64,000 nt of DNA, taken from Bradyrhizobium sp. 200. GTDB lineage: Bacteria; Pseudomonadota; Alphaproteobacteria; Rhizobiales; Xanthobacteraceae. Below the pieces are notes generated by a model. The model worked only from the letters and a program-made list of their open reading frames with translations, did no database searches and had not been told where the DNA came from. The DNA lies in the NCBI RefSeq assembly GCF_023100945.1, contig NZ_CP064689.1, positions 7,608,001 to 7,672,000 of the forward strand, read 5' to 3'. Position numbers and translations under genes: made by a program. Each line of letters begins with the position of its first letter. The stretch's first letter is position 1. Positions 1-64,000 of the stretch are shown in pieces.

Positions 1-420
1 CTGGGCATCGCTCTGCGGCGTCTTGAACACCCAGCGCCGCTTGTCGACGGTCGGCTCAACAATGGTTGCCGAGCCGGCAAGGCTGATCATCGGCGTCTTG
101 TTTTCAGAGACGACGTCGAGCAAGGCCAGCGAGTTCGGGGTCAAGCTCGGGCCGATGATCGCATCGACGCCCTCTTCCGTGATCAACTTGCGCGCATTCG
201 TCACCGTGGTCGAGGTATCGGAGGCGTCGTCGAGCAGGATGTAACGCACATCCTGTCCTCCCAGCTTCGACGGCAGAATCGAAACCGTGCGCTGCTGCGT
301 AATCCCCACCGAGGCGGCCGGTCCGGTGGCCGACACGATGACGCCGATTTTCACTTCGGCCCGTGCTGGCGGCGCGATGAACGCCGCGGCTGCAATCAAT
401 GCTGTAACCAGTCTCTTCAT
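1..420 (-). CDS. Branched-chain amino acid-type ABC transporter substrate-binding protein (partial, N-terminal part)
   Basis: The frame opens at the ATG complementary to 418-420 and runs off the left edge, so only about 140 N-terminal residues are visible. A Sec signal peptide (MKRLVTALIAAAAFIAPPARA) precedes a start typical of type I periplasmic binding proteins (EVKIGVIVSATGPAAS), followed by DVRYILLDDASDTS and ITEEGVDAIIGPS, as in LivK-like Peripla_BP_6 proteins. It should bind a small organic solute in the periplasm for an ABC importer whose other genes lie to the left. It diverges from the CoA-ligase gene across a palindromic operator at 513-536, so the two are probably co-regulated and the ligand may be the acid that the ligase activates. 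The ligand is inference. Confidence 0.85.
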   Translation of the reverse strand, partial: MKRLVTALIAAAAFIAPPARAEVKIGVIVSATGPAASVGITQQRTVSILPSKLGGQDVRYILLDDASDTSTTVTNARKLITEEGVDAIIGPSLTPNSLALLDVVSENKTPMISLAGSATIVEPTVDKRRWVFKTPQSDAQ

Positions 421-512
421 TGAGTCCTCCCGAAATCTTCACGGTGTGTGTCTAGGCGTCTCATTCAAGTGCGACGCTTGGGAGGGACAGCCCCCTCCAT
501 CTTTCCTATTTA

Positions 513-536
513 CTTAGACCAAACGTTCGGACTAAG
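513..536. promoter_or_regulatory. Palindromic operator, TetR-type, site 1
   Basis: A 24-bp inverted repeat with half-sites cttagaccaaac and gttcggactaag; the two arms match at 10 of 12 positions around the core ACGTTCGG. It lies between the divergent binding-protein gene and the CoA-ligase gene. Closely similar palindromes occur at 1995-2018 and 6938-6961. Binding by the TetR protein encoded at 2033-2635 is inferred. Confidence 0.7.
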
Positions 537-611
537 AAAGACAAAAATGCGAATGCGTCGCGGTTTCGACATTTTCGGGATCGTCAGACCGCTGTGCCCG
601 GGGAGGATTCA

Positions 612-1943
612 ATGCTTCACGCGGATGTTGAGGGGCTCGACTATTCGGCCATCCAGGCGCTGCAGCGGCAACGGCTGGCGGAACTGGCCCGCCGCCTCGA
701 GGGACAGCCCGACTGGGTCGCACATTTCGCCACTGCCGGAATGCGACCGTCGGACCTCGCGGCCGATGACGGACTCGCCAACGCGCCCTTCCTCGACAAA
801 ACCGCCCTGCACGACCACTACCCGTTCCCGTTTCTGACCGCGCCGACGCCGTCGGTCAGGCGTTTCATGGCGACGTCAGGAACCACCGGCTTGCCGGTTC
901 TGTTTGGCATGACCGAGAATGACTATGGCAGGCTCTTGCCCTACCAGATGGCGAGGATCCTGTCCGCGGCCGGCGTGCAACGCGGTCAGCGTGCTTATCA
1001 AGGTTATGGCTACGGATTGTGGATCGGTGGACCCGCGCTCGACGTCGGATTTGCCGCAATCGACTGCACCAGCTTCCCAATTGGTCCGGGCCGCGGCGAA
1101 CTCGTGGTCAAATGGCTGCGGGATCACCGCTACGATGTTGCCTCGATGTCACCGCTCTGGCTGATGTCTCTGATCACGATCGCCAAGCAGGCCGGCATCG
1201 ATCCGAAGAAGGAATGGTCGATCAGGCTCGCCATCCTCGGCGGACAATCGGTCTCGACCGAATTCCGCAATCAGCTCGAGGCGGAGATGCCGGACGGTTT
1301 CGTCAGCCAGAACATCTATGGCACCACCGAGGCCGGCGGTCCGGTCGTGGCGATCTCGACCCCATTCACGCATGCCGACGACGAACTGCAATTGGTGAAC
1401 GAAGACACCATCATCACCGAAATTCTGGATCCCACGACATTGAAGCCTGTCACCCCCGGCGAGGTCGGCGAGCTGGTGATCACGACTCTGCAGCGCGAGG
1501 CCTCACCCGTCGTGCGGTGGCGAACGCGCGATCTGGTCCGATTGTCGCCGCGTCCGTTTGACTGCAAATCGGGGCGTCGAGGAATGCGCAAGATCGGGCG
1601 CATCATCGGCCGTACCGATGACATGATCAAGGTGAAGGGCGTGATCGTATTCCCCTCGCAGATTGAAGACGTCATCGCGGCAACGCCGGGGACCGTGAAG
1701 GAAGCCTGGCAGATCTATGTCGACAAGCAGCAGACGACGATTGGCTCGATGTGCGTGGCGATCGAGGCCGACCGCCGCGCCAACCGTCCCAAGGAAGATC
1801 TGATCGCCGACGTTCGCCGCGAGATTCGTGCGCGCCTTGGCTTCAATGCGGATGTCGAATGCTTCGTCGAAGGCACGTTGCCGCGCTACGAAGCAAAGGC
1901 CACCCGGGTCCTGCCGCGCGCGGAGGTCCCGAGAACGGTCTGA
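612..1943 (+). CDS. Phenylacetate-CoA ligase-like (PaaK family) AMP-forming acyl-CoA ligase
   Basis: A 443-residue protein of the adenylate-forming superfamily and of PaaK length. It has the P-loop-like ATP motif ATSGTTGLPVLF near residues 87-98, NIYGTTEAGGP near 235-245, a WRTRDLVRLSPR stretch with the conserved RTRD, and the hinge GRTDDMIKVKGV before the mobile C-terminal domain. It should convert an aromatic or other organic acid plus ATP and CoA to the acyl-CoA in the cytoplasm. I chose the ATG at 612 because GGAGG lies about 6 bases upstream; an in-frame GTG at 594 lacks such a site. The operator at 513-536 stands in front. With the Rieske dioxygenase, crotonase and SDR downstream, it probably performs the activating step of the pathway. 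The substrate cannot be read from the sequence. Confidence 0.88.
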   Translation: MLHADVEGLDYSAIQALQRQRLAELARRLEGQPDWVAHFATAGMRPSDLAADDGLANAPFLDKTALHDHYPFPFLTAPTPSVRRFMATSGTTGLPVLFGMTENDYGRLLPYQMARILSAAGVQRGQRAYQGYGYGLWIGGPALDVGFAAIDCTSFPIGPGRGELVVKWLRDHRYDVASMSPLWLMSLITIAKQAGIDPKKEWSIRLAILGGQSVSTEFRNQLEAEMPDGFVSQNIYGTTEAGGPVVAISTPFTHADDELQLVNEDTIITEILDPTTLKPVTPGEVGELVITTLQREASPVVRWRTRDLVRLSPRPFDCKSGRRGMRKIGRIIGRTDDMIKVKGVIVFPSQIEDVIAATPGTVKEAWQIYVDKQQTTIGSMCVAIEADRRANRPKEDLIADVRREIRARLGFNADVECFVEGTLPRYEAKATRVLPRAEVPRTV

Positions 1944-1994
1944 TGACATTCCAGACCCAGCCAGGTCGATTGCTTCCTGAACGGCGGAGGCCTA

Positions 1995-2018
1995 TATAGT
2001 TCGACCGTTCGAACGAAT
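1995..2018. promoter_or_regulatory. Palindromic operator, TetR-type, site 2
   Basis: The half-sites tatagttcgacc and gttcgaacgaat resemble sites 1 and 3, with shared core CGA-C-CGTTCG. It ends 14 bases before the GTG start of the TetR gene, a position suited to autoregulation. Binding is inferred. Confidence 0.65.
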
Positions 2019-2032
2019 AACCAGGACAGCTT

Positions 2033-2635
2033 GTGACGAGACCCCGCTCACCGGACTACGACAATATCCACGAATCAATTGTCAAACAGGCTGCTTCCCT
2101 CTTTGCTCATCGCGGATACGCGGCAACCTCGATCAGCGACATAGCCGCCGCCTGCACCTGCTCGAAGTCGCGGCTCTATCACTATTTCGAGTCGAAGGAG
2201 GCGATCCTCGTCTACATGCTGACTGAGCATGTCGATCGGTTGCTGGGCGGCTGCGCCGATATTCTGTCGGGACGTGAGGACGACACCGCGCGTTTTAAGC
2301 GACTGATCCGATTCTTCATGGAAATCTATGCGGTATCCAGCGACAAGCATGCAGTGATGCTGACATGTCTCGAATTCCTGCCGCCCAACGTCCGCAAAGA
2401 CGTCGTCAAAAAGCAACGGCAGCTGATCCAGATAGTTACCGATGTTCTCGCCAAGATTCGGCCGGATCGTGGCAGGGATGAATCAAGCGCGCACATCGAT
2501 TCGATGCTCTTCTTTGGCATGATCAACTGGACCTACACCTGGTTTCGGCCGGACGGCCGCGTACTTCCGACCGAGCTCGCCGACCGCGCCGTCAGCCTGT
2601 TTCTCGACGGCTACATGAAGTCCAAGATATTCTGA
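2033..2635 (+). CDS. TetR/AcrR family transcriptional regulator
   Basis: A 200-residue one-component regulator. The N-terminal helix-turn-helix is clear (AASLFAHRGYAATSISDIAAA, then SKSRLYHYFESKEAIL, residues about 17-60). The ligand-binding region resembles TetR_C proteins that govern acyl-CoA or aromatic catabolism. Start is GTG at 2033, just downstream of a palindrome that recurs before the ligase gene and the dioxygenase operon. It probably represses all three transcripts until an aromatic acid or its CoA thioester binds. The next reading frame starts at 2645, so the two may be co-transcribed. Confidence 0.9.
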   Translation: MTRPRSPDYDNIHESIVKQAASLFAHRGYAATSISDIAAACTCSKSRLYHYFESKEAILVYMLTEHVDRLLGGCADILSGREDDTARFKRLIRFFMEIYAVSSDKHAVMLTCLEFLPPNVRKDVVKKQRQLIQIVTDVLAKIRPDRGRDESSAHIDSMLFFGMINWTYTWFRPDGRVLPTELADRAVSLFLDGYMKSKIF

Positions 2636-2644
2636 TAAAGGCCA

Positions 2645-3561
2645 ATGGACGACGCTGAGCTCCAAGATGTCAAACGACGCATCGTCGCCGCGACCACAGC
2701 CTGGGCGCGAGCCGGTTCACTCGCGGAGGTCCGCGCCAGCTTCGAGGCGTTGTTTGCCGATCCCGACCAGACAAGTTTCAGTCCATTTACGATCGGCTAG
2801 ATGCGGGCGGGGTTCGTGGAGACCCCACGATCATCGAGCGAGCGGATCATCCTGTTCTGCCATGGCGGCGGCTTTCAGGTTGGATCCATTGGCTCGCATT
2901 TTGGCCTGGTTCGTCGACTGGCCGATGCCGCCCACGCAAGGGTACTCGCGTTCGACTATCGCCTTGCGCCCGAGCACAGATATCCGGCTGCGCTGGAGGA
3001 TGCGATCAGCGCGTACCGCTGGCTGCTTGATCGCGGAATTCCGCCATCCCGCATCACACTTGCCGGGGACTCGGCCGGCGGGGCGCTCGCGGTCGGGATC
3101 GCGGTTGCCGCGCGCGACAACGGCCTCCCGATGCCGGCCTGCACGGTGCTGATTTCGCCGTGGCTTGATCTCGCCATGCGCGGCGAAAGCTATTCAAGCC
3201 GCGCCGAGCTCGACATCTTCTCCAAACCGCAACAACTCGCCGCGATGTCGCGGGCCTATCTCGGACGGCACGGAACGCGCTGGATCCTCTCGCTTCTCCG
3301 ATCGAAGCCGACCTCTCGGGACTGCCGCCGATCATCATTCACGCCGCAGACCACGACATTACGCGCGATGATTCCTTGCTGTTTGCGGAGCGTGCACGAC
3401 AATATCGTGTGAAGGTCGAACTTCGCGTATGGCCCGGCCTGTTTCATCATTTCCAGATGTTCGGCGAACTATCCGCGAGCAAGGAATCCCTGGCCGAACT
3501 GGGCCGGTTCATCATCGAACGAATACCCGATGCGATCGACGGGCCTGGCGCCGGCATTTGA
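2645..3561 (+). pseudogene. Frameshifted alpha/beta hydrolase (HSL/esterase family)
   Basis: Pieces of one hormone-sensitive-lipase-type esterase are spread over two frames. The start at 2645 (MDDAELQDVKRRIVAATTAW) runs to about 2765. The text then fits a second frame (DKFQSIYDRLDAGGVRG) to about 2805. It returns to the first frame for LFCHGGGFQVGS (oxyanion HGGG) and LAGDSAGGALA (nucleophile GDSAG) up to about 3285, then switches again for DLSGLPPIIIHAADHDIT and the WPGLFHHFQMF catalytic-His region, ending at 3561. An in-frame TAG stands at 2798-2800. At least three indels are needed. All catalytic elements survive, so this is either a recent pseudogene or an error-affected intact gene. Its stop abuts that of the convergent SDR gene. 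Confidence 0.75.
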
Positions 3562-4293
3562 TCAGCCGGCGCCACACCCCATTCCGCCCGAAACGCCGAG
3601 CGCCTCGCCGGTCACAAAGGACGCGGCCGGTGACGCAAGGAAAGCCACTGCCGACGCCACTTCTTCCGGCGTTCCAAGCCGCCCCGCCAAGGTAAGGTTC
3701 TCCAGATCGGTACGCAATTTTTCACCAAAGACTTCGATGGCCTTCTCCACCAGCGGCGTGCGGATCGGACCGGGCAGAACTGCATTGGCCGTGATGCCGA
3801 ACCTCGCATTCTCCCGCGCGATCGACCTGGTGAACCCGATCACACCGGCTTTGGCGGCTGCATAGACTGAGCCCCCTTTGGAACCCAGGCGGCCGGCCTC
3901 GGAAGCGATGTTGATGATCCGGCCATAGCGGGATCGTTGCATGTGCGGCAGCACACTGTGGGTGAAGGCAAAGGTGGCTTCGAGATTGATCGCCAGCAGG
4001 CGACGCCAATCGGCCCGGCTGGTATCGGTGAAGAAGGCATGCTGGTCGGCCCCCACATTGTTCACCAGGACGTCGTAAGGACCGGCCTTGGCGAGCCAAG
4101 TCGTAACTGCGGCATCGTCCGTCACGTCGATCGCTTCGAATCTCGCGCCGATTTCGTCGGCCAAAACCGCGCCGCTACCGGCGTCGGGGTCGCAAAACGT
4201 GACGGCCATGCCGTCGCGTGCGAGATGACGGCAAATGGCGGCGCCGATGCCATTGGCACCTCCGGTCACCAGGGCGCGGCTTCCCGGCTCCAC
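3562..4293 (-). CDS. Short-chain dehydrogenase/reductase (FabG/BadH-like)
   Basis: A 243-residue classical SDR. The cofactor motif TGGANGIG is at residues 10-17, NNVG near 84-87 (the usual NNAG), and the catalytic Ser plus YAAAKAG (Tyr and Lys) near 140-155. It should oxidise a hydroxyacyl-CoA or a ring diol with NAD(P). Start is GTG at 4293, only three bases after the stop of the crotonase gene, so the two are probably translationally coupled as the last genes of the dioxygenase operon. The role as hydroxyacyl-CoA or cis-diol dehydrogenase is inferred from context. Confidence 0.88.
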   Translation of the reverse strand: MEPGSRALVTGGANGIGAAICRHLARDGMAVTFCDPDAGSGAVLADEIGARFEAIDVTDDAAVTTWLAKAGPYDVLVNNVGADQHAFFTDTSRADWRRLLAINLEATFAFTHSVLPHMQRSRYGRIINIASEAGRLGSKGGSVYAAAKAGVIGFTRSIARENARFGITANAVLPGPIRTPLVEKAIEVFGEKLRTDLENLTLAGRLGTPEEVASAVAFLASPAASFVTGEALGVSGGMGCGAG

Positions 4294-4296
4294 GAG

Positions 4297-5145
4297 TCAG
4301 GTTCCGGTAAACAGCGGAGCCCGCTTTTCCAACACGGCGGCGAGCCCCTCGCGCGCATCGGCGGTGGCCGAAAGCTCCGCGACCGTCCGTGCCTCTTCCG
4401 GCAGGCAGGATTCGACGCTGATGCCGAGGCCGGTCCAGAGCAGACGTTTTGCGGCGGCCGTTGCCCGTGGCGCGCTGCTGGCAAAACGCAACACCGAATT
4501 GCGCGCCTCGTCAGCCAGATTGGCGTCCTCGGTTAATCTGGTGACCAGGCCGATGGCGAGCGCCTCGTCCGCCGCCACGATCCGATTGGAAAGGACAATG
4601 TCCGCGGCACGGCGGAATCCCACCAGACGCGGCAGAATGACCGAAGCGCCGCCATCCGGCGCCATGCCGACCCGGGTTGCGCCGGCGAGAAACTTGGCCG
4701 ACTTGCCCGCGATCACGATATCGGAGGCGCAGACGAGACCGAGGCCGCCGCCGCCGGCGGCAAAGCCCTGGACCTCGGCCACGACAATGCTGTTCAACCG
4801 GATCAATGCGCCGACCGACATCTGCAGATAGGCTGTGACCTCGCGCAGGAAGTCGCCAAGCCCTTCGCCCTTCGATGCAAATTCGCGAACGTCGCCGCCT
4901 CCGCAGAAGTTCGGGCCATTGCCGCGCAGGTGCACCACGCGCACGCGCGGGACGGCGTGGCAGCGCATCACGGCCTCATGGAGCGAGCGCATCAGCGCGA
5001 TGTTCATACCATTAGAGGCTTCGGGTCGATTGAGGATCAGGGTAGCGATGTGTTGGTGGTAACTGAGCAGCACCGGGCCTTCGGCCATCCAGTTCTCGGG
5101 CGTGTCGGCGTTGATGCAGGAGGTCATGTGCGGCTCGCGCTCCAT
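4297..5145 (-). CDS. Enoyl-CoA hydratase/isomerase (crotonase) family protein, PaaG-like
   Basis: A crotonase-fold protein of about 282 residues with the CoA-binding and oxyanion regions NRPEASNGMN, GNGPNFCGGGDV and VQGFAAGGGGLGLVCASDI. The two glutamates of true hydratases appear to be absent. The segment VGMAPDGGASVILPRLVGFRRAADIVL has Asp-Gly-Gly where PaaG-type delta3-delta2 or ring-epoxide isomerases carry their catalytic Asp, so isomerisation rather than hydration is likely. The ATG at 5143-5145 directly follows the stop of the dioxygenase beta gene; a second in-frame ATG (MTSC) lies six codons in. It forms an operon with the Rieske genes upstream and the SDR downstream. Confidence 0.85.
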   Translation of the reverse strand: MEREPHMTSCINADTPENWMAEGPVLLSYHQHIATLILNRPEASNGMNIALMRSLHEAVMRCHAVPRVRVVHLRGNGPNFCGGGDVREFASKGEGLGDFLREVTAYLQMSVGALIRLNSIVVAEVQGFAAGGGGLGLVCASDIVIAGKSAKFLAGATRVGMAPDGGASVILPRLVGFRRAADIVLSNRIVAADEALAIGLVTRLTEDANLADEARNSVLRFASSAPRATAAAKRLLWTGLGISVESCLPEEARTVAELSATADAREGLAAVLEKRAPLFTGT

Positions 5146-5664
5146 CTACACAAGGAAGGACAGCGTGAAGATCGGCTTATGGCTATTCACCAACGATACC
5201 TTCTTGCGGACCATCTTGAAGTCGCCTCCGAGCATCCGCAGGCGATATTCGTTGCGCGCCGCCCACATCGTTTCGCCGCGCAGATTGTCCTCGAAGATGA
5301 AGACATTCGCACGCGCCCCCACCTCGTCGCCGATCTGTTCCAACAGTTCGACGTTGGAAACGATACGGGCAAGCTCGGACCGCGGCGTCTGCGTGTGGTG
5401 CCTACCGGTTTTTAGCTGATTGACCCTCACCCGGATACGCGAGCGATTGTCGTAGATGATCGACATCTGCGTTTCAGGATCGGTGGCGCCGTTTGCGGGC
5501 ACCCAGTAGATCGCGTCATCCGTCCAGAGCGATTCCCATTCGTCATAGGCATGCGTGTCCTGGAGCCGTGCTTCCAGAAACAGAAACTGCTCGACCTGTC
5601 CGAGAAGTTCGCCTCCCCGCACCATTGGGCGTTGGGCCGTAAAAACATCATGCTGTTTCATCAC
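5146..5664 (-). CDS. Aromatic-ring-hydroxylating dioxygenase beta (small) subunit
   Basis: 172 residues, the usual length for Ring_hydroxyl_B subunits (SnoaL-like cone fold). Recognisable features are QVEQFLFLEARLQDTHAYDEWESLWTDD, the IYWVPA motif, DNRSRIRVRVNQL, HTQTPRSELARIVSNVE, and a C-terminal FKMVRKKVSLV strand. It is structural and pairs with the Rieske alpha subunit encoded immediately upstream on the same strand (4-base gap) to form an alpha3beta3 oxygenase. No reductase or ferredoxin gene follows, so electron-transfer partners must be encoded elsewhere. Confidence 0.93.
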   Translation of the reverse strand: MMKQHDVFTAQRPMVRGGELLGQVEQFLFLEARLQDTHAYDEWESLWTDDAIYWVPANGATDPETQMSIIYDNRSRIRVRVNQLKTGRHHTQTPRSELARIVSNVELLEQIGDEVGARANVFIFEDNLRGETMWAARNEYRLRMLGGDFKMVRKKVSLVNSHKPIFTLSFLV

Positions 5665-5668
5665 GACC

Positions 5669-6934
5669 TCACACCGCCATCAGCTGGGCGTAATGGCGCC
5701 AAATTCCCCGCTGCGGCACCTCGTCGGTCGAATGGCCGACGAGATAATCGTTCTCGTCGCGCCGCTCGCGATGGATGCCTCGGCTCAGAGTGAGCCATTC
5801 GGGATCATTGATGAGGGCGCCGCGATGGTTGCGCTCATACATTTCGGTATCGTCGGCGAGCAGCAGGCCGGCGGGGCCGACCGATCCCATGGTTTGCTGC
5901 CGCAGGCGCCGGTTGAAATCCGGTGCGCCCTTAAACTGCAGCGCCGTGACGTGTTGGATCGTCTCATCGACGGCGATCGGCTGCAGTACGAACAATTGGA
6001 TCTCGGCGATAAAGAGATTCGGGAAGATCATGATGTGCGGCGAGCCGTCGATCATGATCTGACGCGCGCGTTCCGGCCCGTAGCTCGCTCCCATTGCCTT
6101 GACGTAGTCGGGCAATTTCCCCTCGGTGGTGCCGAACCAGGCGAGCGGCTCGTCGATCCGGCGCCATTCCGGCCTGAGATCAAACTCGGTATGGCCGTTG
6201 CCGAAATCACGTGTCAGCGCGGTCGACTGGGGACCGTAGAGCTTGCCGATACCGCTGTCGGTTACCTGGAAGACCGAGCTATGAACGAATGCCGGATGGT
6301 ATCCGTCGGTCTCGTTCTCCAGCATGAACTTCCAATTCGCCTTGGTGCGATGCTGGAGAAAGCCGGCCGTCAGCTCCAATTCGCCCTCGGGGGAGTTCGC
6401 CAGCAACTGGTCAATCGAGGCCTTGGCACCCCCGAGATGCTCCTCCAGCGAGGGGCCTTCGGTGGCGAATGAACCGAAGACGAAGCCGCGATAGATGCCG
6501 ATGCGCGGCACCCGCCCGAGCCCAAACTTGGTCTTGTCGGACCCTTCGTAGCCGTCGGCATAGGCGAAGCCCGCCAGCTCTCCGGTATTGCTGAATGTCC
6601 AAGAATGATAAGGACAGGTGAACGTGCTGCGATTGCCCTCACGGTAAGCGCAGAGCTGATTGCCGCGATGCGGACATTTGTTCAGCAGCAGCGATATCTG
6701 GCCGGTCCGATCGTGAACCAGCAAGACCGGCGTTGGCCCGATCGACTTCGTAACATAGTCGTTCCGGTTGGGCACCTCGCTGACATGCCCGACATAGACC
6801 CAATTGCGGTACCAGATGCGTTCGAGCTCTTGCTCAAAGATCTTCTGGTCGTGATAAAGGCGGCTGTTGACCCTCGTCGGCTCGATGAGGCCACGATAGT
6901 CGATCAAGGAAGGTGGGTTAATCGCTGCTGTCAT
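5669..6934 (-). CDS. Rieske non-heme iron ring-hydroxylating dioxygenase alpha subunit
   Basis: 421 residues. The Rieske [2Fe-2S] motif is C87-P-H89 and C107-x2-H110. The mononuclear iron site is DGYHPAFVH with Asp210, His213 and His218, matching the bridging Asp and the two His of naphthalene and benzoate dioxygenases. It should insert O2 into an aromatic ring to give a cis-diol, or hydroxylate it. The ATG at 6932-6934 is four bases from a palindromic operator (6938-6961), so a repressor bound there would block the start of the whole operon (alpha, beta, crotonase, SDR). Which substrate, free acid or CoA ester, cannot be told; a CoA ligase in the same regulon favours a CoA-linked route. Confidence 0.93.
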   Translation of the reverse strand: MTAAINPPSLIDYRGLIEPTRVNSRLYHDQKIFEQELERIWYRNWVYVGHVSEVPNRNDYVTKSIGPTPVLLVHDRTGQISLLLNKCPHRGNQLCAYREGNRSTFTCPYHSWTFSNTGELAGFAYADGYEGSDKTKFGLGRVPRIGIYRGFVFGSFATEGPSLEEHLGGAKASIDQLLANSPEGELELTAGFLQHRTKANWKFMLENETDGYHPAFVHSSVFQVTDSGIGKLYGPQSTALTRDFGNGHTEFDLRPEWRRIDEPLAWFGTTEGKLPDYVKAMGASYGPERARQIMIDGSPHIMIFPNLFIAEIQLFVLQPIAVDETIQHVTALQFKGAPDFNRRLRQQTMGSVGPAGLLLADDTEMYERNHRGALINDPEWLTLSRGIHRERRDENDYLVGHSTDEVPQRGIWRHYAQLMAV

Positions 6935-6937
6935 TTT

Positions 6938-6961
6938 CTTAGTCCGATCGTTCGGTCTATA
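6938..6961. promoter_or_regulatory. Palindromic operator, TetR-type, site 3
   Basis: Half-sites cttagtccgatc and gttcggtctata, nearly the same as site 1 at 513-536 and related to site 2. It lies directly upstream of the Rieske alpha start on the minus strand. Regulation by the local TetR protein is inferred from the repeated motif. Confidence 0.7.
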
Positions 6962-7174
6962 AATAGCAACAGCCGCCTCTGGTCAAGCTTTAATTGAAGT
7001 TCCTGGATCCAAGGGGCCATGGTCGGTGACCTTGGTGTCCGATTGACTTCCACCTGCCCGCTACATTTCATCTGCTGCCTTGGAGTTCTGACCGCAGCAT
7101 TGCTGCGGTCCTAGCAAGCGACGGCGTATGAAGCGGAGGCAGTGTTTATAACGCAAGCGCTCTCAATCACCTTC

Positions 7175-7870
7175 TCAGCACAGCGATACCGGCCGCGCGG
7201 TGCCGCGCCGGAAGCCGCCACGCCGAAGATTCCGGCCGATCTCGCTGAGCACCGCGGCATCGGCTGGACCTTCCCGCGCTCGATCCTTCTGCGACAAGAC
7301 TGATCGCCACGACCGAACCGACGCCGAAGAAGGTGCCGTGGGCGAGGTCAGCACGCGCGCGGCTATCAGCAATTCGTAGTTCGGCGCCAGCGCGCAGGCC
7401 CAAGCAGGTTCAGAGTTGTCCAACATAACGCATATGATCGTGCATGGCTGGTTGGATCGATTCTCCCAAGCGTGGTTGGTCTCTCGCTGAACCAACGTAT
7501 CGCCGGCCGAGAGGCGAACCTCAGTTTCGTCGAGGACGCAGTAGATCTCTCCGTTCGCGACTACGATATAATCGATGGTATTCCTCCGATGCATGGCGGA
7601 CGGCCACTTTTCTTCCCCGTACTCGCTCATCGGTGGATATGTAATCACCTTGAAAACCGCACCGCCTACTGGGGGTCCAAACTTGACGGGACGGGCGGCC
7701 GTATCGACGGTATCGACGACGTTATCCTTCGATGTTGCCGATTCCCAAATGTCACTAATTTTCATTCCTGGAATCGGCTCGATCGAATTTAGTGGCTCAC
7801 CGTCGAACAACACCACCGACCGGCCATGGGGATCGAAACCTGTAACGACCCTACGGATGTGTTTGATCAT
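7175..7870 (-). CDS. Cupin-domain protein (with probable read-through tail)
   Basis: Residues 1 to about 156 look like a small cupin: VVTGFDPHGRSVVLFDG, then SAMHRRNTIDYIVVANGEIYCVLDE and LSAGDTLVQRETNHAWENRS, ending ICVMLD, as in cupin proteins near monooxygenases in catabolic clusters. Metal-ligand His residues are present (MHRRNTIDY, TNHAWEN). The last 75 residues (from about position 7400 downwards) are low-complexity and do not look like cupin, so the original stop has probably been lost and the tail is read-through. Start ATG at 7868-7870 with a GAGA-type ribosome site. Its own reaction is unknown; it is the distal gene of the minus-strand catabolic run starting at 13250. Confidence 0.75.
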   Translation of the reverse strand: MIKHIRRVVTGFDPHGRSVVLFDGEPLNSIEPIPGMKISDIWESATSKDNVVDTVDTAARPVKFGPPVGGAVFKVITYPPMSEYGEEKWPSAMHRRNTIDYIVVANGEIYCVLDETEVRLSAGDTLVQRETNHAWENRSNQPCTIICVMLDNSEPAWACALAPNYELLIAARVLTSPTAPSSASVRSWRSVLSQKDRAREGPADAAVLSEIGRNLRRGGFRRGTARPVSLC

Positions 7871-8058
7871 TTATCTCTTTGTTACTGCGCTTAGTTCTTT
7901 TCGGCTTGTCGCGAAAGTCGTCTCTCTGGCCCGACGGCCAGGTCACCACTGAATTATGCCCGAGGTGCATAATAGAACTCGTAGTGAAAACACTGGGCAA
8001 ATCCGCGAAACGCCACGATGGACTATCGACGGCCTCGATGACGTTTCTTCTCCTCCCT

Positions 8059-9522
8059 CTAAGCGATTTCGAAATCCTCCAGCGCCGGGGCGCGCATGTC
8101 ACGCTCGAAGACCTCGTAAGACCAGGGATAAGACGCGACATTTCCGTTCTTGTCGATGTACCAACTCTGACATCCGGATGCCCATATCGAGCCGGCCATC
8201 TTTTCTTTCACCGATGCATTGTAGGCGGCCGTCGGTGCGGGTTTGGCGGATATTTCGCGGGCCTCACCTGACTGAAGTTTACTTATCAATTGCAGCACAT
8301 AGTCCAGTTGCCGCTCGGCGGTCATGATGAAAGAGAAATTTCCGATCGGGCTGTTCGGCCCACCTAGCATGAAGAAGTTGGGGAAACCGGGTACGCTGAC
8401 GCCGCGATAGGCTTCGTTGCCGTCGGCCCAGATTTCGTTCAGCGACCGGCCGTCGCGCCCGATCACCTGCATGGGACGGAATAACTGGTGCGGGTTGAAT
8501 CCCGTGGCGAACACCAGCACGTCGAGTTCATGAAGGACGCCGTCCGACGTCCGGATTCCGCCGGCCTCGATACGGTCTATCGCGGTTGTCACCAACTCGG
8601 CGTTGTCCCGCTGGATGGCGGGATAGAACAAGTCGGAGACGATCAGCCGCTTGCATCCGGCCTTGTAGTCGGGCGTCAGCCGGGCGCGCAGATCCGGATC
8701 GCGAACGGTGGCGAGATTGTCCCGGCAACGCTGCGCTACCTGCTCGTAGAAGTCGGCATTCTCGCCGACCAGCGCGTTGCCATAAACGTTGTTGATGACG
8801 TGTGCTACGCCGTCGTACTGAGCCTGCAGCAATTGCGGTTCGGCGCGAAACTTCGATCGCTCCTCTTCCGAGATTGGCGTGTTCGGTTGTGGCAGGATCC
8901 ACTGTGCGGTCCGCTGGAACAGCGAGACCTTGGTGACCTCGTCGACGATTGCCGGCAGAATCTGCACGGCCGTTGAACCAGTGCCGATGATCCCCATGCG
9001 CTTGCCGTTGAGCGAAACGCTGTGATCCCAGCGCGAACTGTGGAACGCCACGGATTTAAAATCCTTAAGGCCGACGATGTCGGGATAAACCGGATGGTGC
9101 AGGATGCCGGTCGCTGTGATTACTACGTCGAATTCGCCCTGGTCGCCTTCGCTGGTCTCAATTTGCCAGCGGCCCGACACGTACCTCAACCGCGTCACTT
9201 CCTGCCCGTATCGAATGAGGGGAATGACGTCGTGAACCCGTGCAACGGTCTTCAGATAGGCGTGTATTTCCGGTCCCGGGGAAAAGAAGTGGCTCCAGTC
9301 GGGATTGGGCGCGAAGGAAAAGCGGTACAGGTGAGAGGGCACATCGCACTGCAGGCCGGGATAGCTGTTGTCGCGCCAAGTGCCACCGAGATCCCTCGCC
9401 TTTTCGAACAGCACGATGTCGTCGACACCGACTTTGCGCATCTTGATGGCCGCCGCGATGCCCGACGCGCCGGCGCCGATTATTCCTACCCGCAGTTTCC
9501 TGGCTTCGGTCATGTTTTCCAT
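8059..9522 (-). CDS. Flavin-containing monooxygenase, Baeyer-Villiger type I-like
   Basis: 487 residues from the ATG at 9520-9522; an alternative ATG at 9513 and upstream in-frame codons exist. The FAD motif is GAGASG at residues 16-21 and the NADPH motif GTGSTAVQ is central. Between them, FKSVAFHSSRWD matches the BVMO fingerprint FxGxxxHxxxW(P/D) with Ser replacing Gly. Other family blocks are GGTWRDNSYPGLQCDVPSH and FATGF. It should insert oxygen into a ketone to give an ester or lactone, or hydroxylate. It sits in a run with a quinone-oxidoreductase-like gene, an SDR and an ene-reductase, consistent with alicyclic ketone or terpenoid catabolism, though no lactonase is present. Confidence 0.88.
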   Translation of the reverse strand: MENMTEARKLRVGIIGAGASGIAAAIKMRKVGVDDIVLFEKARDLGGTWRDNSYPGLQCDVPSHLYRFSFAPNPDWSHFFSPGPEIHAYLKTVARVHDVIPLIRYGQEVTRLRYVSGRWQIETSEGDQGEFDVVITATGILHHPVYPDIVGLKDFKSVAFHSSRWDHSVSLNGKRMGIIGTGSTAVQILPAIVDEVTKVSLFQRTAQWILPQPNTPISEEERSKFRAEPQLLQAQYDGVAHVINNVYGNALVGENADFYEQVAQRCRDNLATVRDPDLRARLTPDYKAGCKRLIVSDLFYPAIQRDNAELVTTAIDRIEAGGIRTSDGVLHELDVLVFATGFNPHQLFRPMQVIGRDGRSLNEIWADGNEAYRGVSVPGFPNFFMLGGPNSPIGNFSFIMTAERQLDYVLQLISKLQSGEAREISAKPAPTAAYNASVKEKMAGSIWASGCQSWYIDKNGNVASYPWSYEVFERDMRAPALEDFEIA

Positions 9523-9568
9523 CCGTTCGATGTTGGAAATTTTTCGTGCTGTTTTTGAAAGCGAAAGG

Positions 9569-10558
9569 TCAGCCGTTCGGAAAGACAATCGTCTTTCCCG
9601 TGGTCTGATCTTGCTGGAGGTCGCCAAACTGTATGGCGAGATCGGATAGGTTGAGGCGATGCTGAACTCGCGTGCCGTGACCCTGCCGCAGGAGCGCTGC
9701 GGCCTTCCTCGCGGTCGAGATGACCGCGAACTTCGACTGGCTTCCGAGCCAGCGGTTCACGTCGAACCCGGAAAGCTTCATCTGTCTGCCGATCAGGTAA
9801 TCTAGCCCCTCGAACGTTACCTCCCGCCCTGACAGCCGACCCACGACGACGACTTCAGATCCGTCTGGCAGCGTCGCGAGCAGGTCGCGCGTGAAGTCGC
9901 CAGCCACAGCGTCGAAGGCCATGGTGGCACCGAGTTCGCCGGCTAGGGCGCCGAGTTGCACCTTGAAGCCATCCGCGCTGGCGACGAGTACATGGTCCGC
10001 GCCCTCGCCGCGAAGCGGTTGGACCTGGTTCTGGCGGTGAACCACGTTGATCACGGACACCCCTCTGCTGCGCGCGGCGATCTTCAACAACCGTCCGAGT
10101 TCACCTGCGGCTCCGGTGATGACCACAGCCTTGGCCTGGCGGGCGAGATCCAGCAGGCCGATGGCGGTGGTTGCATTGGCCAGAAGGTTGACTCCGTCGG
10201 TGTCCGACAAGTCTTTTGCTAGCGGCATGCAAAATGCGATGAGCGCCAAGGCATATTGAACCCATGTTCCTTCCAAGACTGGACCTGGCGCGAAGACGAC
10301 CCGCTTCCCGCCACCAGCCGACCCATAAAGCCCGCCTGGCGGGCGTCGATAACGGTTCCAACACCGACGAGGCCCGGTGTGTAGGGTGGCTCGCGATTCT
10401 GAACATAGGCGCCGGCGATCTGCAGACGATCGGCCGGGTTCACCGGGGCGGTGGACCCTGATCAGAACTTGGCCTCGGGTTGCTGAGGGGATCGGTAGTT
10501 GGGCCGTCTCAAGTTGGCCACCTGGCAACGTCCGAATGACCTGCATGGATTCAGTCAT
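9569..10558 (-). pseudogene. Zinc-type alcohol dehydrogenase/quinone oxidoreductase with two compensating frameshifts
   Basis: The start is the ATG at 10556-10558, overlapping the SDR stop as ATGA. The first 37 residues (to QVLIRVH) and everything after GKRVVFAPGPVLEGTWVQYA share one frame. The 40-residue segment between (VNPADRLQIAG, PPYTPGLVGVGTVIDARQAG) lies in another frame between about 10318 and 10445. The out-of-frame segment is exactly the expected MDR N-domain. The cofactor domain (VVITGAAGELGRLLKIAARS) and a C-terminal RVQHRLNLSDL region are intact. Two opposite indels would restore a normal protein of about 325 residues. As written the product would have a scrambled segment of about 40 residues and may not fold. 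It would reduce quinones or enones with NADPH. Confidence 0.7.
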
Positions 10559-11490
10559 TTCTGCCCCACCTTCAAAGTTACCGCAGCAGCGGACGCGACC
10601 AGCTGTGAGCCCTGCGCGTTGGCGGTCTCCCAGCTCACGCGGCGAGCCCGCAAGGCCTCGTCGCCTGCTGAGCCGCCAGATCGGACAGCTGTGTCCTTTA
10701 GATTTGCGTACTTGGCGAGGCGCTTCGAATATCTGCGACCGAGGCCGGGGAAACGATCGATCCATTTCAGCGCTCCGGGGTAGAAAACAAAGCCAGACGT
10801 TCGGGTATCTGCCGCCCTGACGAGCGCCTCGGCGGCTTTTTCCAACGAGCCGACTCCGGGACCGCCTTCCATCCAGCGCTGGATCCCTGCGATCTGACGA
10901 ACCTCATGGGATGCGGCAGTGTCGATCGTGCCAAAATCAAGTTCGACCACGCGGACGCCGCGTGGATTGAGTTCCAGCGCCATCACCTGGGAGAGCGCTG
11001 CGACTGCTGCCCGGGACGCTGCATAGTGCCCAAGATGTGGAAAGGGCGACACACGCACCATGGAGCCAACATTGACAATGACACCTTCGCCTCGTTCGAC
11101 CATCGCCGGCGCGAGGCTCGCGACAAGGGCGAGCGGACTCCAGACGTTGGCCTCGAACATGGCACGCCCGTCATCGTCGTCTCCGCCGATCCATGTGAGC
11201 GCCTGCGTGGTGGTGCCGGCGTTGTTGATCAGGACATCGATGCCGCCAAGCTTCTGAAGCGCGCGCACTCCCAGCCGGATGGCCTCGCCATGACGAGAAA
11301 GGTCCGCTGGCAGCACATGCGGCGCCACTCCGCCGTCGCCGCGAATCTCTTCGACGAGTTCCAGCAAGCGATCTTCGCGACGCGCCGAAACCGCCAAGAC
11401 AGCCCCCGCCTTGGCCAGCAGCTTGGCCGCCAACCGGCCGATGCCACTGGAAGCTCCGGTCAAAAGAATGCGTTTTCCTCTCAGCGCCAT
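10555..11490 (-). CDS. Short-chain dehydrogenase/reductase
   Basis: 311 residues, longer than classical SDRs because of a C-terminal extension of about 60 residues. The cofactor motif TGASSGIG is at residues 11-18, NNAG near 89-92, and the active site is GSMVRVSPFPHLGHYAASRAAV with Ser, Tyr and a Tyr-x3-Arg in place of the usual Tyr-x3-Lys. After FPGLGRRYSKRLAKYANL the tail is Ala/Gly-rich. The Lys-to-Arg change could weaken dehydrogenase activity. Its stop overlaps the next start (ATGA), and an Old Yellow Enzyme gene lies 82 bases upstream, so it is mid-operon. Confidence 0.85.
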   Translation of the reverse strand: MALRGKRILLTGASSGIGRLAAKLLAKAGAVLAVSARREDRLLELVEEIRGDGGVAPHVLPADLSRHGEAIRLGVRALQKLGGIDVLINNAGTTTQALTWIGGDDDDGRAMFEANVWSPLALVASLAPAMVERGEGVIVNVGSMVRVSPFPHLGHYAASRAAVAALSQVMALELNPRGVRVVELDFGTIDTAASHEVRQIAGIQRWMEGGPGVGSLEKAAEALVRAADTRTSGFVFYPGALKWIDRFPGLGRRYSKRLAKYANLKDTAVRSGGSAGDEALRARRVSWETANAQGSQLVASAAAVTLKVGQK

Positions 11491-11572
11491 GGTCGTCGCC
11501 CATTTCCCGAATTTTGGAGACGTGGGCTCCGATCAGGCGGCAACGCAGCTCGCGAAAACAAATTCATGATCG

Positions 11573-12814
11573 TCATCGCCGGAGCTCGAGGACCGCGGCG
11601 GTGTTGCGCTTCTCCAATGCTGCGAACTCTGTCGCGGCCCATGCGCTATCGAGCGTGAGGTCTGGATCAAGCCCGTCGCCGAGGCGTTCAAGCTGCATGT
11701 TATTCCACTGCTGGAGGTGGAACAGGTTCAGCCCGGCCTCTGGCGCGGGCGCGCGGTCTATCTCCCCAGTGAGGAGACGTTTGGGCGTCTGCGGATCAGC
11801 GATCAAGGGACGACCGAGGCCGATGAGGTCGAGTTCGCCGCGCTCAAGGGCCTCGACCATTCCCGTTACCGTGCGGAAGCCGCCGGTGACCATGACCGGC
11901 ATCGCAGCGGCCGCCCGCACCGCGCCAGCAAAATCGACGAAATAGGCTTCACGTTTGACGGTGCTCGGCTGCAGCTTGTCCTCGCCCTCGTCCTTGACTG
12001 CGACACCCACTATCTTGGGCTGTTCGAGTGAGCCACCTGAGAGTTCCAATAGGTCAAGGCTTGACGTGTTCAGCACTTTCACCAGTTCCAGGCATTCCGC
12101 GTTCGTGAAGCCACCCTTTTGGAAATCAGATGCGTTGAGCTTGATCCCGATCGGAAAGTCGGCACCCACGGCTCCGCGCACTGCCGCGAGCGTCTGTATC
12201 AAAAACCTTGATCGGTGCTCGAGTGATCCGCCCCAACCATCCGCCCGTCTGTTGGAAAGCGGGCTGAGAAACTGTGAGATCAAATAGCCGTGCGCCGCGT
12301 GCAGCTGGACCCCTGTGAACCCCGCCTCACGAACCTTGCGTGCCGAAAACGCAAACTGGGCGATGGCGTGTTCGATCTCGGTTTCCGTCATCGCTCTTGG
12401 CGGCGCGAACAGGTAGCTAGTTCCGCGAATTACATCGACTTCAACATTCGAAGGCGCCAGCGGCGCGGGGTTGATCGCAGCATCGGTCTGACGGCCGGCA
12501 TGATTGAGTTGAGCCCAGAAATGGCTGTCGTGCGAGCGCCCCACCGCCGCCAGCTTGGCCAACTCGGTCATTCCACCCTCGCCATCGACGACTAGGTTCA
12601 GCGGTCGCTCCAGATGCCAACGATCGACCTGGATATTGCCAGACAGCAGAAGCCCGGCGCCGGACCCGGCCCAGCGCCGGTAGAGGGTTTCGAGCCGCGG
12701 CGTCGAGTGATGGTCTGCTCCTGCCATCCCCTCGCTCATCGCCGCCTTGCAAAGGCGATTAGATAGCTTCGCGCCGCAGGGCAGCTTTAGCGGCTCGGAG
12801 AGAATGTTGTTCAT
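11573..12814 (-). CDS. NADH:flavin oxidoreductase, Old Yellow Enzyme family
   Basis: 413 residues with one TIM-barrel domain and no C-terminal FeS or FAD half of the FadH type. Family signatures are LSNRLCKAAMSEGM near the start, WAQLNHAGRQTD (FMN and substrate contact), FAFSARKVREAGFTGVQLHAAHGYLISQFLSPLSNRRADGWGG cut into its usual blocks, and MVTGGFRT plus IGLGRPLIADP at the phosphate-binding end. It should reduce activated C=C bonds of enones or dienoyl compounds using FMN and NAD(P)H. AAAGGA precedes the ATG at 12814. It belongs to the minus-strand run that diverges from the TetR gene at 13425. Confidence 0.92.
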   Translation of the reverse strand: MNNILSEPLKLPCGAKLSNRLCKAAMSEGMAGADHHSTPRLETLYRRWAGSGAGLLLSGNIQVDRWHLERPLNLVVDGEGGMTELAKLAAVGRSHDSHFWAQLNHAGRQTDAAINPAPLAPSNVEVDVIRGTSYLFAPPRAMTETEIEHAIAQFAFSARKVREAGFTGVQLHAAHGYLISQFLSPLSNRRADGWGGSLEHRSRFLIQTLAAVRGAVGADFPIGIKLNASDFQKGGFTNAECLELVKVLNTSSLDLLELSGGSLEQPKIVGVAVKDEGEDKLQPSTVKREAYFVDFAGAVRAAAAMPVMVTGGFRTVTGMVEALERGELDLIGLGRPLIADPQTPKRLLTGEIDRAPAPEAGLNLFHLQQWNNMQLERLGDGLDPDLTLDSAWAATEFAALEKRNTAAVLELRR

Positions 12815-12956
12815 CGGCGCGTTCCTTTAAACTGGTTACCCCTGGAGTAAGGCCCGCCACGCTCGATGGTCGGCGGCGCGCCTGGTCATTGCCCACGCGA
12901 AGGCCGGCCCGAAGAGGGCTTGGTCGACACTCACGAGGGTTGGGTCGAGCTTTATC

Positions 12957-13250
12957 TCAGGCGCGCACACCCGTTAGAGGCGAGGTGCCAAAAGCGCCGG
13001 CCTTGACGCTGCCGTTCATCTTGTCGCCATCGACCGTCACGGTGAACTCGAGCGTCGTAGGCACGGGTTGCGTGATCGCAGCCGACCACGTCAGGACGTT
13101 CCCTTGCACCGCGCCGGAAATCTCTTGGGCGCCCGCCCTGCCCTTCATCGTGCCTTTGAAGGTGTCACCGCTGGTTACGATATCGAGTGCGCCTTCTTGC
13201 ACGCCGATCGGTGAGTTGATGGTGGTCTTCCAGGATCCGTCGGCGGTCAT
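12957..13250 (-). CDS. Conserved 97-residue beta-rich protein of unknown function
   Basis: A small all-beta-looking protein with alternating GTW-like strands: DGSWKTTINSPIGVQEGAL, GDTFKGTMKGRAGAQEISG, NVLTWSAAITQPVPTTLEFTVTVDGDKMNGSVKAGAFG. I recall this general pattern from short hypothetical proteins in catabolic operons, but I cannot assign a function. GGAG stands about 8 bases before the ATG at 13248-13250. No signal peptide or membrane segment is visible. It is the first gene of the run transcribed leftward from the operator region 13343-13392. Confidence 0.7.
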   Translation of the reverse strand: MTADGSWKTTINSPIGVQEGALDIVTSGDTFKGTMKGRAGAQEISGAVQGNVLTWSAAITQPVPTTLEFTVTVDGDKMNGSVKAGAFGTSPLTGVRA

Positions 13251-13342
13251 GGCGTTTCTCCGTTCGCATGCAACTGCCCTCTCTGGATGACCGCCACCGC
13301 CAATTGCGGGCGGGACGCCTCCAGTCTATGATCGGCAGTAAC

Positions 13343-13358
13343 GACAGCGATCGCTGTC
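13343..13358. promoter_or_regulatory. Perfect 16-bp palindrome, probable operator
   Basis: Half-sites gacagcga and tcgctgtc form an exact dyad. It abuts the larger inverted repeat at 13359-13392 in the divergent promoter between the 97-residue protein gene and the TetR gene. Confidence 0.6.
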
Positions 13359-13392
13359 ATTTCATACGACAGTATGTACTGTCGTATGAAAT
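13359..13392. promoter_or_regulatory. Perfect 34-bp inverted repeat, probable TetR operator
   Basis: Two exact 16-base arms, atttcatacgacagta and its reverse complement, flank a 2-base centre. It is located 32 bases before the chosen TetR start and about 110 bases before the divergent leftward gene. Length and symmetry suit two TetR dimers or one dimer with an extended site. Control of both directions is inferred. Confidence 0.75.
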
Positions 13393-13424
13393 CGATGTCA
13401 AGACTCGCGAGGAGTGGTTTTCGC

Positions 13425-14090
13425 ATGATCAAAACCTGGTCCAAGGACGACCCAAAAGCGGGTTTGATGACCCGCAAGCGCGCACTGATCGTCGACGCCG
13501 CGCTGAAGGCGTTTCTGGATCGCGGTTACGCGGAGAGCTCTGTGAACAAGATCGCGGAGGACGCAGGCGTGTCGATCAAGACGGTCTATCGGCACTTCGA
13601 GACCAAGGACGAACTGTTCAGCGCCGTGATGCAGGCCGCGTGCCTACCCAATGATGAAAACAGCATTGAGGGGCCCGACGACACGAAAGCCCCTCAGCCT
13701 ACCTGGTACGCGAAGCCGCCGAATATCGGTTTGGCTCTGGCTGGCGAGGAATATTTGCGGCACATCTTGTCCGAGGATCAGCTTGCGCTCTATCGCGTTG
13801 TTGCCCGTGATGCGCACCGCTTCCCCGAACTCCGGCGCCGTTATCTCAAGGAAGCCGTGGGGCAGCGCGTTGCAGCTTTCGCTGACTATCTGGATCGGTG
13901 GGCACCGGAGATGGGATGGTCCATCTCGAACAAACTGGCAGCCCTGACGACTTTTGCCGGCTTGCTCAAGGCATCTCTGTTCGATGATGCACTGTTGGGG
14001 CTTCGCAAACCGAAGGATCAGGAAATCGTCCGTCAAGCGCGGGAGGCGGCTGCGCGCATGCTGATCCTTCTCGAAGCAGATCAGTTTTGA
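13425..14090 (+). CDS. TetR/AcrR family transcriptional regulator
   Basis: 221 residues from the ATG at 13425, chosen because GAGGAG lies about 10 bases upstream; an in-frame ATG at 13374 falls inside the operator palindrome and is unlikely. The N-terminal HTH is KRALIVDAALKAFLDRGYAESSVNKIAEDAGVSIKTVYRHFETKDELFSAV cut at its helices (residues about 15-65). The C-terminal helical domain resembles TetR_C with an aromatic-rich EYLRHILSEDQLALYRVV. It probably controls its own gene and the leftward catabolic operon through the palindromes at 13343-13392. Confidence 0.9.
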   Translation: MIKTWSKDDPKAGLMTRKRALIVDAALKAFLDRGYAESSVNKIAEDAGVSIKTVYRHFETKDELFSAVMQAACLPNDENSIEGPDDTKAPQPTWYAKPPNIGLALAGEEYLRHILSEDQLALYRVVARDAHRFPELRRRYLKEAVGQRVAAFADYLDRWAPEMGWSISNKLAALTTFAGLLKASLFDDALLGLRKPKDQEIVRQAREAAARMLILLEADQF

Positions 14091-14952
14091 CGACAATGTA
14101 CGGATAGATCATTTCGACGCGCTTTGAGACCATCTTCGCTGGAGTCTCGTGATCAAATCTCTCGCCACGACCGCGCGCCCCTCGAAGGTCGCGCGCCCTT
14201 TCGGAAAACGTAAATAGGGGGAAGGTAGCCCGCAGCGCCCGGCTGCCGCCCAGCGCAAGGCGCTCCGACATCGGATCGACAATCAGTTCCTTGAAATCGG
14301 ATATGACGTCATGCTCAACCGGGTCGACGGCAACAATTCTGCGGATCGCACCGCCAGAATGCTCGATCCGGTACGGCCCGAGAGCACCGGCCGGGAAGAT
14401 CTCGAATGTCGCGCCGTGAAACAGCGCGGTGCCCGGATATTCTGCCTCTTCGTCGAGATCGTAGCCCAATTCCTCCATGCGGGCCTCGAGGTCCTGCTCG
14501 GAGTATTTCGCCTGCACCTTGAGGCTCAGGCTGATGCGCGACCAACTCGCCGGCAAAGGCAACCGCTCCATGATCGCCTCGGCCGTCGAGACGAGCAGGA
14601 TCGGCTTCTTGCTTCTGGCAAGGCGGCGCAACACCGAACTCCGCCTGCCGGCGATCTCGCGCGACGGCTCCAGCCCATCGAACGGCAACGTATTCAATCT
14701 GGGGAATACGAGAACATCGAGCGATGGATCGAGTGCATGGACGATACCGCCGAGCCGCTCGGCCCTGTTCTCGTCTTCAGCGAGAAACACCAATCCATCA
14801 CGACCGGACTTCTTCCACTGCTCGCGCAGATGGAGCGCCAACATGCCGAGGGGCGAGGACGTCGAGATCGCCGAACCCGAGAATTTTCTGCCTTTCTTGG
14901 TCGCGCTGTTCCTGGTTGCACCGCTGGCGCCGACCTTCTTGCTTTTCTTCAC
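13966..14952 (-). pseudogene. Truncated Mfd-like protein (UvrB-interaction domain only)
   Basis: Residues about 35-245 match the N-terminal UvrB-interaction region of transcription-repair coupling factor: FLAEDENRAERLGGIVHALDP, LDVLVFPRLNTLPFDGLEPS, RRSSVLRRLARSKKPILLVSTAEAIMERLP, YSEQDLEARMEELGY, and the PGTALFHGATFEIFPAGA block that parallels the GEYAVRGGIVDLFPPG strand. The RNA-polymerase-interacting and helicase domains (several hundred more residues) are absent. After about residue 250 the frame continues as unrelated text into the 3' end of the convergent TetR gene. A decayed second mfd-like copy is the simplest reading. Start is the ATG at 14950-14952. Confidence 0.6.
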
Positions 14953-15119
14953 GTGACTTCCATCGTCATTCGAGGACCTGGCTACTGCGAATCGTCAACA
15001 AAATACAAATTATCCACTTTCTACGCTTCCATGGATTACTGCCACTATAGATTGTCCTGCTCCCTCATTACCTTTAAGGTCGCGGCTGTTTCAAAAGAGA
15101 AGCATTTAAGGAGGCTAGG

Positions 15120-17387
15120 ATGGCTGTTCCCAAAATTGTTATTTTGTCGGATGGCACCGGTAACGCGGCATCAAGTGTTTGGCGGACCAATGTCTGGCGA
15201 ATTTTCCAATCGCTTGATCTCCGTAGTAATGAGCAAGCCGCAAAGTATGACGATGGCGTTGGGACTTCGTCCTTTTTGCCATTGGCGATTCTTGGAGGCG
15301 CCTTTGGTTACGGATTGAAGCGCAATATTTTAGACGCGTACAAATTCATTTGCCGTAATTACGATCACGCCCATGGATCGAAGATCTACCTGCTTGGCTT
15401 CAGCCGCGGCGCCTTCACTGTAAGAGTCCTTGCTGCTCTCATTCTTGAGCAAGGATTGGTGCGGGCTGATACCGAGTCGGAGTTACACAACGGAGCCGTA
15501 AGAGCGTATCGAGCGTATCGAGCCAACGGCTATCACTCAAACTGGCGCATTGAGGTGGTTTTTCGGGCGCTTCGTGACTACATGCTCGTGCCTATCCTCG
15601 ATGCAATTCTGCGCCGCAAATCCTACTCGGAGATCACGCGGGAAGCCATTCCGACTATCGAATTCATCGGCGTATGGGACACCGTTGCTGCCTACGGCCT
15701 ACCGATGGATGAGATGACCCGCGGCATTAGCAACTGGGTATGGCCGCTTGAGCTTCCCAATAGGATTCTAAACGAGCGAGTAAAAACCGCTCGGCATGCG
15801 CTGGCGCTCGATGACGAGCGAACTACGTTCCATCCCGTTCTGTGGACCGAACAGCAACCGGGCCACCCTGCGCAGCCGGTTCCCACAACGATCGATGGCC
15901 AGAGGCTTGTCCAAGTCTGGTTCGTTGGTATGCACGCGAACGTCGGTGGCGGCTATCCAGATGATGCTGTGGCCTTCGTACCGCTCTATTGGATGTTGGG
16001 AGAAGCAAGAAAGTGCGGCCTGACCTTTAAGGTCGCCCCGGAAGCCGATCCCGATTCGATAAAATGGATCAAATCATCCGAGGACAAAGATGGCCGGCTT
16101 TACGACTCCAGAGCGGGATTGGGAGCCTATTACCGCTACGGACCTCGACCGGTCGTCGAGCTCTGCAATGACAGTTCCGTTGGCGTCCGTGTCCCAACAC
16201 CCAAGATCCATGAAAGCGTATTCGGTCGGATCGACAGCGGCTGCAATGCGTACGCGCCAATTGGACTGCCGCCGGAATACGCGATCGTCGATAGCAATGG
16301 GAGCGTCGCTAACCTCGGGTCCACTACTTTTGAGACGCCAGACCAAGCAAAAGCACGGTACGCAGCACAAGAACGTCTTTGGAATTTCGTCTGGCTACGT
16401 CGATTGGCCTATTTCGCAACGCTTGCCGCGTCATTTCATCTAGCTGCGTTTTGGCTTTTTCACGATCAGAACAAGACACATGAATTCGAATCGAACTTCA
16501 GACTCGTCTCGGAAGCGGTACGCTTTATTGAGTCCTTCCTGCCACGTTCGGTTCATTGGTGGACTGACTGGTATGCTGGAAATCCAGAATGGTTCGCCGG
16601 CGGCATTTTTATACTCGCCCTGCTGATGGGGCTCGGAAGCCTGTTGAGCGGCAAACTCAAAGACGGCATGCGTGTAATTTGGCAGACCAAGGGCGCGACC
16701 AATCCGGCATCAGGCGTGGTCCACGAAGCGATCTATTGGTTCCGAACCAGCGCAATCTACCGCTGGATCATCTGGATTGGAAAGCGGCATATCCTTCCTC
16801 TAGTCCTCGCCGCCTTTATGGTCTGGTACGTGGTGACGGCCCTCAGTCACGTATCCTTCAACATCGCGGACTCCATGGGAGCCTTCTGCAAAGGAACGCC
16901 AGTTGAGCAGCTAATTGCCGCCGACAAAGGCATTGCTCAAGAAGCCAAGCCACTCGCGACCTCGTCCATTTGTGCGCCAACGGGCCTCACAGTCAGGGCC
17001 GGCTTCAAGTACGAACTGTTGGTCGTCCCCGTCGTCGCTTGGGAGGACGGTTCGCGCCCAGTCACACCGAATGGCTACCGCACGTCGACAATGAAGGGAG
17101 TAGAGAAATGGAAAGGCTATGCCACGATTTTGCTAAGACGCATCCTGTTTCGCCCTTGGTACAGACTGATCGCTCGCATCGGAACAACAGGAGTCGACGA
17201 GTATTTCCTGGATCCGACTCCGCTCAGCGGCACCACGCCCCAAGCTTACCGCGCAACGTTTACGGCGCAGCGGGGCGGTGAACTATTCTTGTACGTCAAC
17301 GACGCGGTGATAGGATTACCGTGGGTGAATGATCATTATTTCAAGAACAACGTAGGCGACGCAAAGGTTACCGTGCGCCTAATGTAG
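15120..17387 (+). CDS. DUF2235 alpha/beta hydrolase-fold membrane protein (Tle1-like lipase family)
   Basis: 755 residues. The DUF2235 region covers roughly residues 1-350: an N-terminal ILSDGTGNAASS, nucleophile elbow GFSRGAFT with Ser95, EFIGVWDTVAAYG, and HPVLWTEQ with a later WFVGMHANVGGGY carrying the likely catalytic His. Three hydrophobic segments follow near residues 425-445, 490-510 and 560-580. DUF2235 occurs in type VI phospholipase effectors (Tle1) and in stand-alone hydrolases. No T6SS, immunity or VgrG gene is nearby, and the membrane segments argue against a secreted effector. AAGGAGG sits 6 bases before the ATG at 15120. Codon use is visibly AT-richer than the flanks, suggesting horizontal acquisition. 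Confidence 0.85.
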   Translation: MAVPKIVILSDGTGNAASSVWRTNVWRIFQSLDLRSNEQAAKYDDGVGTSSFLPLAILGGAFGYGLKRNILDAYKFICRNYDHAHGSKIYLLGFSRGAFTVRVLAALILEQGLVRADTESELHNGAVRAYRAYRANGYHSNWRIEVVFRALRDYMLVPILDAILRRKSYSEITREAIPTIEFIGVWDTVAAYGLPMDEMTRGISNWVWPLELPNRILNERVKTARHALALDDERTTFHPVLWTEQQPGHPAQPVPTTIDGQRLVQVWFVGMHANVGGGYPDDAVAFVPLYWMLGEARKCGLTFKVAPEADPDSIKWIKSSEDKDGRLYDSRAGLGAYYRYGPRPVVELCNDSSVGVRVPTPKIHESVFGRIDSGCNAYAPIGLPPEYAIVDSNGSVANLGSTTFETPDQAKARYAAQERLWNFVWLRRLAYFATLAASFHLAAFWLFHDQNKTHEFESNFRLVSEAVRFIESFLPRSVHWWTDWYAGNPEWFAGGIFILALLMGLGSLLSGKLKDGMRVIWQTKGATNPASGVVHEAIYWFRTSAIYRWIIWIGKRHILPLVLAAFMVWYVVTALSHVSFNIADSMGAFCKGTPVEQLIAADKGIAQEAKPLATSSICAPTGLTVRAGFKYELLVVPVVAWEDGSRPVTPNGYRTSTMKGVEKWKGYATILLRRILFRPWYRLIARIGTTGVDEYFLDPTPLSGTTPQAYRATFTAQRGGELFLYVNDAVIGLPWVNDHYFKNNVGDAKVTVRLM

Positions 17388-18217
17388 CCTCGTTGAGAAT
17401 TTGCTGAGCAGCGTTATGCCCAAATCGAGGATTATGGAGCAACGCGGCCTCAACTCTCGGAAATGTAAGAGTTGCGGTTCGAGACCGTGCGTCCCGAACG
17501 CAGTGAATATCTTCTAAGTTATTGATTTTTCTGGCTGTGGTAGGCGTTTTCGTCTCGTTTTGTTCACGGTCGTTTCACCCAATTCGTTGCGATTTCGTTG
17601 CGGCGCTCTCTGAGAGAACTGCGGCTGCCGCCTCCGGTAGAATGGGGATGCTATAATTGGGTATGCATCGCCGGTTCGGCGCGCTGTGCGCCACAGTTCA
17701 AATCCCGGGCCCGCAATAGCCCGACAAGAATTTGGTACGCACAAGCGGGTAAGCGGTGGTCAAAGGCTAGTGACGACCCCGACCAACATGGCAAGTCACA
17801 GCTTCCGATTGGCTCGTCCGCATGTCTGCCGAGAAGAGGCAAGTTCAAATCGGTCCATCCCAAGGATATCCCGAGGTGTCGTCGGCCCCTCGCGCATACA
17901 ACTTTGACAAGATGGTGTGTACCTAGCAGCCGGGAATGGATCGGTTTGCTTTTGTACTGGGCTGGCCTTTATCCCACGGCTCATAACGGTCTGGTTACAG
18001 ATTCGAGTCTTGCCCAGCCCAGCATCCTTTACCGCACCGACGACGCTGGTACCGCCTGGACCGCTCACTCCATACGAACCTTCGCGACGACACCAAGCCG
18101 CTGTGGAGTCTGATCATCGATCGGTCAAACTTTGTATTTCTGCGTTCTCCTGATATGTTTTAAATATATTTCTGGGATACGCGAAAGGCTCATGGCGACT
18201 ACCGATACGGAGAAGAG
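17388..18217. other. Gene-poor stretch with tRNA-like fragments
   Basis: No convincing coding frame is seen. At 17696-17708 a T-loop-like string gttcaaatcccgg occurs; the same 13 bases recur at 27053-27065. Around 17956-18028 the DNA has acceptor-like complementary ends (tgggctg and cagccca), a CAT-containing loop and a TTCGAGT T-loop, but the D-arm is missing and the stems mispair. This suggests debris of tRNA genes or of an integration site rather than a functional tRNA. Confidence 0.4.
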
Positions 18218-18901
18218 TTGAGAAGAACGCTAGGAAAACGCCGCAACCGCGCCACACAATCCGAGGATGGCACGCTCACCGATCGCGCTTACGGCGAACT
18301 CGAAGAAATGATTGTCACCCTGCAATTATCCCCGGGGACCGTGTTGTCCGAGCACGCGCTTGCCGTTCGCCTGAAGATCGGCCGAACCCCGATCCGGGAA
18401 GCTTTGCAGCGCCTCGCGCGGGACGGCCTTGTCGTCATCATGCCACGGCGCGGCATCATGGTCTCCGAAATCAATTTGAGGCTGCAGTTGCGGCTGCTCG
18501 AAGTCAGACGAGAGCTGGAACGGCTCATGGCGAGGCTTGCTGCCGAACGCGCCACGCCAGAGGAGCGGGGCGAATTCGCGCAAGTTGCGCAAGCCATGCT
18601 GGAAGCGGCCGCCAAATCCGACGACATCGCCTTCATGCGGCTCGACCAGCGTTTCAACATGCTGATCGCAACCTCCGCGCGCAACGAATTCGCGAGGCGC
18701 TCGATGGGGCTGATGAACGCGCTGTCGCGCCGGTTCTGGTACCAGCACTATCAGGAGGTCGCGGACCTTCCGCTGGCCGCCAAGCTGCATGCCGCGGTCG
18801 CTGAGGCAGTGTCGCAGAAAAAGGCGAAGTCCGCCGCCACCGCGTCCGACCGGCTGATCGACTATATCGAGGACTTCGCGCGCAAGACGCTCGATACCTG
18901 A
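18218..18901 (+). CDS. GntR family transcriptional regulator (FCD/FadR subfamily)
   Basis: 227 residues starting at TTG 18218 behind GGAGAAG. The winged HTH is at residues 20-85, with SEHALAVRLKIGRTPIREALQRLARDGLV the typical GntR recognition region. A C-terminal helical FCD effector domain follows; it has DQRFNMLIATSARNEF, where many FadR-like proteins have an Asp-x3-His metal motif (here Asp-x3-Asn, so a ligand may be missing). It is convergent with the alcohol dehydrogenase gene that ends 8 bases away and probably controls the adjacent leftward livKHMGF-adh operon. The effector is unknown. Confidence 0.9.
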   Translation: MRRTLGKRRNRATQSEDGTLTDRAYGELEEMIVTLQLSPGTVLSEHALAVRLKIGRTPIREALQRLARDGLVVIMPRRGIMVSEINLRLQLRLLEVRRELERLMARLAAERATPEERGEFAQVAQAMLEAAAKSDDIAFMRLDQRFNMLIATSARNEFARRSMGLMNALSRRFWYQHYQEVADLPLAAKLHAAVAEAVSQKKAKSAATASDRLIDYIEDFARKTLDT

Positions 18902-18909
18902 GGCCGGCG

Positions 18910-20022
18910 TCAATTGAACGTGATGACGCTGCGGATAGTTTCGCCGCGTTTCAGCGCCGCAAAGCCCTCGTTGATTTCTTCGAGCGCGATGCGCCGCGAG
19001 ATCAGCTCATCGAGCATCAGTGCGCCATCGAGATAGGCCCGCGCCAGGAGCGGGAAATCGCGGCGCGGGCGGGCGTTGCCATAGCTGACGCGGCGAATCC
19101 GCTTCTCCTGCATCAGCGAGCCCCAGCGGAACGACACGTCCTTGTCGACGTCGACCTTGCCGAGCCAGATGATCTGGCCGCCGGGCCGCACCGCCTCGGC
19201 GGTGTTGCGGAATGCTGCCGCGCTGCCGGCCGCCTCGATCACGACATCGACCCCGCGGCCGCCAGTCGCCCGCTTGCCGGATGCGACCGCATCCTCCTTC
19301 GAGGCGTCGACGCCCTGCGTGGCGCCCATCTTTGCCGCCAGCGCAAGTTTTGCCGGATCGAGATCGACCGCGATGATGGCGCCTGCGCCCGCCAGCCGCG
19401 CGCCCTGCACCGCGGCGAGCCCGACCGCGCCGCAGCCGATCACCATCACGGTGTCGCCATGCGCGATGGCGCCGAGATTGAGCGCAGCACCAACGCCGGT
19501 CATGACGCCGCAGCCAATCAGGCAGGCGCGGTCGAACGGAATCTCCTTCGGAACCGGGATCGCCTGCTGGTCGGAGACGATGCAGTATTCGCCGAACGAT
19601 CCCAGGAACATCAGTTGCTGAATCTGCTTGCCGTCGGAAAGCCCCGCGCGGCTGCCGCCGTCGAACGCGCGCGCCTTCGGACCTTCGCCGAGATACTGTT
19701 CGCACAGGATCGGCGTGTCGCGGTCGCAGTAGAAGCAATGCCCGCAATGCGGATTCCATGACAGCACGACATGGTCGCCGGCCTTGACGCCGCGCGCCGC
19801 AGCACCCGTCTGTTCGACGATGCCCGCGGCCTCGTGGCCGAGCACGATCGGCGGCGGATAGCGCAGCGTGCCGTCGATGACTTCAAGATCTGTGTGGCAG
19901 AGACCCGCGGCGCGAATCCGCACCAGCACGTCGGTCGGCTGCAACGCCGCGGCGGTGACCGTTTCGATCGTGAGCGGCGTCTGCGCCGCATGCAGCACGG
20001 CGGCCCGGTATTGCATCGTCAT
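18910..20022 (-). CDS. Zinc-dependent alcohol dehydrogenase
   Basis: 370 residues of the medium-chain MDR family. The catalytic zinc site is GLCHTD (Cys, His) with GHEAAGIVEQTG. The structural zinc lobe is CGHCFYCDRDTPILC with four Cys. The NAD motif is GCGAVG near residues 195-200 followed by an acidic residue (VDLD), which favours NAD. The CFYC-containing lobe and GSFGEYCIVSDQQAIPV resemble aryl- or S-(hydroxymethyl)glutathione-type class III enzymes. It is the last gene of a minus-strand operon behind a Liv-type transporter and a DUF6166 gene, so it probably oxidises an alcohol made from, or imported as, the transported solute. Confidence 0.92.
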   Translation of the reverse strand: MTMQYRAAVLHAAQTPLTIETVTAAALQPTDVLVRIRAAGLCHTDLEVIDGTLRYPPPIVLGHEAAGIVEQTGAAARGVKAGDHVVLSWNPHCGHCFYCDRDTPILCEQYLGEGPKARAFDGGSRAGLSDGKQIQQLMFLGSFGEYCIVSDQQAIPVPKEIPFDRACLIGCGVMTGVGAALNLGAIAHGDTVMVIGCGAVGLAAVQGARLAGAGAIIAVDLDPAKLALAAKMGATQGVDASKEDAVASGKRATGGRGVDVVIEAAGSAAAFRNTAEAVRPGGQIIWLGKVDVDKDVSFRWGSLMQEKRIRRVSYGNARPRRDFPLLARAYLDGALMLDELISRRIALEEINEGFAALKRGETIRSVITFN

Positions 20023-20331
20023 TCAGGCGACCGCCTTGTCGGAAAGCGCCGTCAGCGCCAGGTCGATATCGTCGGAGGTCATTTCCCACTCGTTGCCGAA
20101 ATTGGCCACCATCGCCTGCATGAAAGGCTCGACCGCTGCCTTCGCCGCGTCCTTGTCGCCGAGATGATCGACCAGCAGTGCCAGCGCGAGCTGGCGCGGT
20201 TCCGGCCCCTCGTAGCTCCACTCAAAACCGTTTTTGGTGTATTCCGCCACGCTGGTGGCGGGATCGAGCGGCGCGCCGTCGACGGTCACCTTGACGCCGT
20301 CGATGGTGCGGTCTCCGACATAGCGCTTCAT
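20023..20331 (-). CDS. DUF6166-like protein
   Basis: 102 residues: MKRYVGDRTIDGVKVTVDGAPLDP, then NGFEWSYEGPEPRQLALALLVDHLGD and an acidic C-terminal half. The FEWGY-like and PxQLALALLxDHLGD blocks are what I recall of DUF6166 proteins. No function is known. Its stop abuts the start of the alcohol dehydrogenase gene, and it follows livF by 10 bases, so it is co-transcribed with a transporter and a dehydrogenase. It is cytosolic by appearance. Confidence 0.75.
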   Translation of the reverse strand: MKRYVGDRTIDGVKVTVDGAPLDPATSVAEYTKNGFEWSYEGPEPRQLALALLVDHLGDKDAAKAAVEPFMQAMVANFGNEWEMTSDDIDLALTALSDKAVA

Positions 20332-20341
20332 GCTGCTCTCC

Positions 20342-21064
20342 TCACGACGCGGTCTCGATCTGGCCTGCGATCACCCGCATCACGTTGCGATCCCGATGGG
20401 CCTGCGCCAGCGTCCCCGAAAACATCACCTCGCCGCGCTCCAACACATAGATGCGGTCGGCATATTCGGGGATGTGGTGGACGTTGGATTCGGCGATCAG
20501 CACGCCCTTGCCCATGGCGCGGATCGAAGCGACCCCCTCCGCGATCAGCGGGATGATCGCCGGCGACAGTCCCTCGAACGGCTCGTCAAGCAGCAGCAGT
20601 TTTGGATCGAGCGTCAGCGCGCGGGCAATCGACACCATCTTGCGCTCGCCACCCGACAGTTGCGCGCCGCCGCGCGCCAGATATTGCCGCAGCTTCGGAA
20701 ATACCGTGTAGGCTTCTTCGATGCGCACATTGGTGGGACGGCCGGATGGCCGCGTCCAGGTCGAGAGCTCGATGTTTTCCTTAACCGTCAGGTCGGCATA
20801 GACCTCGGACTCCTCGGGCGAGAATCCGATGCCGGCTTGCGCGATCTGCCAGGTCGGAAGCCGCGTCAGGTCGGCACCGTCGAAGGTAATGCCGCCCGAC
20901 AGCGCGCGGCGATATCCCATGATGCTGCGAAACGTCGTGGTCTTGCCGGCGCCGTTCCGCCCGACCAGGCAAACCAGTTCGCCTGCGGCCACCGTCAGGC
21001 TGATGCCGTTGAGGATGCGGCTGCCCTCGATATCGACCTTGAGGTTCGACAGGTCCAGCATCAC
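20342..21064 (-). CDS. Branched-chain amino acid-type ABC transporter ATP-binding protein (LivF-like)
   Basis: 240 residues with Walker [10 protein letters not shown], signature LSGGERKMV, Walker [14 protein letters not shown] and a short C-terminus typical of LivF. Its ATG overlaps the livG stop (20 kb operon livK-H-M-G-F). It powers import of a small organic solute across the inner membrane together with LivG. Walker A lies near residues 37-45. The downstream DUF6166 and dehydrogenase genes suggest a catabolic rather than purely amino-acid role. Confidence 0.95.
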
Positions 21065-21867
21065 GGCGCCCTCTTGTGCGTTTGTGGGCGGGTCCCGACC
21101 ACGGCGGCGATCATCGCCGGATCGGCAAAGAACGCATCCGGCGGCATGTCGGCCAGCATTGCGCCTGCCTGCAGCGCGACGATGCGGTGCGAGTAGCGCT
21201 CGACGAGATCCATGTCGTGCTCGACCTGCACGATGGCGCGAACCCCGGCCGCCTTGGCGGCGGTGACGAGCACTTCCATGATGGCATGCTTGTCGCCGGT
21301 CGAAACGCCGCTGGTCGGCTCATCCAGCAGGATCACGGTTGGATTGAGCGCGAAGGCGCTGGCGATGTCGAGCAGCTTCTTCTCGCCTTGCGAGAGGGTC
21401 GAGGCGACGGTGTCGAGCTTGCCGCGCAAGCCCAGCACCTCGGCGACACGTTCGATATCGGCCTGCAAGACTTGATCCCGCCACAGCGAGCGAAACGGAT
21501 TGGCGATGCGCCGCAGCCTTGAGGCCACTGCCACCGCCAGGGTTTCGCGCACCGTCAGCGCCGGAAAGATATTGACCAGTTGAAACGCCCGCGACATGCC
21601 GCGCCGCGCCAGTTCCACCGGGCCGACGCCGGCGATGTCTTCCCCAAGAAAGCGCACCTCGCCGACCGTCGGCCGCAAAAGCCCGGTGACGACATTGACC
21701 AGCGTGGTTTTTCCCGCGCCATTGGGACCAACGACCGAGACGAACTCGCCGTCGCTCACCTGAAACGAAACGTCGCGCAGCGCCGTGAACGCGCCGTAGC
21801 GCTTGGTGACGTTGATGGTCTCGAACAGGGGCTCTGAGCTGACGGCGGCGGCGCGTTCCGGCTGCAT
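21061..21867 (-). CDS. Branched-chain amino acid-type ABC transporter ATP-binding protein (LivG-like)
   Basis: 268 residues from the ATG at 21865-21867 ([16 protein letters not shown]); the longer frame upstream overlaps livM out of frame and is not used. Walker [10 protein letters not shown], signature [12 protein letters not shown] (Gly-Glu variant common in LivG), Walker [13 protein letters not shown], and the LivG-specific insert [19 protein letters not shown]. It pairs with LivF; stop and start overlap by 4 bases. Confidence 0.94.
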
Positions 21868-21868
21868 C

Positions 21869-22879
21869 TCAGCGCCCTCCGTTGCGTCTGCTGACGAGGA
21901 GGCTGATGGCACCGGACAGGCCTTGCGGCATGAACACGACCAGCAGCACCAGCACGCCACCCATGACGAAGCGCCAGTACTGCGTCGCCGACATCACAAA
22001 GTCCTGCAGCAGCACGAACACCAGCGCGCCGATCGCAGGTCCCGCAAAAGTGCCGCTGCCGCCAAGCACGGCCATGAACACGAGATTGCCGGAATGGGTC
22101 CAGTACGCCAGTTCCGGATCGGCCAATCCCGTGGTGACGGCCAAAATCGTGCCGCCGATGCCGCCATAGACCGCCGAGATCACGAAGGCGGCGAGCCGCA
22201 TGCGAAAGATCTGCACTCCGACATAGGCGGCCTTGCCGGCATTCTCGCTGATCGCCTTCAGGTGCAGGCCGAACGGCGATTGCGTGATGCGCCACATCGC
22301 CAGCCCCAGCAGCGCGAACAGCACCAGTGAATAGTAGTAGAACGGCCCGGTGAGAAACGCGGTCTTGCCGCCGCGCCACTCCATGCCGAGCAGCAGCGGG
22401 CGCAGCACGCGCATGCCCTGGTCGCCGCCGGTGACGGCGTAGAGCTTGAACAGGAAGGAGTGAAACAGCATGCCGAACGCCAACGTCAGCATGCCGAAGA
22501 AGATTCTTGTGTAGCGCACGCAGAGCATGCCGATGATCACGGAGATCAGGCCCGAGCCCAACGCGGCCGCCAGCAGCAGCAGCTCAAAACTCTTCACGCC
22601 GAATTTCGAGGTCAGCGCCGCGGCCGTATAGGCGCCGACGCCGAGAAACATCGCGTGCCCGAACGACAGCAGCCCCGTGGTGCCGAACAGCAGGTTAAAA
22701 CCCAGAAGCGCAATGCCGTAACCCATGAAGGGCAGCATCAGCAGCAATGCATAGGGCGAAGCGACAAACGGCAGCACCGCCATGATGGCGAGCAGGCCGA
22801 GCAGCACCCACAGCCCGCTGAACCGCGGCATCGCACGCGGCTCGGCAGGCGAAGCGAAATCGACCGACGGGATGCTCAC
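21869..22879 (-). CDS. Branched-chain amino acid-type ABC transporter permease (LivM-like)
   Basis: 336 residues, strongly hydrophobic with about ten predicted membrane helices. The LivM signatures [32 protein letters not shown] and [21 protein letters not shown], the latter like the cytoplasmic EAA-type loop, are both seen, with [13 protein letters not shown] near the C-terminus. It forms the translocation pore with LivH. The start overlaps the livH stop by 4 bases (22876-22879). Confidence 0.94.
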
Positions 22880-23757
22880 GCCGTGGCCTTTCCGAACAGG
22901 CCGGCCGGGCGGACGATGAGCACGATAACCACGACCAGATAGACCGACAGCATCTCCAGTTCCGGCATCAGCGAGATCGACGCCGCGCGCATCAGGCCCA
23001 CGATGAGAGCGCCGACGATGGCGCCGCGCATGCTGCCGAGCCCGCCGATGACAACCACCGCAAAGGATTCCACGACAAGCTCGACCGCCATGTCGAGCGA
23101 AGCGGCGCCTGACGGCACCACCAGCGCGCCGCCGACTGTGCCGAGCATGCAGCCGACCGTGAACACCAGCGCGAAGATTTTTGAGGCGTTGACCCCGAGT
23201 CCCTCGGCCATGTCGCGGTTTTCGGCCGTAGCGCGCACGATGCGTCCGGTCCGGGTCCGCTCGAGAAAGAGTCCGAGACCTACGGCGATCGCGATGCTGG
23301 CCGCGATTACCAGGAGATTATAGGTCGGCACCCGGACGCCCAGCAGGTTCGCCGTGCCGTACACGAGATAGACGCTATCCATGGTGCGCGGCGTCGCGCC
23401 CCAGAGATAGCGGAACACATCCTGAAACATCAGGAGGAAGCCGAAAGTGATGAGCAGCTGATAGCTCTCGTCGCGTCGGTAGATCGTGCGCAGCACGCGC
23501 TCGATCGGCAGCCCGACGAGACCGATCGCAAGGCCAGCCAGAATCAGCACCGGAAAGAACAACAGCGGCGGCATGCCGAGCTTGATGGCAAGGCCGACCG
23601 CCGTGATCCCGAAATAGGCGCCTAACGCATAGAACGAGCCGCAGGCCAGGTTGACGAGCTTTTGCACGCCGAACACGAGCTGCAGCCCGGCGGCGACCAG
23701 GAACAGCACCGCCGCATGGAACGTCCCGCCCAAAATGACGTCCACAAGTTCGGTCAT
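22876..23757 (-). CDS. Branched-chain amino acid-type ABC transporter permease (LivH-like)
   Basis: 293 residues with about eight membrane helices. LivH hallmarks: GLQLVFGVQKLVNLACGSFYALGAYFG, TGRIVRATAENRDMAEGLGVNASKIF (coupling loop), and SFAVVVIGGLGSMRGAIVGALIVG. It lies between the binding-protein gene (3 bases upstream) and livM, with overlap downstream, so is clearly within one operon. Confidence 0.94.
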   Translation of the reverse strand: MTELVDVILGGTFHAAVLFLVAAGLQLVFGVQKLVNLACGSFYALGAYFGITAVGLAIKLGMPPLLFFPVLILAGLAIGLVGLPIERVLRTIYRRDESYQLLITFGFLLMFQDVFRYLWGATPRTMDSVYLVYGTANLLGVRVPTYNLLVIAASIAIAVGLGLFLERTRTGRIVRATAENRDMAEGLGVNASKIFALVFTVGCMLGTVGGALVVPSGAASLDMAVELVVESFAVVVIGGLGSMRGAIVGALIVGLMRAASISLMPELEMLSVYLVVVIVLIVRPAGLFGKATA

Positions 23758-23760
23758 GCC

Positions 23761-25035
23761 TCAGACCGGCATTTTTGCGGTCTTGATCCACTCCCAGAAA
23801 TCCGCGCCGGGCGGCTTTTGCAGCTGCGCGGCCTGGAAGGTATCGACCGAAGCCAGCGTCGGGAAATCATACTTGTTCGCGTTGGTGGACGGTCCCTGGT
23901 AAAATACCTGTTCGGCGATCTTGTCTTTGCGAAAGCGACCCTTGCCGCCGAGGCTTTCCACCTCGAGGCCAGGCATTGCTTCAGCCACCTGTTCCGGGAT
24001 CGGCCATTTGCCTGCCGCCTTTTGCGCGGCCTCGACGCCGGCCTTGTAGGTGGCGAGCGCGAAATAGGCGCGGTCCGCTTCCCAGTGCGGCGCCTCCTTG
24101 TAGCGTTCCATGTAGTCCTGCACGAAGGCCTTCTGCAGGGCTGAGGCCTGCGGGTGATCGAAGTACAGCGTGTTGTGTCCGAAGATGATGCCTTCCGGCA
24201 TGAACTCCTTCTTGAGCTGGTTGAGCTGCCAACCGGCCGCCGGCAATACCATCTTGACGCCGTCGAACAGGCCCGCGGCGTGTCCCTGCTTCATGAACAC
24301 CGGCAAATCGGCAAACAGCATGGAGGAGAATATCAGGTCCGGCTTCGCCGCCTTGAGCGCGGCGATATGCGAGGTCAGGTCCATGGTGCCGACCTTCGGC
24401 CATTGTTCGGCGACGAATTCCGCCTCGATGCCGTAGCGCGCCAGGATCTGCCGGAACGCCTCCCAATTGTTGCGGCCGTAGGAATAGTCCGGATTGATGC
24501 CGGCCACGCGCTTGAACTTGCCCTTGAAGTGCTTGACCGCCAGCAGCGACCCCATCACCCCTTCGCATTCATTGTCGGTGGAGCGGAACACGTATTTCGG
24601 GTTCGGCATCATCTCCTTGACGCCGTCCTGCGTCGTGCCGTCCCACATCACGAGCAGCGCCTGCTCTTCCTCGGCGATCGGCGCCGTCCCGAGGCTGACG
24701 CCGGTCGAGATCAGACCGTGGACCGACTCGACCTTTTCCTGCAGCACCAGGCGGCGGAAGCGCTCGATCGTGTCCTTTGGGTTGGTTTCTTCCTCGAGCA
24801 CCAGCTCGATCTTGCGGCCGGCGATGCCGCCGTCCTTGTTCATCCGTTCCGCCGCCCACTGCACCGCGCGGATGCCGCACTCGCCGGCGGTGCCGGCGAC
24901 GCCCGAGCGCGGCGCAATGATGCCGATTCGGAGCGGCTTGTTCTGCGCCAGCGCCGGCGCAAACAGCCGGGGCGCGGCGGCGGCCAAAATGCCCGTTGCT
25001 GCGAGTTTGGAAAAGTCGCGGCGCGTCAGCTTCAT
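23761..25035 (-). CDS. ABC transporter substrate-binding protein, Peripla_BP_6 type with Tat signal
   Basis: 424 residues. The N-terminus TRRDFSKLAATGILAAAAPRL is a twin-arginine signal (Arg-Arg-Asp-Phe-Ser-Lys), so the protein is exported folded. The mature part begins LRIGIIAPRSGVAGTAGECGIRAVQWAAE and continues with IAGRKIELVLEEETNPKDT and DYSYGRNNWEAFRQILARYG, as in LivK-like amide, urea or aromatic-acid binders. GGGGAGGG precedes the ATG at 25035. It is the first gene of the liv operon and diverges from the fatty-acid-hydroxylase gene at 25223. Upstream DNA has atatatca motifs (near 25091 and 25171) that might be GntR sites, a weak guess. Confidence 0.92.
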   Translation of the reverse strand: MKLTRRDFSKLAATGILAAAAPRLFAPALAQNKPLRIGIIAPRSGVAGTAGECGIRAVQWAAERMNKDGGIAGRKIELVLEEETNPKDTIERFRRLVLQEKVESVHGLISTGVSLGTAPIAEEEQALLVMWDGTTQDGVKEMMPNPKYVFRSTDNECEGVMGSLLAVKHFKGKFKRVAGINPDYSYGRNNWEAFRQILARYGIEAEFVAEQWPKVGTMDLTSHIAALKAAKPDLIFSSMLFADLPVFMKQGHAAGLFDGVKMVLPAAGWQLNQLKKEFMPEGIIFGHNTLYFDHPQASALQKAFVQDYMERYKEAPHWEADRAYFALATYKAGVEAAQKAAGKWPIPEQVAEAMPGLEVESLGGKGRFRKDKIAEQVFYQGPSTNANKYDFPTLASVDTFQAAQLQKPPGADFWEWIKTAKMPV

Positions 25036-25222
25036 GGAAATCCCTCCCCTGGGTCGGGCGCGTCTGCCGCGCGCCTGTTGCCATATCCTAAATATATCAG
25101 TGACATTGCATCAAGCGTTTTTTCGGGGAAATCAGCTCAAACAGGCTGTTGCCGGCCTAATAGATAGGTGATATATCAGGCGCGGACCTGCGGATTAGAC
25201 GAGAAAGCGACGGAGACGTGCG

Positions 25223-26026
25223 ATGGAACTAGCATCGAGCCAGATGACGGAGCGGCAGCGCAACTACCGGGCAAACTACCGTTATCGCATCGCCGGCTGG
25301 TACAATGGCTGGCTGCACGTCTTCGTCATCTATGTGATCGGGTTTACCGCACTGTCGATCTATTTCGCCAACATCAGCGGTCTGCGCTGGTGGGAACTGG
25401 CAATCGTGCCGGTGACATTCCTGTTCGCCAATTTCTTCGAGTGGTGGATTCACCGCTTCGTCATGCACCGGCCGTCGCAGGTAAAGGCCTTCCGGGCCAT
25501 CTACAACCGGCACACGTTGATGCATCACCAGTTCTTCACGGACCAGGAAATGCGCTTTGCCGGCCACAACGATTGGCGCGTGACGTTCTTCCCGCCCTAC
25601 GCGCTGGTGACGTTCACGATGATGTCGATCCCGCCGGCGCTGGTGCTCGGCTGGGCGATTTCGTCCAATGTCGGCTGGCTGCTGATCTCGACGACGACGT
25701 CGATGTATCTGATCTACGAGTTCATGCACTTCTGCTGCCACGTCGATGAGAACTGGTTCGTCCGCAACGTCCCCTTCGTCAACACCATCCGGCGCCACCA
25801 TGCCGCCCATCACAATCAGTCGATCATGATGGAGCGCAACATGAACCTGACGTTCCCGATCACGGACTGGCTGTTCGGCACGTCCGATCTCGATCGCGGA
25901 CTACTGGGCCACCTGTTCAACGGCAACGATACCCGTTTCGTGAAGACCAACATGCGCAAGACCTCCCGCACGCCGAAGCCGAACGTGGCGGGGCCGTCGA
26001 CGGAATACGCCACGCCGGCCGAATAG
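25223..26026 (+). CDS. Membrane fatty acid hydroxylase / sterol desaturase superfamily protein
   Basis: 267 residues with several membrane helices and the di-iron histidine boxes of the superfamily: WWIHRFVMH, YNRHTLMHHQFF, FMHFCCHVDEN and IRRHHAAHHN. It is expected to hydroxylate or desaturate an alkyl chain or lipid at the inner membrane with O2. It is the first of three rightward genes; two small hydrophobic proteins follow (gaps 25 and 19 bases). It is divergent from the liv operon, so a shared promoter region and possibly a linked substrate are plausible. The substrate is unknown. Confidence 0.9.
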   Translation: MELASSQMTERQRNYRANYRYRIAGWYNGWLHVFVIYVIGFTALSIYFANISGLRWWELAIVPVTFLFANFFEWWIHRFVMHRPSQVKAFRAIYNRHTLMHHQFFTDQEMRFAGHNDWRVTFFPPYALVTFTMMSIPPALVLGWAISSNVGWLLISTTTSMYLIYEFMHFCCHVDENWFVRNVPFVNTIRRHHAAHHNQSIMMERNMNLTFPITDWLFGTSDLDRGLLGHLFNGNDTRFVKTNMRKTSRTPKPNVAGPSTEYATPAE

Positions 26027-26051
26027 GCCTAGCGTTCCGAAGGGCAACGCC

Positions 26052-26450
26052 ATGGACGCTATCGAACCGCACTGGGTTGCATCGCTGTATTTCGCTGCGT
26101 TCGCGACCAGTTGCGCGCTCGCCTTCTTGATCCTTTCCGGCATGTTTCCACTGCGCGCACGCCCCGATGCGGCGAAATCGGGCCTCGCCGCGCTACTCGT
26201 GGCCGGCAATGCCGCGCTCTTGATCCTGCTGCTGACCGGCACCGGCTTCTATGGCTATAGCGAACTGAAATGGAGCACACTTATCGTCGTCGCTGGGCTG
26301 GTGGTGCTGTTTGCGCCTGGCCTGTTCGAAGCCCTGCCTGCGCCGCTGCGCGATGGCCGCGCCGGGCTAATCGTTTTGGCTGGCGCGCAGGCGCTCGCCC
26401 TTGCCGTGCTGGCGAAGGTCGGCGGGCATGCGTGGGCCAACATGTCATAA
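26052..26450 (+). CDS. Small integral membrane protein, unknown function
   Basis: 132 residues with four likely membrane helices: LYFAAFATSCALAFLILSG, LAALLVAGNAALLILLLTG, WSTLIVVAGLVVLFAPGLF and GLIVLAGAQALALAVLA. No catalytic motif is recognised. It follows the fatty acid hydroxylase gene closely and precedes another small membrane protein, so it may form a membrane complex with the hydroxylase. That is inference from position. Confidence 0.75.
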   Translation: MDAIEPHWVASLYFAAFATSCALAFLILSGMFPLRARPDAAKSGLAALLVAGNAALLILLLTGTGFYGYSELKWSTLIVVAGLVVLFAPGLFEALPAPLRDGRAGLIVLAGAQALALAVLAKVGGHAWANMS

Positions 26451-26469
26451 GCCTTTCGGAGATTGAGCC

Positions 26470-26679
26470 ATGCCTGTGAAGATCAAGCTCGCGCTGTCGC
26501 TGCTCGTGGTCCTGGTGGCGGCAATCGCCGTCTACTATCAGCACGCGCTCGGGCACGACCGTATCCAGTATGTGGTCGCCTTCCTCGGCGCCTTCATGAT
26601 CTTCGCGATGTGGCTGTTCCCCGAAGTCAAGCGCGAGGAATCCGCCGGCGGTGTTCGCCGCAACAGTACGGCGCAATAG
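26470..26679 (+). CDS. Small two-helix membrane protein, unknown function
   Basis: 69 residues: KLALSLLVVLVAAIAVYYQ, a short loop HALGHDRIQ, then YVVAFLGAFMIFAMWLFPEV and a charged tail. Either an anchored small protein or a signal-anchor plus helix. GGAG lies 10 bases before the ATG at 26470. It is the third gene of the hydroxylase operon. No homolog family is recognised from memory. Confidence 0.7.
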   Translation: MPVKIKLALSLLVVLVAAIAVYYQHALGHDRIQYVVAFLGAFMIFAMWLFPEVKREESAGGVRRNSTAQ

Positions 26680-27777
26680 CGTTAGCCTGGACGTTTTCCG
26701 TCTCCTGCTCGGTAGCCTTCGCACAACCACGTCGGTCTGACAAACCGGAGCGGGATCGTACGATGTTGTGGAATATCGCGGGTTTAGCGCGCCACTCAGC
26801 ACAAAACTGCGAACTCTTGTGTAATTGAGACCTTGCCGAAGGCATTAACCGCGGAGGGAGCGAGTCCCCTTTCCGTCGAGTTCGCTTGTCGGGGGTCGAG
26901 TCGGTGGTCCGCTACATCGCGAAACCCACTGTAGCAGAAGCTCTGTTTCGTATCGAAGGGTAGCTTAATTAACTCGCGACGTGGCGGCTTGATGGTCCGC
27001 CAAAAGCCGCCGTTCGTGCTCGATTCATGACCTAAAAATGGACTGCGAGTAGGTTCAAATCCCGGAGATGCAACCACCGATACCGACATTCAGTTCGGCT
27101 TGCGATCTAACCGACGGTTTTCCCCTTTCGAGTCCGACGCCGAGCGGCTCGAGCTTTCTGCACCATGTTCTTGAACGCGAAATCCGTCCTCCGACCCCAC
27201 GTTCCGAAGCTACAGTTCGCGCGGTGACTACGGGTGACATCGCGGAACTAACCGCGACAACCTTTATCGCGCTATGTTCATGCTTTGCTGTCGTTTCGAA
27301 CAGCTGGATACAGTGGAGAGGCAATGCGGCGGAGAGAGTGTCAGTCAACTCCCATTGAAAGATAAGGCATTTTCGACCTTTCTAGACCAAAAAGCCACCA
27401 TTTGAGTTACGGCCGGAAAGGTTCTGCTCCGCAAAAGCCTATTTCGCCAACGCCCGTCATCGACAACAATGCCATCAAGCGCCTAGCGAAAAGCAAGTTG
27501 CTGATCGCACCGCTAAGTCTGATCGCCGTCCGGACTTTTCGCGGAATGCGAGGGTGGCTCCTACAAGTCCTGGCCCAGCCGTTCTATTTCCGTCGGCAGT
27601 CGAAGTCATGAAAGAGGCATAGCGCTGTTTCGTAGGGCAACGTAACGCCTGGTGCGTTTGCTTGGCGGCTTGCAACACGCCGACGCCAAAAACAAAGCCC
27701 CGCAGCCAGCTTTTGAAAGCTGCGAAAGATCGATCATGGTTTAAGTCCGTTTAGAGAATTTGTCGGCCGATTGCAGC
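26680..27777. other. Gene-poor stretch
   Basis: About 1.1 kb with no coding frame I can support; the short frames here have no recognisable protein texture. At 27053-27065 a T-loop-like gttcaaatcccgg repeats the string seen at 17696-17708, followed by agatgcaacca. This may be the 3' scrap of a tRNA or attachment site. A terminator-like hairpin lies at 27701-27724. Confidence 0.45.
27690..27724 (-). terminator. Possible Rho-independent terminator of the metQ-like gene
   Basis: On the minus strand, downstream of the stop at 27778, the arms cgcagc and gctgcg (27701-27724) form a hairpin with an inner cagctttc/aaagctg pairing. A T-rich run (tttgttttt, complement of about 27689-27697) follows after a few G residues. 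The G-rich gap weakens the call. Confidence 0.35.
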
Positions 27778-28560
27778 TTACCAACTCGGCAATACCGCGC
27801 CCTTGAACTTGGCCAGGACGAACTCCTTCACCTCCGGCGTGTGGTAGCTCTCGACCAAGGTCTTCACCCACGGCTTGTCTTTGTCTGCCGCGCGGACGGC
27901 GATCAGATTGACGTATGGCCCCTTTGGATCTTCGCGCAGTATCGGATCCTTGACGGGATCCAATCCCGCCTGGGTCGCGTAGTTGGTGTTGATCGCCGCG
28001 GCATCGACGTCGTCGAGCGCACGAGGCGCCTGCGCCGCATCGATTTCGATGAATTTGAGCTTCCTGGGATTGTCGGTGATGTCAGAGATCTTCGGCTTGA
28101 AACCGACTCCGTCCTTCAGCTTGATGACTTCCTTGTCGCGCAGCAGAAGCAGCACCCGCCCGCCATTGGTTGGATCGTTCGGTACCGAAACCGTGCCGCC
28201 GTTCGGGATATCCGACCAGCTCTTGTGCTTCTTCGAATAGACCCCGATCGGGAAATTGACCGTCAGGCCCACCGACTCAATCTTGTAACCGCGATCGGCT
28301 TTTTGATTGTCTAGATAGGGCTGGTTCTGAAACGAATTGGCCTGAAGTTCGCCGGCGTCGAGCGCGGCGTTCGGCACCACATAATCAGAGAACTCGATCA
28401 GCTGAATATCGAGCCCCTTCTTCGCAGCGATCGGCTTCACGGCTTCGAGGATCTGGGCATGCGGCCCCGGCGTGACGCCAATCTTGATGGCTTCCGCTGC
28501 GGCACTCGCCGACCAGGCGGCGAGTACCGTCGAGGCAATCAGAATAGAACGAAACTTCAT
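27778..28560 (-). CDS. MetQ/NlpA-family ABC transporter substrate-binding protein (copy 1)
   Basis: 260 residues, the usual MetQ length. The signal peptide (KFRSILIASTVLAAWSASAAAEA) lacks a lipobox Cys, so the mature protein is probably soluble in the periplasm rather than a lipoprotein. The mature part has KIGVTPGPHAQILEAVKPIA, LIEFSDYVVPNAALDAGELQANSFQNQPYL, GVYSKKHKSWSDIPNGGTVSVPNDPTNGGR and DDVDAAAINTNYA, which are MetQ hallmarks. It probably binds methionine or a related sulfur compound. No MetNI genes are adjacent; the only MetNI pair is at 35430-37209. Confidence 0.92.
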   Translation of the reverse strand: MKFRSILIASTVLAAWSASAAAEAIKIGVTPGPHAQILEAVKPIAAKKGLDIQLIEFSDYVVPNAALDAGELQANSFQNQPYLDNQKADRGYKIESVGLTVNFPIGVYSKKHKSWSDIPNGGTVSVPNDPTNGGRVLLLLRDKEVIKLKDGVGFKPKISDITDNPRKLKFIEIDAAQAPRALDDVDAAAINTNYATQAGLDPVKDPILREDPKGPYVNLIAVRAADKDKPWVKTLVESYHTPEVKEFVLAKFKGAVLPSW

Positions 28561-28599
28561 ATTGGTCTCCGTTAACTTTGTGAATGAAGGGATGAGTAG

Positions 28600-28815
28600 T
28601 CAGAACGCCGAAGCAATCGATGGGTTGGCCATCAGATGGCGACGCTGCTGCAGCAATGCTCTGGCGGCCCGCTCGGCGGCGCGCGCGGACCGGAACTCGC
28701 GGCCTTCCAGGCCGTCGAAAGCACGATCCGAGGAAAAGAACCGATATCCCTGCTCGTCCCTGCTCACGATACCTGCGGTCCGACTCTCGATTTCGATGAT
28801 GTAAGCTTGTGGCAT
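28600..28815 (-). CDS. Small conserved hypothetical protein
   Basis: 71 residues: MPQAYIIEIESRTAGIVSRDEQGYRFFSSDRAFDGLEGREFRSA split by a charged turn, then an Ala/Arg helix (AAERAARALLQQ). The pattern of two beta hairpins followed by a helix looks like a real small protein; I associate it with short rhizobial hypotheticals but give no function. It is 39 bases upstream of the metQ-like gene on the same strand, so may be co-transcribed. GAGCAGGT precedes the ATG. Confidence 0.6.
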   Translation of the reverse strand: MPQAYIIEIESRTAGIVSRDEQGYRFFSSDRAFDGLEGREFRSARAAERAARALLQQRRHLMANPSIASAF

Positions 28816-29189
28816 ACCTGCTCATTCACCGGATGATCCGGTGCTCCTGTCTGAAATTGATGACGGTGGTTGTCTTGGACTGGATCAGCGACAGGCGCCG
28901 GTGGCCGCGGAGAAGCAACGCAGCGTCATGCACGGACGTGCAGTTGCGGACGCTGGTGTGTGATCAGATCGCATGCGGCTACTCTCGGCAGGGCAAGTCC
29001 CTGCCCGACAATATCCAAGGCTTCGACGCCCAAATCAATGAAATGGGAATTCATATTTGCCGGCGTGATGGGGCGGCCCTTCTACTCACAAGACCGAAAA
29101 CGAAACGGAACTATCCGGCGGGCCGCAGGACGTACTTTCGAAGCTCCGCATACCATGCGAATCCGAGTAAAGCACCGCGCAGATCGTCT
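28816..29189. other. Intergenic stretch, nothing recognised
   Basis: About 370 bases between the small hypothetical gene and the esterase gene. Rightward frames exist but show no protein-like composition or known motif. No clear palindrome or terminator was found. Confidence 0.4.
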
Positions 29190-30155
29190 CTAGCGATTCA
29201 CGAAATCGGCGATCTCTCGCAACGCCTCCCGAGCTTCGGGAAACAGGCCAAGAAAGGCGTGCCAGACGTGAGGCAGTTCAGGCCACACACTCACATTCGT
29301 TCTCACGCCAGCATTCTCCAACCGCGCTGCGAACTTCCTGGTGTCATGGATGAGAGTTTCGATCGTGCTGGCTTGCAATAGCGTTGGCGGAAACTTCGCC
29401 AGCAGATCGCGTGGAGCATAGACCGGCGAAACACGATAGTCGGCCGGGTTTCCGTCCGGGCCAAGGTAAGCCGCCGTGGCCGCAGTGAGCGATTCCGCGG
29501 TTGCAATCGGATCGTCAATTCCGATGCGACCAGACCCGGGACGATTATCGAGCGTTCCCGCAATCAGCACCAGCCGGTCGGGAACACGTTCGCCATGACT
29601 GGCCAGTTCCAGTGCGGTCGCCGCCGCCAGATTGGCTCCGGCGGAATCACCGACCACACTGAGACGTCTGGCTTGAGTGTCCTTGCTTCCTTCGCTCTCA
29701 GGCCCATGGCGCAGCGCCCAGCGAAACGCATTGACGCAATCGTCAAGGCCTGAAGGAAAACGATGCTCCGGCGCCAGCCGATAATCCACGGCCAGCACAT
29801 TGGCGTGTGCGAACCTTGCCAGCGTCGCCGTGACTTGGCGATAGTCGTGAGGAGAGCCGCCAACCCATCCTCCTCCATGGATAAAGAGGATGCGATGTTC
29901 GGGATCTGCCCCCGGCGGCCTAACCCACTCGCCGGTGACACCTCCGGCTGCGACCGGCGCAAAATCGACGCCGTCAAGGTTCTGAGCCGGACCGACATCG
30001 CCATAACGTGGCATCAAGGTCCGTATGACCGTTACAAATTGCTGCAGGGGATCCGTGGTGCCGGTGAGGTCCGTCGAGGCGCCGAGTTCTGCAAGATGCG
30101 CGAAGGCCCGCTCGAGTTCGTTTCGCCGTATGCGTTCTGTCACCGGCTGGTCCAT
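29190..30155 (-). CDS. Alpha/beta hydrolase, HSL-type esterase
   Basis: 321 residues. The oxyanion motif is ILFIHGGGWVGGS, the nucleophile VVGDSAGANLAAA, a family block is LAVDYRLAPEHRFPSGLDDC, the acid is in QASTIETLIHDTRKFA, and the catalytic His is in ELPHVWHAF. It hydrolyses short-chain carboxylic esters in the cytoplasm (no signal peptide). It is the same family as the frameshifted gene at 2645-3561. It diverges from an AraC-family regulator gene (about 200 bases between starts), which may control it. Confidence 0.93.
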   Translation of the reverse strand: MDQPVTERIRRNELERAFAHLAELGASTDLTGTTDPLQQFVTVIRTLMPRYGDVGPAQNLDGVDFAPVAAGGVTGEWVRPPGADPEHRILFIHGGGWVGGSPHDYRQVTATLARFAHANVLAVDYRLAPEHRFPSGLDDCVNAFRWALRHGPESEGSKDTQARRLSVVGDSAGANLAAATALELASHGERVPDRLVLIAGTLDNRPGSGRIGIDDPIATAESLTAATAAYLGPDGNPADYRVSPVYAPRDLLAKFPPTLLQASTIETLIHDTRKFAARLENAGVRTNVSVWPELPHVWHAFLGLFPEAREALREIADFVNR

Positions 30156-30356
30156 GGCACTTCCCCAATAATTCGAGTGGATGGCCAGCCTAACTGTCGA
30201 GACGAGCGATCACACTGACGGAAGCGCGCATGGCAGGGGGACCGATTTGATCATCTTGTGCAGGAATGCGTCCTAACGCCTGTCGCCTCGAGGTTTGCCT
30301 CCAACACTTCCAAAGCTTATGATCGTTCCGGCAGTTCGATCTGTGCAGGGCCGACG

Positions 30357-31397
30357 ATGATGTATCAGATGCCGTTCGACTGGATCACGCGGCACACCAG
30401 CGGCGTGGTTCGCCAGGGATTGCCCTTCGAGAAGGTGATGGAAGCATCCCTGATCGACCTGCGCCATGGCGACAATCGTGATCTTGTCCGGCCCGCGCAA
30501 TTTCTGCTGCTCTGCATGAACACCGCGCTCGGCGTCAACGATGCCGCCCACGGCCTCGCCCGCTCGCGCATCGACCCGGCCTATACTGCGCTTGGCCTTC
30601 GCGTTGCCATCGGCTCCGCCACGCTGGAGGACGCGATTCTCGCGGTCGCGCGCCTCTACCGAGCGGCGGCCGGTGCAGTCCAGATTGAACTCAAAGCCAG
30701 GCACGATTCCGCAATCCTGAGCATCCGGGCTGACTCAGTGCGAGACGCCGACGCGATCGTGCTCGAAGACACCTATCTCAGCTGGATTTTCATGCACTGC
30801 ATGTATTTTCTCGGGAGCCGGATGCCGGTTGCCGTCGTGTCGACGCGTGATCCATTTCACTTCAACCTCGGCGGCAGGCATTTTGCGATCGGCGCTCCCC
30901 TGCGCTTTGGCGCGGTTACCAGCATGCAGTTCCCGAGGGTCTTGCTGGGCCGGCGCGGTCTCAGCCGCGCCGGCGCCAATCCACACTGGGATTGCTTTCG
31001 CCTGTGGCTCGACTTCATCGAACATGGTGATGCCGCGCCAGCAATGGACCGATATTTGACCGCTCGCGGTCACCTGCATCTCGACGATTTCGCCGAACGC
31101 GCTTGCAGGAGCGCGTCAACGATACGCCGTCGCCTGCGTGGAGATGGCGGCTTTCGTCGCTCGCGCTCGCACGCCCTGGCCGCGGCTGCCGTCCGTAAGC
31201 TCCGCTACAGCGACGATAGCGTCGACTCGATTGCCGCTGAACTGGGCTATTCCGATGCCCGAAGCTTGCGCCGATTTCTCAAGACCGCTACCGGCGCAAC
31301 GCCGCAACAAATTCGAGCGTCGGGGGTCGTCGCAGATTCCGACGATACCGAGGTTCGCCGGCGGTTGCAGGCGATTGGCCTCGCCATGGCGAGCTAG
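30357..31397 (+). CDS. AraC family transcriptional regulator
   Basis: 346 residues from the ATG at 30357; an in-frame codon at 30258 would add 33 residues of poor quality. The N-terminal half resembles the Arabinose_bd (OruR/ArgR-like) domain: FLLLCMNTALGVNDAAHGLARSRIDP and HFNLGGRHFAIGAPLRFGAVTSMQFPRVLL. The C-terminal AraC HTH pair is LHLDDFAERACRSASTIRRRLRGDGGFRRSRSHALAAAAVRKL and SVDSIAAELGYSDARSLRRFLKTATGATPQQIR, each in its expected blocks. It probably activates the divergent esterase gene. The effector is unknown. Confidence 0.88.
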   Translation: MMYQMPFDWITRHTSGVVRQGLPFEKVMEASLIDLRHGDNRDLVRPAQFLLLCMNTALGVNDAAHGLARSRIDPAYTALGLRVAIGSATLEDAILAVARLYRAAAGAVQIELKARHDSAILSIRADSVRDADAIVLEDTYLSWIFMHCMYFLGSRMPVAVVSTRDPFHFNLGGRHFAIGAPLRFGAVTSMQFPRVLLGRRGLSRAGANPHWDCFRLWLDFIEHGDAAPAMDRYLTARGHLHLDDFAERACRSASTIRRRLRGDGGFRRSRSHALAAAAVRKLRYSDDSVDSIAAELGYSDARSLRRFLKTATGATPQQIRASGVVADSDDTEVRRRLQAIGLAMAS

Positions 31398-31625
31398 ACC
31401 TTCGCAGGCTGCAGCCAGACGGAACCGCGACTCATAATCAGTCATCGACCACGCGCGACATCTGTTCTCGCGCAGGTTCCTAGAACACGAACACTCCTCC
31501 ATCCGCAACTTCCAGAATAATCTTCTTTTCGATCACCCACTGATCTGCGTGCTGGAATTCGGCCATGATCCGGCGAGACCAATGCCGTGTTCGCCAGTCG
31601 TTTGGCGAACCCAGGGGGCGGTCGC

Positions 31626-32981
31626 ATGAATGCCTTCGCTAGCCGACACGCTATCATCATAGGCGGCGGCGCCAGCGGCGTGCTCCTGGCCTATCAGTTG
31701 CTGCAGCGTTCCACTCCCGACTTTCGTGTCACGCTGATCGAGAAACGGCCTGATATCGGACGCGGTCTGGCCTATCATACTGGCAATCCCGAACACGTGC
31801 TCAACGTGCGGGTCGCGAACATGAGCGCACTGCCGGATGAGCCGGATCATTTCTGGCGCTGGCTGACCTCGCGTGAAGGTGTGCCATCGCCCTGTCCCGA
31901 TCCCTATTGTTTCGTACCGCGGCGTATTTACGGCGATTACATTGCCAGCCTGCTGACGATGTCCAAAGGACGCTCGTTGCATCGGCTCTCCATCGTGCAA
32001 GGCACTTGCGTCGACGTCAGCGAGGAGCTGAGCGACGTCGTGGTGAGGTTGGATGACGGCAGTCGTTATGTCGGCGACATCGCCGTTCTCGCGACCGGGC
32101 ACGACATCCGGTCCTGCTCTCCGGGTTACGTCGACCCATGGCTGCCGCCCTCCGCAGCCGGCGTCGATCCCGACGCCACCGTGCTGATCCTTGGCACCGG
32201 GCTGACGATGGTCGACTACATCCAGTCCCTGGTCCACGATGGGCACCGCGGACCGATCGTCGCGATGTCACGCCGCGGTCTGCTGACGAAACCCCATCGC
32301 CATGTGAATCCGATTCGTATCCAGGAAACGGAAGTTCCGTTCGGCGCCAGCATCGGTCAGTTGCTGCGCTGGTTCCGTGGCCGGGTCGACGCGCATGTTG
32401 CCAAGGGTGGCGACTGGCGCAGCGTCAATCGACGGTCTCAGACCGCGCATACAGCGCCTCTGGCGCGAGCTGCCGCCTGCTTCCAAACGCTGCTTCCTCG
32501 AACATGCGCGCGCCTGGTGGGACGTGCATCGCCATCGCATGGCGCCCGAGGTGGAAGCACGCATTACGCATGCGCTTCATGAGGGCCATTTGACCCTGAT
32601 GGCCGCAAAGGTCGCTGGCATCGAGCCGAACGCAAGCGGCGCCCGGGTACGCTACCGCCGACGCGGTCAGGGTGGAGTCCAGAGCATGCAGGTCGGGGCC
32701 ATCGTCGATTGCACCGGGATCGTCAAGGATCCCCTCGCCTCCGCCAATCCGGCGGTGCGAAGCCTGCTCGACCGAGGCCTCGCGCGGGTCGATCAACCCG
32801 GATTGCGCAATCGTCAACCATAGCGGCGTTCCGTCGCGGCGGCTGTTTGCCGTGGGGCCGCTTACCCGCGCCGCTTTCTGGGAGATCATCGCAATCCCCG
32901 ATATCCGTAACCAATGCGCAGCGCTCGCCGCGAAAACTCGCCCGCGTCAGCGAGGCGAGTGTCGCCGCGCGCTGCTCTTAG
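31626..32981 (+). pseudogene. Frameshifted FAD/NAD(P)-binding oxidoreductase (NAD_binding_9 type)
   Basis: The start at 31626 gives HAIIIGGGASGVLLAYQLLQ (FAD motif), IGRGLAYHTGNPEHVLNVRVANMSALPD and VLILGTGLTMVDYI (second Rossmann motif) to about 32426. There an extra A (gtcaatc) shifts the frame. The continuation IDGLRPRIQRLWRELPPASKRCFLEHARAWWDVHRHRMAP is clear up to GLARVDQ near 32800. A second shift leads to NPDCAIVNHSGVPSRRLFAVGPLTRAAFWEI, and an A-run near 32933 shifts again to end at 32981. Three indels break an otherwise well-conserved protein of about 450 residues. It would be an NAD(P)H-linked oxidoreductase of unassigned substrate. Confidence 0.75.
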
Positions 32982-33775
32982 CTATTGAAGCCAGCCGGAA
33001 TGAACGCCGGAATGTTCTCCTCGATGAATTTCTTGACCTCCGGTGAGTTGAAGACCTGGATGAACGCCTTCAGCCGCGGATCATCCTTCTTGTCGGGCCG
33101 GGCGGTGAAGCGCAGCACGAGACCGTCATCGACCGTACGGTCGATGATCAGCGCCGATTTCGGGTCGCCACCGGCCGGAATGAGGTAAGTGATGTTGACG
33201 AGTGCAAGCGTGACGTCGTCGAGCGAGCGATAAGTCTGCGCCGGATCGAGTTCGACAATCTTCAGGTTCTTGGGATTTTCGATGATATCGAACTTGCTGA
33301 CCGAAAATCCCTTGCCCGGCGTTAGTTTGATCAGGCCGGCTCGTTCGAGCAGAATGAGCCCACGGGCGCCATTCAACGGCTCGTTCGGAATCGCCACGCT
33401 GTCGCCGGACTTGATTTCTTCCAGGCTTTTGACCTTCTTCGAGAACAGCCCGACCGGCGCGATCACCCCGACCTTGTCGATCTGAACGAGGTTGAACCCA
33501 CGCTGCTTGTTCTGAAGCGCCAGATAAGTCGCGTGCTGGAACAGATTGGCATCGACGTCGCCGCTGTTGACCACCTCGTTCAGCGCGACCCAGTCGGACA
33601 GCTCGACGATCTTGACGTCCTGCCCCTTCTCCTTGGCGAGCTTCGCGGCAAAGGAGGCCAGCTGCCCGACGGGGCCGGCGCTGGTGGCGATTTTCAGGGG
33701 CCCGTCGGCAACGGCAGCGGCGGTCAATGCCAGTGAAAGGCCTGCGGCCTGTGCCAGGCGCAAAAGTATTCTCAT
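32978..33775 (-). CDS. MetQ/NlpA-family ABC transporter substrate-binding protein (copy 2)
   Basis: 265 residues from the ATG at 33773-33775; the longer frame upstream has no signal peptide logic. The signal peptide is MRILLRLAQAAGLSLALTAA with no lipobox Cys. The mature region has KIATSAGPVGQLASFAAKLAKEKG, ELSDWVALNEVVNSGDVDANLFQHATYL, VAIPNEPLNGARGLILLERAGLIKL and LDDVTLALVNITYL. It is a divergent MetQ. It lies head to head with a flavin monooxygenase gene at 33999 and near MetNI at 35430-37209, so it is the likely partner of that importer. The ligand is probably a sulfur compound other than methionine. Confidence 0.9.
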   Translation of the reverse strand: MRILLRLAQAAGLSLALTAAAVADGPLKIATSAGPVGQLASFAAKLAKEKGQDVKIVELSDWVALNEVVNSGDVDANLFQHATYLALQNKQRGFNLVQIDKVGVIAPVGLFSKKVKSLEEIKSGDSVAIPNEPLNGARGLILLERAGLIKLTPGKGFSVSKFDIIENPKNLKIVELDPAQTYRSLDDVTLALVNITYLIPAGGDPKSALIIDRTVDDGLVLRFTARPDKKDDPRLKAFIQVFNSPEVKKFIEENIPAFIPAGFNS

Positions 33776-33998
33776 GGTCTTTACGTCCGTTTCTTGTTGA
33801 GTATCCCGATATGAAAATGATGCGCGTTGAATAGAGCGCTGTCGAGACGCTGCGAAAAATAGCGATATGCGTGCTGCAGCCCGACTGCATGGCAGCACGA
33901 TTTACGTTCCCATCGCTTGAATTGAAAACAACGTTATCCGGGCAAGATGCTAAACGGTTATCGAGCATCACAGAGACATGCTTCCCGGGAGCCAACCG

Positions 33999-35411
33999 AT
34001 GGCCAAACCACGAGAACTCCTATTCAACGCCTTCAACATGACGGCGCCGAGCCACAATTGGGCTGGCCTGTGGTCGCACCCGCGGGATACATCGATCAAC
34101 TACAACTCGCTGGATTACTGGATCGACTACGCCAGGACGGCGGAGCGCGGGCTGCTCGACGGCATCTTCCTCGCCGACGTCTTCGGGGTCTATGACGTCT
34201 TCGGCGACAATGCGGACACGGCGATACGTCATGCCGTGCAATTGCCGAACGCCGAGCCGACGCTGCTGGTCTCGGCCATGGCGTTGGCGACGAAACACCT
34301 CGGCTTCGGCATCACCTCGAACCTCACGTTCGAGCACCCGTATCAGCTGGCCCGCCGTTTCTCGACGCTCGATCACCTCACCAACGGTCGAATCGGCTGG
34401 AACATCGTCACCGGCTATCTCGACAGCGGCGCGCGCGGCATGGGTCTGCCCGCCTCGCGCGTCCATGACGAGCGCTATGACGCGGCTGAGGATTTTTTGG
34501 AAGCCTCCTACAAACTATGGGAAGGAAGCTGGGAAGATGATGCGGTCCGCCGCGATCGCGACGCGCGCATCTTCACTGATCCGGCGAAGGTTCATCCGGT
34601 CCGCCACGACGGAAGCCATTATCGCGTCAACGGTATTCACCTCGCCGAACCCTCACCGCAGCGAACGCCCCTGCTGTATCAGGCGGGAACCTCGAAGCGT
34701 GGCCGCGCCTTTGCCGCCCGGCATGCGGAAGCGATCTTTCTCAACGGCCAGACCAAACCGATCCTGGCGCGCGCCGCCCGCGAAATCAGAAGCGCGGCAA
34801 AGGAGTTCGGCCGCGATCCTTACGACATCAAGCTGTTTGCCGGAGCAACCGTGATTGTGGCGCCGACGCGTGCCGAGGCTGAAGATATCCTCGAAGACTA
34901 CGCCCGGCATGTCGACCAAGCCGGTCAGCTTGCATTGCTCTCAGGCTGGACCGGCATCGATTTCTCGACCTACCAGCCCGATCAGGCCGTGCAATATGTC
35001 GAGAGCAACGCGATCCAGTCGATGGTGGAGAATTTCACGCTGCGAAGCGATCGTCCCGTCCGTATTGGAGACCTCGCCACCCTCAGCCGGGTCGGCGCAC
35101 GCTCCCCCTTCGTCGTCGGCTCACCCCAAGACGTAGCCGATGAATTGATCGCCTGGGCCGAGGAGACCGATGTCGACGGCTTCAATCTGTTCCGGCTGGT
35201 GGTGCCGGAATCGCTGACTGCTTTCGTCGACCTGGTGGTGCCGGAACTGCAATCGCGCGGGGTCTACAAGACCGCCTACCGCGAGGGCACCTTGCGCGAA
35301 AAGCTGTTTCCGGGGCGAGGCGCTCGCCTGCCCGCGGTACACCCGGCAGCAAGCTATCGCCGCCTGGGGGCTTCGTCGGCAAGCGACGCGCGATCGGACG
35401 CCGCCGAATAG
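33999..35411 (+). CDS. Flavin-dependent LLM monooxygenase, NtaA/SnaA/DszA type (copy 1)
   Basis: 470 residues from the ATG at 33999 with GGGAG seven bases upstream. Bacterial luciferase-like fold. Family blocks: AERGLLDGIFLADVFGVYDV, LATKHLGFGITSNLTFEHPYQLARRFSTLDHLTNGRIGWNIVTGYLDS split in its blocks, KLWEGSWEDDAVRRD, and QTPLLYQAGTSKRGRAFAARHAEAIFL in the variant QRTPLLYQAGTSKRG. It uses FMNH2 from a separate reductase (candidate at 46225) to oxygenate or cleave C-S or C-N bonds. The context of MetQ and MetNI genes suggests desulfurisation of an imported thio-compound. Confidence 0.92.
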   Translation: MAKPRELLFNAFNMTAPSHNWAGLWSHPRDTSINYNSLDYWIDYARTAERGLLDGIFLADVFGVYDVFGDNADTAIRHAVQLPNAEPTLLVSAMALATKHLGFGITSNLTFEHPYQLARRFSTLDHLTNGRIGWNIVTGYLDSGARGMGLPASRVHDERYDAAEDFLEASYKLWEGSWEDDAVRRDRDARIFTDPAKVHPVRHDGSHYRVNGIHLAEPSPQRTPLLYQAGTSKRGRAFAARHAEAIFLNGQTKPILARAAREIRSAAKEFGRDPYDIKLFAGATVIVAPTRAEAEDILEDYARHVDQAGQLALLSGWTGIDFSTYQPDQAVQYVESNAIQSMVENFTLRSDRPVRIGDLATLSRVGARSPFVVGSPQDVADELIAWAEETDVDGFNLFRLVVPESLTAFVDLVVPELQSRGVYKTAYREGTLREKLFPGRGARLPAVHPAASYRRLGASSASDARSDAAE

Positions 35412-35429
35412 CTCGCTCTCGCGATAGCC

Positions 35430-36095
35430 TCAGCGATGCCGTAACCGGCGGTTGACTCGCTTCGCGAAATAATCGCCGACGGTCTGCACCGTCTGCACGA
35501 GTGCGATCAGCACGATCACGACGGCGAGCATCATCTCAGGCATGAAGCGCTGGTAGCCATAGCGAATGCCGAGGTCGCCGAGACCGCCGCCGCCGACCGC
35601 GCCGACCATAGCCGAATAGCCGAGCAGGCTGACCACCGCGAGCGTCAGGGCCAGCAAGAGTGCCGGCGACGCCTCAGGAACCAGGACCTTGAGCACGATC
35701 TGCAGCGGGGTGGCGCCAAAGGAGGACGCGGTCTCGATCAGGCCTGCGTCTACTTCGCGGATCGCCGCTTCGACCAGACGGGCGATGAAGGGCGTCGCCG
35801 CGATCGTCAATGGCACGATTGCTGCCCCCGACCCGATCGATGTTCCCGCAATGAGCCGCGTGAACGGAATGATGGCGACGACCAGGATGATGAAGGGCGT
35901 CGACCGGGTGGCGTTGACGATGACACCCAGCACCGCGTTGAGCTTGGGCGCGGCGAACAGTTCGCCCTTCCCGCTGGTTGCCAGGAAGATGCCGATCGGC
36001 AGGCCGAACAACGTTGCCACCAGGGCGGCAACGGCGACCATGAACAGGCTTTCGCCAGTGGCCTGGATGATCAGGTTGATGAGTTCAGGCGACAT
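35430..36095 (-). CDS. Methionine-type ABC transporter permease (MetI-like)
   Basis: 221 residues from the ATG at 36093-36095. The hydrophobic protein has five or so helices, and motifs INATRSTPFIILVVAIIPFTRLI (here VNATRSTPF), GAAIVPLTIAATPFIARLVEAAIREVD (EAA loop), and LGYSAMVGAVGGGGLGDLGIRYGYQRF, characteristic of MetI. Its start overlaps the MetN stop by 11 bases. It forms the channel for the nearby MetQ-like proteins. Confidence 0.95.
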   Translation of the reverse strand: MSPELINLIIQATGESLFMVAVAALVATLFGLPIGIFLATSGKGELFAAPKLNAVLGVIVNATRSTPFIILVVAIIPFTRLIAGTSIGSGAAIVPLTIAATPFIARLVEAAIREVDAGLIETASSFGATPLQIVLKVLVPEASPALLLALTLAVVSLLGYSAMVGAVGGGGLGDLGIRYGYQRFMPEMMLAVVIVLIALVQTVQTVGDYFAKRVNRRLRHR

Positions 36096-37209
36096 AGCCG
36101 AGACGCTCCGCTGAGAATTGATGTTGCGACAGATAAGTGAGGACCTGCGGCGCGGTGGCGTCGCCACCGGGAACGCCGATCGTCAGCGATCCGACCCGCT
36201 GGCCGCCGATCTCATCGATGCGCGCCGACAACAGCGCGACGTCAACGGACAGCTCACGCGCCAGGCGGGCCACGACCGTGTCGCCGGCGTCGCCGCGGAC
36301 CAGGACACGAATGACGGCCTGCCCACCCGTAACCGGCTTTTCCTGCAGGCGGCTCGCGAGCGAGACCGGCAGCGAATCGCCGAGGACCTCAGCAAGGAAC
36401 GTCTGGGTGATCGGTTGTTTTGGATGGGTGAAGATATCGGCGACATGTCCCCGTTCGACAATGTCGCCGGCATCGATGACGACGACCTCGTTGGCGAGTT
36501 GCCTGACGACGGACATTTCGTGGGTGATCAGGACGATGGTCACGCCGAGTTTGCGGTTGATGTTGGCGAGCAGGTCAAGGATCGCACGCGTGGTCTGCGG
36601 ATCGAGCGCCGAGGTCGCCTCATCCGACAGCAGCACGCTGGGCCGCGTCGCCAGCGCGCGCGCAATGCCGATGCGCTGCTTCTGGCCGCCGGACAATTCG
36701 GATGGGTACCGATCGTGCTTGTCGGCGATATCGACGAGATCGAGCAGTTCGGTCACGCGCACCGCGATGTCGGTCTTCGACCAGCCGGCGATTTCGAGCG
36801 GCAAAGCGATATTGGCCGCCGCCGTCCGCGACGACAGCAGGTTGAAGTGCTGGAAGATCATGCCGATGGAACGCTGCGCCAGCCGCAGCTCGCGGCCGGA
36901 CAGCGCAGAGATATCGCGACCATCGACCTCGACGCGACCGGCGGTTGGCTTTTCCAGACCGTTGATGAGCCGGACGAGGCTCGACTTGCCGGCGCCCGAG
37001 CGGCCGATGACGCCGGTGATCGAACCCCGGGGAATAGCGAAATCGATGTTCTGCAGCGCCCGTACACTCGGCTTGCCGCGATAGGCCGGATAGGTCTTTT
37101 CCACGCCTTCGAACCGCACCATCGCGTCCACCTTGGCAGCAACACGCTCGGGCGGCGGTGAAAACGGCTCGAGCGGCTGCGAGGCCGTCAAGGATTGATG
37201 CACATTCAT
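36085..37209 (-). CDS. Methionine-type ABC transporter ATP-binding protein (MetN-like) with NIL domain
   Basis: 374 residues from the ATG at 37207-37209. Walker A GRSGAGKSS, Q-loop FQHFNLLSSRT, signature LSGGQKQRIGIARAL, Walker B VLLSDEATSALD, H-loop ITHEMSVV. The C-terminal 80 residues (VIRVLVRGDAGDTVVARLARELSVDVALLSARIDEIG) form the NIL/ACT-like regulatory domain that in MetN senses internal methionine. It contains about 35 extra N-terminal residues before VRFEGVEKTY. It is 52 bases downstream of the ferredoxin gene on the same strand, so one transcript may carry flavoprotein, ferredoxin, MetN and MetI. Confidence 0.94.
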   Translation of the reverse strand: MNVHQSLTASQPLEPFSPPPERVAAKVDAMVRFEGVEKTYPAYRGKPSVRALQNIDFAIPRGSITGVIGRSGAGKSSLVRLINGLEKPTAGRVEVDGRDISALSGRELRLAQRSIGMIFQHFNLLSSRTAAANIALPLEIAGWSKTDIAVRVTELLDLVDIADKHDRYPSELSGGQKQRIGIARALATRPSVLLSDEATSALDPQTTRAILDLLANINRKLGVTIVLITHEMSVVRQLANEVVVIDAGDIVERGHVADIFTHPKQPITQTFLAEVLGDSLPVSLASRLQEKPVTGGQAVIRVLVRGDAGDTVVARLARELSVDVALLSARIDEIGGQRVGSLTIGVPGGDATAPQVLTYLSQHQFSAERLGYVA

Positions 37210-37261
37210 CAGGAATTCCAGCTCTTCGATTTGGTCGCCTGCGTTGCGGGCGGCCTGGATA

Positions 37262-37582
37262 TCAATGACCGAACAGCAGATAGCTGCGGTCGATGTCGCG
37301 GCGGTCTTTCGTTTCCTCGGTCCAGCCGACCGCCCGGCGATAGCTTCCGAGCAGCGCATTTTGCCTCAGCGCCTCGAGATCGACGTTCTGCGGAATATCT
37401 GCGAACGGTGAGACGAACAGCGCGTCCTCGGGGCAATAGAGTTCGCAGAGAAAACACGTCTGACAGTCAGCCTGGCGCGCGATGACAGGAATTCCATGGG
37501 TCTTGTCGAAGACGTTGGTCGGACAGATGTTCACGCAGATATCGCACGACGTGCAGCGCTGCGCATCGATGACCTCTATCAT
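37262..37582 (-). CDS. 2x[4Fe-4S] ferredoxin-type protein (AprB-like partner)
   Basis: 106 residues. Cys10-x2-Cys13-x2-Cys16-x3-Cys20-Pro and Cys40-x2-Cys43-x2-Cys46-x3-Cys50-Pro give two [4Fe-4S] clusters. A tail of about 55 residues (DIPQNVDLEALRQNALLGSYRRAVGW) follows, as in beta subunits that clasp a flavoprotein. The ATG overlaps the flavoprotein stop by 4 bases. It should pass electrons to or from that FAD subunit. The arrangement recalls AprAB (adenylylsulfate reductase), but the substrate here is unknown. Confidence 0.9.
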   Translation of the reverse strand: MIEVIDAQRCTSCDICVNICPTNVFDKTHGIPVIARQADCQTCFLCELYCPEDALFVSPFADIPQNVDLEALRQNALLGSYRRAVGWTEETKDRRDIDRSYLLFGH

Positions 37583-39207
37583 TCCGCGGCCTCCGCATAA
37601 ACGGCCTCGGCATGCGGGCGCACCGAAGTCCAGACCTCATCGAGACCGCCCGACGTGATGTAGTGGCGCTGGCGGTTATCCTGGTCCGGGAAATCATCGC
37701 GGCGGTGCATACCCCGGCTCTCCTGTCGCGCCAATCCGCTGCGGTACATCCACCGCGCCGTTGCCAGCATGGACGCGCTCTCGCGGGCACGAAATACGTC
37801 GTCAGCGCCGGCGGCATCCGCCTGGGCCACTTCGCTCCAGAGCGCATCGAGCCTTTCAAGCGAACCACCGAGCCGGCCCGCTTCGCGGAAGTAGTTGAGC
37901 TCGTAGGGAAAGACCTCATCCTGAACCGCTTTGGCGAGCTCGGCCGGCTTGAACGACCGTTCGGCGCGCTGGCGCAACGCCAGGGTTCCGGCGGATGAGA
38001 GCCTGCGTCCGCGTGCAGGACCGGCATGGCGCGCATAGTCGGCGGCCCCCCGCCCGGCAAAGGTGCCTGATGACATTGCCCAGGCGGCGTTGTGGCTGCC
38101 GCCGCCGGTAAAGCCGCCGCAGATCAACTCGCGCGTCGCCGCATCGCCCGCCGCATAGAGCCCGGCCACGGTGGTCGCGCAGCTGTCATCGACGATCCGA
38201 AGTCCACCGGTGCCGCGCACGGTACCCTCGAGCCGCAAGGTCACGGGAAAGCGGTCGGCAAAGGGATCGATACCGGTGCGATCGAAGGGCAGGAAGAAGT
38301 TCGGCTGCGAGACCCGCATCTGGCGCTGCACGTCGCCATCGGCCTTGTCGAGCCGGGCATAGACCGGGCCCTGCGTCAGGGCACGGGCGATCGCCGAGCG
38401 TCCGCCCTTCGAGGCCGCGCCGGGCACGACGCTGCCATCTTCGTAGGTGAACGTGGCCCAGCCATAGAACAGCGTCTTGGTCACCGAGCCGAAGGCGGCG
38501 GAAATCGCATAGGGGTTGGAAAATTCCATGCTGCTGAATTCAGCACCCGCCTCAGCCGCCATCAGGTAGCCGTCGCCGGTCAGCACGTTCGAGCCCAGTG
38601 TCTTGCTGAGGAAAGCACAGCCGCCGGTCGCGATCACGACGGCCCTGGCGCGCACGGTCCAGCGATCGTGCTTATGGCGGCGCAGGCCGCTCGCGCCTGC
38701 GACGGCCCCCTTTTCATCGACCAGCAGCTCCAGCGCCGGGCTGTGATCGAGAATGGTGACACCGGCCTGCTTGGTGCGCTTGCGCATCAGCCGCATGTAT
38801 TCCGGGCCCTGCAGCGAGTTGCGCTGGGATTTTCCGTTGTCGTCGACCGGATAGGGATAACCCCAGTCGGCCAGCCGGTTGCTCTGCTCATAGGTGCGAT
38901 CGAGCACGCGCGCCATCCAGCGGCGGTCCTGCAGATGGCCCCCCAGCTTCTCGCGATTGGCCATCGCGGCTTCGCGCAGCGCCGGTTCGGGATCGACGTA
39001 CCAGACGCCGGTGCCGGCCGCGGCGGTAGCGCCGGAGGTTCCGCAAAAGCCCTTGTCCGCGAGCACAACGCGCGCGCCCCGTTCCGCCGCGCTGATCGCC
39101 GCCCATGTGCCGGCCGGACCACCGCCGACGATGAGGACATCGGCATCGAACTCGACGGAACCAGCAGGGGCGGACACCCTTTCGGCGCGCGTGGATTGAA
39201 CTGTCAT
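37579..39207 (-). CDS. FAD-dependent oxidoreductase, fumarate reductase/AprA-like flavoprotein
   Basis: 542 residues. FAD motif VLIVGGGPAGTWAAISAAERGARVVLADKG near residues 24-52 in blocks, ARAVVIATGGCAF, DGYLMAAEAGAEFSSMEFSNPYAIS, GLYAAGDAATRELICGGFTGGGSHNAAWAMSSG, and the C-terminal QESRGMHRRDDFPDQDN typical of the SdhA/NadB/AprA superfamily. The usual fumarate or succinate catalytic stretch (HPTG after the MEF segment) is replaced by SNPYAIS, so the substrate differs. It is paired with a two-cluster ferredoxin and a MetNI importer inside a sulfur locus, so a sulfur-oxyanion or thio-compound redox role is inferred. Confidence 0.88.
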   Translation of the reverse strand: MTVQSTRAERVSAPAGSVEFDADVLIVGGGPAGTWAAISAAERGARVVLADKGFCGTSGATAAAGTGVWYVDPEPALREAAMANREKLGGHLQDRRWMARVLDRTYEQSNRLADWGYPYPVDDNGKSQRNSLQGPEYMRLMRKRTKQAGVTILDHSPALELLVDEKGAVAGASGLRRHKHDRWTVRARAVVIATGGCAFLSKTLGSNVLTGDGYLMAAEAGAEFSSMEFSNPYAISAAFGSVTKTLFYGWATFTYEDGSVVPGAASKGGRSAIARALTQGPVYARLDKADGDVQRQMRVSQPNFFLPFDRTGIDPFADRFPVTLRLEGTVRGTGGLRIVDDSCATTVAGLYAAGDAATRELICGGFTGGGSHNAAWAMSSGTFAGRGAADYARHAGPARGRRLSSAGTLALRQRAERSFKPAELAKAVQDEVFPYELNYFREAGRLGGSLERLDALWSEVAQADAAGADDVFRARESASMLATARWMYRSGLARQESRGMHRRDDFPDQDNRQRHYITSGGLDEVWTSVRPHAEAVYAEAAE

Positions 39208-39523
39208 CGCTCAATGTCTCCGGGCAACTTCGATCGCGATCGGCATTGCGCCGCCCCGTCATGGTTGCGCGCACCCGCGCCGGTGGCAATTTCAGATATT
39301 TGCCGAGACTTGGACGAAGCTTTCCCTGCTGCCGCCGACAGAAGAAGATTCATGTGGTGACGCATGGGATGTTTTGTTCTTGCCTATGCGCAACATGAGA
39401 TTTTCGCGCCCAGTGCAGCATCGGAGATGGATTTTTCTTTTTGCTTGCGCATGCTCCGATTCGTTTTCTTCAGCGCCGACACGCAGTATCTCGTTCACTA
39501 CCTCCCATCAAAGCATAGCAACG
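39208..39523. other. Divergent promoter region
   Basis: About 315 bases between the flavoprotein gene (leftward) and the second NtaA-type monooxygenase gene (rightward). It is AT-richer than the coding flanks around 39360-39480. An in-frame extension of the rightward gene to 39374 is possible but its residues do not look like the family. No palindrome was clear enough to report. Confidence 0.45.
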
Positions 39524-40864
39524 ATGTCCTCCCGTCAGCTTCATCTCAACGTCAATCTGCTGCACTCCGGCGTCTACGCCTCGGCATGGCGGCTGCCCGA
39601 AAGCGACCCTCGCGCCTGCTTCGACGTCGGCCACTACGTGCGCGTTGCCCAGATCGCGGAGCGCGGCAGACTGGACGCGATCTTTCTGGCGGACACGCCC
39701 GCGATTACCGACCGGATCGACTATCGCTCGTTCATGTCGCTGGAGCCGACCATCGTGCTGGCGACGGTCGCGGCTGCCACCAGCCACATCGGCCTGATTG
39801 CCACGGCATCTACGACCTACAATGAGCCCTACAACATCGCCCGCCGCTTCGCGACGCTCGATCTCGCCAGCGGCGGCCGTGCCGGCTGGAACGCGGTGAC
39901 CACGGCCGATGCCTCCGCCAGCCGCAACTTCGGCCTTCCCAGCGTGCTGGAACACAAGGCACGCTACGACCGCGCCAAGGAATTTGCCGAAGTCGTGCAC
40001 GCGCTTTGGGATAGCTGGGAAGACGACGCTTTCGTCGGTGACAAGGCCAGCGCGCGGTTCGTCGATACGTCCAAGGTGCATCCGATCGCGCATCGCGGTG
40101 CGCATTATTCCGTAGCGGGGCCGCTCAACCTGCCGCGCTCGCCGCAGGGGCGTCCGGTCACCGTGCAGGCCGGCGGATCCAGCGACGGCCGCGATCTCGC
40201 CGCGGCGCAGGCCGAAGCGGTGTTCACGCTGGCGCAGACCATCGAGGAAGGCGTCGCCTATGCGCAGGACTTGCGCACCCGCGCCGTTGCCTATGGCCGC
40301 GCCGCCGACTCGATCGTCATCCTGCCCGGGCTCGCGACCGTGATCGGCAGCACCGAAGCGGAAGCCAAACGGCGGCAGGACGAACTCTGGGAACTCGTCC
40401 CGATCGAATACAGCCTTGCGCGCCTGGCCGGGACGCTGCAGATCGATCCGGCGTTGCTCGAACTCGACAAGCCTCTGCCCGACCCGTTGCCACTGCCTCC
40501 CAATGCCAACCACACCATGTTCCAGGGAACCGTGAACATCGCCCGCCGCGGTAACCTGACTGTGCGCCAATTGCTGCGCGCGCTCGGCGGCGGCGTAGGT
40601 CACCGCATCATCGTCGGCACGCCGGAACAGATCGCCGACGACATCGAAGCATGGTTCAAGGCAGGCGCCGCCGACGGCTTCAACCTGATGCCGGACGTGC
40701 TGCCTTCGGGGCTCGAGGTGTTCGTCGACAGCGTGGTGCCGATCTTGCAGAAGCGCGGACTGTTCCGGAGCGACTATGCCGGAACGACGCTGCGCAGCCA
40801 TTTCGGGCTGCCGCATCCGCCGAGCCGGTTTGCCGGCCCGACGCCCGCCGCCGCTTCCGCCTGA
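39524..40864 (+). CDS. Flavin-dependent LLM monooxygenase, NtaA/SnaA/DszA type (copy 2)
   Basis: 446 residues from the ATG at 39524 (MSSRQLHLNVNLLHSG). Motifs: IAERGRLDAIFLADTPAI, IGLIATASTTYNEPYNIARR, GGRAGWNAVTTADASASRNFGL, LWDSWEDDAFVGD, and RPVTVQAGGSSDGRDLAAAQAEAVF. It shares long blocks with the copy at 54306 and less with the copy at 33999, so the window holds paralogs of different ages. It requires reduced FMN from a reductase. It is convergent with the SsuD/SfnG-like gene at 40869, four bases apart. Confidence 0.92.
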   Translation: MSSRQLHLNVNLLHSGVYASAWRLPESDPRACFDVGHYVRVAQIAERGRLDAIFLADTPAITDRIDYRSFMSLEPTIVLATVAAATSHIGLIATASTTYNEPYNIARRFATLDLASGGRAGWNAVTTADASASRNFGLPSVLEHKARYDRAKEFAEVVHALWDSWEDDAFVGDKASARFVDTSKVHPIAHRGAHYSVAGPLNLPRSPQGRPVTVQAGGSSDGRDLAAAQAEAVFTLAQTIEEGVAYAQDLRTRAVAYGRAADSIVILPGLATVIGSTEAEAKRRQDELWELVPIEYSLARLAGTLQIDPALLELDKPLPDPLPLPPNANHTMFQGTVNIARRGNLTVRQLLRALGGGVGHRIIVGTPEQIADDIEAWFKAGAADGFNLMPDVLPSGLEVFVDSVVPILQKRGLFRSDYAGTTLRSHFGLPHPPSRFAGPTPAAASA

Positions 40865-40868
40865 ACCG

Positions 40869-41963
40869 TCAACGCGTCGCTGCCAGCGCGGCCGGCTTTT
40901 CAAGCGACCCCGCTGACTGCAACGCCCGCACACGCGGAATGATTTCCTTGGCGAAGCGCTCCATCTCAGCCTCGAACGGCTGGAACTGCAGCATGAACAG
41001 CTCGATCCCCGCCGAATGGAAGGCACCGATGCGCGCGGCGACCTCGTCGTAGCTGCTGACCAGCCCCGCTGCGGTACCACCATTGCTGCCGACCCGCGCG
41101 GTCTTCTGCATGGTCTGCATCATCACGACTTTTGGATCGGTGTTCGCCTTCTGGATCGCCTTGATCGGCGCGTCCTTGGCCGACAGCTCCAGCAACCGGG
41201 CGTAAGCGCTTTGCGCCTCCTCATCGGTCTCTCGCGCGATCACGAATGCCGAGAGGCCGAAGCGCAACGGCGCGGACTGGCGCGGCCGTGCCGCGACATC
41301 GGCGATCAGTCCGGCAACGTCTTCCAGCGGCTGGCCGTTGATGAACCAGACGTCGCCGTGGTCGGCGACCAGCGCGCGGGCCGGCTCCGACTCGCCGCCG
41401 ACATAGATCAGCGGTCGCGGCCGGTAGAGGCTTGATGGCCGCAGCACGTAGTCGCGCACGTCGAAGTGCTCGCCCTTGCAGGTCAGGCGTTCGCCCTGCG
41501 TCAGCCGCGATACGACTGATATCCACTCGCGGCCGTAAGCGTAGCGCGCGTCGTGCTCCGGAAAACCGATTCCGGCCTTGTCGAGCTCCGGCCGATTCCA
41601 GGCGTTGACGAGGTTGATCGCGAATCGACCGTGGCTGATGTTCTCGATGCCGAGCGCCAGCTTGGCGAGCACCACCGGATGATAGAGATACGGCTTGATG
41701 GCGGCGATGATCTCGATCCGGCTGGTCAATGCCGCAACGGCGGCCGCGGCGCTCCACGCTTCCAATTGGTCGAGATCCTCCTGGTGAGGATTGATCGTGT
41801 GCTGGGCGATCAAGGTCGAATCGTAGCCGAGCCTTTCCGCGGCTAATACGAGATCGCGATTGCGTTCCCACGACGCGTCATAGGGTTCTTCAGGGTCCTG
41901 ATATGCGGCGCGTGAGCCATGCACCAGTGCCCAGATTCCGAAACGAAGCGGTCGTGCCGTCAT
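40869..41963 (-). CDS. FMNH2-dependent LLM monooxygenase, SsuD/SfnG/MsuD-like
   Basis: 364 residues from the ATG at 41961-41963 (MTARPLRFG). Blocks typical of alkanesulfonate and dimethylsulfone monooxygenases: AERLGYDSTLIAQHTINP, IEIIAAIKPYLYHPVVLAKLALGIENISHGRFAINLVNAWNR, FPEHDARYAYGREWI, LTCKGEHFDVRDYVLRPSSL and PRPLIYVGGESEPARALVADHGDVWFING cut in blocks. It should release sulfite or sulfinate from a C1 or short alkyl sulfonate or sulfone. Specificity among SsuD, MsuD and SfnG cannot be settled by eye. It diverges from an Ssu-type transporter operon at 42271. Confidence 0.87.
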   Translation of the reverse strand: MTARPLRFGIWALVHGSRAAYQDPEEPYDASWERNRDLVLAAERLGYDSTLIAQHTINPHQEDLDQLEAWSAAAAVAALTSRIEIIAAIKPYLYHPVVLAKLALGIENISHGRFAINLVNAWNRPELDKAGIGFPEHDARYAYGREWISVVSRLTQGERLTCKGEHFDVRDYVLRPSSLYRPRPLIYVGGESEPARALVADHGDVWFINGQPLEDVAGLIADVAARPRQSAPLRFGLSAFVIARETDEEAQSAYARLLELSAKDAPIKAIQKANTDPKVVMMQTMQKTARVGSNGGTAAGLVSSYDEVAARIGAFHSAGIELFMLQFQPFEAEMERFAKEIIPRVRALQSAGSLEKPAALAATR

Positions 41964-42270
41964 GTGTGATCTCTTCCCGGTTGCCTGCGTTATCCGTCGC
42001 GTGGAAGCCACGCCTGCAAAAAGCCTTGTCTGTTATTCGCCGCGACGGCCAACAGATCAAGCAACGAGGTGCAAAAAGATAATCCTTGCCGCACCGCGCG
42101 CGCGGAGAAATCAGAAACACTATGGAACGAATGACAATTGAAAAACCACTCTATTTCTGTCGGAGCGAAATCGTGGGACAGTTTCCGGTGTGAGAAACCG
42201 AATGCATTCACGCGGCGACATCGTTGCCGATTGAGTGCGCGCCGATCTCTGCCTTGCGCCGACTGCGCCG
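41964..42270. other. Divergent promoter region
   Basis: About 300 bases between the leftward SsuD/SfnG-like gene and the rightward transporter operon. It is AT-richer near 42080-42160. No palindrome or riboswitch-like element was recognised. Sulfur-responsive control (for example CysB/SsuR-like) is plausible for the locus but no site is evident. Confidence 0.4.
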
Positions 42271-43173
42271 ATGCGCGCGATGAATGAGGATCGATCCATC
42301 TTGAGCAATCTCGAACAGACCGCTTCCTCGGCCGCATTCGATCGATTGCCACGCGAAGACAAAGGCGATGTGACTTCGATGTCACCGCGGGCACCGTTCG
42401 AGTTCAGCCGGCGCGGCTTGCAACTGCTCTCCTGGCTCGCGCCAGTCGTTCTCCTCATCGTTTGGGAGGTGCTGGCGCAGGCCGGATGGTTGACGCCGCA
42501 AATCCTGCCGGCACCGAGCAAGGTTATAAAGACCGCGTTCAAGCTTACGACGACCGGAAGTCTCTTGAACGATCTTGGCGTCAGCCTCGCCCGCGCGGCT
42601 GCCGGATTTGCAATCGGCGGCGCTGTCGGCTTCGTGCTCGGCACCCTGGTCGGCTTCTCGCGCGTCGCCGAAGCCGCCATCGACCGCAGCGTGCAGATGA
42701 TTCGCGCGATCCCGTTCCTGGCTGTTCTGCCGCTGGTGATCGTCTGGCTGGGCGTCGGCGAAGCAGAAAAGATATTTCTGGTCGCGCTCGGCGTCACTTT
42801 CCCGATCTACATCAACACTATCCTGGGTATCCGCCAGGTCGATCCAAAATTGATCGAACTCGGTCGCGTCCAGGGGCTCGGCACCATCGAGTTGATCCGG
42901 CGGATCATTCTTCCCGGCGCCCTGCCCTCGATCCTTACCGGCGTTCGCTATGCGCTCGCCACAGCCTGGCTCGCTCTGGTTGTCGCCGAAACCATCGGTG
43001 CGCAGTCCGGCATCGGGTTCCTCGCCATGGATGCGCGCGAGTTCCTGCGTACCGACGTCGTCGTCCTGACGATCGTGATTTATGCGCTGATCGGCGTCGC
43101 GGCCGACGGCATCGCCCGCTTTCTGGAGCGGCGCCTGCTCGCCTGGCACCCGAACTACGGAGCCGCGCGATGA
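42271..43173 (+). CDS. Sulfonate/taurine-type ABC transporter permease (SsuC-like)
   Basis: About 300 residues from the ATG at 42271; in-frame ATGs at 42280 and 42379 are alternatives, and the last gives the 264 residues usual for SsuC. Six helices are expected, with the EAA loop KLIELGRVQGLGTIELIRRIILPGALPSILTGVRYALATAWLALVVAE seen in its blocks and WLTPQILPAPSKVIKTAF near the start. It forms the pore with the ATPase whose ATG overlaps its stop (43170-43173) and the binding protein at 43918. Confidence 0.9.
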   Translation: MRAMNEDRSILSNLEQTASSAAFDRLPREDKGDVTSMSPRAPFEFSRRGLQLLSWLAPVVLLIVWEVLAQAGWLTPQILPAPSKVIKTAFKLTTTGSLLNDLGVSLARAAAGFAIGGAVGFVLGTLVGFSRVAEAAIDRSVQMIRAIPFLAVLPLVIVWLGVGEAEKIFLVALGVTFPIYINTILGIRQVDPKLIELGRVQGLGTIELIRRIILPGALPSILTGVRYALATAWLALVVAETIGAQSGIGFLAMDAREFLRTDVVVLTIVIYALIGVAADGIARFLERRLLAWHPNYGAAR

Positions 43174-43895
43174 CGCTCCACGTCGCTCCCGCCTCGACCA
43201 CCGCCTCCCCGGCCGTCGTGGTAGCGAATCTGCGCCGCGCCTATGGCAGCCGGGTCGTCATCGAGAACCTCAATCTGCGCATTGAGCGCGGCGAGTTCGT
43301 CGTGCTGCTTGGCGAGAGCGGATGCGGCAAGACCACGCTGCTCCGGGCCCTCGCCGGGCTTGATCCGATCGACGGCGGACGCATCGTGGCGCCGCGCCGT
43401 CCTGCCGTCGTTTTCCAGGAACATCGCCTGCTGCCGTGGGAAAGCCTTTGGCGCAACGTATCGCTGGGCCTTCAGGCTTCGGACGCGCGTCAGCGCGCCT
43501 CAGCGGCGCTGTCCGAGGTGGGGCTCGCCGAACGTCTCGACGACTGGCCGCGCAACCTCTCGGGCGGACAGGCGCAGCGCGTGGCCCTGGCGCGCGCACT
43601 GGTTCAAGAGCCCGAGCTCCTTCTGCTCGACGAACCCTTTGCCGCGCTGGACGCGCTGACCCGCATCCGCATGCACGCGCTGGTCCGTGAACTGGTGGCG
43701 GTCCACCGGCCCGGTGTCCTGCTGGTCACGCACGATGTCGACGAGGCCATCGCGCTGGCCGACCGCATCCTGGTGATGCGCGAAGGCCGCATTGCCTTCG
43801 AGCACCGCACCAAAGGCGACGGCACGACTCCGATAGGGCGTGCGGAGTTGCTCGCAGAACTTGGCGTCGTTGCGTCTCCTCCCATCACTGCCTGA
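43170..43895 (+). CDS. Sulfonate/taurine-type ABC transporter ATP-binding protein (SsuB-like)
   Basis: 241 residues. Walker A GESGCGKTT, Q-loop VFQEHRLLPWESLWRNV, signature LSGGQAQRVALARAL, Walker [14 protein letters not shown]-loop VTHDVDEAI. These are typical of the SsuB/TauB/NrtD family. It is coupled by ATGA overlap to the permease. It energises import for the Tat-exported binding protein encoded 22 bases downstream. Confidence 0.94.
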   Translation: MTLHVAPASTTASPAVVVANLRRAYGSRVVIENLNLRIERGEFVVLLGESGCGKTTLLRALAGLDPIDGGRIVAPRRPAVVFQEHRLLPWESLWRNVSLGLQASDARQRASAALSEVGLAERLDDWPRNLSGGQAQRVALARALVQEPELLLLDEPFAALDALTRIRMHALVRELVAVHRPGVLLVTHDVDEAIALADRILVMREGRIAFEHRTKGDGTTPIGRAELLAELGVVASPPITA

Positions 43896-43917
43896 GCTTC
43901 TTTGTAAGGACCGAGCC

Positions 43918-44916
43918 ATGACTGACTTTTCGCAACCAACCCGCCGCCGCTTCCTTGGCACCGCCGCAGCCAGCGTTGGCGCCCTCACAGGCATTGGAGT
44001 CTCTGAAAACGCCCTGTCGGCGACCGGCCGCACCACGGACAAGGTGTGCTTGACCTGGGGCCTGAGCGGTCTCAACCTGATCGCCAAGGAGCGCGGCGAA
44101 TTCGAAAAGCTGTTGGCAAAGGACGGCATCAAGGTCGAATGGCTTGGTCCGTTCCCAAACCACGCTCCGACGCTGCAGGCCGTGACCGGCGGCAGCGCCG
44201 ATTTCAGTTTCGGCGGCAGCACCACGCCGGCGTTGGCCGCCATCATCGCGGGATCACCGCTGGTATTCACGCAGTTCGTGGTCTACGAGCCGCGCACCAC
44301 CGCGATCATCGCCAAGGACGATTCCGGCATCGACAAGGTCGAGGACCTCGTCGGCAAGTCGGTCGCGGTGAACCGCTCGGGGCTGGGCGAATTCATCCTG
44401 GTGGCCGCGCTCGAAAAGTACAAGGTGGACCGCTCGCAGGTGAAATTCGTCTATCTCAACCCGCCCGATGCCGCCCCCGCGCTGGCCTCCGGAAAGGTCG
44501 ATGCCTGGGCGATGTGGAGCCCCGGAGTCGATATCGCCAAGCTCGAATACAAGGCGCACGACATCTTCCTCGAGGGCCGCGATCTCGATTTCCAGATCGA
44601 CTACACCTCCTACCTCACCACCCGAAAATTCGCGGCCGACAATCCCGCCCTGGTCCGTGCCGTCAACGACGCCTTCCGCGCCGAAGGAAAGTGGATCTCC
44701 GAGAACAGCAAGGGCGCCGAATACATCGCGCAAAAGGCCGGCAAGTACAGCGACCAGGTCCGCGATCAGTTCATCGCCCTCAACCGTCAATACCGCTATT
44801 TCGCGGCCAATGACTGGCAGTTCGTCGGCAATCTGCAGAAAGCCACCGACTGGCTGGTCGCGCGCAAGGTTCTGCCGGAGCCGGTCAAGGTGACCGACCA
44901 TCTGGCGGAAGTTTGA
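43918..44916 (+). CDS. Sulfonate-type ABC transporter substrate-binding protein (SsuA-like) with Tat signal
   Basis: 332 residues. The N-terminus TRRRFLGTAAASVGALTG is a twin-arginine signal. The mature part resembles SsuA/NMT1: VCLTWGLSGLNLIAKERGEFEKLL, GSADFSFGGSTTPALAAIIAGSPLV, DLVGKSVAVNRSGLGEFILVAALEK, and DAWAMWSPGVDIAKLEYKA. It presents an organosulfonate-like ligand to the permease/ATPase pair upstream. The following genes (DszC-like monooxygenase, flavin reductase, serine acetyltransferase) suggest the ligand is a sulfur source. Confidence 0.92.
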   Translation: MTDFSQPTRRRFLGTAAASVGALTGIGVSENALSATGRTTDKVCLTWGLSGLNLIAKERGEFEKLLAKDGIKVEWLGPFPNHAPTLQAVTGGSADFSFGGSTTPALAAIIAGSPLVFTQFVVYEPRTTAIIAKDDSGIDKVEDLVGKSVAVNRSGLGEFILVAALEKYKVDRSQVKFVYLNPPDAAPALASGKVDAWAMWSPGVDIAKLEYKAHDIFLEGRDLDFQIDYTSYLTTRKFAADNPALVRAVNDAFRAEGKWISENSKGAEYIAQKAGKYSDQVRDQFIALNRQYRYFAANDWQFVGNLQKATDWLVARKVLPEPVKVTDHLAEV

Positions 44917-44953
44917 GAAGCCAGTTTCATCCACTCGATCCGGATCCAAACAA

Positions 44954-46183
44954 ATGAACAAGCCTGTACCTGCCACTTCCCTGGAACACTCGCATCGCCT
45001 CGATCTCCGTTCGCCGGATCTCGACGCGCTTCTCGACCGGATCACTGAGGGCGCCAGCGACCGGGAGCGTGAGCGCACCCTTCCGTTTCCGGAGATTGAT
45101 CTCATCCGGAAAGCCCGCCTAGGCGCGCTCAGATTGCCTGCAGCCGTCGGCGGCGCCGGCAGCTCCATTCGGGAGTTGTTCGAGATCGTCACCCGCCTCG
45201 GCGAGGCCGACGCCAACGTGGCGCATATCCTGCGTAACCATTTCAGCGTGGTCGAGCGGCTGATCCGGCGGCCACAGACCGATCAGCACCGGGAATGGCA
45301 GAAAGCGGTCGCCGACGGCGCCATCATCGGGTTGGCGGCAACCGAACTGGAAACGCCAAAGGTCGGCGACGTCAAGCCGAACACGACACTGTCGTCGGAC
45401 GGTGACAACTATTTGCTTGATGGCACCAAGTATTACAGCACCGGCACGCTTTATTCGGACTATGTCCTGGTCCGCACCGCCGATACCTCCGGCGCCAACG
45501 CCGCCGCCCTGATCCCGGTGAACCGCGAAGGCGTCGAATTGATCGACGATTGGGATGGCCTCGGACAACGGCTCACCGCGACGGGAACAACTCATTTCCG
45601 CAATGTCCGGGTCAAGCGGCAGGAGGTCGTGTTCGACGCACCTGATGCCGGCTACGGCATCCCATATGCCAACACCTTTGCACAGCTCTTCCTGACCGCG
45701 ATCAATGCCGGCATCGCCCGCGCCACGCTGCGCGATGCCACGGCGCTGGTCCAATCGCGCAAGCGGACATTCTATTTCGCTCCGGCCGAAGTGCCCATCT
45801 TCGATCCGCTTCTGCAACAGACCGTCGGCCAGATCGCCAGCGGTGCGTTCGCCGCGGAAACAGTCGTACTGGCGGCGGCTGAAGCACTCGACATCGCGAC
45901 CGATGCGTTCGAAGCCGGCGCGGCTAATGCCGGCGAGGCTGCGCATCGGGCAGCGCTGTTGTCGGCCAAAGCCAAGATCGTCGCCGACGAATTCGCCATC
46001 CGCGGCGGCAGCCTGCTGTTCGACGTCGGCGGCGCCTCCGCCACCAAGAAGGTCACCAATTTCGATCGCCACTGGCGCAACGCGCGGACGCTCTCCTCGC
46101 ACAACCCGACCACCTACAAGGCGCGCTCGATCGGGCAGTACGAGATCAGCGGCACGCCGCTGCCCGCCAAGGGTTTCTTCTAG
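44954..46183 (+). CDS. Acyl-CoA dehydrogenase-fold flavin monooxygenase (DszC/SfnC-like)
   Basis: 409 residues. Acyl-CoA dehydrogenase-like domains: N-terminal helices (RERERTLPFPEIDLIRKARLGALRLPAAVGGAG), middle beta domain (GLAATELETPKVGDVKPNTTLSSDGDNYLLDGTKYYSTGTLYSDYVLVRT in its blocks), and C-terminal helices. The catalytic Glu of true dehydrogenases is not apparent; SDNYL-type YYSTG and DDWDGLGQRLTATGTT match DszC/SfnB-type monooxygenases that oxidise sulfur with reduced flavin. The adjacent FMN reductase at 46225 can supply FMNH2. Probably an S-oxygenating step in organosulfur use. Confidence 0.87.
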   Translation: MNKPVPATSLEHSHRLDLRSPDLDALLDRITEGASDRERERTLPFPEIDLIRKARLGALRLPAAVGGAGSSIRELFEIVTRLGEADANVAHILRNHFSVVERLIRRPQTDQHREWQKAVADGAIIGLAATELETPKVGDVKPNTTLSSDGDNYLLDGTKYYSTGTLYSDYVLVRTADTSGANAAALIPVNREGVELIDDWDGLGQRLTATGTTHFRNVRVKRQEVVFDAPDAGYGIPYANTFAQLFLTAINAGIARATLRDATALVQSRKRTFYFAPAEVPIFDPLLQQTVGQIASGAFAAETVVLAAAEALDIATDAFEAGAANAGEAAHRAALLSAKAKIVADEFAIRGGSLLFDVGGASATKKVTNFDRHWRNARTLSSHNPTTYKARSIGQYEISGTPLPAKGFF

Positions 46184-46224
46184 CCAAAGCACAGCCGGCG
46201 AGCCGCCGGCGAAGGAGACGACCC

Positions 46225-46797
46225 ATGGGCCATGCGGAGATTCACCTCGTCGACGCGAACGACGAAATCGAACACCAGTTCCGCTCGGTCATGCGACGTC
46301 TCGCCGGCGGGGTTGTCGTCATCACCGCCGGGCGCGGCGACGACATTACCGGCATGACGGTCACCTCGTTGACGTCGCTGAGCGCCACCCCGCCGCGGCT
46401 GCTGGTCAGCATCAACCGTCAAGCCTCGTCCTTCCCTCTGATCGAACGTTACCGGACATTCGGCGTCAATATTCTCGGCTCGGACCAACAAGCGCTCGCC
46501 GACCGCTTCAGCAACGGCCGACTGAAAGGCAGGCAGCGCTTCGAAGGCGCGGCCTGGACCGCCGGCGCATCCGGCGTACCGATGCTTACCAATGCCCTGG
46601 CAACGGTGGAGTGTCAGGCCGAGGAGATCATGGAGCGGCATTCGCACGCCATCATCGTCGGCCGCCTGCTTGGTATGGAACTGTCGCACGGCCTGTCTGG
46701 CCTCGTTTACTGGAACGGCCAATATGTCGAGATCAGCCACGACACCGATCTGGATCTGCTCGCCGCGGTGAGCATCCCCCTGGCCCATGTGCGCTGA
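46225..46797 (+). CDS. NAD(P)H:FMN reductase, flavin reductase-like domain
   Basis: 190 residues of the DIM6/NtaB family. Motifs: FRSVMRRLAGGVVVITA, GMTVTSLTSLSATPPRLLVSINRQASS, FGVNILGSDQQALADRFS, and GLVYWNGQY at the end. It releases diffusible FMNH2. AAGGAG lies about 10 bases before the ATG. It is the only flavin reductase seen in the window, so it may serve the DszC-like enzyme just upstream and the four LLM monooxygenases at 33999, 39524, 40869 and 54306. Confidence 0.94.
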   Translation: MGHAEIHLVDANDEIEHQFRSVMRRLAGGVVVITAGRGDDITGMTVTSLTSLSATPPRLLVSINRQASSFPLIERYRTFGVNILGSDQQALADRFSNGRLKGRQRFEGAAWTAGASGVPMLTNALATVECQAEEIMERHSHAIIVGRLLGMELSHGLSGLVYWNGQYVEISHDTDLDLLAAVSIPLAHVR

Positions 46798-46815
46798 GGC
46801 AATCGAGGTGAAACG

Positions 46816-47769
46816 ATGAAGCGCGAGGTTCCGCCGCAATCAGAACGCCTATCGCCCGGCGCCGCGAGCGCCTCACCTGCCCGCTGGCATCTCGACCGCA
46901 TCGTCGCCGAACTGCGCGTCTCGCGGGAGGAGACCCACAGCATCCGCCGCGATGGCGAGCCGCGCCGCGCACCTTCGCGGGACGCCCTCGAAACCATCCT
47001 CAACGGCCTGACGGAAGCGCTGTTTCCCCGGCATTATGGCCAGTCCGACCTCGACGGCGAGAATATCGACTATTTCGTCGGCAATACCCTCAGCATCGTG
47101 CTGGATTCCCTGTGCGACCAAATCCATCGCGGCGCGGTATTCGTCGGCGACGAGTTGCTGCCAGGGTTCCGTCGCGAGGATGCGGTCGAGCTGACTCGCA
47201 GCTTCGCCTCGCAACTGCCCAGCGTGCGCGGACTGCTGATCACCGATCTGCGGGCGGCCTTCGTCGGCGACCCGGCGGCGCGCAATTTTCCGGAGATTTT
47301 GATCGGTTATCCCGGCATGACCGCGATCATCCATCACCGCCTCGCGCATCTTCTGCACCGGCAGAACGCGCGGCTGGTCGCCCGGTTGATGGCGGAAATC
47401 GCCCATGCCAGGACCGGGATCGACATCCATCCCGGCGCCACGATCGGATCGGGCTTCTTCATCGATCACGGCACCGGCGTCGTCATCGGCGAGACTACCA
47501 TCATCGGCGACAATGTACGGATCTATCAGGCGGTCACGCTCGGCGCGCGGCATTTCCCGACCGACGACGAGGGCAACGTGATCAAGGGTGACGCCCGCCA
47601 CCCCATCGTCGAGGACGACGTCGTCATCTACGCCGGCGCCACAATTCTCGGCCGGATCACGATCGGTCAGGGGTCGACGATCGGCGGCAATGTCTGGCTT
47701 ACGAAGGATGTGCCTGCGAATAGCGTGGTGACGCAGGCGACGGCGCGGAATATCCCCGCCGCGCCGTGA
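46816..47769 (+). CDS. Serine O-acetyltransferase (EpsC/SrpH-like)
   Basis: 317 residues, longer than E. coli CysE and like the SrpH/EpsC branch. An N-terminal helical domain (residues 1-175) precedes a left-handed beta-helix with hexapeptide repeats: IDIHPGATIGSGFFIDHGTGVVIGETTIIGDNVRIYQAVTLGA in blocks, and AGATILGRITIGQGSTIGGNVWLTKDVP. The catalytic His-Asp pair sits in IDHGTG and the upstream helical segment. It makes O-acetylserine, the sulfide acceptor for cysteine synthesis. Its place at the end of a sulfur-acquisition operon, after the flavin reductase (18-base gap, GAGGTG site), links sulfur release to cysteine assembly. Confidence 0.93.
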   Translation: MKREVPPQSERLSPGAASASPARWHLDRIVAELRVSREETHSIRRDGEPRRAPSRDALETILNGLTEALFPRHYGQSDLDGENIDYFVGNTLSIVLDSLCDQIHRGAVFVGDELLPGFRREDAVELTRSFASQLPSVRGLLITDLRAAFVGDPAARNFPEILIGYPGMTAIIHHRLAHLLHRQNARLVARLMAEIAHARTGIDIHPGATIGSGFFIDHGTGVVIGETTIIGDNVRIYQAVTLGARHFPTDDEGNVIKGDARHPIVEDDVVIYAGATILGRITIGQGSTIGGNVWLTKDVPANSVVTQATARNIPAAP

Positions 47770-47784
47770 TCGACTTTTCCTGCA

Positions 47785-48654
47785 TCATGCCGGCGCCTTC
47801 CATCGCATGAAGCGCCTTTCCAGCGCCTCGAGGACGGCATTGAAGGCGAGGCCGATGACGGTAATGCCCAGGATGCCGAAGTACATCTGAGGGATCAGGA
47901 AGCTGTACTGGCTGTTGATGATGAGATAGCCGAGACCGGCCTTGGCGCCGACCATTTCAGAAGCGACCAGTACCAGCATGGCAGAGGCGCTGGCCAGGCG
48001 AATACCGACAAAGATGGTCGGGAGCGAAGCCGGCAGGATCACTTTTCGGAACAGTTGCTGCGGGCTTGCGCCCATGGTCCGTGCCGACTTGATCAGCAGC
48101 GGATCGACCTGCTTGACCGCCGCAATGGTGTTGAGCAACAGCGGCCAGGCGCAGCTATAGACCACCATCGTGATCTTTGACAGTTCGCCAATCCCGAGCA
48201 GCAGGATGAACACCGGCAGCAGCGCGAGCGGTGCGGTGTTGCGGCAAAGCTCGATGAACTGGTTCAGGAGATTACCGAGCCGGGCATACCAGCCGATTGC
48301 GAGGCCAAGCGGAACGATCAGCACGACCGCTATCAGAAATCCGCTCAAGGCGCGCAGCAGGCTGGCGGAGACGTCTTCGTAGAGCTCGCCGGATTGCGCA
48401 AGCTGCCAACCGGCCGCGATCACCTCCGAAAACGGCGGCAGGAACACTTGATCGATCAGACCCAGCCTCGGAGCCGCCTCCCATACCGACAACAGCGCCA
48501 CCAGCAACAGCGACCGTTGCCCGAAGACACTTAGCCAGCGGAGTTGTTGGCGAATGATGCCTAAAACCGGCGACGGTTGCGGTTCCGCGCGGACCGGCGA
48601 GGCCCGCCGCCCCTGCGCAAGTTCAAGAAGCGTCAGCATCTCAAGGCTAGACAT
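47785..48654 (-). CDS. Sulfonate/nitrate-type ABC transporter permease
   Basis: 289 residues from the ATG at 48652-48654. Six or so helices; motifs FLPPFSEVIAAGWQLAQSGELYEDVSASLLRALSGFLIA, and the EAA loop DPLLIKSARTMGASPQQLFRKVILPASLPTIFVGIRLASASAML. C-terminal IGLAFNAVLEALERRFMRW is typical of the SsuC/TauC family. It overlaps the ATPase stop by 8 bases. It is convergent with the serine acetyltransferase gene. Confidence 0.92.
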   Translation of the reverse strand: MSSLEMLTLLELAQGRRASPVRAEPQPSPVLGIIRQQLRWLSVFGQRSLLLVALLSVWEAAPRLGLIDQVFLPPFSEVIAAGWQLAQSGELYEDVSASLLRALSGFLIAVVLIVPLGLAIGWYARLGNLLNQFIELCRNTAPLALLPVFILLLGIGELSKITMVVYSCAWPLLLNTIAAVKQVDPLLIKSARTMGASPQQLFRKVILPASLPTIFVGIRLASASAMLVLVASEMVGAKAGLGYLIINSQYSFLIPQMYFGILGITVIGLAFNAVLEALERRFMRWKAPA

Positions 48655-49507
48655 GGGCAACTTCCTCCAACGCGCGACTGGCGCGGGCGGCGCCGGCACC
48701 GCCGGCCAGTTGCTGGGCTTTCAACACTTCATCGCGCAGCAAGGACCAGACCTCATGCCGCACGGGACCGAATTCAGGCAGCGACCGGACATCTTCGCTT
48801 TCGTTGCGAAGCGCTTCTGGAATCTCGACGACATGCTTGATGCGTCCAGGGCGCGAGGTCATCACGGCGACCCGCTGGCCGAGCACCACCGCTTCGTCGA
48901 TCCCGTGCGTGATGAAGATGATGGTCTTGCCCGTGGCGCGCCAGATGCGCAGCAATTCGCCCTGCAGCGTCTCCCGCGTCTGCGCATCGAGTGCGGCGAA
49001 CGGCTCATCCATCAACAGCACCTCCGGATCGTAGGCCAGGCTGCGGGCGATCGCGACGCGCTGTTTCATGCCGCCGGAGAGCTCGTGCGGGTAGCGGTCG
49101 GCGAAGGCCGTGAGGCCAACAAGATCGAGATAGTGCCGCGCGATCTCGCGACGCTGCTTGGCCTTCAGCCCCGCGATATCGAGCCCGAACTCGACGTTCT
49201 GCGCGGCCGTACGCCAGGGGAACAGCGCGTATTGCTGAAACACGATGCCACGGTCCCGCGCCGGCCCTTCGATCGGCCGTCCATCGAGCAGGATGCGGCC
49301 GCTCGTCGGCGCCGTCAGGCCGCCGAGCAGATCGAGCAGCGTCGATTTCCCGCAGCCGCTCGGGCCGACAAGGGCCAGGAACTCGCCGGGCCGCACGTCG
49401 AGCGTGATATCCTCCAGCGCGGTGAAGCGGTCCGACGGCCCGCCTCCCTCGCGGCGAACGACAAACTCCTTGCGGACCTGCTGGAAGCCGATCTTGACCG
49501 ACGTCAT
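48647..49507 (-). CDS. Sulfonate/nitrate-type ABC transporter ATP-binding protein
   Basis: 286 residues. Walker A GPSGCGKST, Q-loop FQQYALFPWRTAAQNV, signature LSGGMKQRVAIARSL, Walker B VLLMDEPFAALD, H-loop ITHGIDEAV (Gly in place of the usual Asp). A C-terminal extension beyond residue 250 (RNESEDVRSLPEFGPVRHEVW) is common in TauB/SsuB proteins. Its ATG overlaps the substrate-binding-protein stop as ATGA (49504-49507). Confidence 0.94.
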   Translation of the reverse strand: MTSVKIGFQQVRKEFVVRREGGGPSDRFTALEDITLDVRPGEFLALVGPSGCGKSTLLDLLGGLTAPTSGRILLDGRPIEGPARDRGIVFQQYALFPWRTAAQNVEFGLDIAGLKAKQRREIARHYLDLVGLTAFADRYPHELSGGMKQRVAIARSLAYDPEVLLMDEPFAALDAQTRETLQGELLRIWRATGKTIIFITHGIDEAVVLGQRVAVMTSRPGRIKHVVEIPEALRNESEDVRSLPEFGPVRHEVWSLLRDEVLKAQQLAGGAGAARASRALEEVAHV

Positions 49508-50571
49508 CGTGCTTCCGCCGTCTTGCCCGGACGATAGAAATTGAACTCATTGGTGTAGACGTCGCGGACCTTGATCTGGCCCGGCTTGAACAGGCCGTCC
49601 TTCTCCAGCCAGTCGATCCATACCTGGATCTCGCCGTCGCTGATCACGCCGCCCTTGGCCGCAACGCCGGTGCTCTTCCAGTATTTGATCGACGACCCAT
49701 CCTCGTTGCGTTTGCGCTCGGCGATGATCTTGTCGAACCTGGCCCGCACTTCTTCCGGCGGGGTCGTCTGGGCCCACTGGATCGCGCGCGAAATGCCCTC
49801 AACCAGCTGGCGGGAGGCGTTCGGATTGTCCTTGATGAACTTGTCGCGCAGCACGTAGGCACCGCCGGTGAACTGGCCGAACAGGTCGGTGTCGTTGAAC
49901 AGCGAGCGAATGCCGCCGCGATCAAGCGCCTTGTCGCGCAGCACGCCGCTGAGCGCGCTCACCTCGATCTGGCCCTGACGCAGCGCCTGCTCGCCCGAGA
50001 CCGGCGGGATCGCCACCAGCGTTACCTGCTTGGCTTCAGCAGCGCTGAGACCGTTTCGCGCCAGGTATTCGCGCAACACGAATTCCAGATGCGCGCCCAG
50101 CGTATTAACGGCGACCTTCTTGCCGATCAGGTCCCGCGCGGTCTTGATCGGGCTGTCGTCCCTAACATAGTAGCCGTAGTAGGTGTTGGCGTCGGACCCG
50201 TAGTAGCCAACCACCGCCTTGATCGGCGCCTTGGCCGCGATCAGCTTGAGGATTGCGCCGTAGAAGGCGCCGCCGACGTCGATATCGCCCGTGACCACGG
50301 TCTGGATATCCTGCGGCCCGCTGATGGTGTTGCCGACCCATTTGAGCTTGAGCGGCGCCAGATAGCCGAGGTCCTCGGCAAGCTCGGTGAACGTTACCTG
50401 CCCGGCCCAGCCCTGGTAGCGGATCTCGGTCTTTTCCAGCGGCTCGGCCATCGCCTGACCGATCAGGCAGACGGCTACAACGAACGACCACAACAGTCGC
50501 CATGCCGTGCCGGTTCCTTCTCCGGTGAAAACCGCTGCTATTGGACGCATCGATCGCAAAAAATTTGTCAT
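49504..50571 (-). CDS. Sulfonate/nitrate-type ABC transporter substrate-binding protein
   Basis: 355 residues. A long N-terminal segment ends in a Sec signal (LLWSFVVAVCLIGQAMA). The mature domain is NMT1/SsuA-like: EIRYQGWAGQVTFTELAEDLGYLAPLKLKWVGNTISGPQDIQTVVTGDIDVGGAFYGAILKLIAAKAPIKAVVG in blocks, and DLIGKKVAVNTLGAHLEFVLREYL. It probably captures an alkyl sulfate ester or sulfonate, since an AtsK-like dioxygenase gene lies 29 bases upstream on the same strand. Confidence 0.92.
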   Translation of the reverse strand: MTNFLRSMRPIAAVFTGEGTGTAWRLLWSFVVAVCLIGQAMAEPLEKTEIRYQGWAGQVTFTELAEDLGYLAPLKLKWVGNTISGPQDIQTVVTGDIDVGGAFYGAILKLIAAKAPIKAVVGYYGSDANTYYGYYVRDDSPIKTARDLIGKKVAVNTLGAHLEFVLREYLARNGLSAAEAKQVTLVAIPPVSGEQALRQGQIEVSALSGVLRDKALDRGGIRSLFNDTDLFGQFTGGAYVLRDKFIKDNPNASRQLVEGISRAIQWAQTTPPEEVRARFDKIIAERKRNEDGSSIKYWKSTGVAAKGGVISDGEIQVWIDWLEKDGLFKPGQIKVRDVYTNEFNFYRPGKTAEAR

Positions 50572-50600
50572 GTTGCTGAATTCCTGATGAGAGCGACGCT

Positions 50601-51536
50601 CTAGGCGGCCTTCGCAGCCGGCTGCTTGCTGGACTTGATGCGCGTGACGCTTTTGCGGCCGTCCACGCTGACCGGAACGTCGCCATCGATGGTGGCGCGG
50701 CGTACAACGCGGTGCTGGTCGCCGTAATCGTTGACCGCGTAATGTTGCGTGGCGCGGTTGTCCCAGATCGCGACGTCGCCGGTCTGCCAGTTCCAGCGCA
50801 CGGTGTTTTCAGGCGCGGTGATGTGTGACTGGAACAAGTCGAACAGCCTTTGGCCGTCATATTTCGGCAGGCCGACGAAGCGCTGCACGAAATTGCCAAG
50901 CACCAGCGTCCGCTCGCCGGTTTCGGGATGGACGCGGACGACGGGATGCTCGGTCTCATAGATCGTGCCGGTGAAGACCTCGTCGAAATGCTTTCGATCG
51001 GCCTCAGAGGCACGTGACTTCACCGCATAGTCGTAGGCATTGCTGTGGACGGCCCACAGCTCGTCGGCGAGCCGCTGCAAGGACGGCGGTAGATCGAGAT
51101 AGGCCGCAGCCGTATTCGACCAGACGGTGTCGCCGCCGAATGGCGGGATCACGACGCCACGCAGCACCGATATCTTTGGATAGGCGTCCACAAAGGTAAC
51201 GTCGGTATGCCACTGGTCGGCACGTCCGCCACCCCTGCCCGAGTCGAGTTCCAGGATCGACGACGTGCCCTTGATCGCGCCGACGGTCGGATGCGGCACC
51301 AGCTTGCCCAGCCGGATAGCGAAACGTTCCTGCTCCGAATCATCGAGATGGTTCTGGTCGCGAAAGAAGATGACCTTGTGCTCGAGCAGCACCTGGTTGA
51401 TCGCGCCGATCGTTTCATCGGACAGATCGCCCGACAGCTTGACGTTCTTGATCTCCGCGCCGAGCCTTGCCGCCCGTTTGACGATATCCGCGCGCGGGAT
51501 GACGTTATCAATGGTGGTCGCCTGGGTCATGGTCAT
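50601..51536 (-). CDS. Fe(II)/2-oxoglutarate-dependent dioxygenase, TauD family, AtsK-like alkylsulfatase
   Basis: 311 residues. The metal triad is His110-x-Asp112 in QWHTDVTF and His265 in ATQHYAVNDY; the 2-oxoglutarate-binding Arg lies in DQHRVVRRATIDGD. The block RGGGRADQWHTDVTF with GGDTVWSNTAAAYLDLPPSLQRLADELWAVHSNAYDYA is closer, from memory, to AtsK (alkyl sulfate cleavage) than to TauD (taurine). It should hydroxylate the carbon next to the sulfate ester, releasing sulfate and an aldehyde. It is the first gene before an ABC transporter operon, and so is likely co-transcribed with it. Confidence 0.88.
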   Translation of the reverse strand: MTMTQATTIDNVIPRADIVKRAARLGAEIKNVKLSGDLSDETIGAINQVLLEHKVIFFRDQNHLDDSEQERFAIRLGKLVPHPTVGAIKGTSSILELDSGRGGGRADQWHTDVTFVDAYPKISVLRGVVIPPFGGDTVWSNTAAAYLDLPPSLQRLADELWAVHSNAYDYAVKSRASEADRKHFDEVFTGTIYETEHPVVRVHPETGERTLVLGNFVQRFVGLPKYDGQRLFDLFQSHITAPENTVRWNWQTGDVAIWDNRATQHYAVNDYGDQHRVVRRATIDGDVPVSVDGRKSVTRIKSSKQPAAKAA

Positions 51537-51626
51537 GCTTCTCCGCCGCGATCGTTAGGAATGATGCTCCGCCGGGTACCGGTCGCGGGAACGGGCGCGG
51601 AGCTGAAACCGTGGACGAAAGGCCGT

Positions 51627-53066
51627 CTACTCGGCCGCAACCGTGTGAGGCGATCGCCAGACCGCGGCCGCATAGAGTTCAGCGGCGAAATCCTCCGCGA
51701 TCGATCCGTTGATGCGTTCCTCGTGTGAAGCGAGGTCGGCCAGGAACAGATCGCGGCTGATCCGCGCCACGATCGCCGGGATATCGCGCTTGAAGCTTGG
51801 AACATCCCCGATCGGCAAGCCAAAGCTGACAAAGGCCGCTGGATTGAAAGCGTGGATGTTCTTCAGGTGGGGCGCGCGGCCAGGCTCCCTTTCCAGATAT
51901 TCATGCCCCGAGCCCAGATAGGGATACGCCGCAAGGCTCTCGTCCTGCTCGTCATCAGGCGGTGTGAACCGATCGCCCCAGCGCAGGATCTCGCCGGCAA
52001 AATCCCGCAATTCGGGCTGCGCAGTGAGATCGACAGTGTAGCCGGTACCGGCAATCGCGAAGTCGAACGCGACCTTGCCCTGCGGCGTGGTCGCGACGAA
52101 CCGCCGCCCCAGGTCGCCTGCTGCCGTCCACGGAGACGCCAGATGAAGGTGAAAGTTGGGGAACTCCACGGCCCGCGAGATTGCATCGGGGGGTGGCGTC
52201 GAACCGGCGCGGCGAAAGCGGATCGCCTGATGCCAGCGCACCGCGTCCGGCAACGAACCGTAATTGTCATAGGCGCCGGGATAGCCGCGGATCCGGATCA
52301 CCGGCAACGAAGCAAGGTTGTCGCGGCGGGCGAACAGATGGACTTCGCGCGCTCCAGCTTCCAGTGCAACGGCAGCCGCGTCGAAGGCCGACGCGGCGCT
52401 GCCCAGCACGGCAATTGACTTGCCACGCAAGGCCTCGAAATCGATCCGCTCCGACGTGTGCGCGTAGCCGGACTTCGGCACGTTCTGCGTCACCACATCG
52501 GGCACAAAGGCGCCGCCGCTGCCAGCAAAGCCGCTTGCCAGGATCAGCTTCCTTGTGGTCTCGACCCGGGTTACCCCGCCCTTCTCCAGATGCAGCCGCA
52601 GATGGTCGCCCGCCGGCTCGATGCGAACGAGCCTTGTGCTATAGCGGACCGGCACACCGACCAGCTTCCGATACCAGTCAAGGTAGGCGGCCCAATCCAG
52701 CCGTGGAATGCGGTCGAGCGCATCATAAGCGGCCGCGCCATGGCGCGCTTCGTACCACGCCTGGAAGCTCAAGCCAGGCAATCCCAGCTCAGGACCGGGC
52801 AAGTTCTTCGGCGTCCGCAATTTATGCATACGCGCGCTGGTGCGCCACACGCCGGCCCTGGCGTTGTCGGGCGCTGCGTCGATAACGGATACTTTTCCGA
52901 TGCCGGCCCGCCGCAGCGCGAATGCGAATGCGCTTCCAGACTGTCCTCCGCCGACGACAACGACGTTGTGATCAACGTCATCGCGATCAGGTACCCAGTT
53001 CTGCGGATCGGGCCCAATCAGGCGGAGCGTCTCGCGGGCGACAATGTCGAGATCAGTTTGCGGCAT
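51627..53066 (-). CDS. FAD/NAD(P)-dependent monooxygenase (FMO-like)
   Basis: 479 residues from the ATG at 53064-53066 with GAGG about 10 bases upstream; an ATG at 53081 is an alternative. FAD motif VVVVGGGQSGSAFAFALRR near residues 39-57, NADPH motif AVLGSAASAFDAAAVALE, and a late FAIAGTGYTVDLTAQPEL like the FATGY signature. The blocks GVWRTSARMHKLRTPKNLPGPELGLPGLSF and FNPAAFVSFGLPIGDVPSFKRDIP are typical of flavoprotein monooxygenases in sulfur-starvation loci. The reaction (S- or N-oxygenation, or carbon hydroxylation) is not determined. It precedes the AtsK-like gene by 90 bases on the same strand. Confidence 0.86.
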   Translation of the reverse strand: MPQTDLDIVARETLRLIGPDPQNWVPDRDDVDHNVVVVGGGQSGSAFAFALRRAGIGKVSVIDAAPDNARAGVWRTSARMHKLRTPKNLPGPELGLPGLSFQAWYEARHGAAAYDALDRIPRLDWAAYLDWYRKLVGVPVRYSTRLVRIEPAGDHLRLHLEKGGVTRVETTRKLILASGFAGSGGAFVPDVVTQNVPKSGYAHTSERIDFEALRGKSIAVLGSAASAFDAAAVALEAGAREVHLFARRDNLASLPVIRIRGYPGAYDNYGSLPDAVRWHQAIRFRRAGSTPPPDAISRAVEFPNFHLHLASPWTAAGDLGRRFVATTPQGKVAFDFAIAGTGYTVDLTAQPELRDFAGEILRWGDRFTPPDDEQDESLAAYPYLGSGHEYLEREPGRAPHLKNIHAFNPAAFVSFGLPIGDVPSFKRDIPAIVARISRDLFLADLASHEERINGSIAEDFAAELYAAAVWRSPHTVAAE

Positions 53067-53463
53067 AACGATCGACCTCATTTGTGGTCGATAAATCGTA
53101 GAAGCGAACGACCGGCAGTCAATGAAATGAAATCAGCGTTGTTTGCGCGAACCGATAATGATCGCGTCGTTGTCGATCTACACGCTGGAATATTTACAGC
53201 GATCGCGGCTTGCGAGTCACGATCCCACGCGTTCCGACCTTGATTGAACACACGAAACGCGAATTCCTGTTGCTTTCGGACGTGACTGACAACGGTGAGA
53301 CGCACACTCACTCCGATTTCGGATCAACGCATGCGTTTCATGCTCGGGTCTTGCGCAACATTGCAAATTCATTTCATCGACATCATCGCGAGCGCAGACG
53401 TAGAGTCCGATGCGTGCCGTTTGACACGCAAGCCGTCAAACACAACGGTGATGGATATTGGCA
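53067..53463. other. Divergent promoter region
   Basis: About 400 bases between the leftward FMO/AtsK/ABC operon and the rightward methyltransferase operon. Rightward frames here lack protein texture. No palindrome was judged significant. It presumably holds two sulfur-responsive promoters. Confidence 0.45.
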
Positions 53464-54309
53464 ATGCCGCAGACTGCCGGAGCGATCAGCCTAGAACGCG
53501 ATACGCCCGAACTTGCTCGCAACTATGAACAGGCCGGGATCGTTCAATTTCACCACGGCAAGTTCCTGATCGGTCCGCTCGCGATCAAGGCCGGCGAGCA
53601 CATCCTGGACATCGGCACCGGAACAGGACGGCTTGCCGAATTCGTCGCCAGTCTGGTCGGCTCGCAGGGCCATGTCATTGGGATCGATCCATTACAAAGC
53701 CGCATCGACGTGGCGGGGCTGCGGCAGTCGAAAACGCTGACGTTCGAGACCGGCCACGCGGAAGACCTGTCCCGTTTTGGCGACGGCCAGTTCGACGCGG
53801 TCTACCTCAACAGCGTGTTCCACTGGATCACGGAGAAGGATCGCGCCTTGCGGGAAATCCACCGCGTGCTCAAGCCGGGTGGCAGACTGGGACTGAACGT
53901 TCAGGACCCTTCCAAACCGCACCAGTCCCGGGTTTTGCTTCGTGAGGCCATCGTGCAGACCGGCCTTGCGGATCGGTATCAAGAATCCAATCCTGTTCTC
54001 GGCGCCACGAACGAGCAACTCAAGGAATTGTTCGCGGCCGCCGGCTTCGTCGATTATCGCAGTGACCTGCGATCCCTGATCGATATCCATGCAGACGCAA
54101 ATTCCCTGCTGAAATGGTCGGAAGCGAGCGCCTTCGGCAATTTTCTGGACGGATTCTCAAAATCGGAAAGCGATCAGGTGCGCACAGCCTTCGCCCGGCT
54201 GGTCGAAGTCAAACGCACCCCTGAAGGCCTCAGGCTGGAACGCTATCTGCGCTTTGCGTTTGCGCGCAAAGCCCTCCTCTCTTCCAACGCGCACGGACCC
54301 CAAACATGA
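53464..54309 (+). CDS. SAM-dependent methyltransferase (class I, Methyltransf_11-like)
   Basis: 281 residues from the ATG at 53464. SAM motif I LDIGTGTGRLAEF near residues 46-58, VIGIDPLQSRID with the acidic ribose contact, GHAEDLSRFGDGQFDAVYLNSVFHWITEKDRALREIHRVLKPGGRLGLNV (motifs II-III, in blocks). C-terminal region IDIHADANSLLKWSEASAFGNFLDG may form the substrate lid. It is of the arsenite/ubiquinone/thiol methyltransferase type by fold. Its stop overlaps the monooxygenase start (ATGA, 54306-54309), so the two products likely act in sequence or on one substrate family. The acceptor is unknown. Confidence 0.87.
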   Translation: MPQTAGAISLERDTPELARNYEQAGIVQFHHGKFLIGPLAIKAGEHILDIGTGTGRLAEFVASLVGSQGHVIGIDPLQSRIDVAGLRQSKTLTFETGHAEDLSRFGDGQFDAVYLNSVFHWITEKDRALREIHRVLKPGGRLGLNVQDPSKPHQSRVLLREAIVQTGLADRYQESNPVLGATNEQLKELFAAAGFVDYRSDLRSLIDIHADANSLLKWSEASAFGNFLDGFSKSESDQVRTAFARLVEVKRTPEGLRLERYLRFAFARKALLSSNAHGPQT

Positions 54310-55649
54310 GCAAACGACGGCAGCTTTCCCTCAACTTCTTCATCTATCCGGACGGTCATCACGAAGCTGCCTGGCGTCACAAGGCATCGGCAGCCGACCG
54401 TATCCTTGACGTCACGTACTATCAGGATCTGGCGCAGCGCGCCGAAGCGCACAAGTTTGATGCGGTCTTCTTCGCCGATGGTCCAGCGCTCGCCGACAAC
54501 ATCCGCTACGCCCAGCGTTTTCGGCTCGAGCCGATTACCTTGCTCACGGCAATCGCGTCTGCCACCAAGCGGATCGGCCTGATCGCAACGGCATCGACGA
54601 CCTATACCGAGCCGTACAATCTCGCCCGCCTGTTCGCTTCGCTGGATCACATCAGTGGCGGTCGGGCCGGCTGGAACATCGTCACGACAAGCACACAGCA
54701 GGCGGCGCAGAACTTCGGCTTGCCCGAGCATCCACCACACGGCGAGCGATACGAGCGTGCCAGGGAATATCTGGATGTCATCACGCGGCTGTGGGACAGC
54801 TGGGAAGACGACGCTGTCATCAACGATCCCGCGTCGGGTATCTTTGCCGATACCGGCAAGATCCATACGATCGATCACGTCGGAAAGCATTTTCGCGTGC
54901 GCGGACCTCTCAACATCTCGCGCACGCCGCAAGGCAGGCCGGTTTATGTGCAGGCCGGCTCGTCCGATGACGGCCGCGCCTTTGCCGCACGCTTCGCTGA
55001 GGCGATCTTCACGGCGCACCAGACACTTGCCAGCGCGCAGGAATTTTATGCCGACATCAAGCGGCAGGCCAAATCCTTCGACCGGCACGCTGATCAGATC
55101 AAGATCCTGCCGGGCATCAGCCCGTTCATCGCCAGTACACAGGCCGAAGCCGATCGGTTGCAGGACGAGTTCAACGAATTGATCCAGCCGGAGTATTCGT
55201 TGACCCAGCTTCGCCAGATGATCGGCCTCGATCTCTCGGGCTTCGACCTCGACGGTCCCTTCCCGCGGCATCTGATCGATACAAAGGGCGCCCGTGGCGT
55301 CGCCAGCCGCTTCAAGCTCGTGCTCGACATCGTCGATCGCGAGAAGCCGACCATCCGCCAACTGGTGCAGCGGCTTGCCGGCGCGCGCGGCCATTGGGTG
55401 ATTGCCGGACCGCCGGAAAAGATCGCGGACAACATCCAGGCCTGGTTCGAGAACCGCGCCGCCGACGGCTTCAATGTCATGCCGCCCTGGCTGCCCGGCG
55501 GATTCGACGTTTTCGCCGAACAGGTGGTGCCGATCCTGCGCAAGCGCGGCTTGTTTCGCGAGGAGTACGCCGGAAAGACCTTGCGCGGCCACTACGGCCT
55601 GACGAGACCGGCCAGCGTCTTCTCCAACTCTATCCAGGCGATCGCATGA
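54306..55649 (+). CDS. Flavin-dependent LLM monooxygenase, NtaA/SnaA/DszA type (copy 3)
   Basis: 447 residues. Motifs: AEAHKFDAVFFADGPALADN, IGLIATASTTYTEPYNLARLFASLDHISGGRAGWNIVTTSTQQAAQNFGL in blocks, LWDSWEDDAVINDPASG, QGRPVYVQAGSSDDGRAFAARFAEAIFTAHQT, and the C-terminal GRYVIAGPPEKIADN-like GHWVIAGPPEKIADNIQAW. It is a close paralog of the copy at 39524. It is translationally coupled to a methyltransferase and followed by a MetQ-like binding protein, giving a compact uptake-and-oxidise unit. Confidence 0.92.
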   Translation: MSKRRQLSLNFFIYPDGHHEAAWRHKASAADRILDVTYYQDLAQRAEAHKFDAVFFADGPALADNIRYAQRFRLEPITLLTAIASATKRIGLIATASTTYTEPYNLARLFASLDHISGGRAGWNIVTTSTQQAAQNFGLPEHPPHGERYERAREYLDVITRLWDSWEDDAVINDPASGIFADTGKIHTIDHVGKHFRVRGPLNISRTPQGRPVYVQAGSSDDGRAFAARFAEAIFTAHQTLASAQEFYADIKRQAKSFDRHADQIKILPGISPFIASTQAEADRLQDEFNELIQPEYSLTQLRQMIGLDLSGFDLDGPFPRHLIDTKGARGVASRFKLVLDIVDREKPTIRQLVQRLAGARGHWVIAGPPEKIADNIQAWFENRAADGFNVMPPWLPGGFDVFAEQVVPILRKRGLFREEYAGKTLRGHYGLTRPASVFSNSIQAIA

Positions 55650-55717
55650 TCGGCTGACAGGGCGATCTGCGGATATTCCCTGGTACTCACCCACAACCTC
55701 ACGGGGCTTTTCAAAAA

Positions 55718-56542
55718 ATGTTCAAGAAGACTGTGCTGTCCAACTTCGTTTCGGCGTTCCTGGTCGTCGGCGCGCTTGTGGTGGGAACCGCGCACGCGCA
55801 GGACCCCGCCAAGCCCGAACTCAAGGTTGGCTTCGTTCCCGGCCCCTATATCGATGGGTTCAAGGCCGGCGTTGCGCCCGAGTTGCAGAAGAAGGGATAT
55901 CGCATCCGCTACGTCGAATTCTCCACTGGCCTAGAAGCCAATAACGCCGTGTTCAAGGGCGAGATCGACGCCAATGTCATGCAGCACACGATCTTCCTCA
56001 ATTCGTATAATGAACGCCAGAAGACCGACTTGGCCGGAATCGTCCACGTACCAACCCCTCCGATGGGGCTGTATTCGAAGAAGCACCCGCTGGGCACGCC
56101 AATTAAACCCGGATCGACCGTCGCGGTACCCAACGATCCCGTCAATCTGCAACGCGCGTTGTGGGTCCTGCGCGACCTCGGTTTGATCGAAATTCGCGAC
56201 AGCAAGCCGATCGACGTCACGGAACTCGACGTCATCAAGAATCCCGGGAGCATCAAGATCGTGCCACTGGAGGCAGCCCAGGCTCCACGCGCCCTCGACG
56301 ACGTCGACTTCGCCGCCGTTCAAGGCAATTTCGCGATCTACAGCGGATTGAAACTGACCAATGCCTTCGCGCTCGAGAGGATGACGACGCCTTATATCAA
56401 CGTGGTGGCGGTGAAGCGCGGCAATGCGGAAAGCACGTGGGCACAGGATATTGTCGCGGGCTACAAGTCGCAGACCTTCAAGACGGCGATTCTCTCGAAC
56501 CGGTTCTACGACGGCTTTACCCTGCCGGACTATTTGAAGTGA
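55718..56542 (+). CDS. MetQ/NlpA-family ABC transporter substrate-binding protein (copy 3)
   Basis: 274 residues. Signal peptide FVSAFLVVGALVVGTAHAQ with no lipobox Cys. Mature part: LKVGFVPGPYIDGFKAGVAPELQKKG, YVEFSTGLEANNAVFKGEIDANVMQHTIFLNSY, GLYSKKHPLGTPIKPGSTVAVPNDPVNLQRALWVLRDLGLIEI and DDVDFAAVQGNFAIYSGL. A clear but divergent MetQ. It follows the copy-3 monooxygenase by 68 bases. No MetNI lies beside it, so it probably feeds the MetNI encoded at 35430-37209 or a distant one. Confidence 0.9.
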   Translation: MFKKTVLSNFVSAFLVVGALVVGTAHAQDPAKPELKVGFVPGPYIDGFKAGVAPELQKKGYRIRYVEFSTGLEANNAVFKGEIDANVMQHTIFLNSYNERQKTDLAGIVHVPTPPMGLYSKKHPLGTPIKPGSTVAVPNDPVNLQRALWVLRDLGLIEIRDSKPIDVTELDVIKNPGSIKIVPLEAAQAPRALDDVDFAAVQGNFAIYSGLKLTNAFALERMTTPYINVVAVKRGNAESTWAQDIVAGYKSQTFKTAILSNRFYDGFTLPDYLK

Positions 56543-56674
56543 AGCCGACGCGCGGCTGGTCGTGGTCCCTCGACGATATGACGCCTTGAGCGCTGCGGCC
56601 GCGACATGCCCTGATCGAGTCAGCTTGCAGCTCTCGAGAAGAGCGCTTCGAACAGCATGGCATGCTGCTCGCGT

Positions 56675-57445
56675 TCACACCGTTCGCCAGGGAATGAGCC
56701 TTCGCTCCAGCCAGGTCGCGCCGCGGTCGACGGTGAACCCGACCGTGCCCACCACGATGATACCGAGCATCACGAGGTCCATGTCAAAGCGTTCGCGGCC
56801 GGCGATGATGAGACCGCCGATGCCGGGGCCTGCGGCCATAAAGTACTCCGCACCAATGGTGGCGAGCCAGGCATAGATTAGTGCGAGGTGAAGGCCGGTT
56901 AACAGCGAAGGAATCGCCGACGGAAGATAGACGCAGACGATGAACTGCAGGCGGCTGAACCTGAAAACCTCGCCAACCTCGATGAACTTCTCCGAGGTGG
57001 CATGCACGCCCTCGACCAAATTGAGGATCACCGGGATCGCCGCCGCCAGGGCGATGAACACGACCTTGGCGACCTCGTCAAAGCCGAACCAAAGCGAGAT
57101 CAGCGGAATCCAGGCCAAGAGCGCGATCTGCTTGAGCCCGTTGAACCAGGTCGTGACGATCCGGTCTGCGATCCGCGACAGGCCAAGCACAAGGCCGACC
57201 AGCACGCCGACACCAGCGCCTAGCAGGAAGCCAAGCAGGTCGCGGCGCAGACTTGCCGAAAGCGCATGGACGAGTTTACCGCTGGCGAGCTCGCGCCACG
57301 CGGTGGCCGCGACATGCTCCAGCGGTGGCAGGAACTGGCGATTGACGAGGCCGGAGTGGCTGAAGATCTCCCACAAGGCGAGCAGGAATGCCGGCAGCAC
57401 CAGTCCGCGCCCTACGGTTCTGATCGTGGAAACATCAGAGGTCAT
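56675..57445 (-). CDS. Sulfonate/nitrate-type ABC transporter permease (second of a pair)
   Basis: 256 residues from the ATG at 57443-57445 (MTSDVSTIR). About six helices; LPAFLLALWEIFSHSGLVNRQFLPPLEHVAATAW and the EAA loop EKFIEVGEVFRFSRLQFIVCVYLPSAIPSLLTGLHLALIYAW. It overlaps the preceding permease gene by 11 bases. Two non-identical permeases in one operon imply a heterodimeric channel, unusual for Ssu-type importers, which normally use one SsuC homodimer. Confidence 0.9.
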   Translation of the reverse strand: MTSDVSTIRTVGRGLVLPAFLLALWEIFSHSGLVNRQFLPPLEHVAATAWRELASGKLVHALSASLRRDLLGFLLGAGVGVLVGLVLGLSRIADRIVTTWFNGLKQIALLAWIPLISLWFGFDEVAKVVFIALAAAIPVILNLVEGVHATSEKFIEVGEVFRFSRLQFIVCVYLPSAIPSLLTGLHLALIYAWLATIGAEYFMAAGPGIGGLIIAGRERFDMDLVMLGIIVVGTVGFTVDRGATWLERRLIPWRTV

Positions 57446-58292
57446 TGGTCCGCCAACGCTGCAGCCGGACTTCGACAACCGCCAGAATCTTGTCGCTGGC
57501 AAACCCGATCAATCCGATCACCATCATCGCGACCAGCACGGTATCGAGCCAGAACATCTGGCGACCCCAGACCAGCAGATAACCGAGGCCCTCCGAGGAG
57601 GCCAGCAGTTCCACGCTGACCAGCGCGATCCATGCATGAGTCAAACCGTAGCGCAGTCCGGTGAAGATCGGCGGCACCGCGCCGGGCAGCACTACGTGAC
57701 GAAGCATCTGCAGTGGTGTGAAGCGGAATGTCTCGCCCACTTCCACCAGCGCGCGCGGCACGTTGACGATCCCTGCGCTGGTGTTCATGACGATGGGTAC
57801 AAAGGCCGCCTTGACGATCACGACGACCTTCAAGGCCTCGCCGATCCCGAGCAGCAACATGGCAAGCGGAATCCAGGCGAGCGCCGGGACCTGCGCGATC
57901 GCCGTGAACAGCGGCCGGACGAAGTCGTCCACCCTTTTGGAGAGGCCCATTGCCGAGCCGATCACAACGCCGGCGCCGGCGCCAATGGCGAAACCGTAAA
58001 CCACGCGCAGAAGGCTATAGCTCGCATGCTGCGCCAATTCACCGCTCACGAGCATGTCGCGAAGCGTCTGCAGGACGTCGGCTGGCCGCGGCAGGATTTG
58101 TTCCGGCAGCCAGCCGCGATCGGCGCCGAGAATCCAGACCGGCAACGCGATCGCCGGCAGCACCAGCAGCCAGCCCAGCGCCGCCGCCCGGCGCAAGACG
58201 GCTTCGCCGACGCTGCCGCCGGAAAGACGTCGTGCGCCAGGCACCGACAGCAGCCACGGCCCTTGCTCCGTTTGTAATATCGCGCCGCTCAT
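57435..58292 (-). CDS. Sulfonate/nitrate-type ABC transporter permease (first of a pair)
   Basis: 285 residues. Motifs VLPAIALPVWILGADRGWLPEQILPRPADVLQTLRDMLVSGEL in blocks, and the EAA loop RALVEVGETFRFTPLQMLRHVVLPGAVPPIFTGLRYGLTHAWIALVSVE. It shares the pattern VGExFRFxxLQ with its neighbour, which points to an ancient duplication. Its start overlaps the ATPase stop by 4 bases (58289-58292). Confidence 0.9.
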   Translation of the reverse strand: MSGAILQTEQGPWLLSVPGARRLSGGSVGEAVLRRAAALGWLLVLPAIALPVWILGADRGWLPEQILPRPADVLQTLRDMLVSGELAQHASYSLLRVVYGFAIGAGAGVVIGSAMGLSKRVDDFVRPLFTAIAQVPALAWIPLAMLLLGIGEALKVVVIVKAAFVPIVMNTSAGIVNVPRALVEVGETFRFTPLQMLRHVVLPGAVPPIFTGLRYGLTHAWIALVSVELLASSEGLGYLLVWGRQMFWLDTVLVAMMVIGLIGFASDKILAVVEVRLQRWRTNDL

Positions 58293-59140
58293 GACGCGGT
58301 CCTTGCTGCGATAGGCCCTCGCGCCGCATTCGCACCGTCATCCCCGAGCGTTCGCAGCACCCCATTGCGAATGCGGACCAGATCGTCGTCGCTCCGCTCC
58401 CGCGGCCGTGGCGCCCTGATGTCGAAGATGCGCGAGATCCGGCCCGGACGCGGCGCCAGCACGACGACGCGATCGCCGAGAAAAACCGCTTCGTCGACGT
58501 CGTGGGTGACCAGAATCATGGTGATCTTCTCATGCGCCCAAATCCGCTGCAGCTCGATCTGCAGCCGCGCGCGGGTGAGCGCATCCAGCGCGCCGAACGG
58601 CTCATCCAGCAGCAGCAGGCGCGGCCGATTGACGAGGCCGCGCGCGATTGCCGTCCGTTGCGCCATCCCGCCGGAGAGTTGATGCGGATATGCGTCGGCG
58701 AAGCCATCCAGGCCGACCAGGGTAATGTGAGCCGCGATGGACTCCCGTTTGGCGCTTTCGCTAATTGGGGCATTCTTCAACCCGAGCGCGATGTTCTGCC
58801 AAACCGTCGCCCAGGGAAATAGCCGCGGCTCCTGGAAGACGATGCCGCGGTCGAGACTCGTACCGGTGATCGACTCACCGTCCTGGTTAATGCTGCCGCG
58901 GTAGTCTCGCTCGAGTCCCGAGATCAATCGGAGCAGCGTCGACTTGCCGCAGCCGCTTGGTCCGAGAATCGACATGAACGCACCGGCTGCGACATCGAGA
59001 GAGACGTCGTGCAACACCTCGATCGGGGCGCCATTTACCCTGTATGACTTGGAGACGTTGCGTACTTCAAGTCGCCCGCGGCCGAGCGCCGGCGTTTCGG
59101 CTGGTACGGCAGCCTCGACCGTCTGAAGTTCAGTGCTCAT
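58289..59140 (-). CDS. Sulfonate/nitrate-type ABC transporter ATP-binding protein
   Basis: 283 residues. Walker A GPSGCGKST, Q-loop FQEPRLFPWATVWQNIALGL, signature LSGGMAQRTAIARGL, Walker [14 protein letters not shown]-loop VTHDVDEAV. SsuB/TauB-like. It overlaps the substrate-binding-protein stop by 4 bases (59137-59140). It serves the two permeases downstream. Confidence 0.94.
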   Translation of the reverse strand: MSTELQTVEAAVPAETPALGRGRLEVRNVSKSYRVNGAPIEVLHDVSLDVAAGAFMSILGPSGCGKSTLLRLISGLERDYRGSINQDGESITGTSLDRGIVFQEPRLFPWATVWQNIALGLKNAPISESAKRESIAAHITLVGLDGFADAYPHQLSGGMAQRTAIARGLVNRPRLLLLDEPFGALDALTRARLQIELQRIWAHEKITMILVTHDVDEAVFLGDRVVVLAPRPGRISRIFDIRAPRPRERSDDDLVRIRNGVLRTLGDDGANAARGPIAARTAS

Positions 59141-60228
59141 TGACCGACCGCGAGCGGCTTTCCACCCGCGTCGTATTCCGGCCAGTACTGAACCAGCCCC
59201 TGCTCCTTCAGAGCGGCATCCAGGAACGAACGATCGAACCAGCCGTCGACATTGACGTCGCGGCGAAGCAATCCGAACTCCTTGGCCTGCTTGGCCTGGA
59301 AGCGGTAGCTCTCAATGATCGATGCGTCGATGATCGGCGAATTCCGGTAGTTCAGTTGCTGTCCGGAGAAATCATAGCGGTAGCCCGATGCGGGAAAGCC
59401 GGTACGCGACGAGATTTCGAAGAACGCTTCACGATTGGCCTCTTCCGACGACCAGCGCGCCGCGCGGACGATCGCCGAGACGATCTTTTGCGTGATGTCG
59501 GGATGCGCCTTGATGAACGCCTCCTGCCCGATCAGTGTGGAATGGCGCTCATAGGCTGGATTGTCGCCTTTGGTGGTGTAAATGATCTCCACGATGTTCT
59601 TCTCGGCAAGGCCGGCGAGCGGAAAATTTCCGAAGGCGGCATCGATGTCCCGCGCCGTCAAGGCTGCATTCGTGGTCGCAGTATCCATGTTGATGACCTG
59701 AACATCCCTCTCCTGCAGGCCATTACCGTTGAGCACCTTCACGGCGGCGAGGTGGTTGTTGGTGCCGCGGAAGATCGACACCTTGCGACCGCGCAGGTCG
59801 GAGACCTTCCGCACCGGCGACCCCACTGGCACCGCAAGATATATCGGCGCGTGCGCGCCCGAGGCGAGTAGTATCTTCGTCTTCAGGCCGTTGGCCCGCC
59901 CGATGATCTGCGGCAGGTCACCCTGAAGCGCGAAATCGAGCTGGTTGTTGGCAAAGGCTTCGTTGACGGCAGGACCTGCGCCTTTGAAGAAGTACCACTC
60001 GACCCTGACTTCGGGACGATCGGGCAACTCCTGGTCGAGGTATCGTTCGGAGTGAACCACCGCCGCCGAGGAACCGCCGGAGAATTGACGATTGTCGGCT
60101 CCAACAGAAGCAAACCCGATCCGTACCGTGATCGGCTCGGCAGCCCCTGCCGGAGCAACCATACCAAGCGCGCCGACCGCGAGCGTTACCGCCAGCATCC
60201 GATGAAGCGTGTTGCGCCTTGTGGTCAT
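59137..60228 (-). CDS. Sulfonate-type ABC transporter substrate-binding protein (SsuA-like)
   Basis: 363 residues with a Sec signal (MLAVTLAVGALGMVAPAGAAE). SsuA/NMT1 features: VRIGFASVGADNRQFSGGSSAAVVHSERYLDQEL, FKGAGPAVNEAFANNQLDFALQGDLPQIIGRANGLKTKILLASG in blocks, and DLRGRKVSIFRGTNNHLAAVKVLNGNGL. It is the first gene of a four-gene importer operon (binding protein, ATPase, two permeases). The ligand is probably an aliphatic or aromatic sulfonate, by family only. Confidence 0.92.
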   Translation of the reverse strand: MTTRRNTLHRMLAVTLAVGALGMVAPAGAAEPITVRIGFASVGADNRQFSGGSSAAVVHSERYLDQELPDRPEVRVEWYFFKGAGPAVNEAFANNQLDFALQGDLPQIIGRANGLKTKILLASGAHAPIYLAVPVGSPVRKVSDLRGRKVSIFRGTNNHLAAVKVLNGNGLQERDVQVINMDTATTNAALTARDIDAAFGNFPLAGLAEKNIVEIIYTTKGDNPAYERHSTLIGQEAFIKAHPDITQKIVSAIVRAARWSSEEANREAFFEISSRTGFPASGYRYDFSGQQLNYRNSPIIDASIIESYRFQAKQAKEFGLLRRDVNVDGWFDRSFLDAALKEQGLVQYWPEYDAGGKPLAVGQ

Positions 60229-60681
60229 GACTGGATCCCTTGCAGTGCCGTTCCATTGAGCCGCAAGCGCACGAGATGTGCAATCTCACAGATTTTCATA
60301 GTTGAGGCGGTTGTCGCTACGGCTCTTCTTCGGATGCTGCGAATAGTGAAAGAATAATGCTGAAGGCATTCCTGCCGCTGCTGGATCGATCCAGCGATCG
60401 GCGAATCTGCCGTTGAGTCCTCCGGTGCCGGTCGTACCGTGTAGCTGCGCCAATTTTTTTCCTTGCGTGCGTTTCGATCTCATCGCTCTCATTCGACCGA
60501 GCGGTCGGGTTGCCCGCTTCGATGAAAAAACGAATTCGCTCTCTCACGGATGGTTACGCGAGAAGAAGTCCAGTTCGTGCGCAGAATCTTTGGCATACGA
60601 ATTCAGTGAGCAGTGTGAGGGTGCGTGTTACCGTTCGCATCATAATGCCCGCCGGGCCACAACCTAAATCAAGGTGCGCGA
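60229..60681. other. Divergent promoter region with a short palindrome
   Basis: About 450 bases between the leftward transporter operon and the rightward haloperoxidase-like gene. At 60494-60507 cgaccg and cggtcg flank a 2-base centre; the surroundings (ttcgaccg) recall operator site 2 at 1995-2018 but the match is limited. No other feature was recognised. Confidence 0.4.
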
Positions 60682-62484
60682 ATGACATATAAAACTCAAA
60701 CCAACTCCCGCTCTTCCAGTACTTCGAGCATCGCCGCAGCGCAGATCAACGACGAAGCCGACGAACAGCGACGTAAATTCCTAGGTATGGTCGGCGGCGC
60801 GGCGCTGCTCTCCACGACGAGCCTTCCTGCACTCGCCGGTGACGAAGAAAAAGAAAAATTGGCGGCACCAGCCGGGGAAGGACCTGCTTCCGGTGATGAA
60901 GCGCTTCGCGAACGTGCCTTTAAGCTCCGCGTCGCCGCGGCCCAAGCCAATCGCGACGCGCCTGTCCTCCCGCATCCGACCAACGGCGATGAGGAGCGTT
61001 ACCAGAACTATATCGGCTCCGACACGCGCGGCCTGCCGCACGATGGGCGCGGCGAGGTTGATCCGGCTGCATTCAAGGCGTCGCTCAAGGCTTATGCATC
61101 TGGCGACCCTGCTCAGTTCGAGGCCATTCCGCTCGGCGGCACGCGCAAACAACTCAACCCGATCGGCACACTTGCCGTCAGCCTCGAAGGCTTGAACCCA
61201 ACACAATTTTCGATTCCGCCGGCGCCGGCGCTCAACAGCACGGTGCGCGCGGCGGACGCGGTCGAGCTTTACTGGCAGTCGCTGCTGCGCGACGTGCCCC
61301 TCACAGCATTCACAAACGATACCGACAACAAGGATATTCTTGCCGCCGCGGACGAGCTCAACAAGCTGCCCGGCTCCAACGGCCCCCGCGTCAACGGAAA
61401 AGTCACGCCGCAAACGCTGTTCCGCGGCACAGCGCTGTATGTCGACAAGTCCGATCCCTCGGGCCGCACCGGGCGCTATGTGATTCCGCTGGGGACGCTG
61501 GAAGGCCCATATATTTCGCAATTCGCGTTGAGAGACGCACCGCATGGCGCGCAATATATTCCGGCGCAGATTCGAACCGTCACGCCGGAAAGCACCTTCC
61601 TCACCGATTATGACGAGTGGCTCACCGTGCAGAACGGCAAGTTCTCGGGCAAGGCGCCGAAGTTCGATCCGACGCTGCGCTTCGTCGCGACGGGCCGCGA
61701 TCTCGCCGAATACGTCCACAACAACTCGGCGACATTCTGGGCCGCAGCCCTCCTGCTCGGCACCGGCGCGGACAAGGCCAACCCAAGCTATGGCGGGTTC
61801 GGAACGTCCCTCGCGCCGAATAATCCCTATCTGAAGTCCAAAACCCAGGTCGGCGCCTCGAACACGTTCGCGCTGCCCTACATCCAGGGACTGTTGCCCT
61901 ACACCGCGTCAAGGGCGATCCGCACCGCCTACTGGCACAAATTTTTCATTCACCGCACGCTGCGGCCCGAAGCCTATGGCGGGCTCATTCACCACCGGAT
62001 CGCCAACAAAGCCGACTATCCGATACACGCGGACGTCCTCAACTCGCAGGCGCTGGCGCGTAGCGTGGCGAAGTTCGGCACGCATCTGCTTGCTCACGTC
62101 TATCCGGAAGGTGCGCCGATTCATTCGACCTATCCTGGCGGCGCCTCGCAGATCGCCGCGGCTTCCGTGACGATCCTGAAAGCGTTCTATGACGAGAATG
62201 CCGTGGTGCCCAATCCGGTGCAGCCGGACCCGAAGGATCCGACCAAGCTCATCGCCTATAACGGTCCGCCTCTGACGGTCGGCGGCGAGCTCAACAAGCT
62301 CGCCTGGAATTACGGGATTGGTCGCGACTGGGCAGGCATTCACTTCCGCTCCGACTTCTCCTCGTCATTGGCGCTCGGCGAAGAACTCGCCATCAGCATT
62401 TTGCGGGACGAGCGGCTCACCTTCCGCGAGCCGTTCGAGGGATTCACCTTCACGCGCTTCGATGGCACCAAGGCCACCGTCTAG
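60682..62484 (+). CDS. Vanadium-dependent haloperoxidase-like exported protein with altered active site
   Basis: 600 residues. Tat-type N-terminus: Arg30-Arg31 in EQRRKFLGMVGGAALL, so it is probably exported folded. The vanadate pocket of bromoperoxidases is largely kept: Lys420 and Arg428 in KFFIHRTLRPEAYGG, His481 in YPEGAPIHSTYP, Arg548 and the vanadate-ligand His554 in GRDWAGIHFRSDFSSSLALGE. The SGH motif that should follow YP is replaced by GGA (Gly486-Gly487-Ala488), removing the acid-base His needed for peroxide activation in characterised enzymes. The length suits VBPO/NapH-type proteins. It may be a phosphatase-like, altered-specificity or inactive relative. Confidence 0.85.
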   Translation: MTYKTQTNSRSSSTSSIAAAQINDEADEQRRKFLGMVGGAALLSTTSLPALAGDEEKEKLAAPAGEGPASGDEALRERAFKLRVAAAQANRDAPVLPHPTNGDEERYQNYIGSDTRGLPHDGRGEVDPAAFKASLKAYASGDPAQFEAIPLGGTRKQLNPIGTLAVSLEGLNPTQFSIPPAPALNSTVRAADAVELYWQSLLRDVPLTAFTNDTDNKDILAAADELNKLPGSNGPRVNGKVTPQTLFRGTALYVDKSDPSGRTGRYVIPLGTLEGPYISQFALRDAPHGAQYIPAQIRTVTPESTFLTDYDEWLTVQNGKFSGKAPKFDPTLRFVATGRDLAEYVHNNSATFWAAALLLGTGADKANPSYGGFGTSLAPNNPYLKSKTQVGASNTFALPYIQGLLPYTASRAIRTAYWHKFFIHRTLRPEAYGGLIHHRIANKADYPIHADVLNSQALARSVAKFGTHLLAHVYPEGAPIHSTYPGGASQIAAASVTILKAFYDENAVVPNPVQPDPKDPTKLIAYNGPPLTVGGELNKLAWNYGIGRDWAGIHFRSDFSSSLALGEELAISILRDERLTFREPFEGFTFTRFDGTKATV

Positions 62485-62638
62485 ACCGAAACGTCAGCAA
62501 AACGGAGTGCGCTAGCAGACGCTCATTTGCCCGCGCTCTGGACAGCCGCGATGGAAAACCGGTATGCACAGTGGTTCATACCGGTTTTTCGTATTGCCAG
62601 TCGATCCGGCTGCTTCGCTCTCCCAAGCAACAAGACCC

Positions 62639-63202
62639 ATGATACCTCTCGCCGAAGCCGATCGATCAGTGTTTCGAAGCGTTCGTTTCGTCCTGACCGA
62701 CATGGATGAAACGCTCACCTATCAGGGCCACCTTGCCGCGGAGACCTATGGGGCGCTTCAGCGGCTGCAACAGGCGGGAGTGAAGGTCATTCCGGTAACG
62801 GCCGCGCCGGCCGGCTGGTGCGATCAGATGGCTCGGATGTGGCCCGTGGATGGCGTCATCGGCGAGAATGGTGGATTGTTCTTTCGACGGGATCAGGACG
62901 GTCACGGAATTGAGCGGACCTTTTGGCATCCAGACCCGCAACGGCAAGCGATCGCCGGTCGCCTGGCGGAGATCGGCGCGCAGGTTCGTGCGGCTGTTCC
63001 CGGCGCCGCTTTCGCGGATGACCAGTTGTTTCGGTTGACCAGCCTGGCGTTTGTCCAGCCGGAAGAGCTCGATACACGCGATGCAATTCTCTCCTCGCTG
63101 CAAAACGCCGTCCATTTCCAGACACTGTCGGAAACGTTGACCGGCTTTAGCTTTGCGTTGGGCTGTCATCCAGCGAGATCAATACTGCGTTGCCAGGCTT
63201 AA
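62639..63202 (+). CDS. HAD-superfamily phosphatase, C-terminally short
   Basis: 187 residues from the ATG at 62639. HAD motif I is FVLTDMDETLT (nucleophile and acid Asp); motif II region VIPVTAAPAGWCDQM with Thr; cap region VIGENGGLFFRRD, as in HAD-IIB sugar-phosphate phosphatases. The C-terminal motifs III and IV (Lys and GDSxND) are missing: after SETLTGFSFALG the frame drifts and ends at 63202, some 80-90 residues early for the family. The next gene begins within or just after this end, which suggests a deletion junction. Probably inactive. Confidence 0.7.
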   Translation: MIPLAEADRSVFRSVRFVLTDMDETLTYQGHLAAETYGALQRLQQAGVKVIPVTAAPAGWCDQMARMWPVDGVIGENGGLFFRRDQDGHGIERTFWHPDPQRQAIAGRLAEIGAQVRAAVPGAAFADDQLFRLTSLAFVQPEELDTRDAILSSLQNAVHFQTLSETLTGFSFALGCHPARSILRCQA

Positions 63203-63213
63203 GCCCGCCGGGC

Positions 63214-63978
63214 ATGTGCTCTCCCTCGCGAAATCCGTCCTCCAAGCCCACGGTCGCCTTTATCAGCGGAGGCACTACCGGTATCGGTGCGGAGACCGCC
63301 AAACTCTTTCAATCCGAAGGCGCAACGGTAGTCGTGACCGGCTCCAGCGAGCGTTCGGTGGAATCCGCCAAGGCGGCACTGCCCGGGATCGAAGTGTTGG
63401 TCGCGGACGCCGGGAACGTGGCCGCCACCAAAGTTCTGGTCGACCAGGTCAAAGCCAGACATGGCCGCATCGAAGTTCTTTTCGTCAACGCCGGCATCGC
63501 CAAATTCGCCCCGATCGCGCAGGTCGATGAGGCCTTTTACGACAGCCAATTCAATATCAACGTCAAGGGGGCATTCTTCCTCGTCAAGCACGCCATCCCG
63601 GCCATTCCTGACGGTGGCGCGATCATCCTGACGGCTTCGGTGGCAGGCGCGAGCGGTGGGCTGGGAGGGAGCACAGTCTATGGTTCGACCAAGGCGGCGC
63701 TTCGATCGTTCGGCCGCACGATCGCCAAGGAGCTGACGCCGCGCGGCATCCGGGTCAACACTATCAGCCCCGGTCCGATCATCACGCCAATCCTCGATAA
63801 GGGCGGTATTACACCGGCTCAGAAGGACAGCTTAATCGAGGGGACCAAGACCCGCATCCCGCTCGGCCGCACCGGCACCGTCGCCGAGGTCGCCGCAGCA
63901 GCCCTCTACCTTGCCGCTGACGCCACCTACACCACTGGCGCCGAACTGTTCGTCGACGGCGGCTTGATTGATTTATAG
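63214..63978 (+). CDS. Short-chain dehydrogenase/reductase
   Basis: 254 residues from the ATG at 63214; a TTG at 63190 is in frame, and the first 18 residues of either form do not look like family. SDR motifs: ISGGTTGIG (cofactor), VNAGIAKF (NNAG variant), Ser in LTASVAG, and VYGSTKAALRSFGRTIAKEL (Tyr and Lys), then PGPIITPI and the C-terminal TTGAELFVDGGL. A probable NAD(P)H-dependent oxidoreductase of glucose-1-dehydrogenase/FabG type. The odd N-terminus and overlap with the truncated HAD gene suggest its original 5' end was replaced. Confidence 0.85.
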   Translation: MCSPSRNPSSKPTVAFISGGTTGIGAETAKLFQSEGATVVVTGSSERSVESAKAALPGIEVLVADAGNVAATKVLVDQVKARHGRIEVLFVNAGIAKFAPIAQVDEAFYDSQFNINVKGAFFLVKHAIPAIPDGGAIILTASVAGASGGLGGSTVYGSTKAALRSFGRTIAKELTPRGIRVNTISPGPIITPILDKGGITPAQKDSLIEGTKTRIPLGRTGTVAEVAAAALYLAADATYTTGAELFVDGGLIDL

Positions 63979-64000
63979 GTCTTTGCCGCCGTACGGCGCG

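Follow-up and report, generated by a model that had tools for sequence, protein, structure and literature searches.

A gene pair encoding a FAD protein and a ferredoxin was found beside organosulfur importers in soil and other bacteria, where it probably helps to free the sulfur of organic compounds in a way unlike that of the known oxygen-using enzymes. The function that we propose is that of a heteromeric FAD/2[4Fe-4S] enzyme in the slot of SsuD or TauD, releasing sulfur from an imported organosulfur compound, probably reductively and as sulfite; we regard the chances of this reading as evenly balanced. Neither a paper on the pair nor a described pathway with this arrangement, of which the original prediction also knew none, was found in open-licence PMC text.

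The locus in Bradyrhizobium sp. 200

The window, i.e. the whole stretch of 64,000 nucleotides that was analysed, contains the following features around the pair.

32978..33898, minus strand: MetQ/NlpA substrate-binding protein
33978..35411, plus strand: FMN monooxygenase of the NtaA/DmoA family, lying between the metI and metQ genes (TIGR03860, 530.8 bits, above the cut-off of 279.7)
35430..36167, minus strand: ORF of a MetI-like permease (NF008049, 219.4 bits, above the cut-off of 212)
36085..37359, minus strand: ORF of a MetN-like ABC ATPase carrying a NIL domain (NIL, 2.6e-14; TIGR02314, 378.8 bits, below the cut-off of 499.7)
37262..37582, minus strand: beta subunit, a 2[4Fe-4S] ferredoxin of 106 aa containing two CxxCxxCxxxC motifs
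37579..39207, minus strand: alpha subunit, a FAD protein of 542 aa with the complex-II/AprA fold and an active site of type I (CGGFTGGGSHNAAW)
39374..40864, plus strand: FMN monooxygenase of the NtaA/DmoA family, oriented divergently to the FAD gene (TIGR03860, 527.4 bits, above the cut-off of 279.7)
40869..42011, minus strand: SfnG/SsuD-like FMN monooxygenase (TIGR04021, 215.4 bits, below the cut-off of 382.95)
42235..43173, plus strand: SsuC-like permease (NF008470, 289.2 bits, below the cut-off of 347)
43191..43895, plus strand: SsuB-like ATPase, the later portion of ORF 42462-43895 (NF008420, 224.3 bits, below the cut-off of 395)
43840..44916, plus strand: SsuA-family substrate-binding protein (TIGR01728, 151.7 bits, below the cut-off of 163.5)
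44954..46183, plus strand: SfnB-like acyl-CoA-dehydrogenase-fold protein (TIGR04022, 296.9 bits, below the cut-off of 430.9)

The FAD protein, the ferredoxin, MetN and MetI all lie on the minus strand where the original prediction had placed them, and the two-cluster ferredoxin gene overlaps the FAD gene by 4 bp, as it had described. The MetN-like ORF likely starts at 37209 or later, and the MetI-like ORF likely starts near 36095, running into metN. Judged by its profile matches, the former is a MetN-type ATPase that misses the methionine equivalog cut-off; the MetQ/NlpA protein is the probable partner of MetNI. For the SsuB-like ATPase, the aliphatic sulfonates ATPase model NF008420 was the top NCBIfam match. 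A promoter and terminator scan of the locus gave no excess over shuffles.

Relationship of the two subunits to known enzymes

The FAD subunit is a member of the complex-II-type flavoprotein superfamily. Domain searches returned FAD_binding_2 (2.3e-24) and Succ_DH_flav_C (6.4e-10), and together with the fold these bear out the predicted place in the SdhA/AprA superfamily. Close identity with a characterised enzyme was not found: the solved structures listed share 16-24% identity with the subunit, and the structure matches show the fold only and exclude no family. The phylogeny proposed as a check placed the FAD proteins in a single clade of 51 sequences (support 100/100), separate from NadB, SdhA and AprA, the last forming another clade (100/100); the tree does not settle the joining order of AprA, NadB/SdhA, the TAT clade and the FAD family, and long branches were flagged. 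FCC_L086 was omitted from the tree. The 51-member set consists of 46 rows of A3, which took 29 of the 34 genome-contig loci (L040, L059, L061, L062 and L064 were left out as fragmentary), plus L120, L121, L122, L123 and L125. Kept out of these additions were L119, which is the window itself, L124, which holds a stop, and the fragments L126-L128.

Profile scores and motifs were compared across the superfamily. Against the AprA model TIGR02061 the FAD subunit scored 32.3 bits with partial coverage (cut-off 641.75), compared with 775-991 bits for five fetched AprA proteins; against TIGR01812 and TIGR00551 it scored 99.1 and 95.3 bits (cut-offs 567.3 and 452.75). The APS-site motifs RFKDxYGPVG, GSH and HKFSSGS, which were derived from fetched AprA proteins and whose residues we take to form the APS site, occurred in 9/9 AprA and in none of the 51 family members. 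Four motifs that we presume to serve in dicarboxylate binding and proton shuttling were found in 0, 1, 0 and 0 of the 51, versus 5/5 in NadB/SdhA. A new conserved constellation replaces both motif sets; the residues assigned to the putative active site include E327, R331, R359, W376 and the cysteine of type I. The predicted departure from the catalytic stretch of fumarate reductase was thus confirmed, with FHPT, HYxMGG and HGANR missing from all 51 members; the pair further differs from fumarate reductase, succinate dehydrogenase and L-aspartate oxidase in its separate clade and its single short ferredoxin partner. An identity as L-aspartate oxidase, the name given by one source to member P0016, was rejected because a separate NadB is encoded at G000:C1:3772719-3774125 (456.1 bits, cut-off 452.75).

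Two active-site types were distinguished, and all 9 two-copy loci pair type I with type II. Two minus-strand pattern matches in L017 were due to chance and were excluded from this count; in L048 the second ferredoxin label and the second FAD label do not adjoin.

The ferredoxin carries the predicted tail, a conserved extension of ~45 residues beyond the ferredoxin domain with the motif GxYRxxxGW. Within it, G79, G86 and W87 do not vary among the 28 A6 sequences; of the 30 pattern-found ferredoxins, 27 were entered into A6 (L050, L056 and L062 were omitted). In a structural comparison, residues 1-93 contain the aligned region for 8a8o_C, the beta chain of PAPS reductase, and for the AprB chains 1jnr_B and 3gyx_B, and most other rows end at about residue 65; every Z was below 8, so the alignment is weak. 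In AprB the tryptophan of the CWEC motif serves in electron transfer. All 28 A6 ferredoxins have CQ[TS]C at this motif, versus CWEC in 9/9 fetched AprB, and CETC was seen in 1 of 14 A2 ferredoxins (L031). The MtPAPSR tryptophan is given as Trp42 (PMC10322725).

With AprAB the pair has in common the fold, the two-gene composition and a C-terminal ferredoxin tail, whose alignment to AprB has a low Z. Membership in AprAB, to which the original prediction had likened the pair, was rejected on the TIGR02061 score, the tree and the missing AprA motifs; the CQ[TS]C motif and a tail shorter than that of the fetched AprB proteins (about 140-160 aa in whole) set the pair apart as well. MtPAPSR, the PAPS reductase of M. 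thermolithotrophicus (8a8o), is 20% identical to the FAD protein, compared as a whole-length match. It also differs in context, the pair being linked to transporters.

Gene neighborhoods in relatives

Each neighbor took its label from its top BLAST match among annotated genes and the window genes labelled in this analysis. A ferredoxin label was present in 54 of 57 loci and adjoined the FAD gene by the rule of the script in 51. Because the pairing recurs across the 57 loci, it is not due to chance. At least two SsuABC-type genes were present in 20/34 loci versus 0/46 control loci, and any sulfur-scavenging gene in 29/34 versus 4/46; the Fisher test applied here assumes independent loci, an assumption that relatives violate, and the controls are weaker matches of the same scan, from other taxa and on slightly shorter stretches (median 16.2 versus 17.5 kb). 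In ten of the 34, the minimal loci, transporter and pair occur with no labelled oxygenase. Minimal operons are found, for example, in Paenibacillus cellulositrophicus (L023) and Paracoccus aminophilus (L030). Five of the seven SsuA-family proteins scored missed the SsuA_fam cut-off. The plasmid context was taken from 13 of 59 plasmid records, picked for spread. The nine same-genus loci came from 9 of 24 same-genus genomes; L018 and L019 have incomplete FAD genes.

MetN together with MetI was found in 8/57 loci, and the Bradyrhizobium group accounts for six of these. The survey of neighbors thus upheld the predicted tie between a redox enzyme and the import of a sulfur compound, and linkage to transporters in relatives was strong. 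It did not uphold MetNI as the defining partner, the general partner being an SsuABC-type transporter.

Proposed function and competing explanations

The operons ssuEADCB and tauABCD each combine an importer with a sulfur-releasing enzyme, O2-dependent SsuD or TauD, and the FAD/[4Fe-4S] pair seems to lie in the same slot. For the pair we infer the substrate class, the reductive direction, sulfite as product, the electron donor and the location. The two genes would encode the FAD-binding and the 2[4Fe-4S] subunit of a heteromer, which is probably cytoplasmic and whose substrate would be an organosulfur compound delivered by the adjoining ABC importer, SsuABC-type in most relatives and MetNIQ here. 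Electrons would most likely pass from a cellular ferredoxin via the two clusters to FAD. By analogy to APS/PAPS reductase chemistry, the reduced FAD may then break an S-C or S-O bond and release sulfite, making the sulfur assimilable under sulfur limitation. The pair would thus occupy the operon slot of SsuD or TauD with no need for O2.

Several observations weigh on this proposal. An unactivated alkanesulfonate is a chemically difficult target for reductive desulfonation, and since the AprA motifs are absent, the AprA mechanism is not directly transferable. In R. capsulatus an importer of the Ssu type works with a metal-cluster reductase: the SsuABC-IsrBHDK isethionate reductase is reported to supply assimilable sulfite when conditions are anaerobic. 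The pair may work likewise, although that system uses nitrogenase-like and radical-SAM proteins rather than FAD and ferredoxin (PMC11423573). The same paper reports that a mutant in rcc02232, a FAD-dependent oxidoreductase gene of the sulfonate locus that may or may not belong to this family, kept its growth on isethionate (PMC11423573). No R. capsulatus protein was among the best 120 of 4839 protein matches.

The strongest competitor, which we consider rather unlikely, is an oxidative dehydrogenase that abstracts hydride from the carbon backbone of the imported organosulfur compound and passes electrons via the clusters to a cellular acceptor, leaving a labile C-S bond or a product for onward metabolism. 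Such chemistry is the rule for succinate dehydrogenase and L-aspartate oxidase, which share the fold, and D-2-hydroxyacid dehydrogenase labels lie close to the pair in 7/57 loci, with no pointer to a substrate. However, the four carboxylate and proton-shuttle motifs are gone or almost gone, and no recurrent downstream carbon enzyme was found among the 44 unlabelled ORFs of the ten minimal loci.

Reduction of APS or PAPS by an AprAB/PAPS-reductase relative, or oxidation of the sulfite formed by neighboring monooxygenases, is improbable. It would fit the common fold and subunit composition, the PAPS reductase beta chain ranked first in Foldseek with the ferredoxin model (weakly, E 0.038), and sulfite is the product to be expected of the neighboring monooxygenases, as known for SsuD/TauD. 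Against it stand, besides the missing AprA motifs, a CysH-like homologue of APS/PAPS reductases that the genome encodes at another site (158.9 bits, under the cut-off of 235.3) and the sulfate-activation labels cysD/cysN, which occur in L030 alone of the 57 loci.

The three LLM monooxygenases flanking the pair in the window, together with the SfnB-like protein, mean that the pair could serve rather than replace these enzymes; LLM and SfnB labels occur in 25/57 and 14/57 loci. We think it quite improbable that the pair is their electron-supply module. NAD(P)H reductases supply LLM enzymes with their reduced flavin, but domain searches of the ferredoxin found no domain of this kind, and the Pyr_redox_2 match of the FAD subunit spans its FAD domain. 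Moreover, among the 18 genome-contig loci where an Ssu gene is co-directional, 10, the minimal loci, have no monooxygenase label, and in eight of these ten no oxygenase domain was found in the flanking ORFs; the other two have a monooxygenase-type ORF, FMO-like and on the opposite strand in L066, and with polyketide cyclase and antibiotic-biosynthesis monooxygenase domains in L045.

Least probable is a non-sulfur enzyme linked to the import of another anion: the SsuA superfamily includes binders of other anions, with a 'Nitrate transport protein' among the solved relatives, and 5/34 loci have no sulfur-scavenging label, but labels for SfnB, LLM, TauD, MetNIQ and arylsulfatase are clustered around the pair.

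The proposed reductive enzyme would also correct the source names of some members ('L-aspartate oxidase', 'succinate dehydrogenase/fumarate reductase'). Aerobic soil bacteria are usually described as releasing the sulfur of sulfonates and sulfate esters either by hydrolysis or with oxygen, through SsuD or TauD. To these a flavin/iron-sulfur enzyme linked to a transporter would add a redox route, and it would explain such importers without a detected monooxygenase. More tentatively, type I and type II reductases, acting alone or in succession on compounds imported by SsuABC or MetNIQ and yielding sulfite through reductive cleavage, might constitute an O2-independent sulfur-releasing class spread over several phyla; if so, this would be a third class in aerobic soil bacteria beside the SsuD-type monooxygenases and TauD-type dioxygenases.

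Genes around the FAD-ferredoxin pair

On the minus strand of the window (G000:C1:7608001-7672000 of a 9.49-Mb genome), four genes lie in succession between 39207 and 35430: an FAD protein, an overlapping ferredoxin, a MetN-type ATPase and, last, a MetI-type permease, as the original prediction had observed. The best-matching proteins carry names that point to Bradyrhizobium.

Genes at and around the pair
37579-39207, minus strand: FAD protein, 542 aa, first gene of the run
37262-37582, minus strand: ferredoxin, 106 aa, its start overlapping the end of the FAD gene by 4 bp
32978-33898, minus strand like the run: MetQ-type binding protein, behind an NtaA-type monooxygenase on the opposite strand
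beyond the FAD gene, on the side away from MetNI: NtaA/DmoA monooxygenase, SfnG/SsuD-like monooxygenase, SsuC-, SsuB- and SsuA-like genes, SfnB-like gene
farther out: second SsuABC-type set, TauD, another LLM monooxygenase, two more MetQ-type proteins

The region at about 27.8-56.5 kb (27778-56542) looks like a dense sulfur-scavenging island, with two SsuABC-type sets, TauD, an SfnB-like protein, four LLM monooxygenases and three MetQ-type proteins. The monooxygenases near the pair may have other compounds as substrates, or may take the same compound before or after the pair does. At 31587-32582 (+), a PF13454 FAD-NAD(P)-binding ORF has 331 aa, fewer than its paralogue at 51627-53081 (484 aa) or an Azospirillum neighbor in locus L020 (494 aa); an open stretch at 32377-32823 (+) lies in another frame and has no Pfam match, and this gene is possibly frame-disrupted.

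Active site and two-copy loci

Motifs of dicarboxylate enzymes and of AprA were searched by pattern in 51 family members. FHPT, HYxMGG and HGANR were found in none and a PRD-type motif in one; each of the four was present in 5/5 NadB/SdhA proteins. The catalytic stretch differs from that of fumarate reductase, as the original prediction had observed. Membership in AprAB was not supported: the AprA motifs occurred in 0/51 members versus 9/9 AprA proteins. The family has conserved motifs of its own, [ED]G[TS][VIM]RGxGG (49/51) and AGDxxxR[EQ] (51/51), and R331, R359 and W376 are invariant (51/51). A CGGFTGGGSHN-like sequence defines type I (26/51, window protein included); the other 25, which lack it, are type II.

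Two FAD and two ferredoxin genes were present in 9 of 57 loci: L015-L018, L023, L043, L045, L048 (second ferredoxin not adjacent to second FAD gene) and L064. These comprise four same-genus genomes, three of Paenibacillus or Cohnella, one Nonomuraea and one Actinomadura. By pattern-based typing, all nine combine one type I with one type II protein. Such a combination is not expected from plain duplication; it suggests that there are two consecutive steps or two substrates.

Linkage to sulfur import

Neighbors were labeled by best BLAST hit in 57 loci (the window, 9 same-genus loci, 13 plasmids chosen by us and 34 genome contigs returned by the scan). Labels were ferredoxin in 54, SsuA in 43, SsuB and SsuC in 40 each, LLM in 25, SfnB in 14, MetQ in 13, TauD in 8, and MetN and MetI in 8. 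The predicted transporter linkage was thus recovered, but with an SsuABC-type transporter and not MetNI as the usual partner. The predicted link to sulfur import also stood: any sulfur-scavenging gene was found in 29/34 genome-contig loci versus 4/46 control loci, and at least two Ssu genes in 20/34 versus 0/46, the controls coming from other taxa. The five genome-contig loci without a sulfur-scavenging BLAST label were L035, L042, L048, L052 and L065. SsuA_fam was the best match for all seven binding proteins scanned, above cut-off in two, so this assignment is a broad one.

A co-directional Ssu gene lay within 3 kb of the pair in 18/34 genome-contig and 9/13 plasmid loci, and 10 and 6 of these, respectively, had no oxygenase label; upstream in L021, which belongs to the six, a cytochrome P450 is annotated together with redox partners. 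Around the pair in the ten genome-contig loci, all 44 unlabeled ORFs of at least 120 codons were scanned in Pfam. They were regulators, hydrolases, kinases, transporters and similar, or matchless; L036 has a second NMT1-type binding protein. Monooxygenase-type domains occurred in two, an FMO-like protein on the opposite strand (L066) and an antibiotic-biosynthesis monooxygenase domain inside a polyketide-cyclase ORF (L045), leaving eight loci with no oxygenase among these ORFs.

AhpC/TSA-type or peroxiredoxin labels occurred near the pair in 8/57 loci (L027, with the AhpC-TSA domain verified, L028, L047, L048, L051, L055, L057 and L063), and D-2-hydroxyacid dehydrogenase labels adjoined or lay near it in 7/57 (L026 at 8023-8976, L035, L015-L018 and L047).

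Proposed role and distribution

In tauABCD and ssuEADCB, an enzyme beside the importer frees the sulfur. A sulfonate-family binding protein, permease and ATPase with the pair and no visible oxygenase follow the same logic, and the simplest inference from sequence, fold and neighborhood, on which all functional statements here are based, is that the imported compound would be the pair's substrate. Electron flow toward substrate reduction is favored for three reasons. The FAD protein is paired with a 2[4Fe-4S] protein, a type used to carry electrons at low potential; the FAD and ferredoxin make-up is also that of APS and PAPS reductase (PMC10322725); and in R. capsulatus an Ssu-type importer is reported together with a metal-cluster reductase that yields sulfite (PMC11423573). 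The main rival is an oxidative dehydrogenase. Against reduction, unactivated C-S bonds are hard for a flavin to cleave; if the pair is a reductase, an activated sulfonate or sulfate ester is therefore a more likely substrate than a plain alkanesulfonate. The genome encodes a CysH-like reductase at another site (158.9 bits, short of the cut-off of that model), which makes a role of the pair in ordinary sulfate reduction unlikely.

The family is patchy, with 8/299 same-phylum genomes positive, its own included (E up to 1e-30); the matches listed include Nostoc and other cyanobacteria, actinomycetes, Paenibacillus, Cohnella and a Capsulimonas MAG, and members occur in 59 plasmid records. A close relative, P0016, carries the public name "L-aspartate oxidase," and many others "succinate dehydrogenase/fumarate reductase flavoprotein"; these are likely misnomers. 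A separate clade (L067, L069, L070, L071 and L074; Archaeoglobi, Shewanella, Octadecabacter, Verrucomicrobiota and Neptunomonas) has a twin-arginine-like N terminus and a small ferredoxin gene upstream; its L067 and L070 proteins were below cut-offs in the best 25 NCBIfam hits listed. Searches of open-licence PMC text listed no paper on the pair. The FAD-ferredoxin pair is a new family inside a superfamily already known, with a probable new place in sulfur assimilation.
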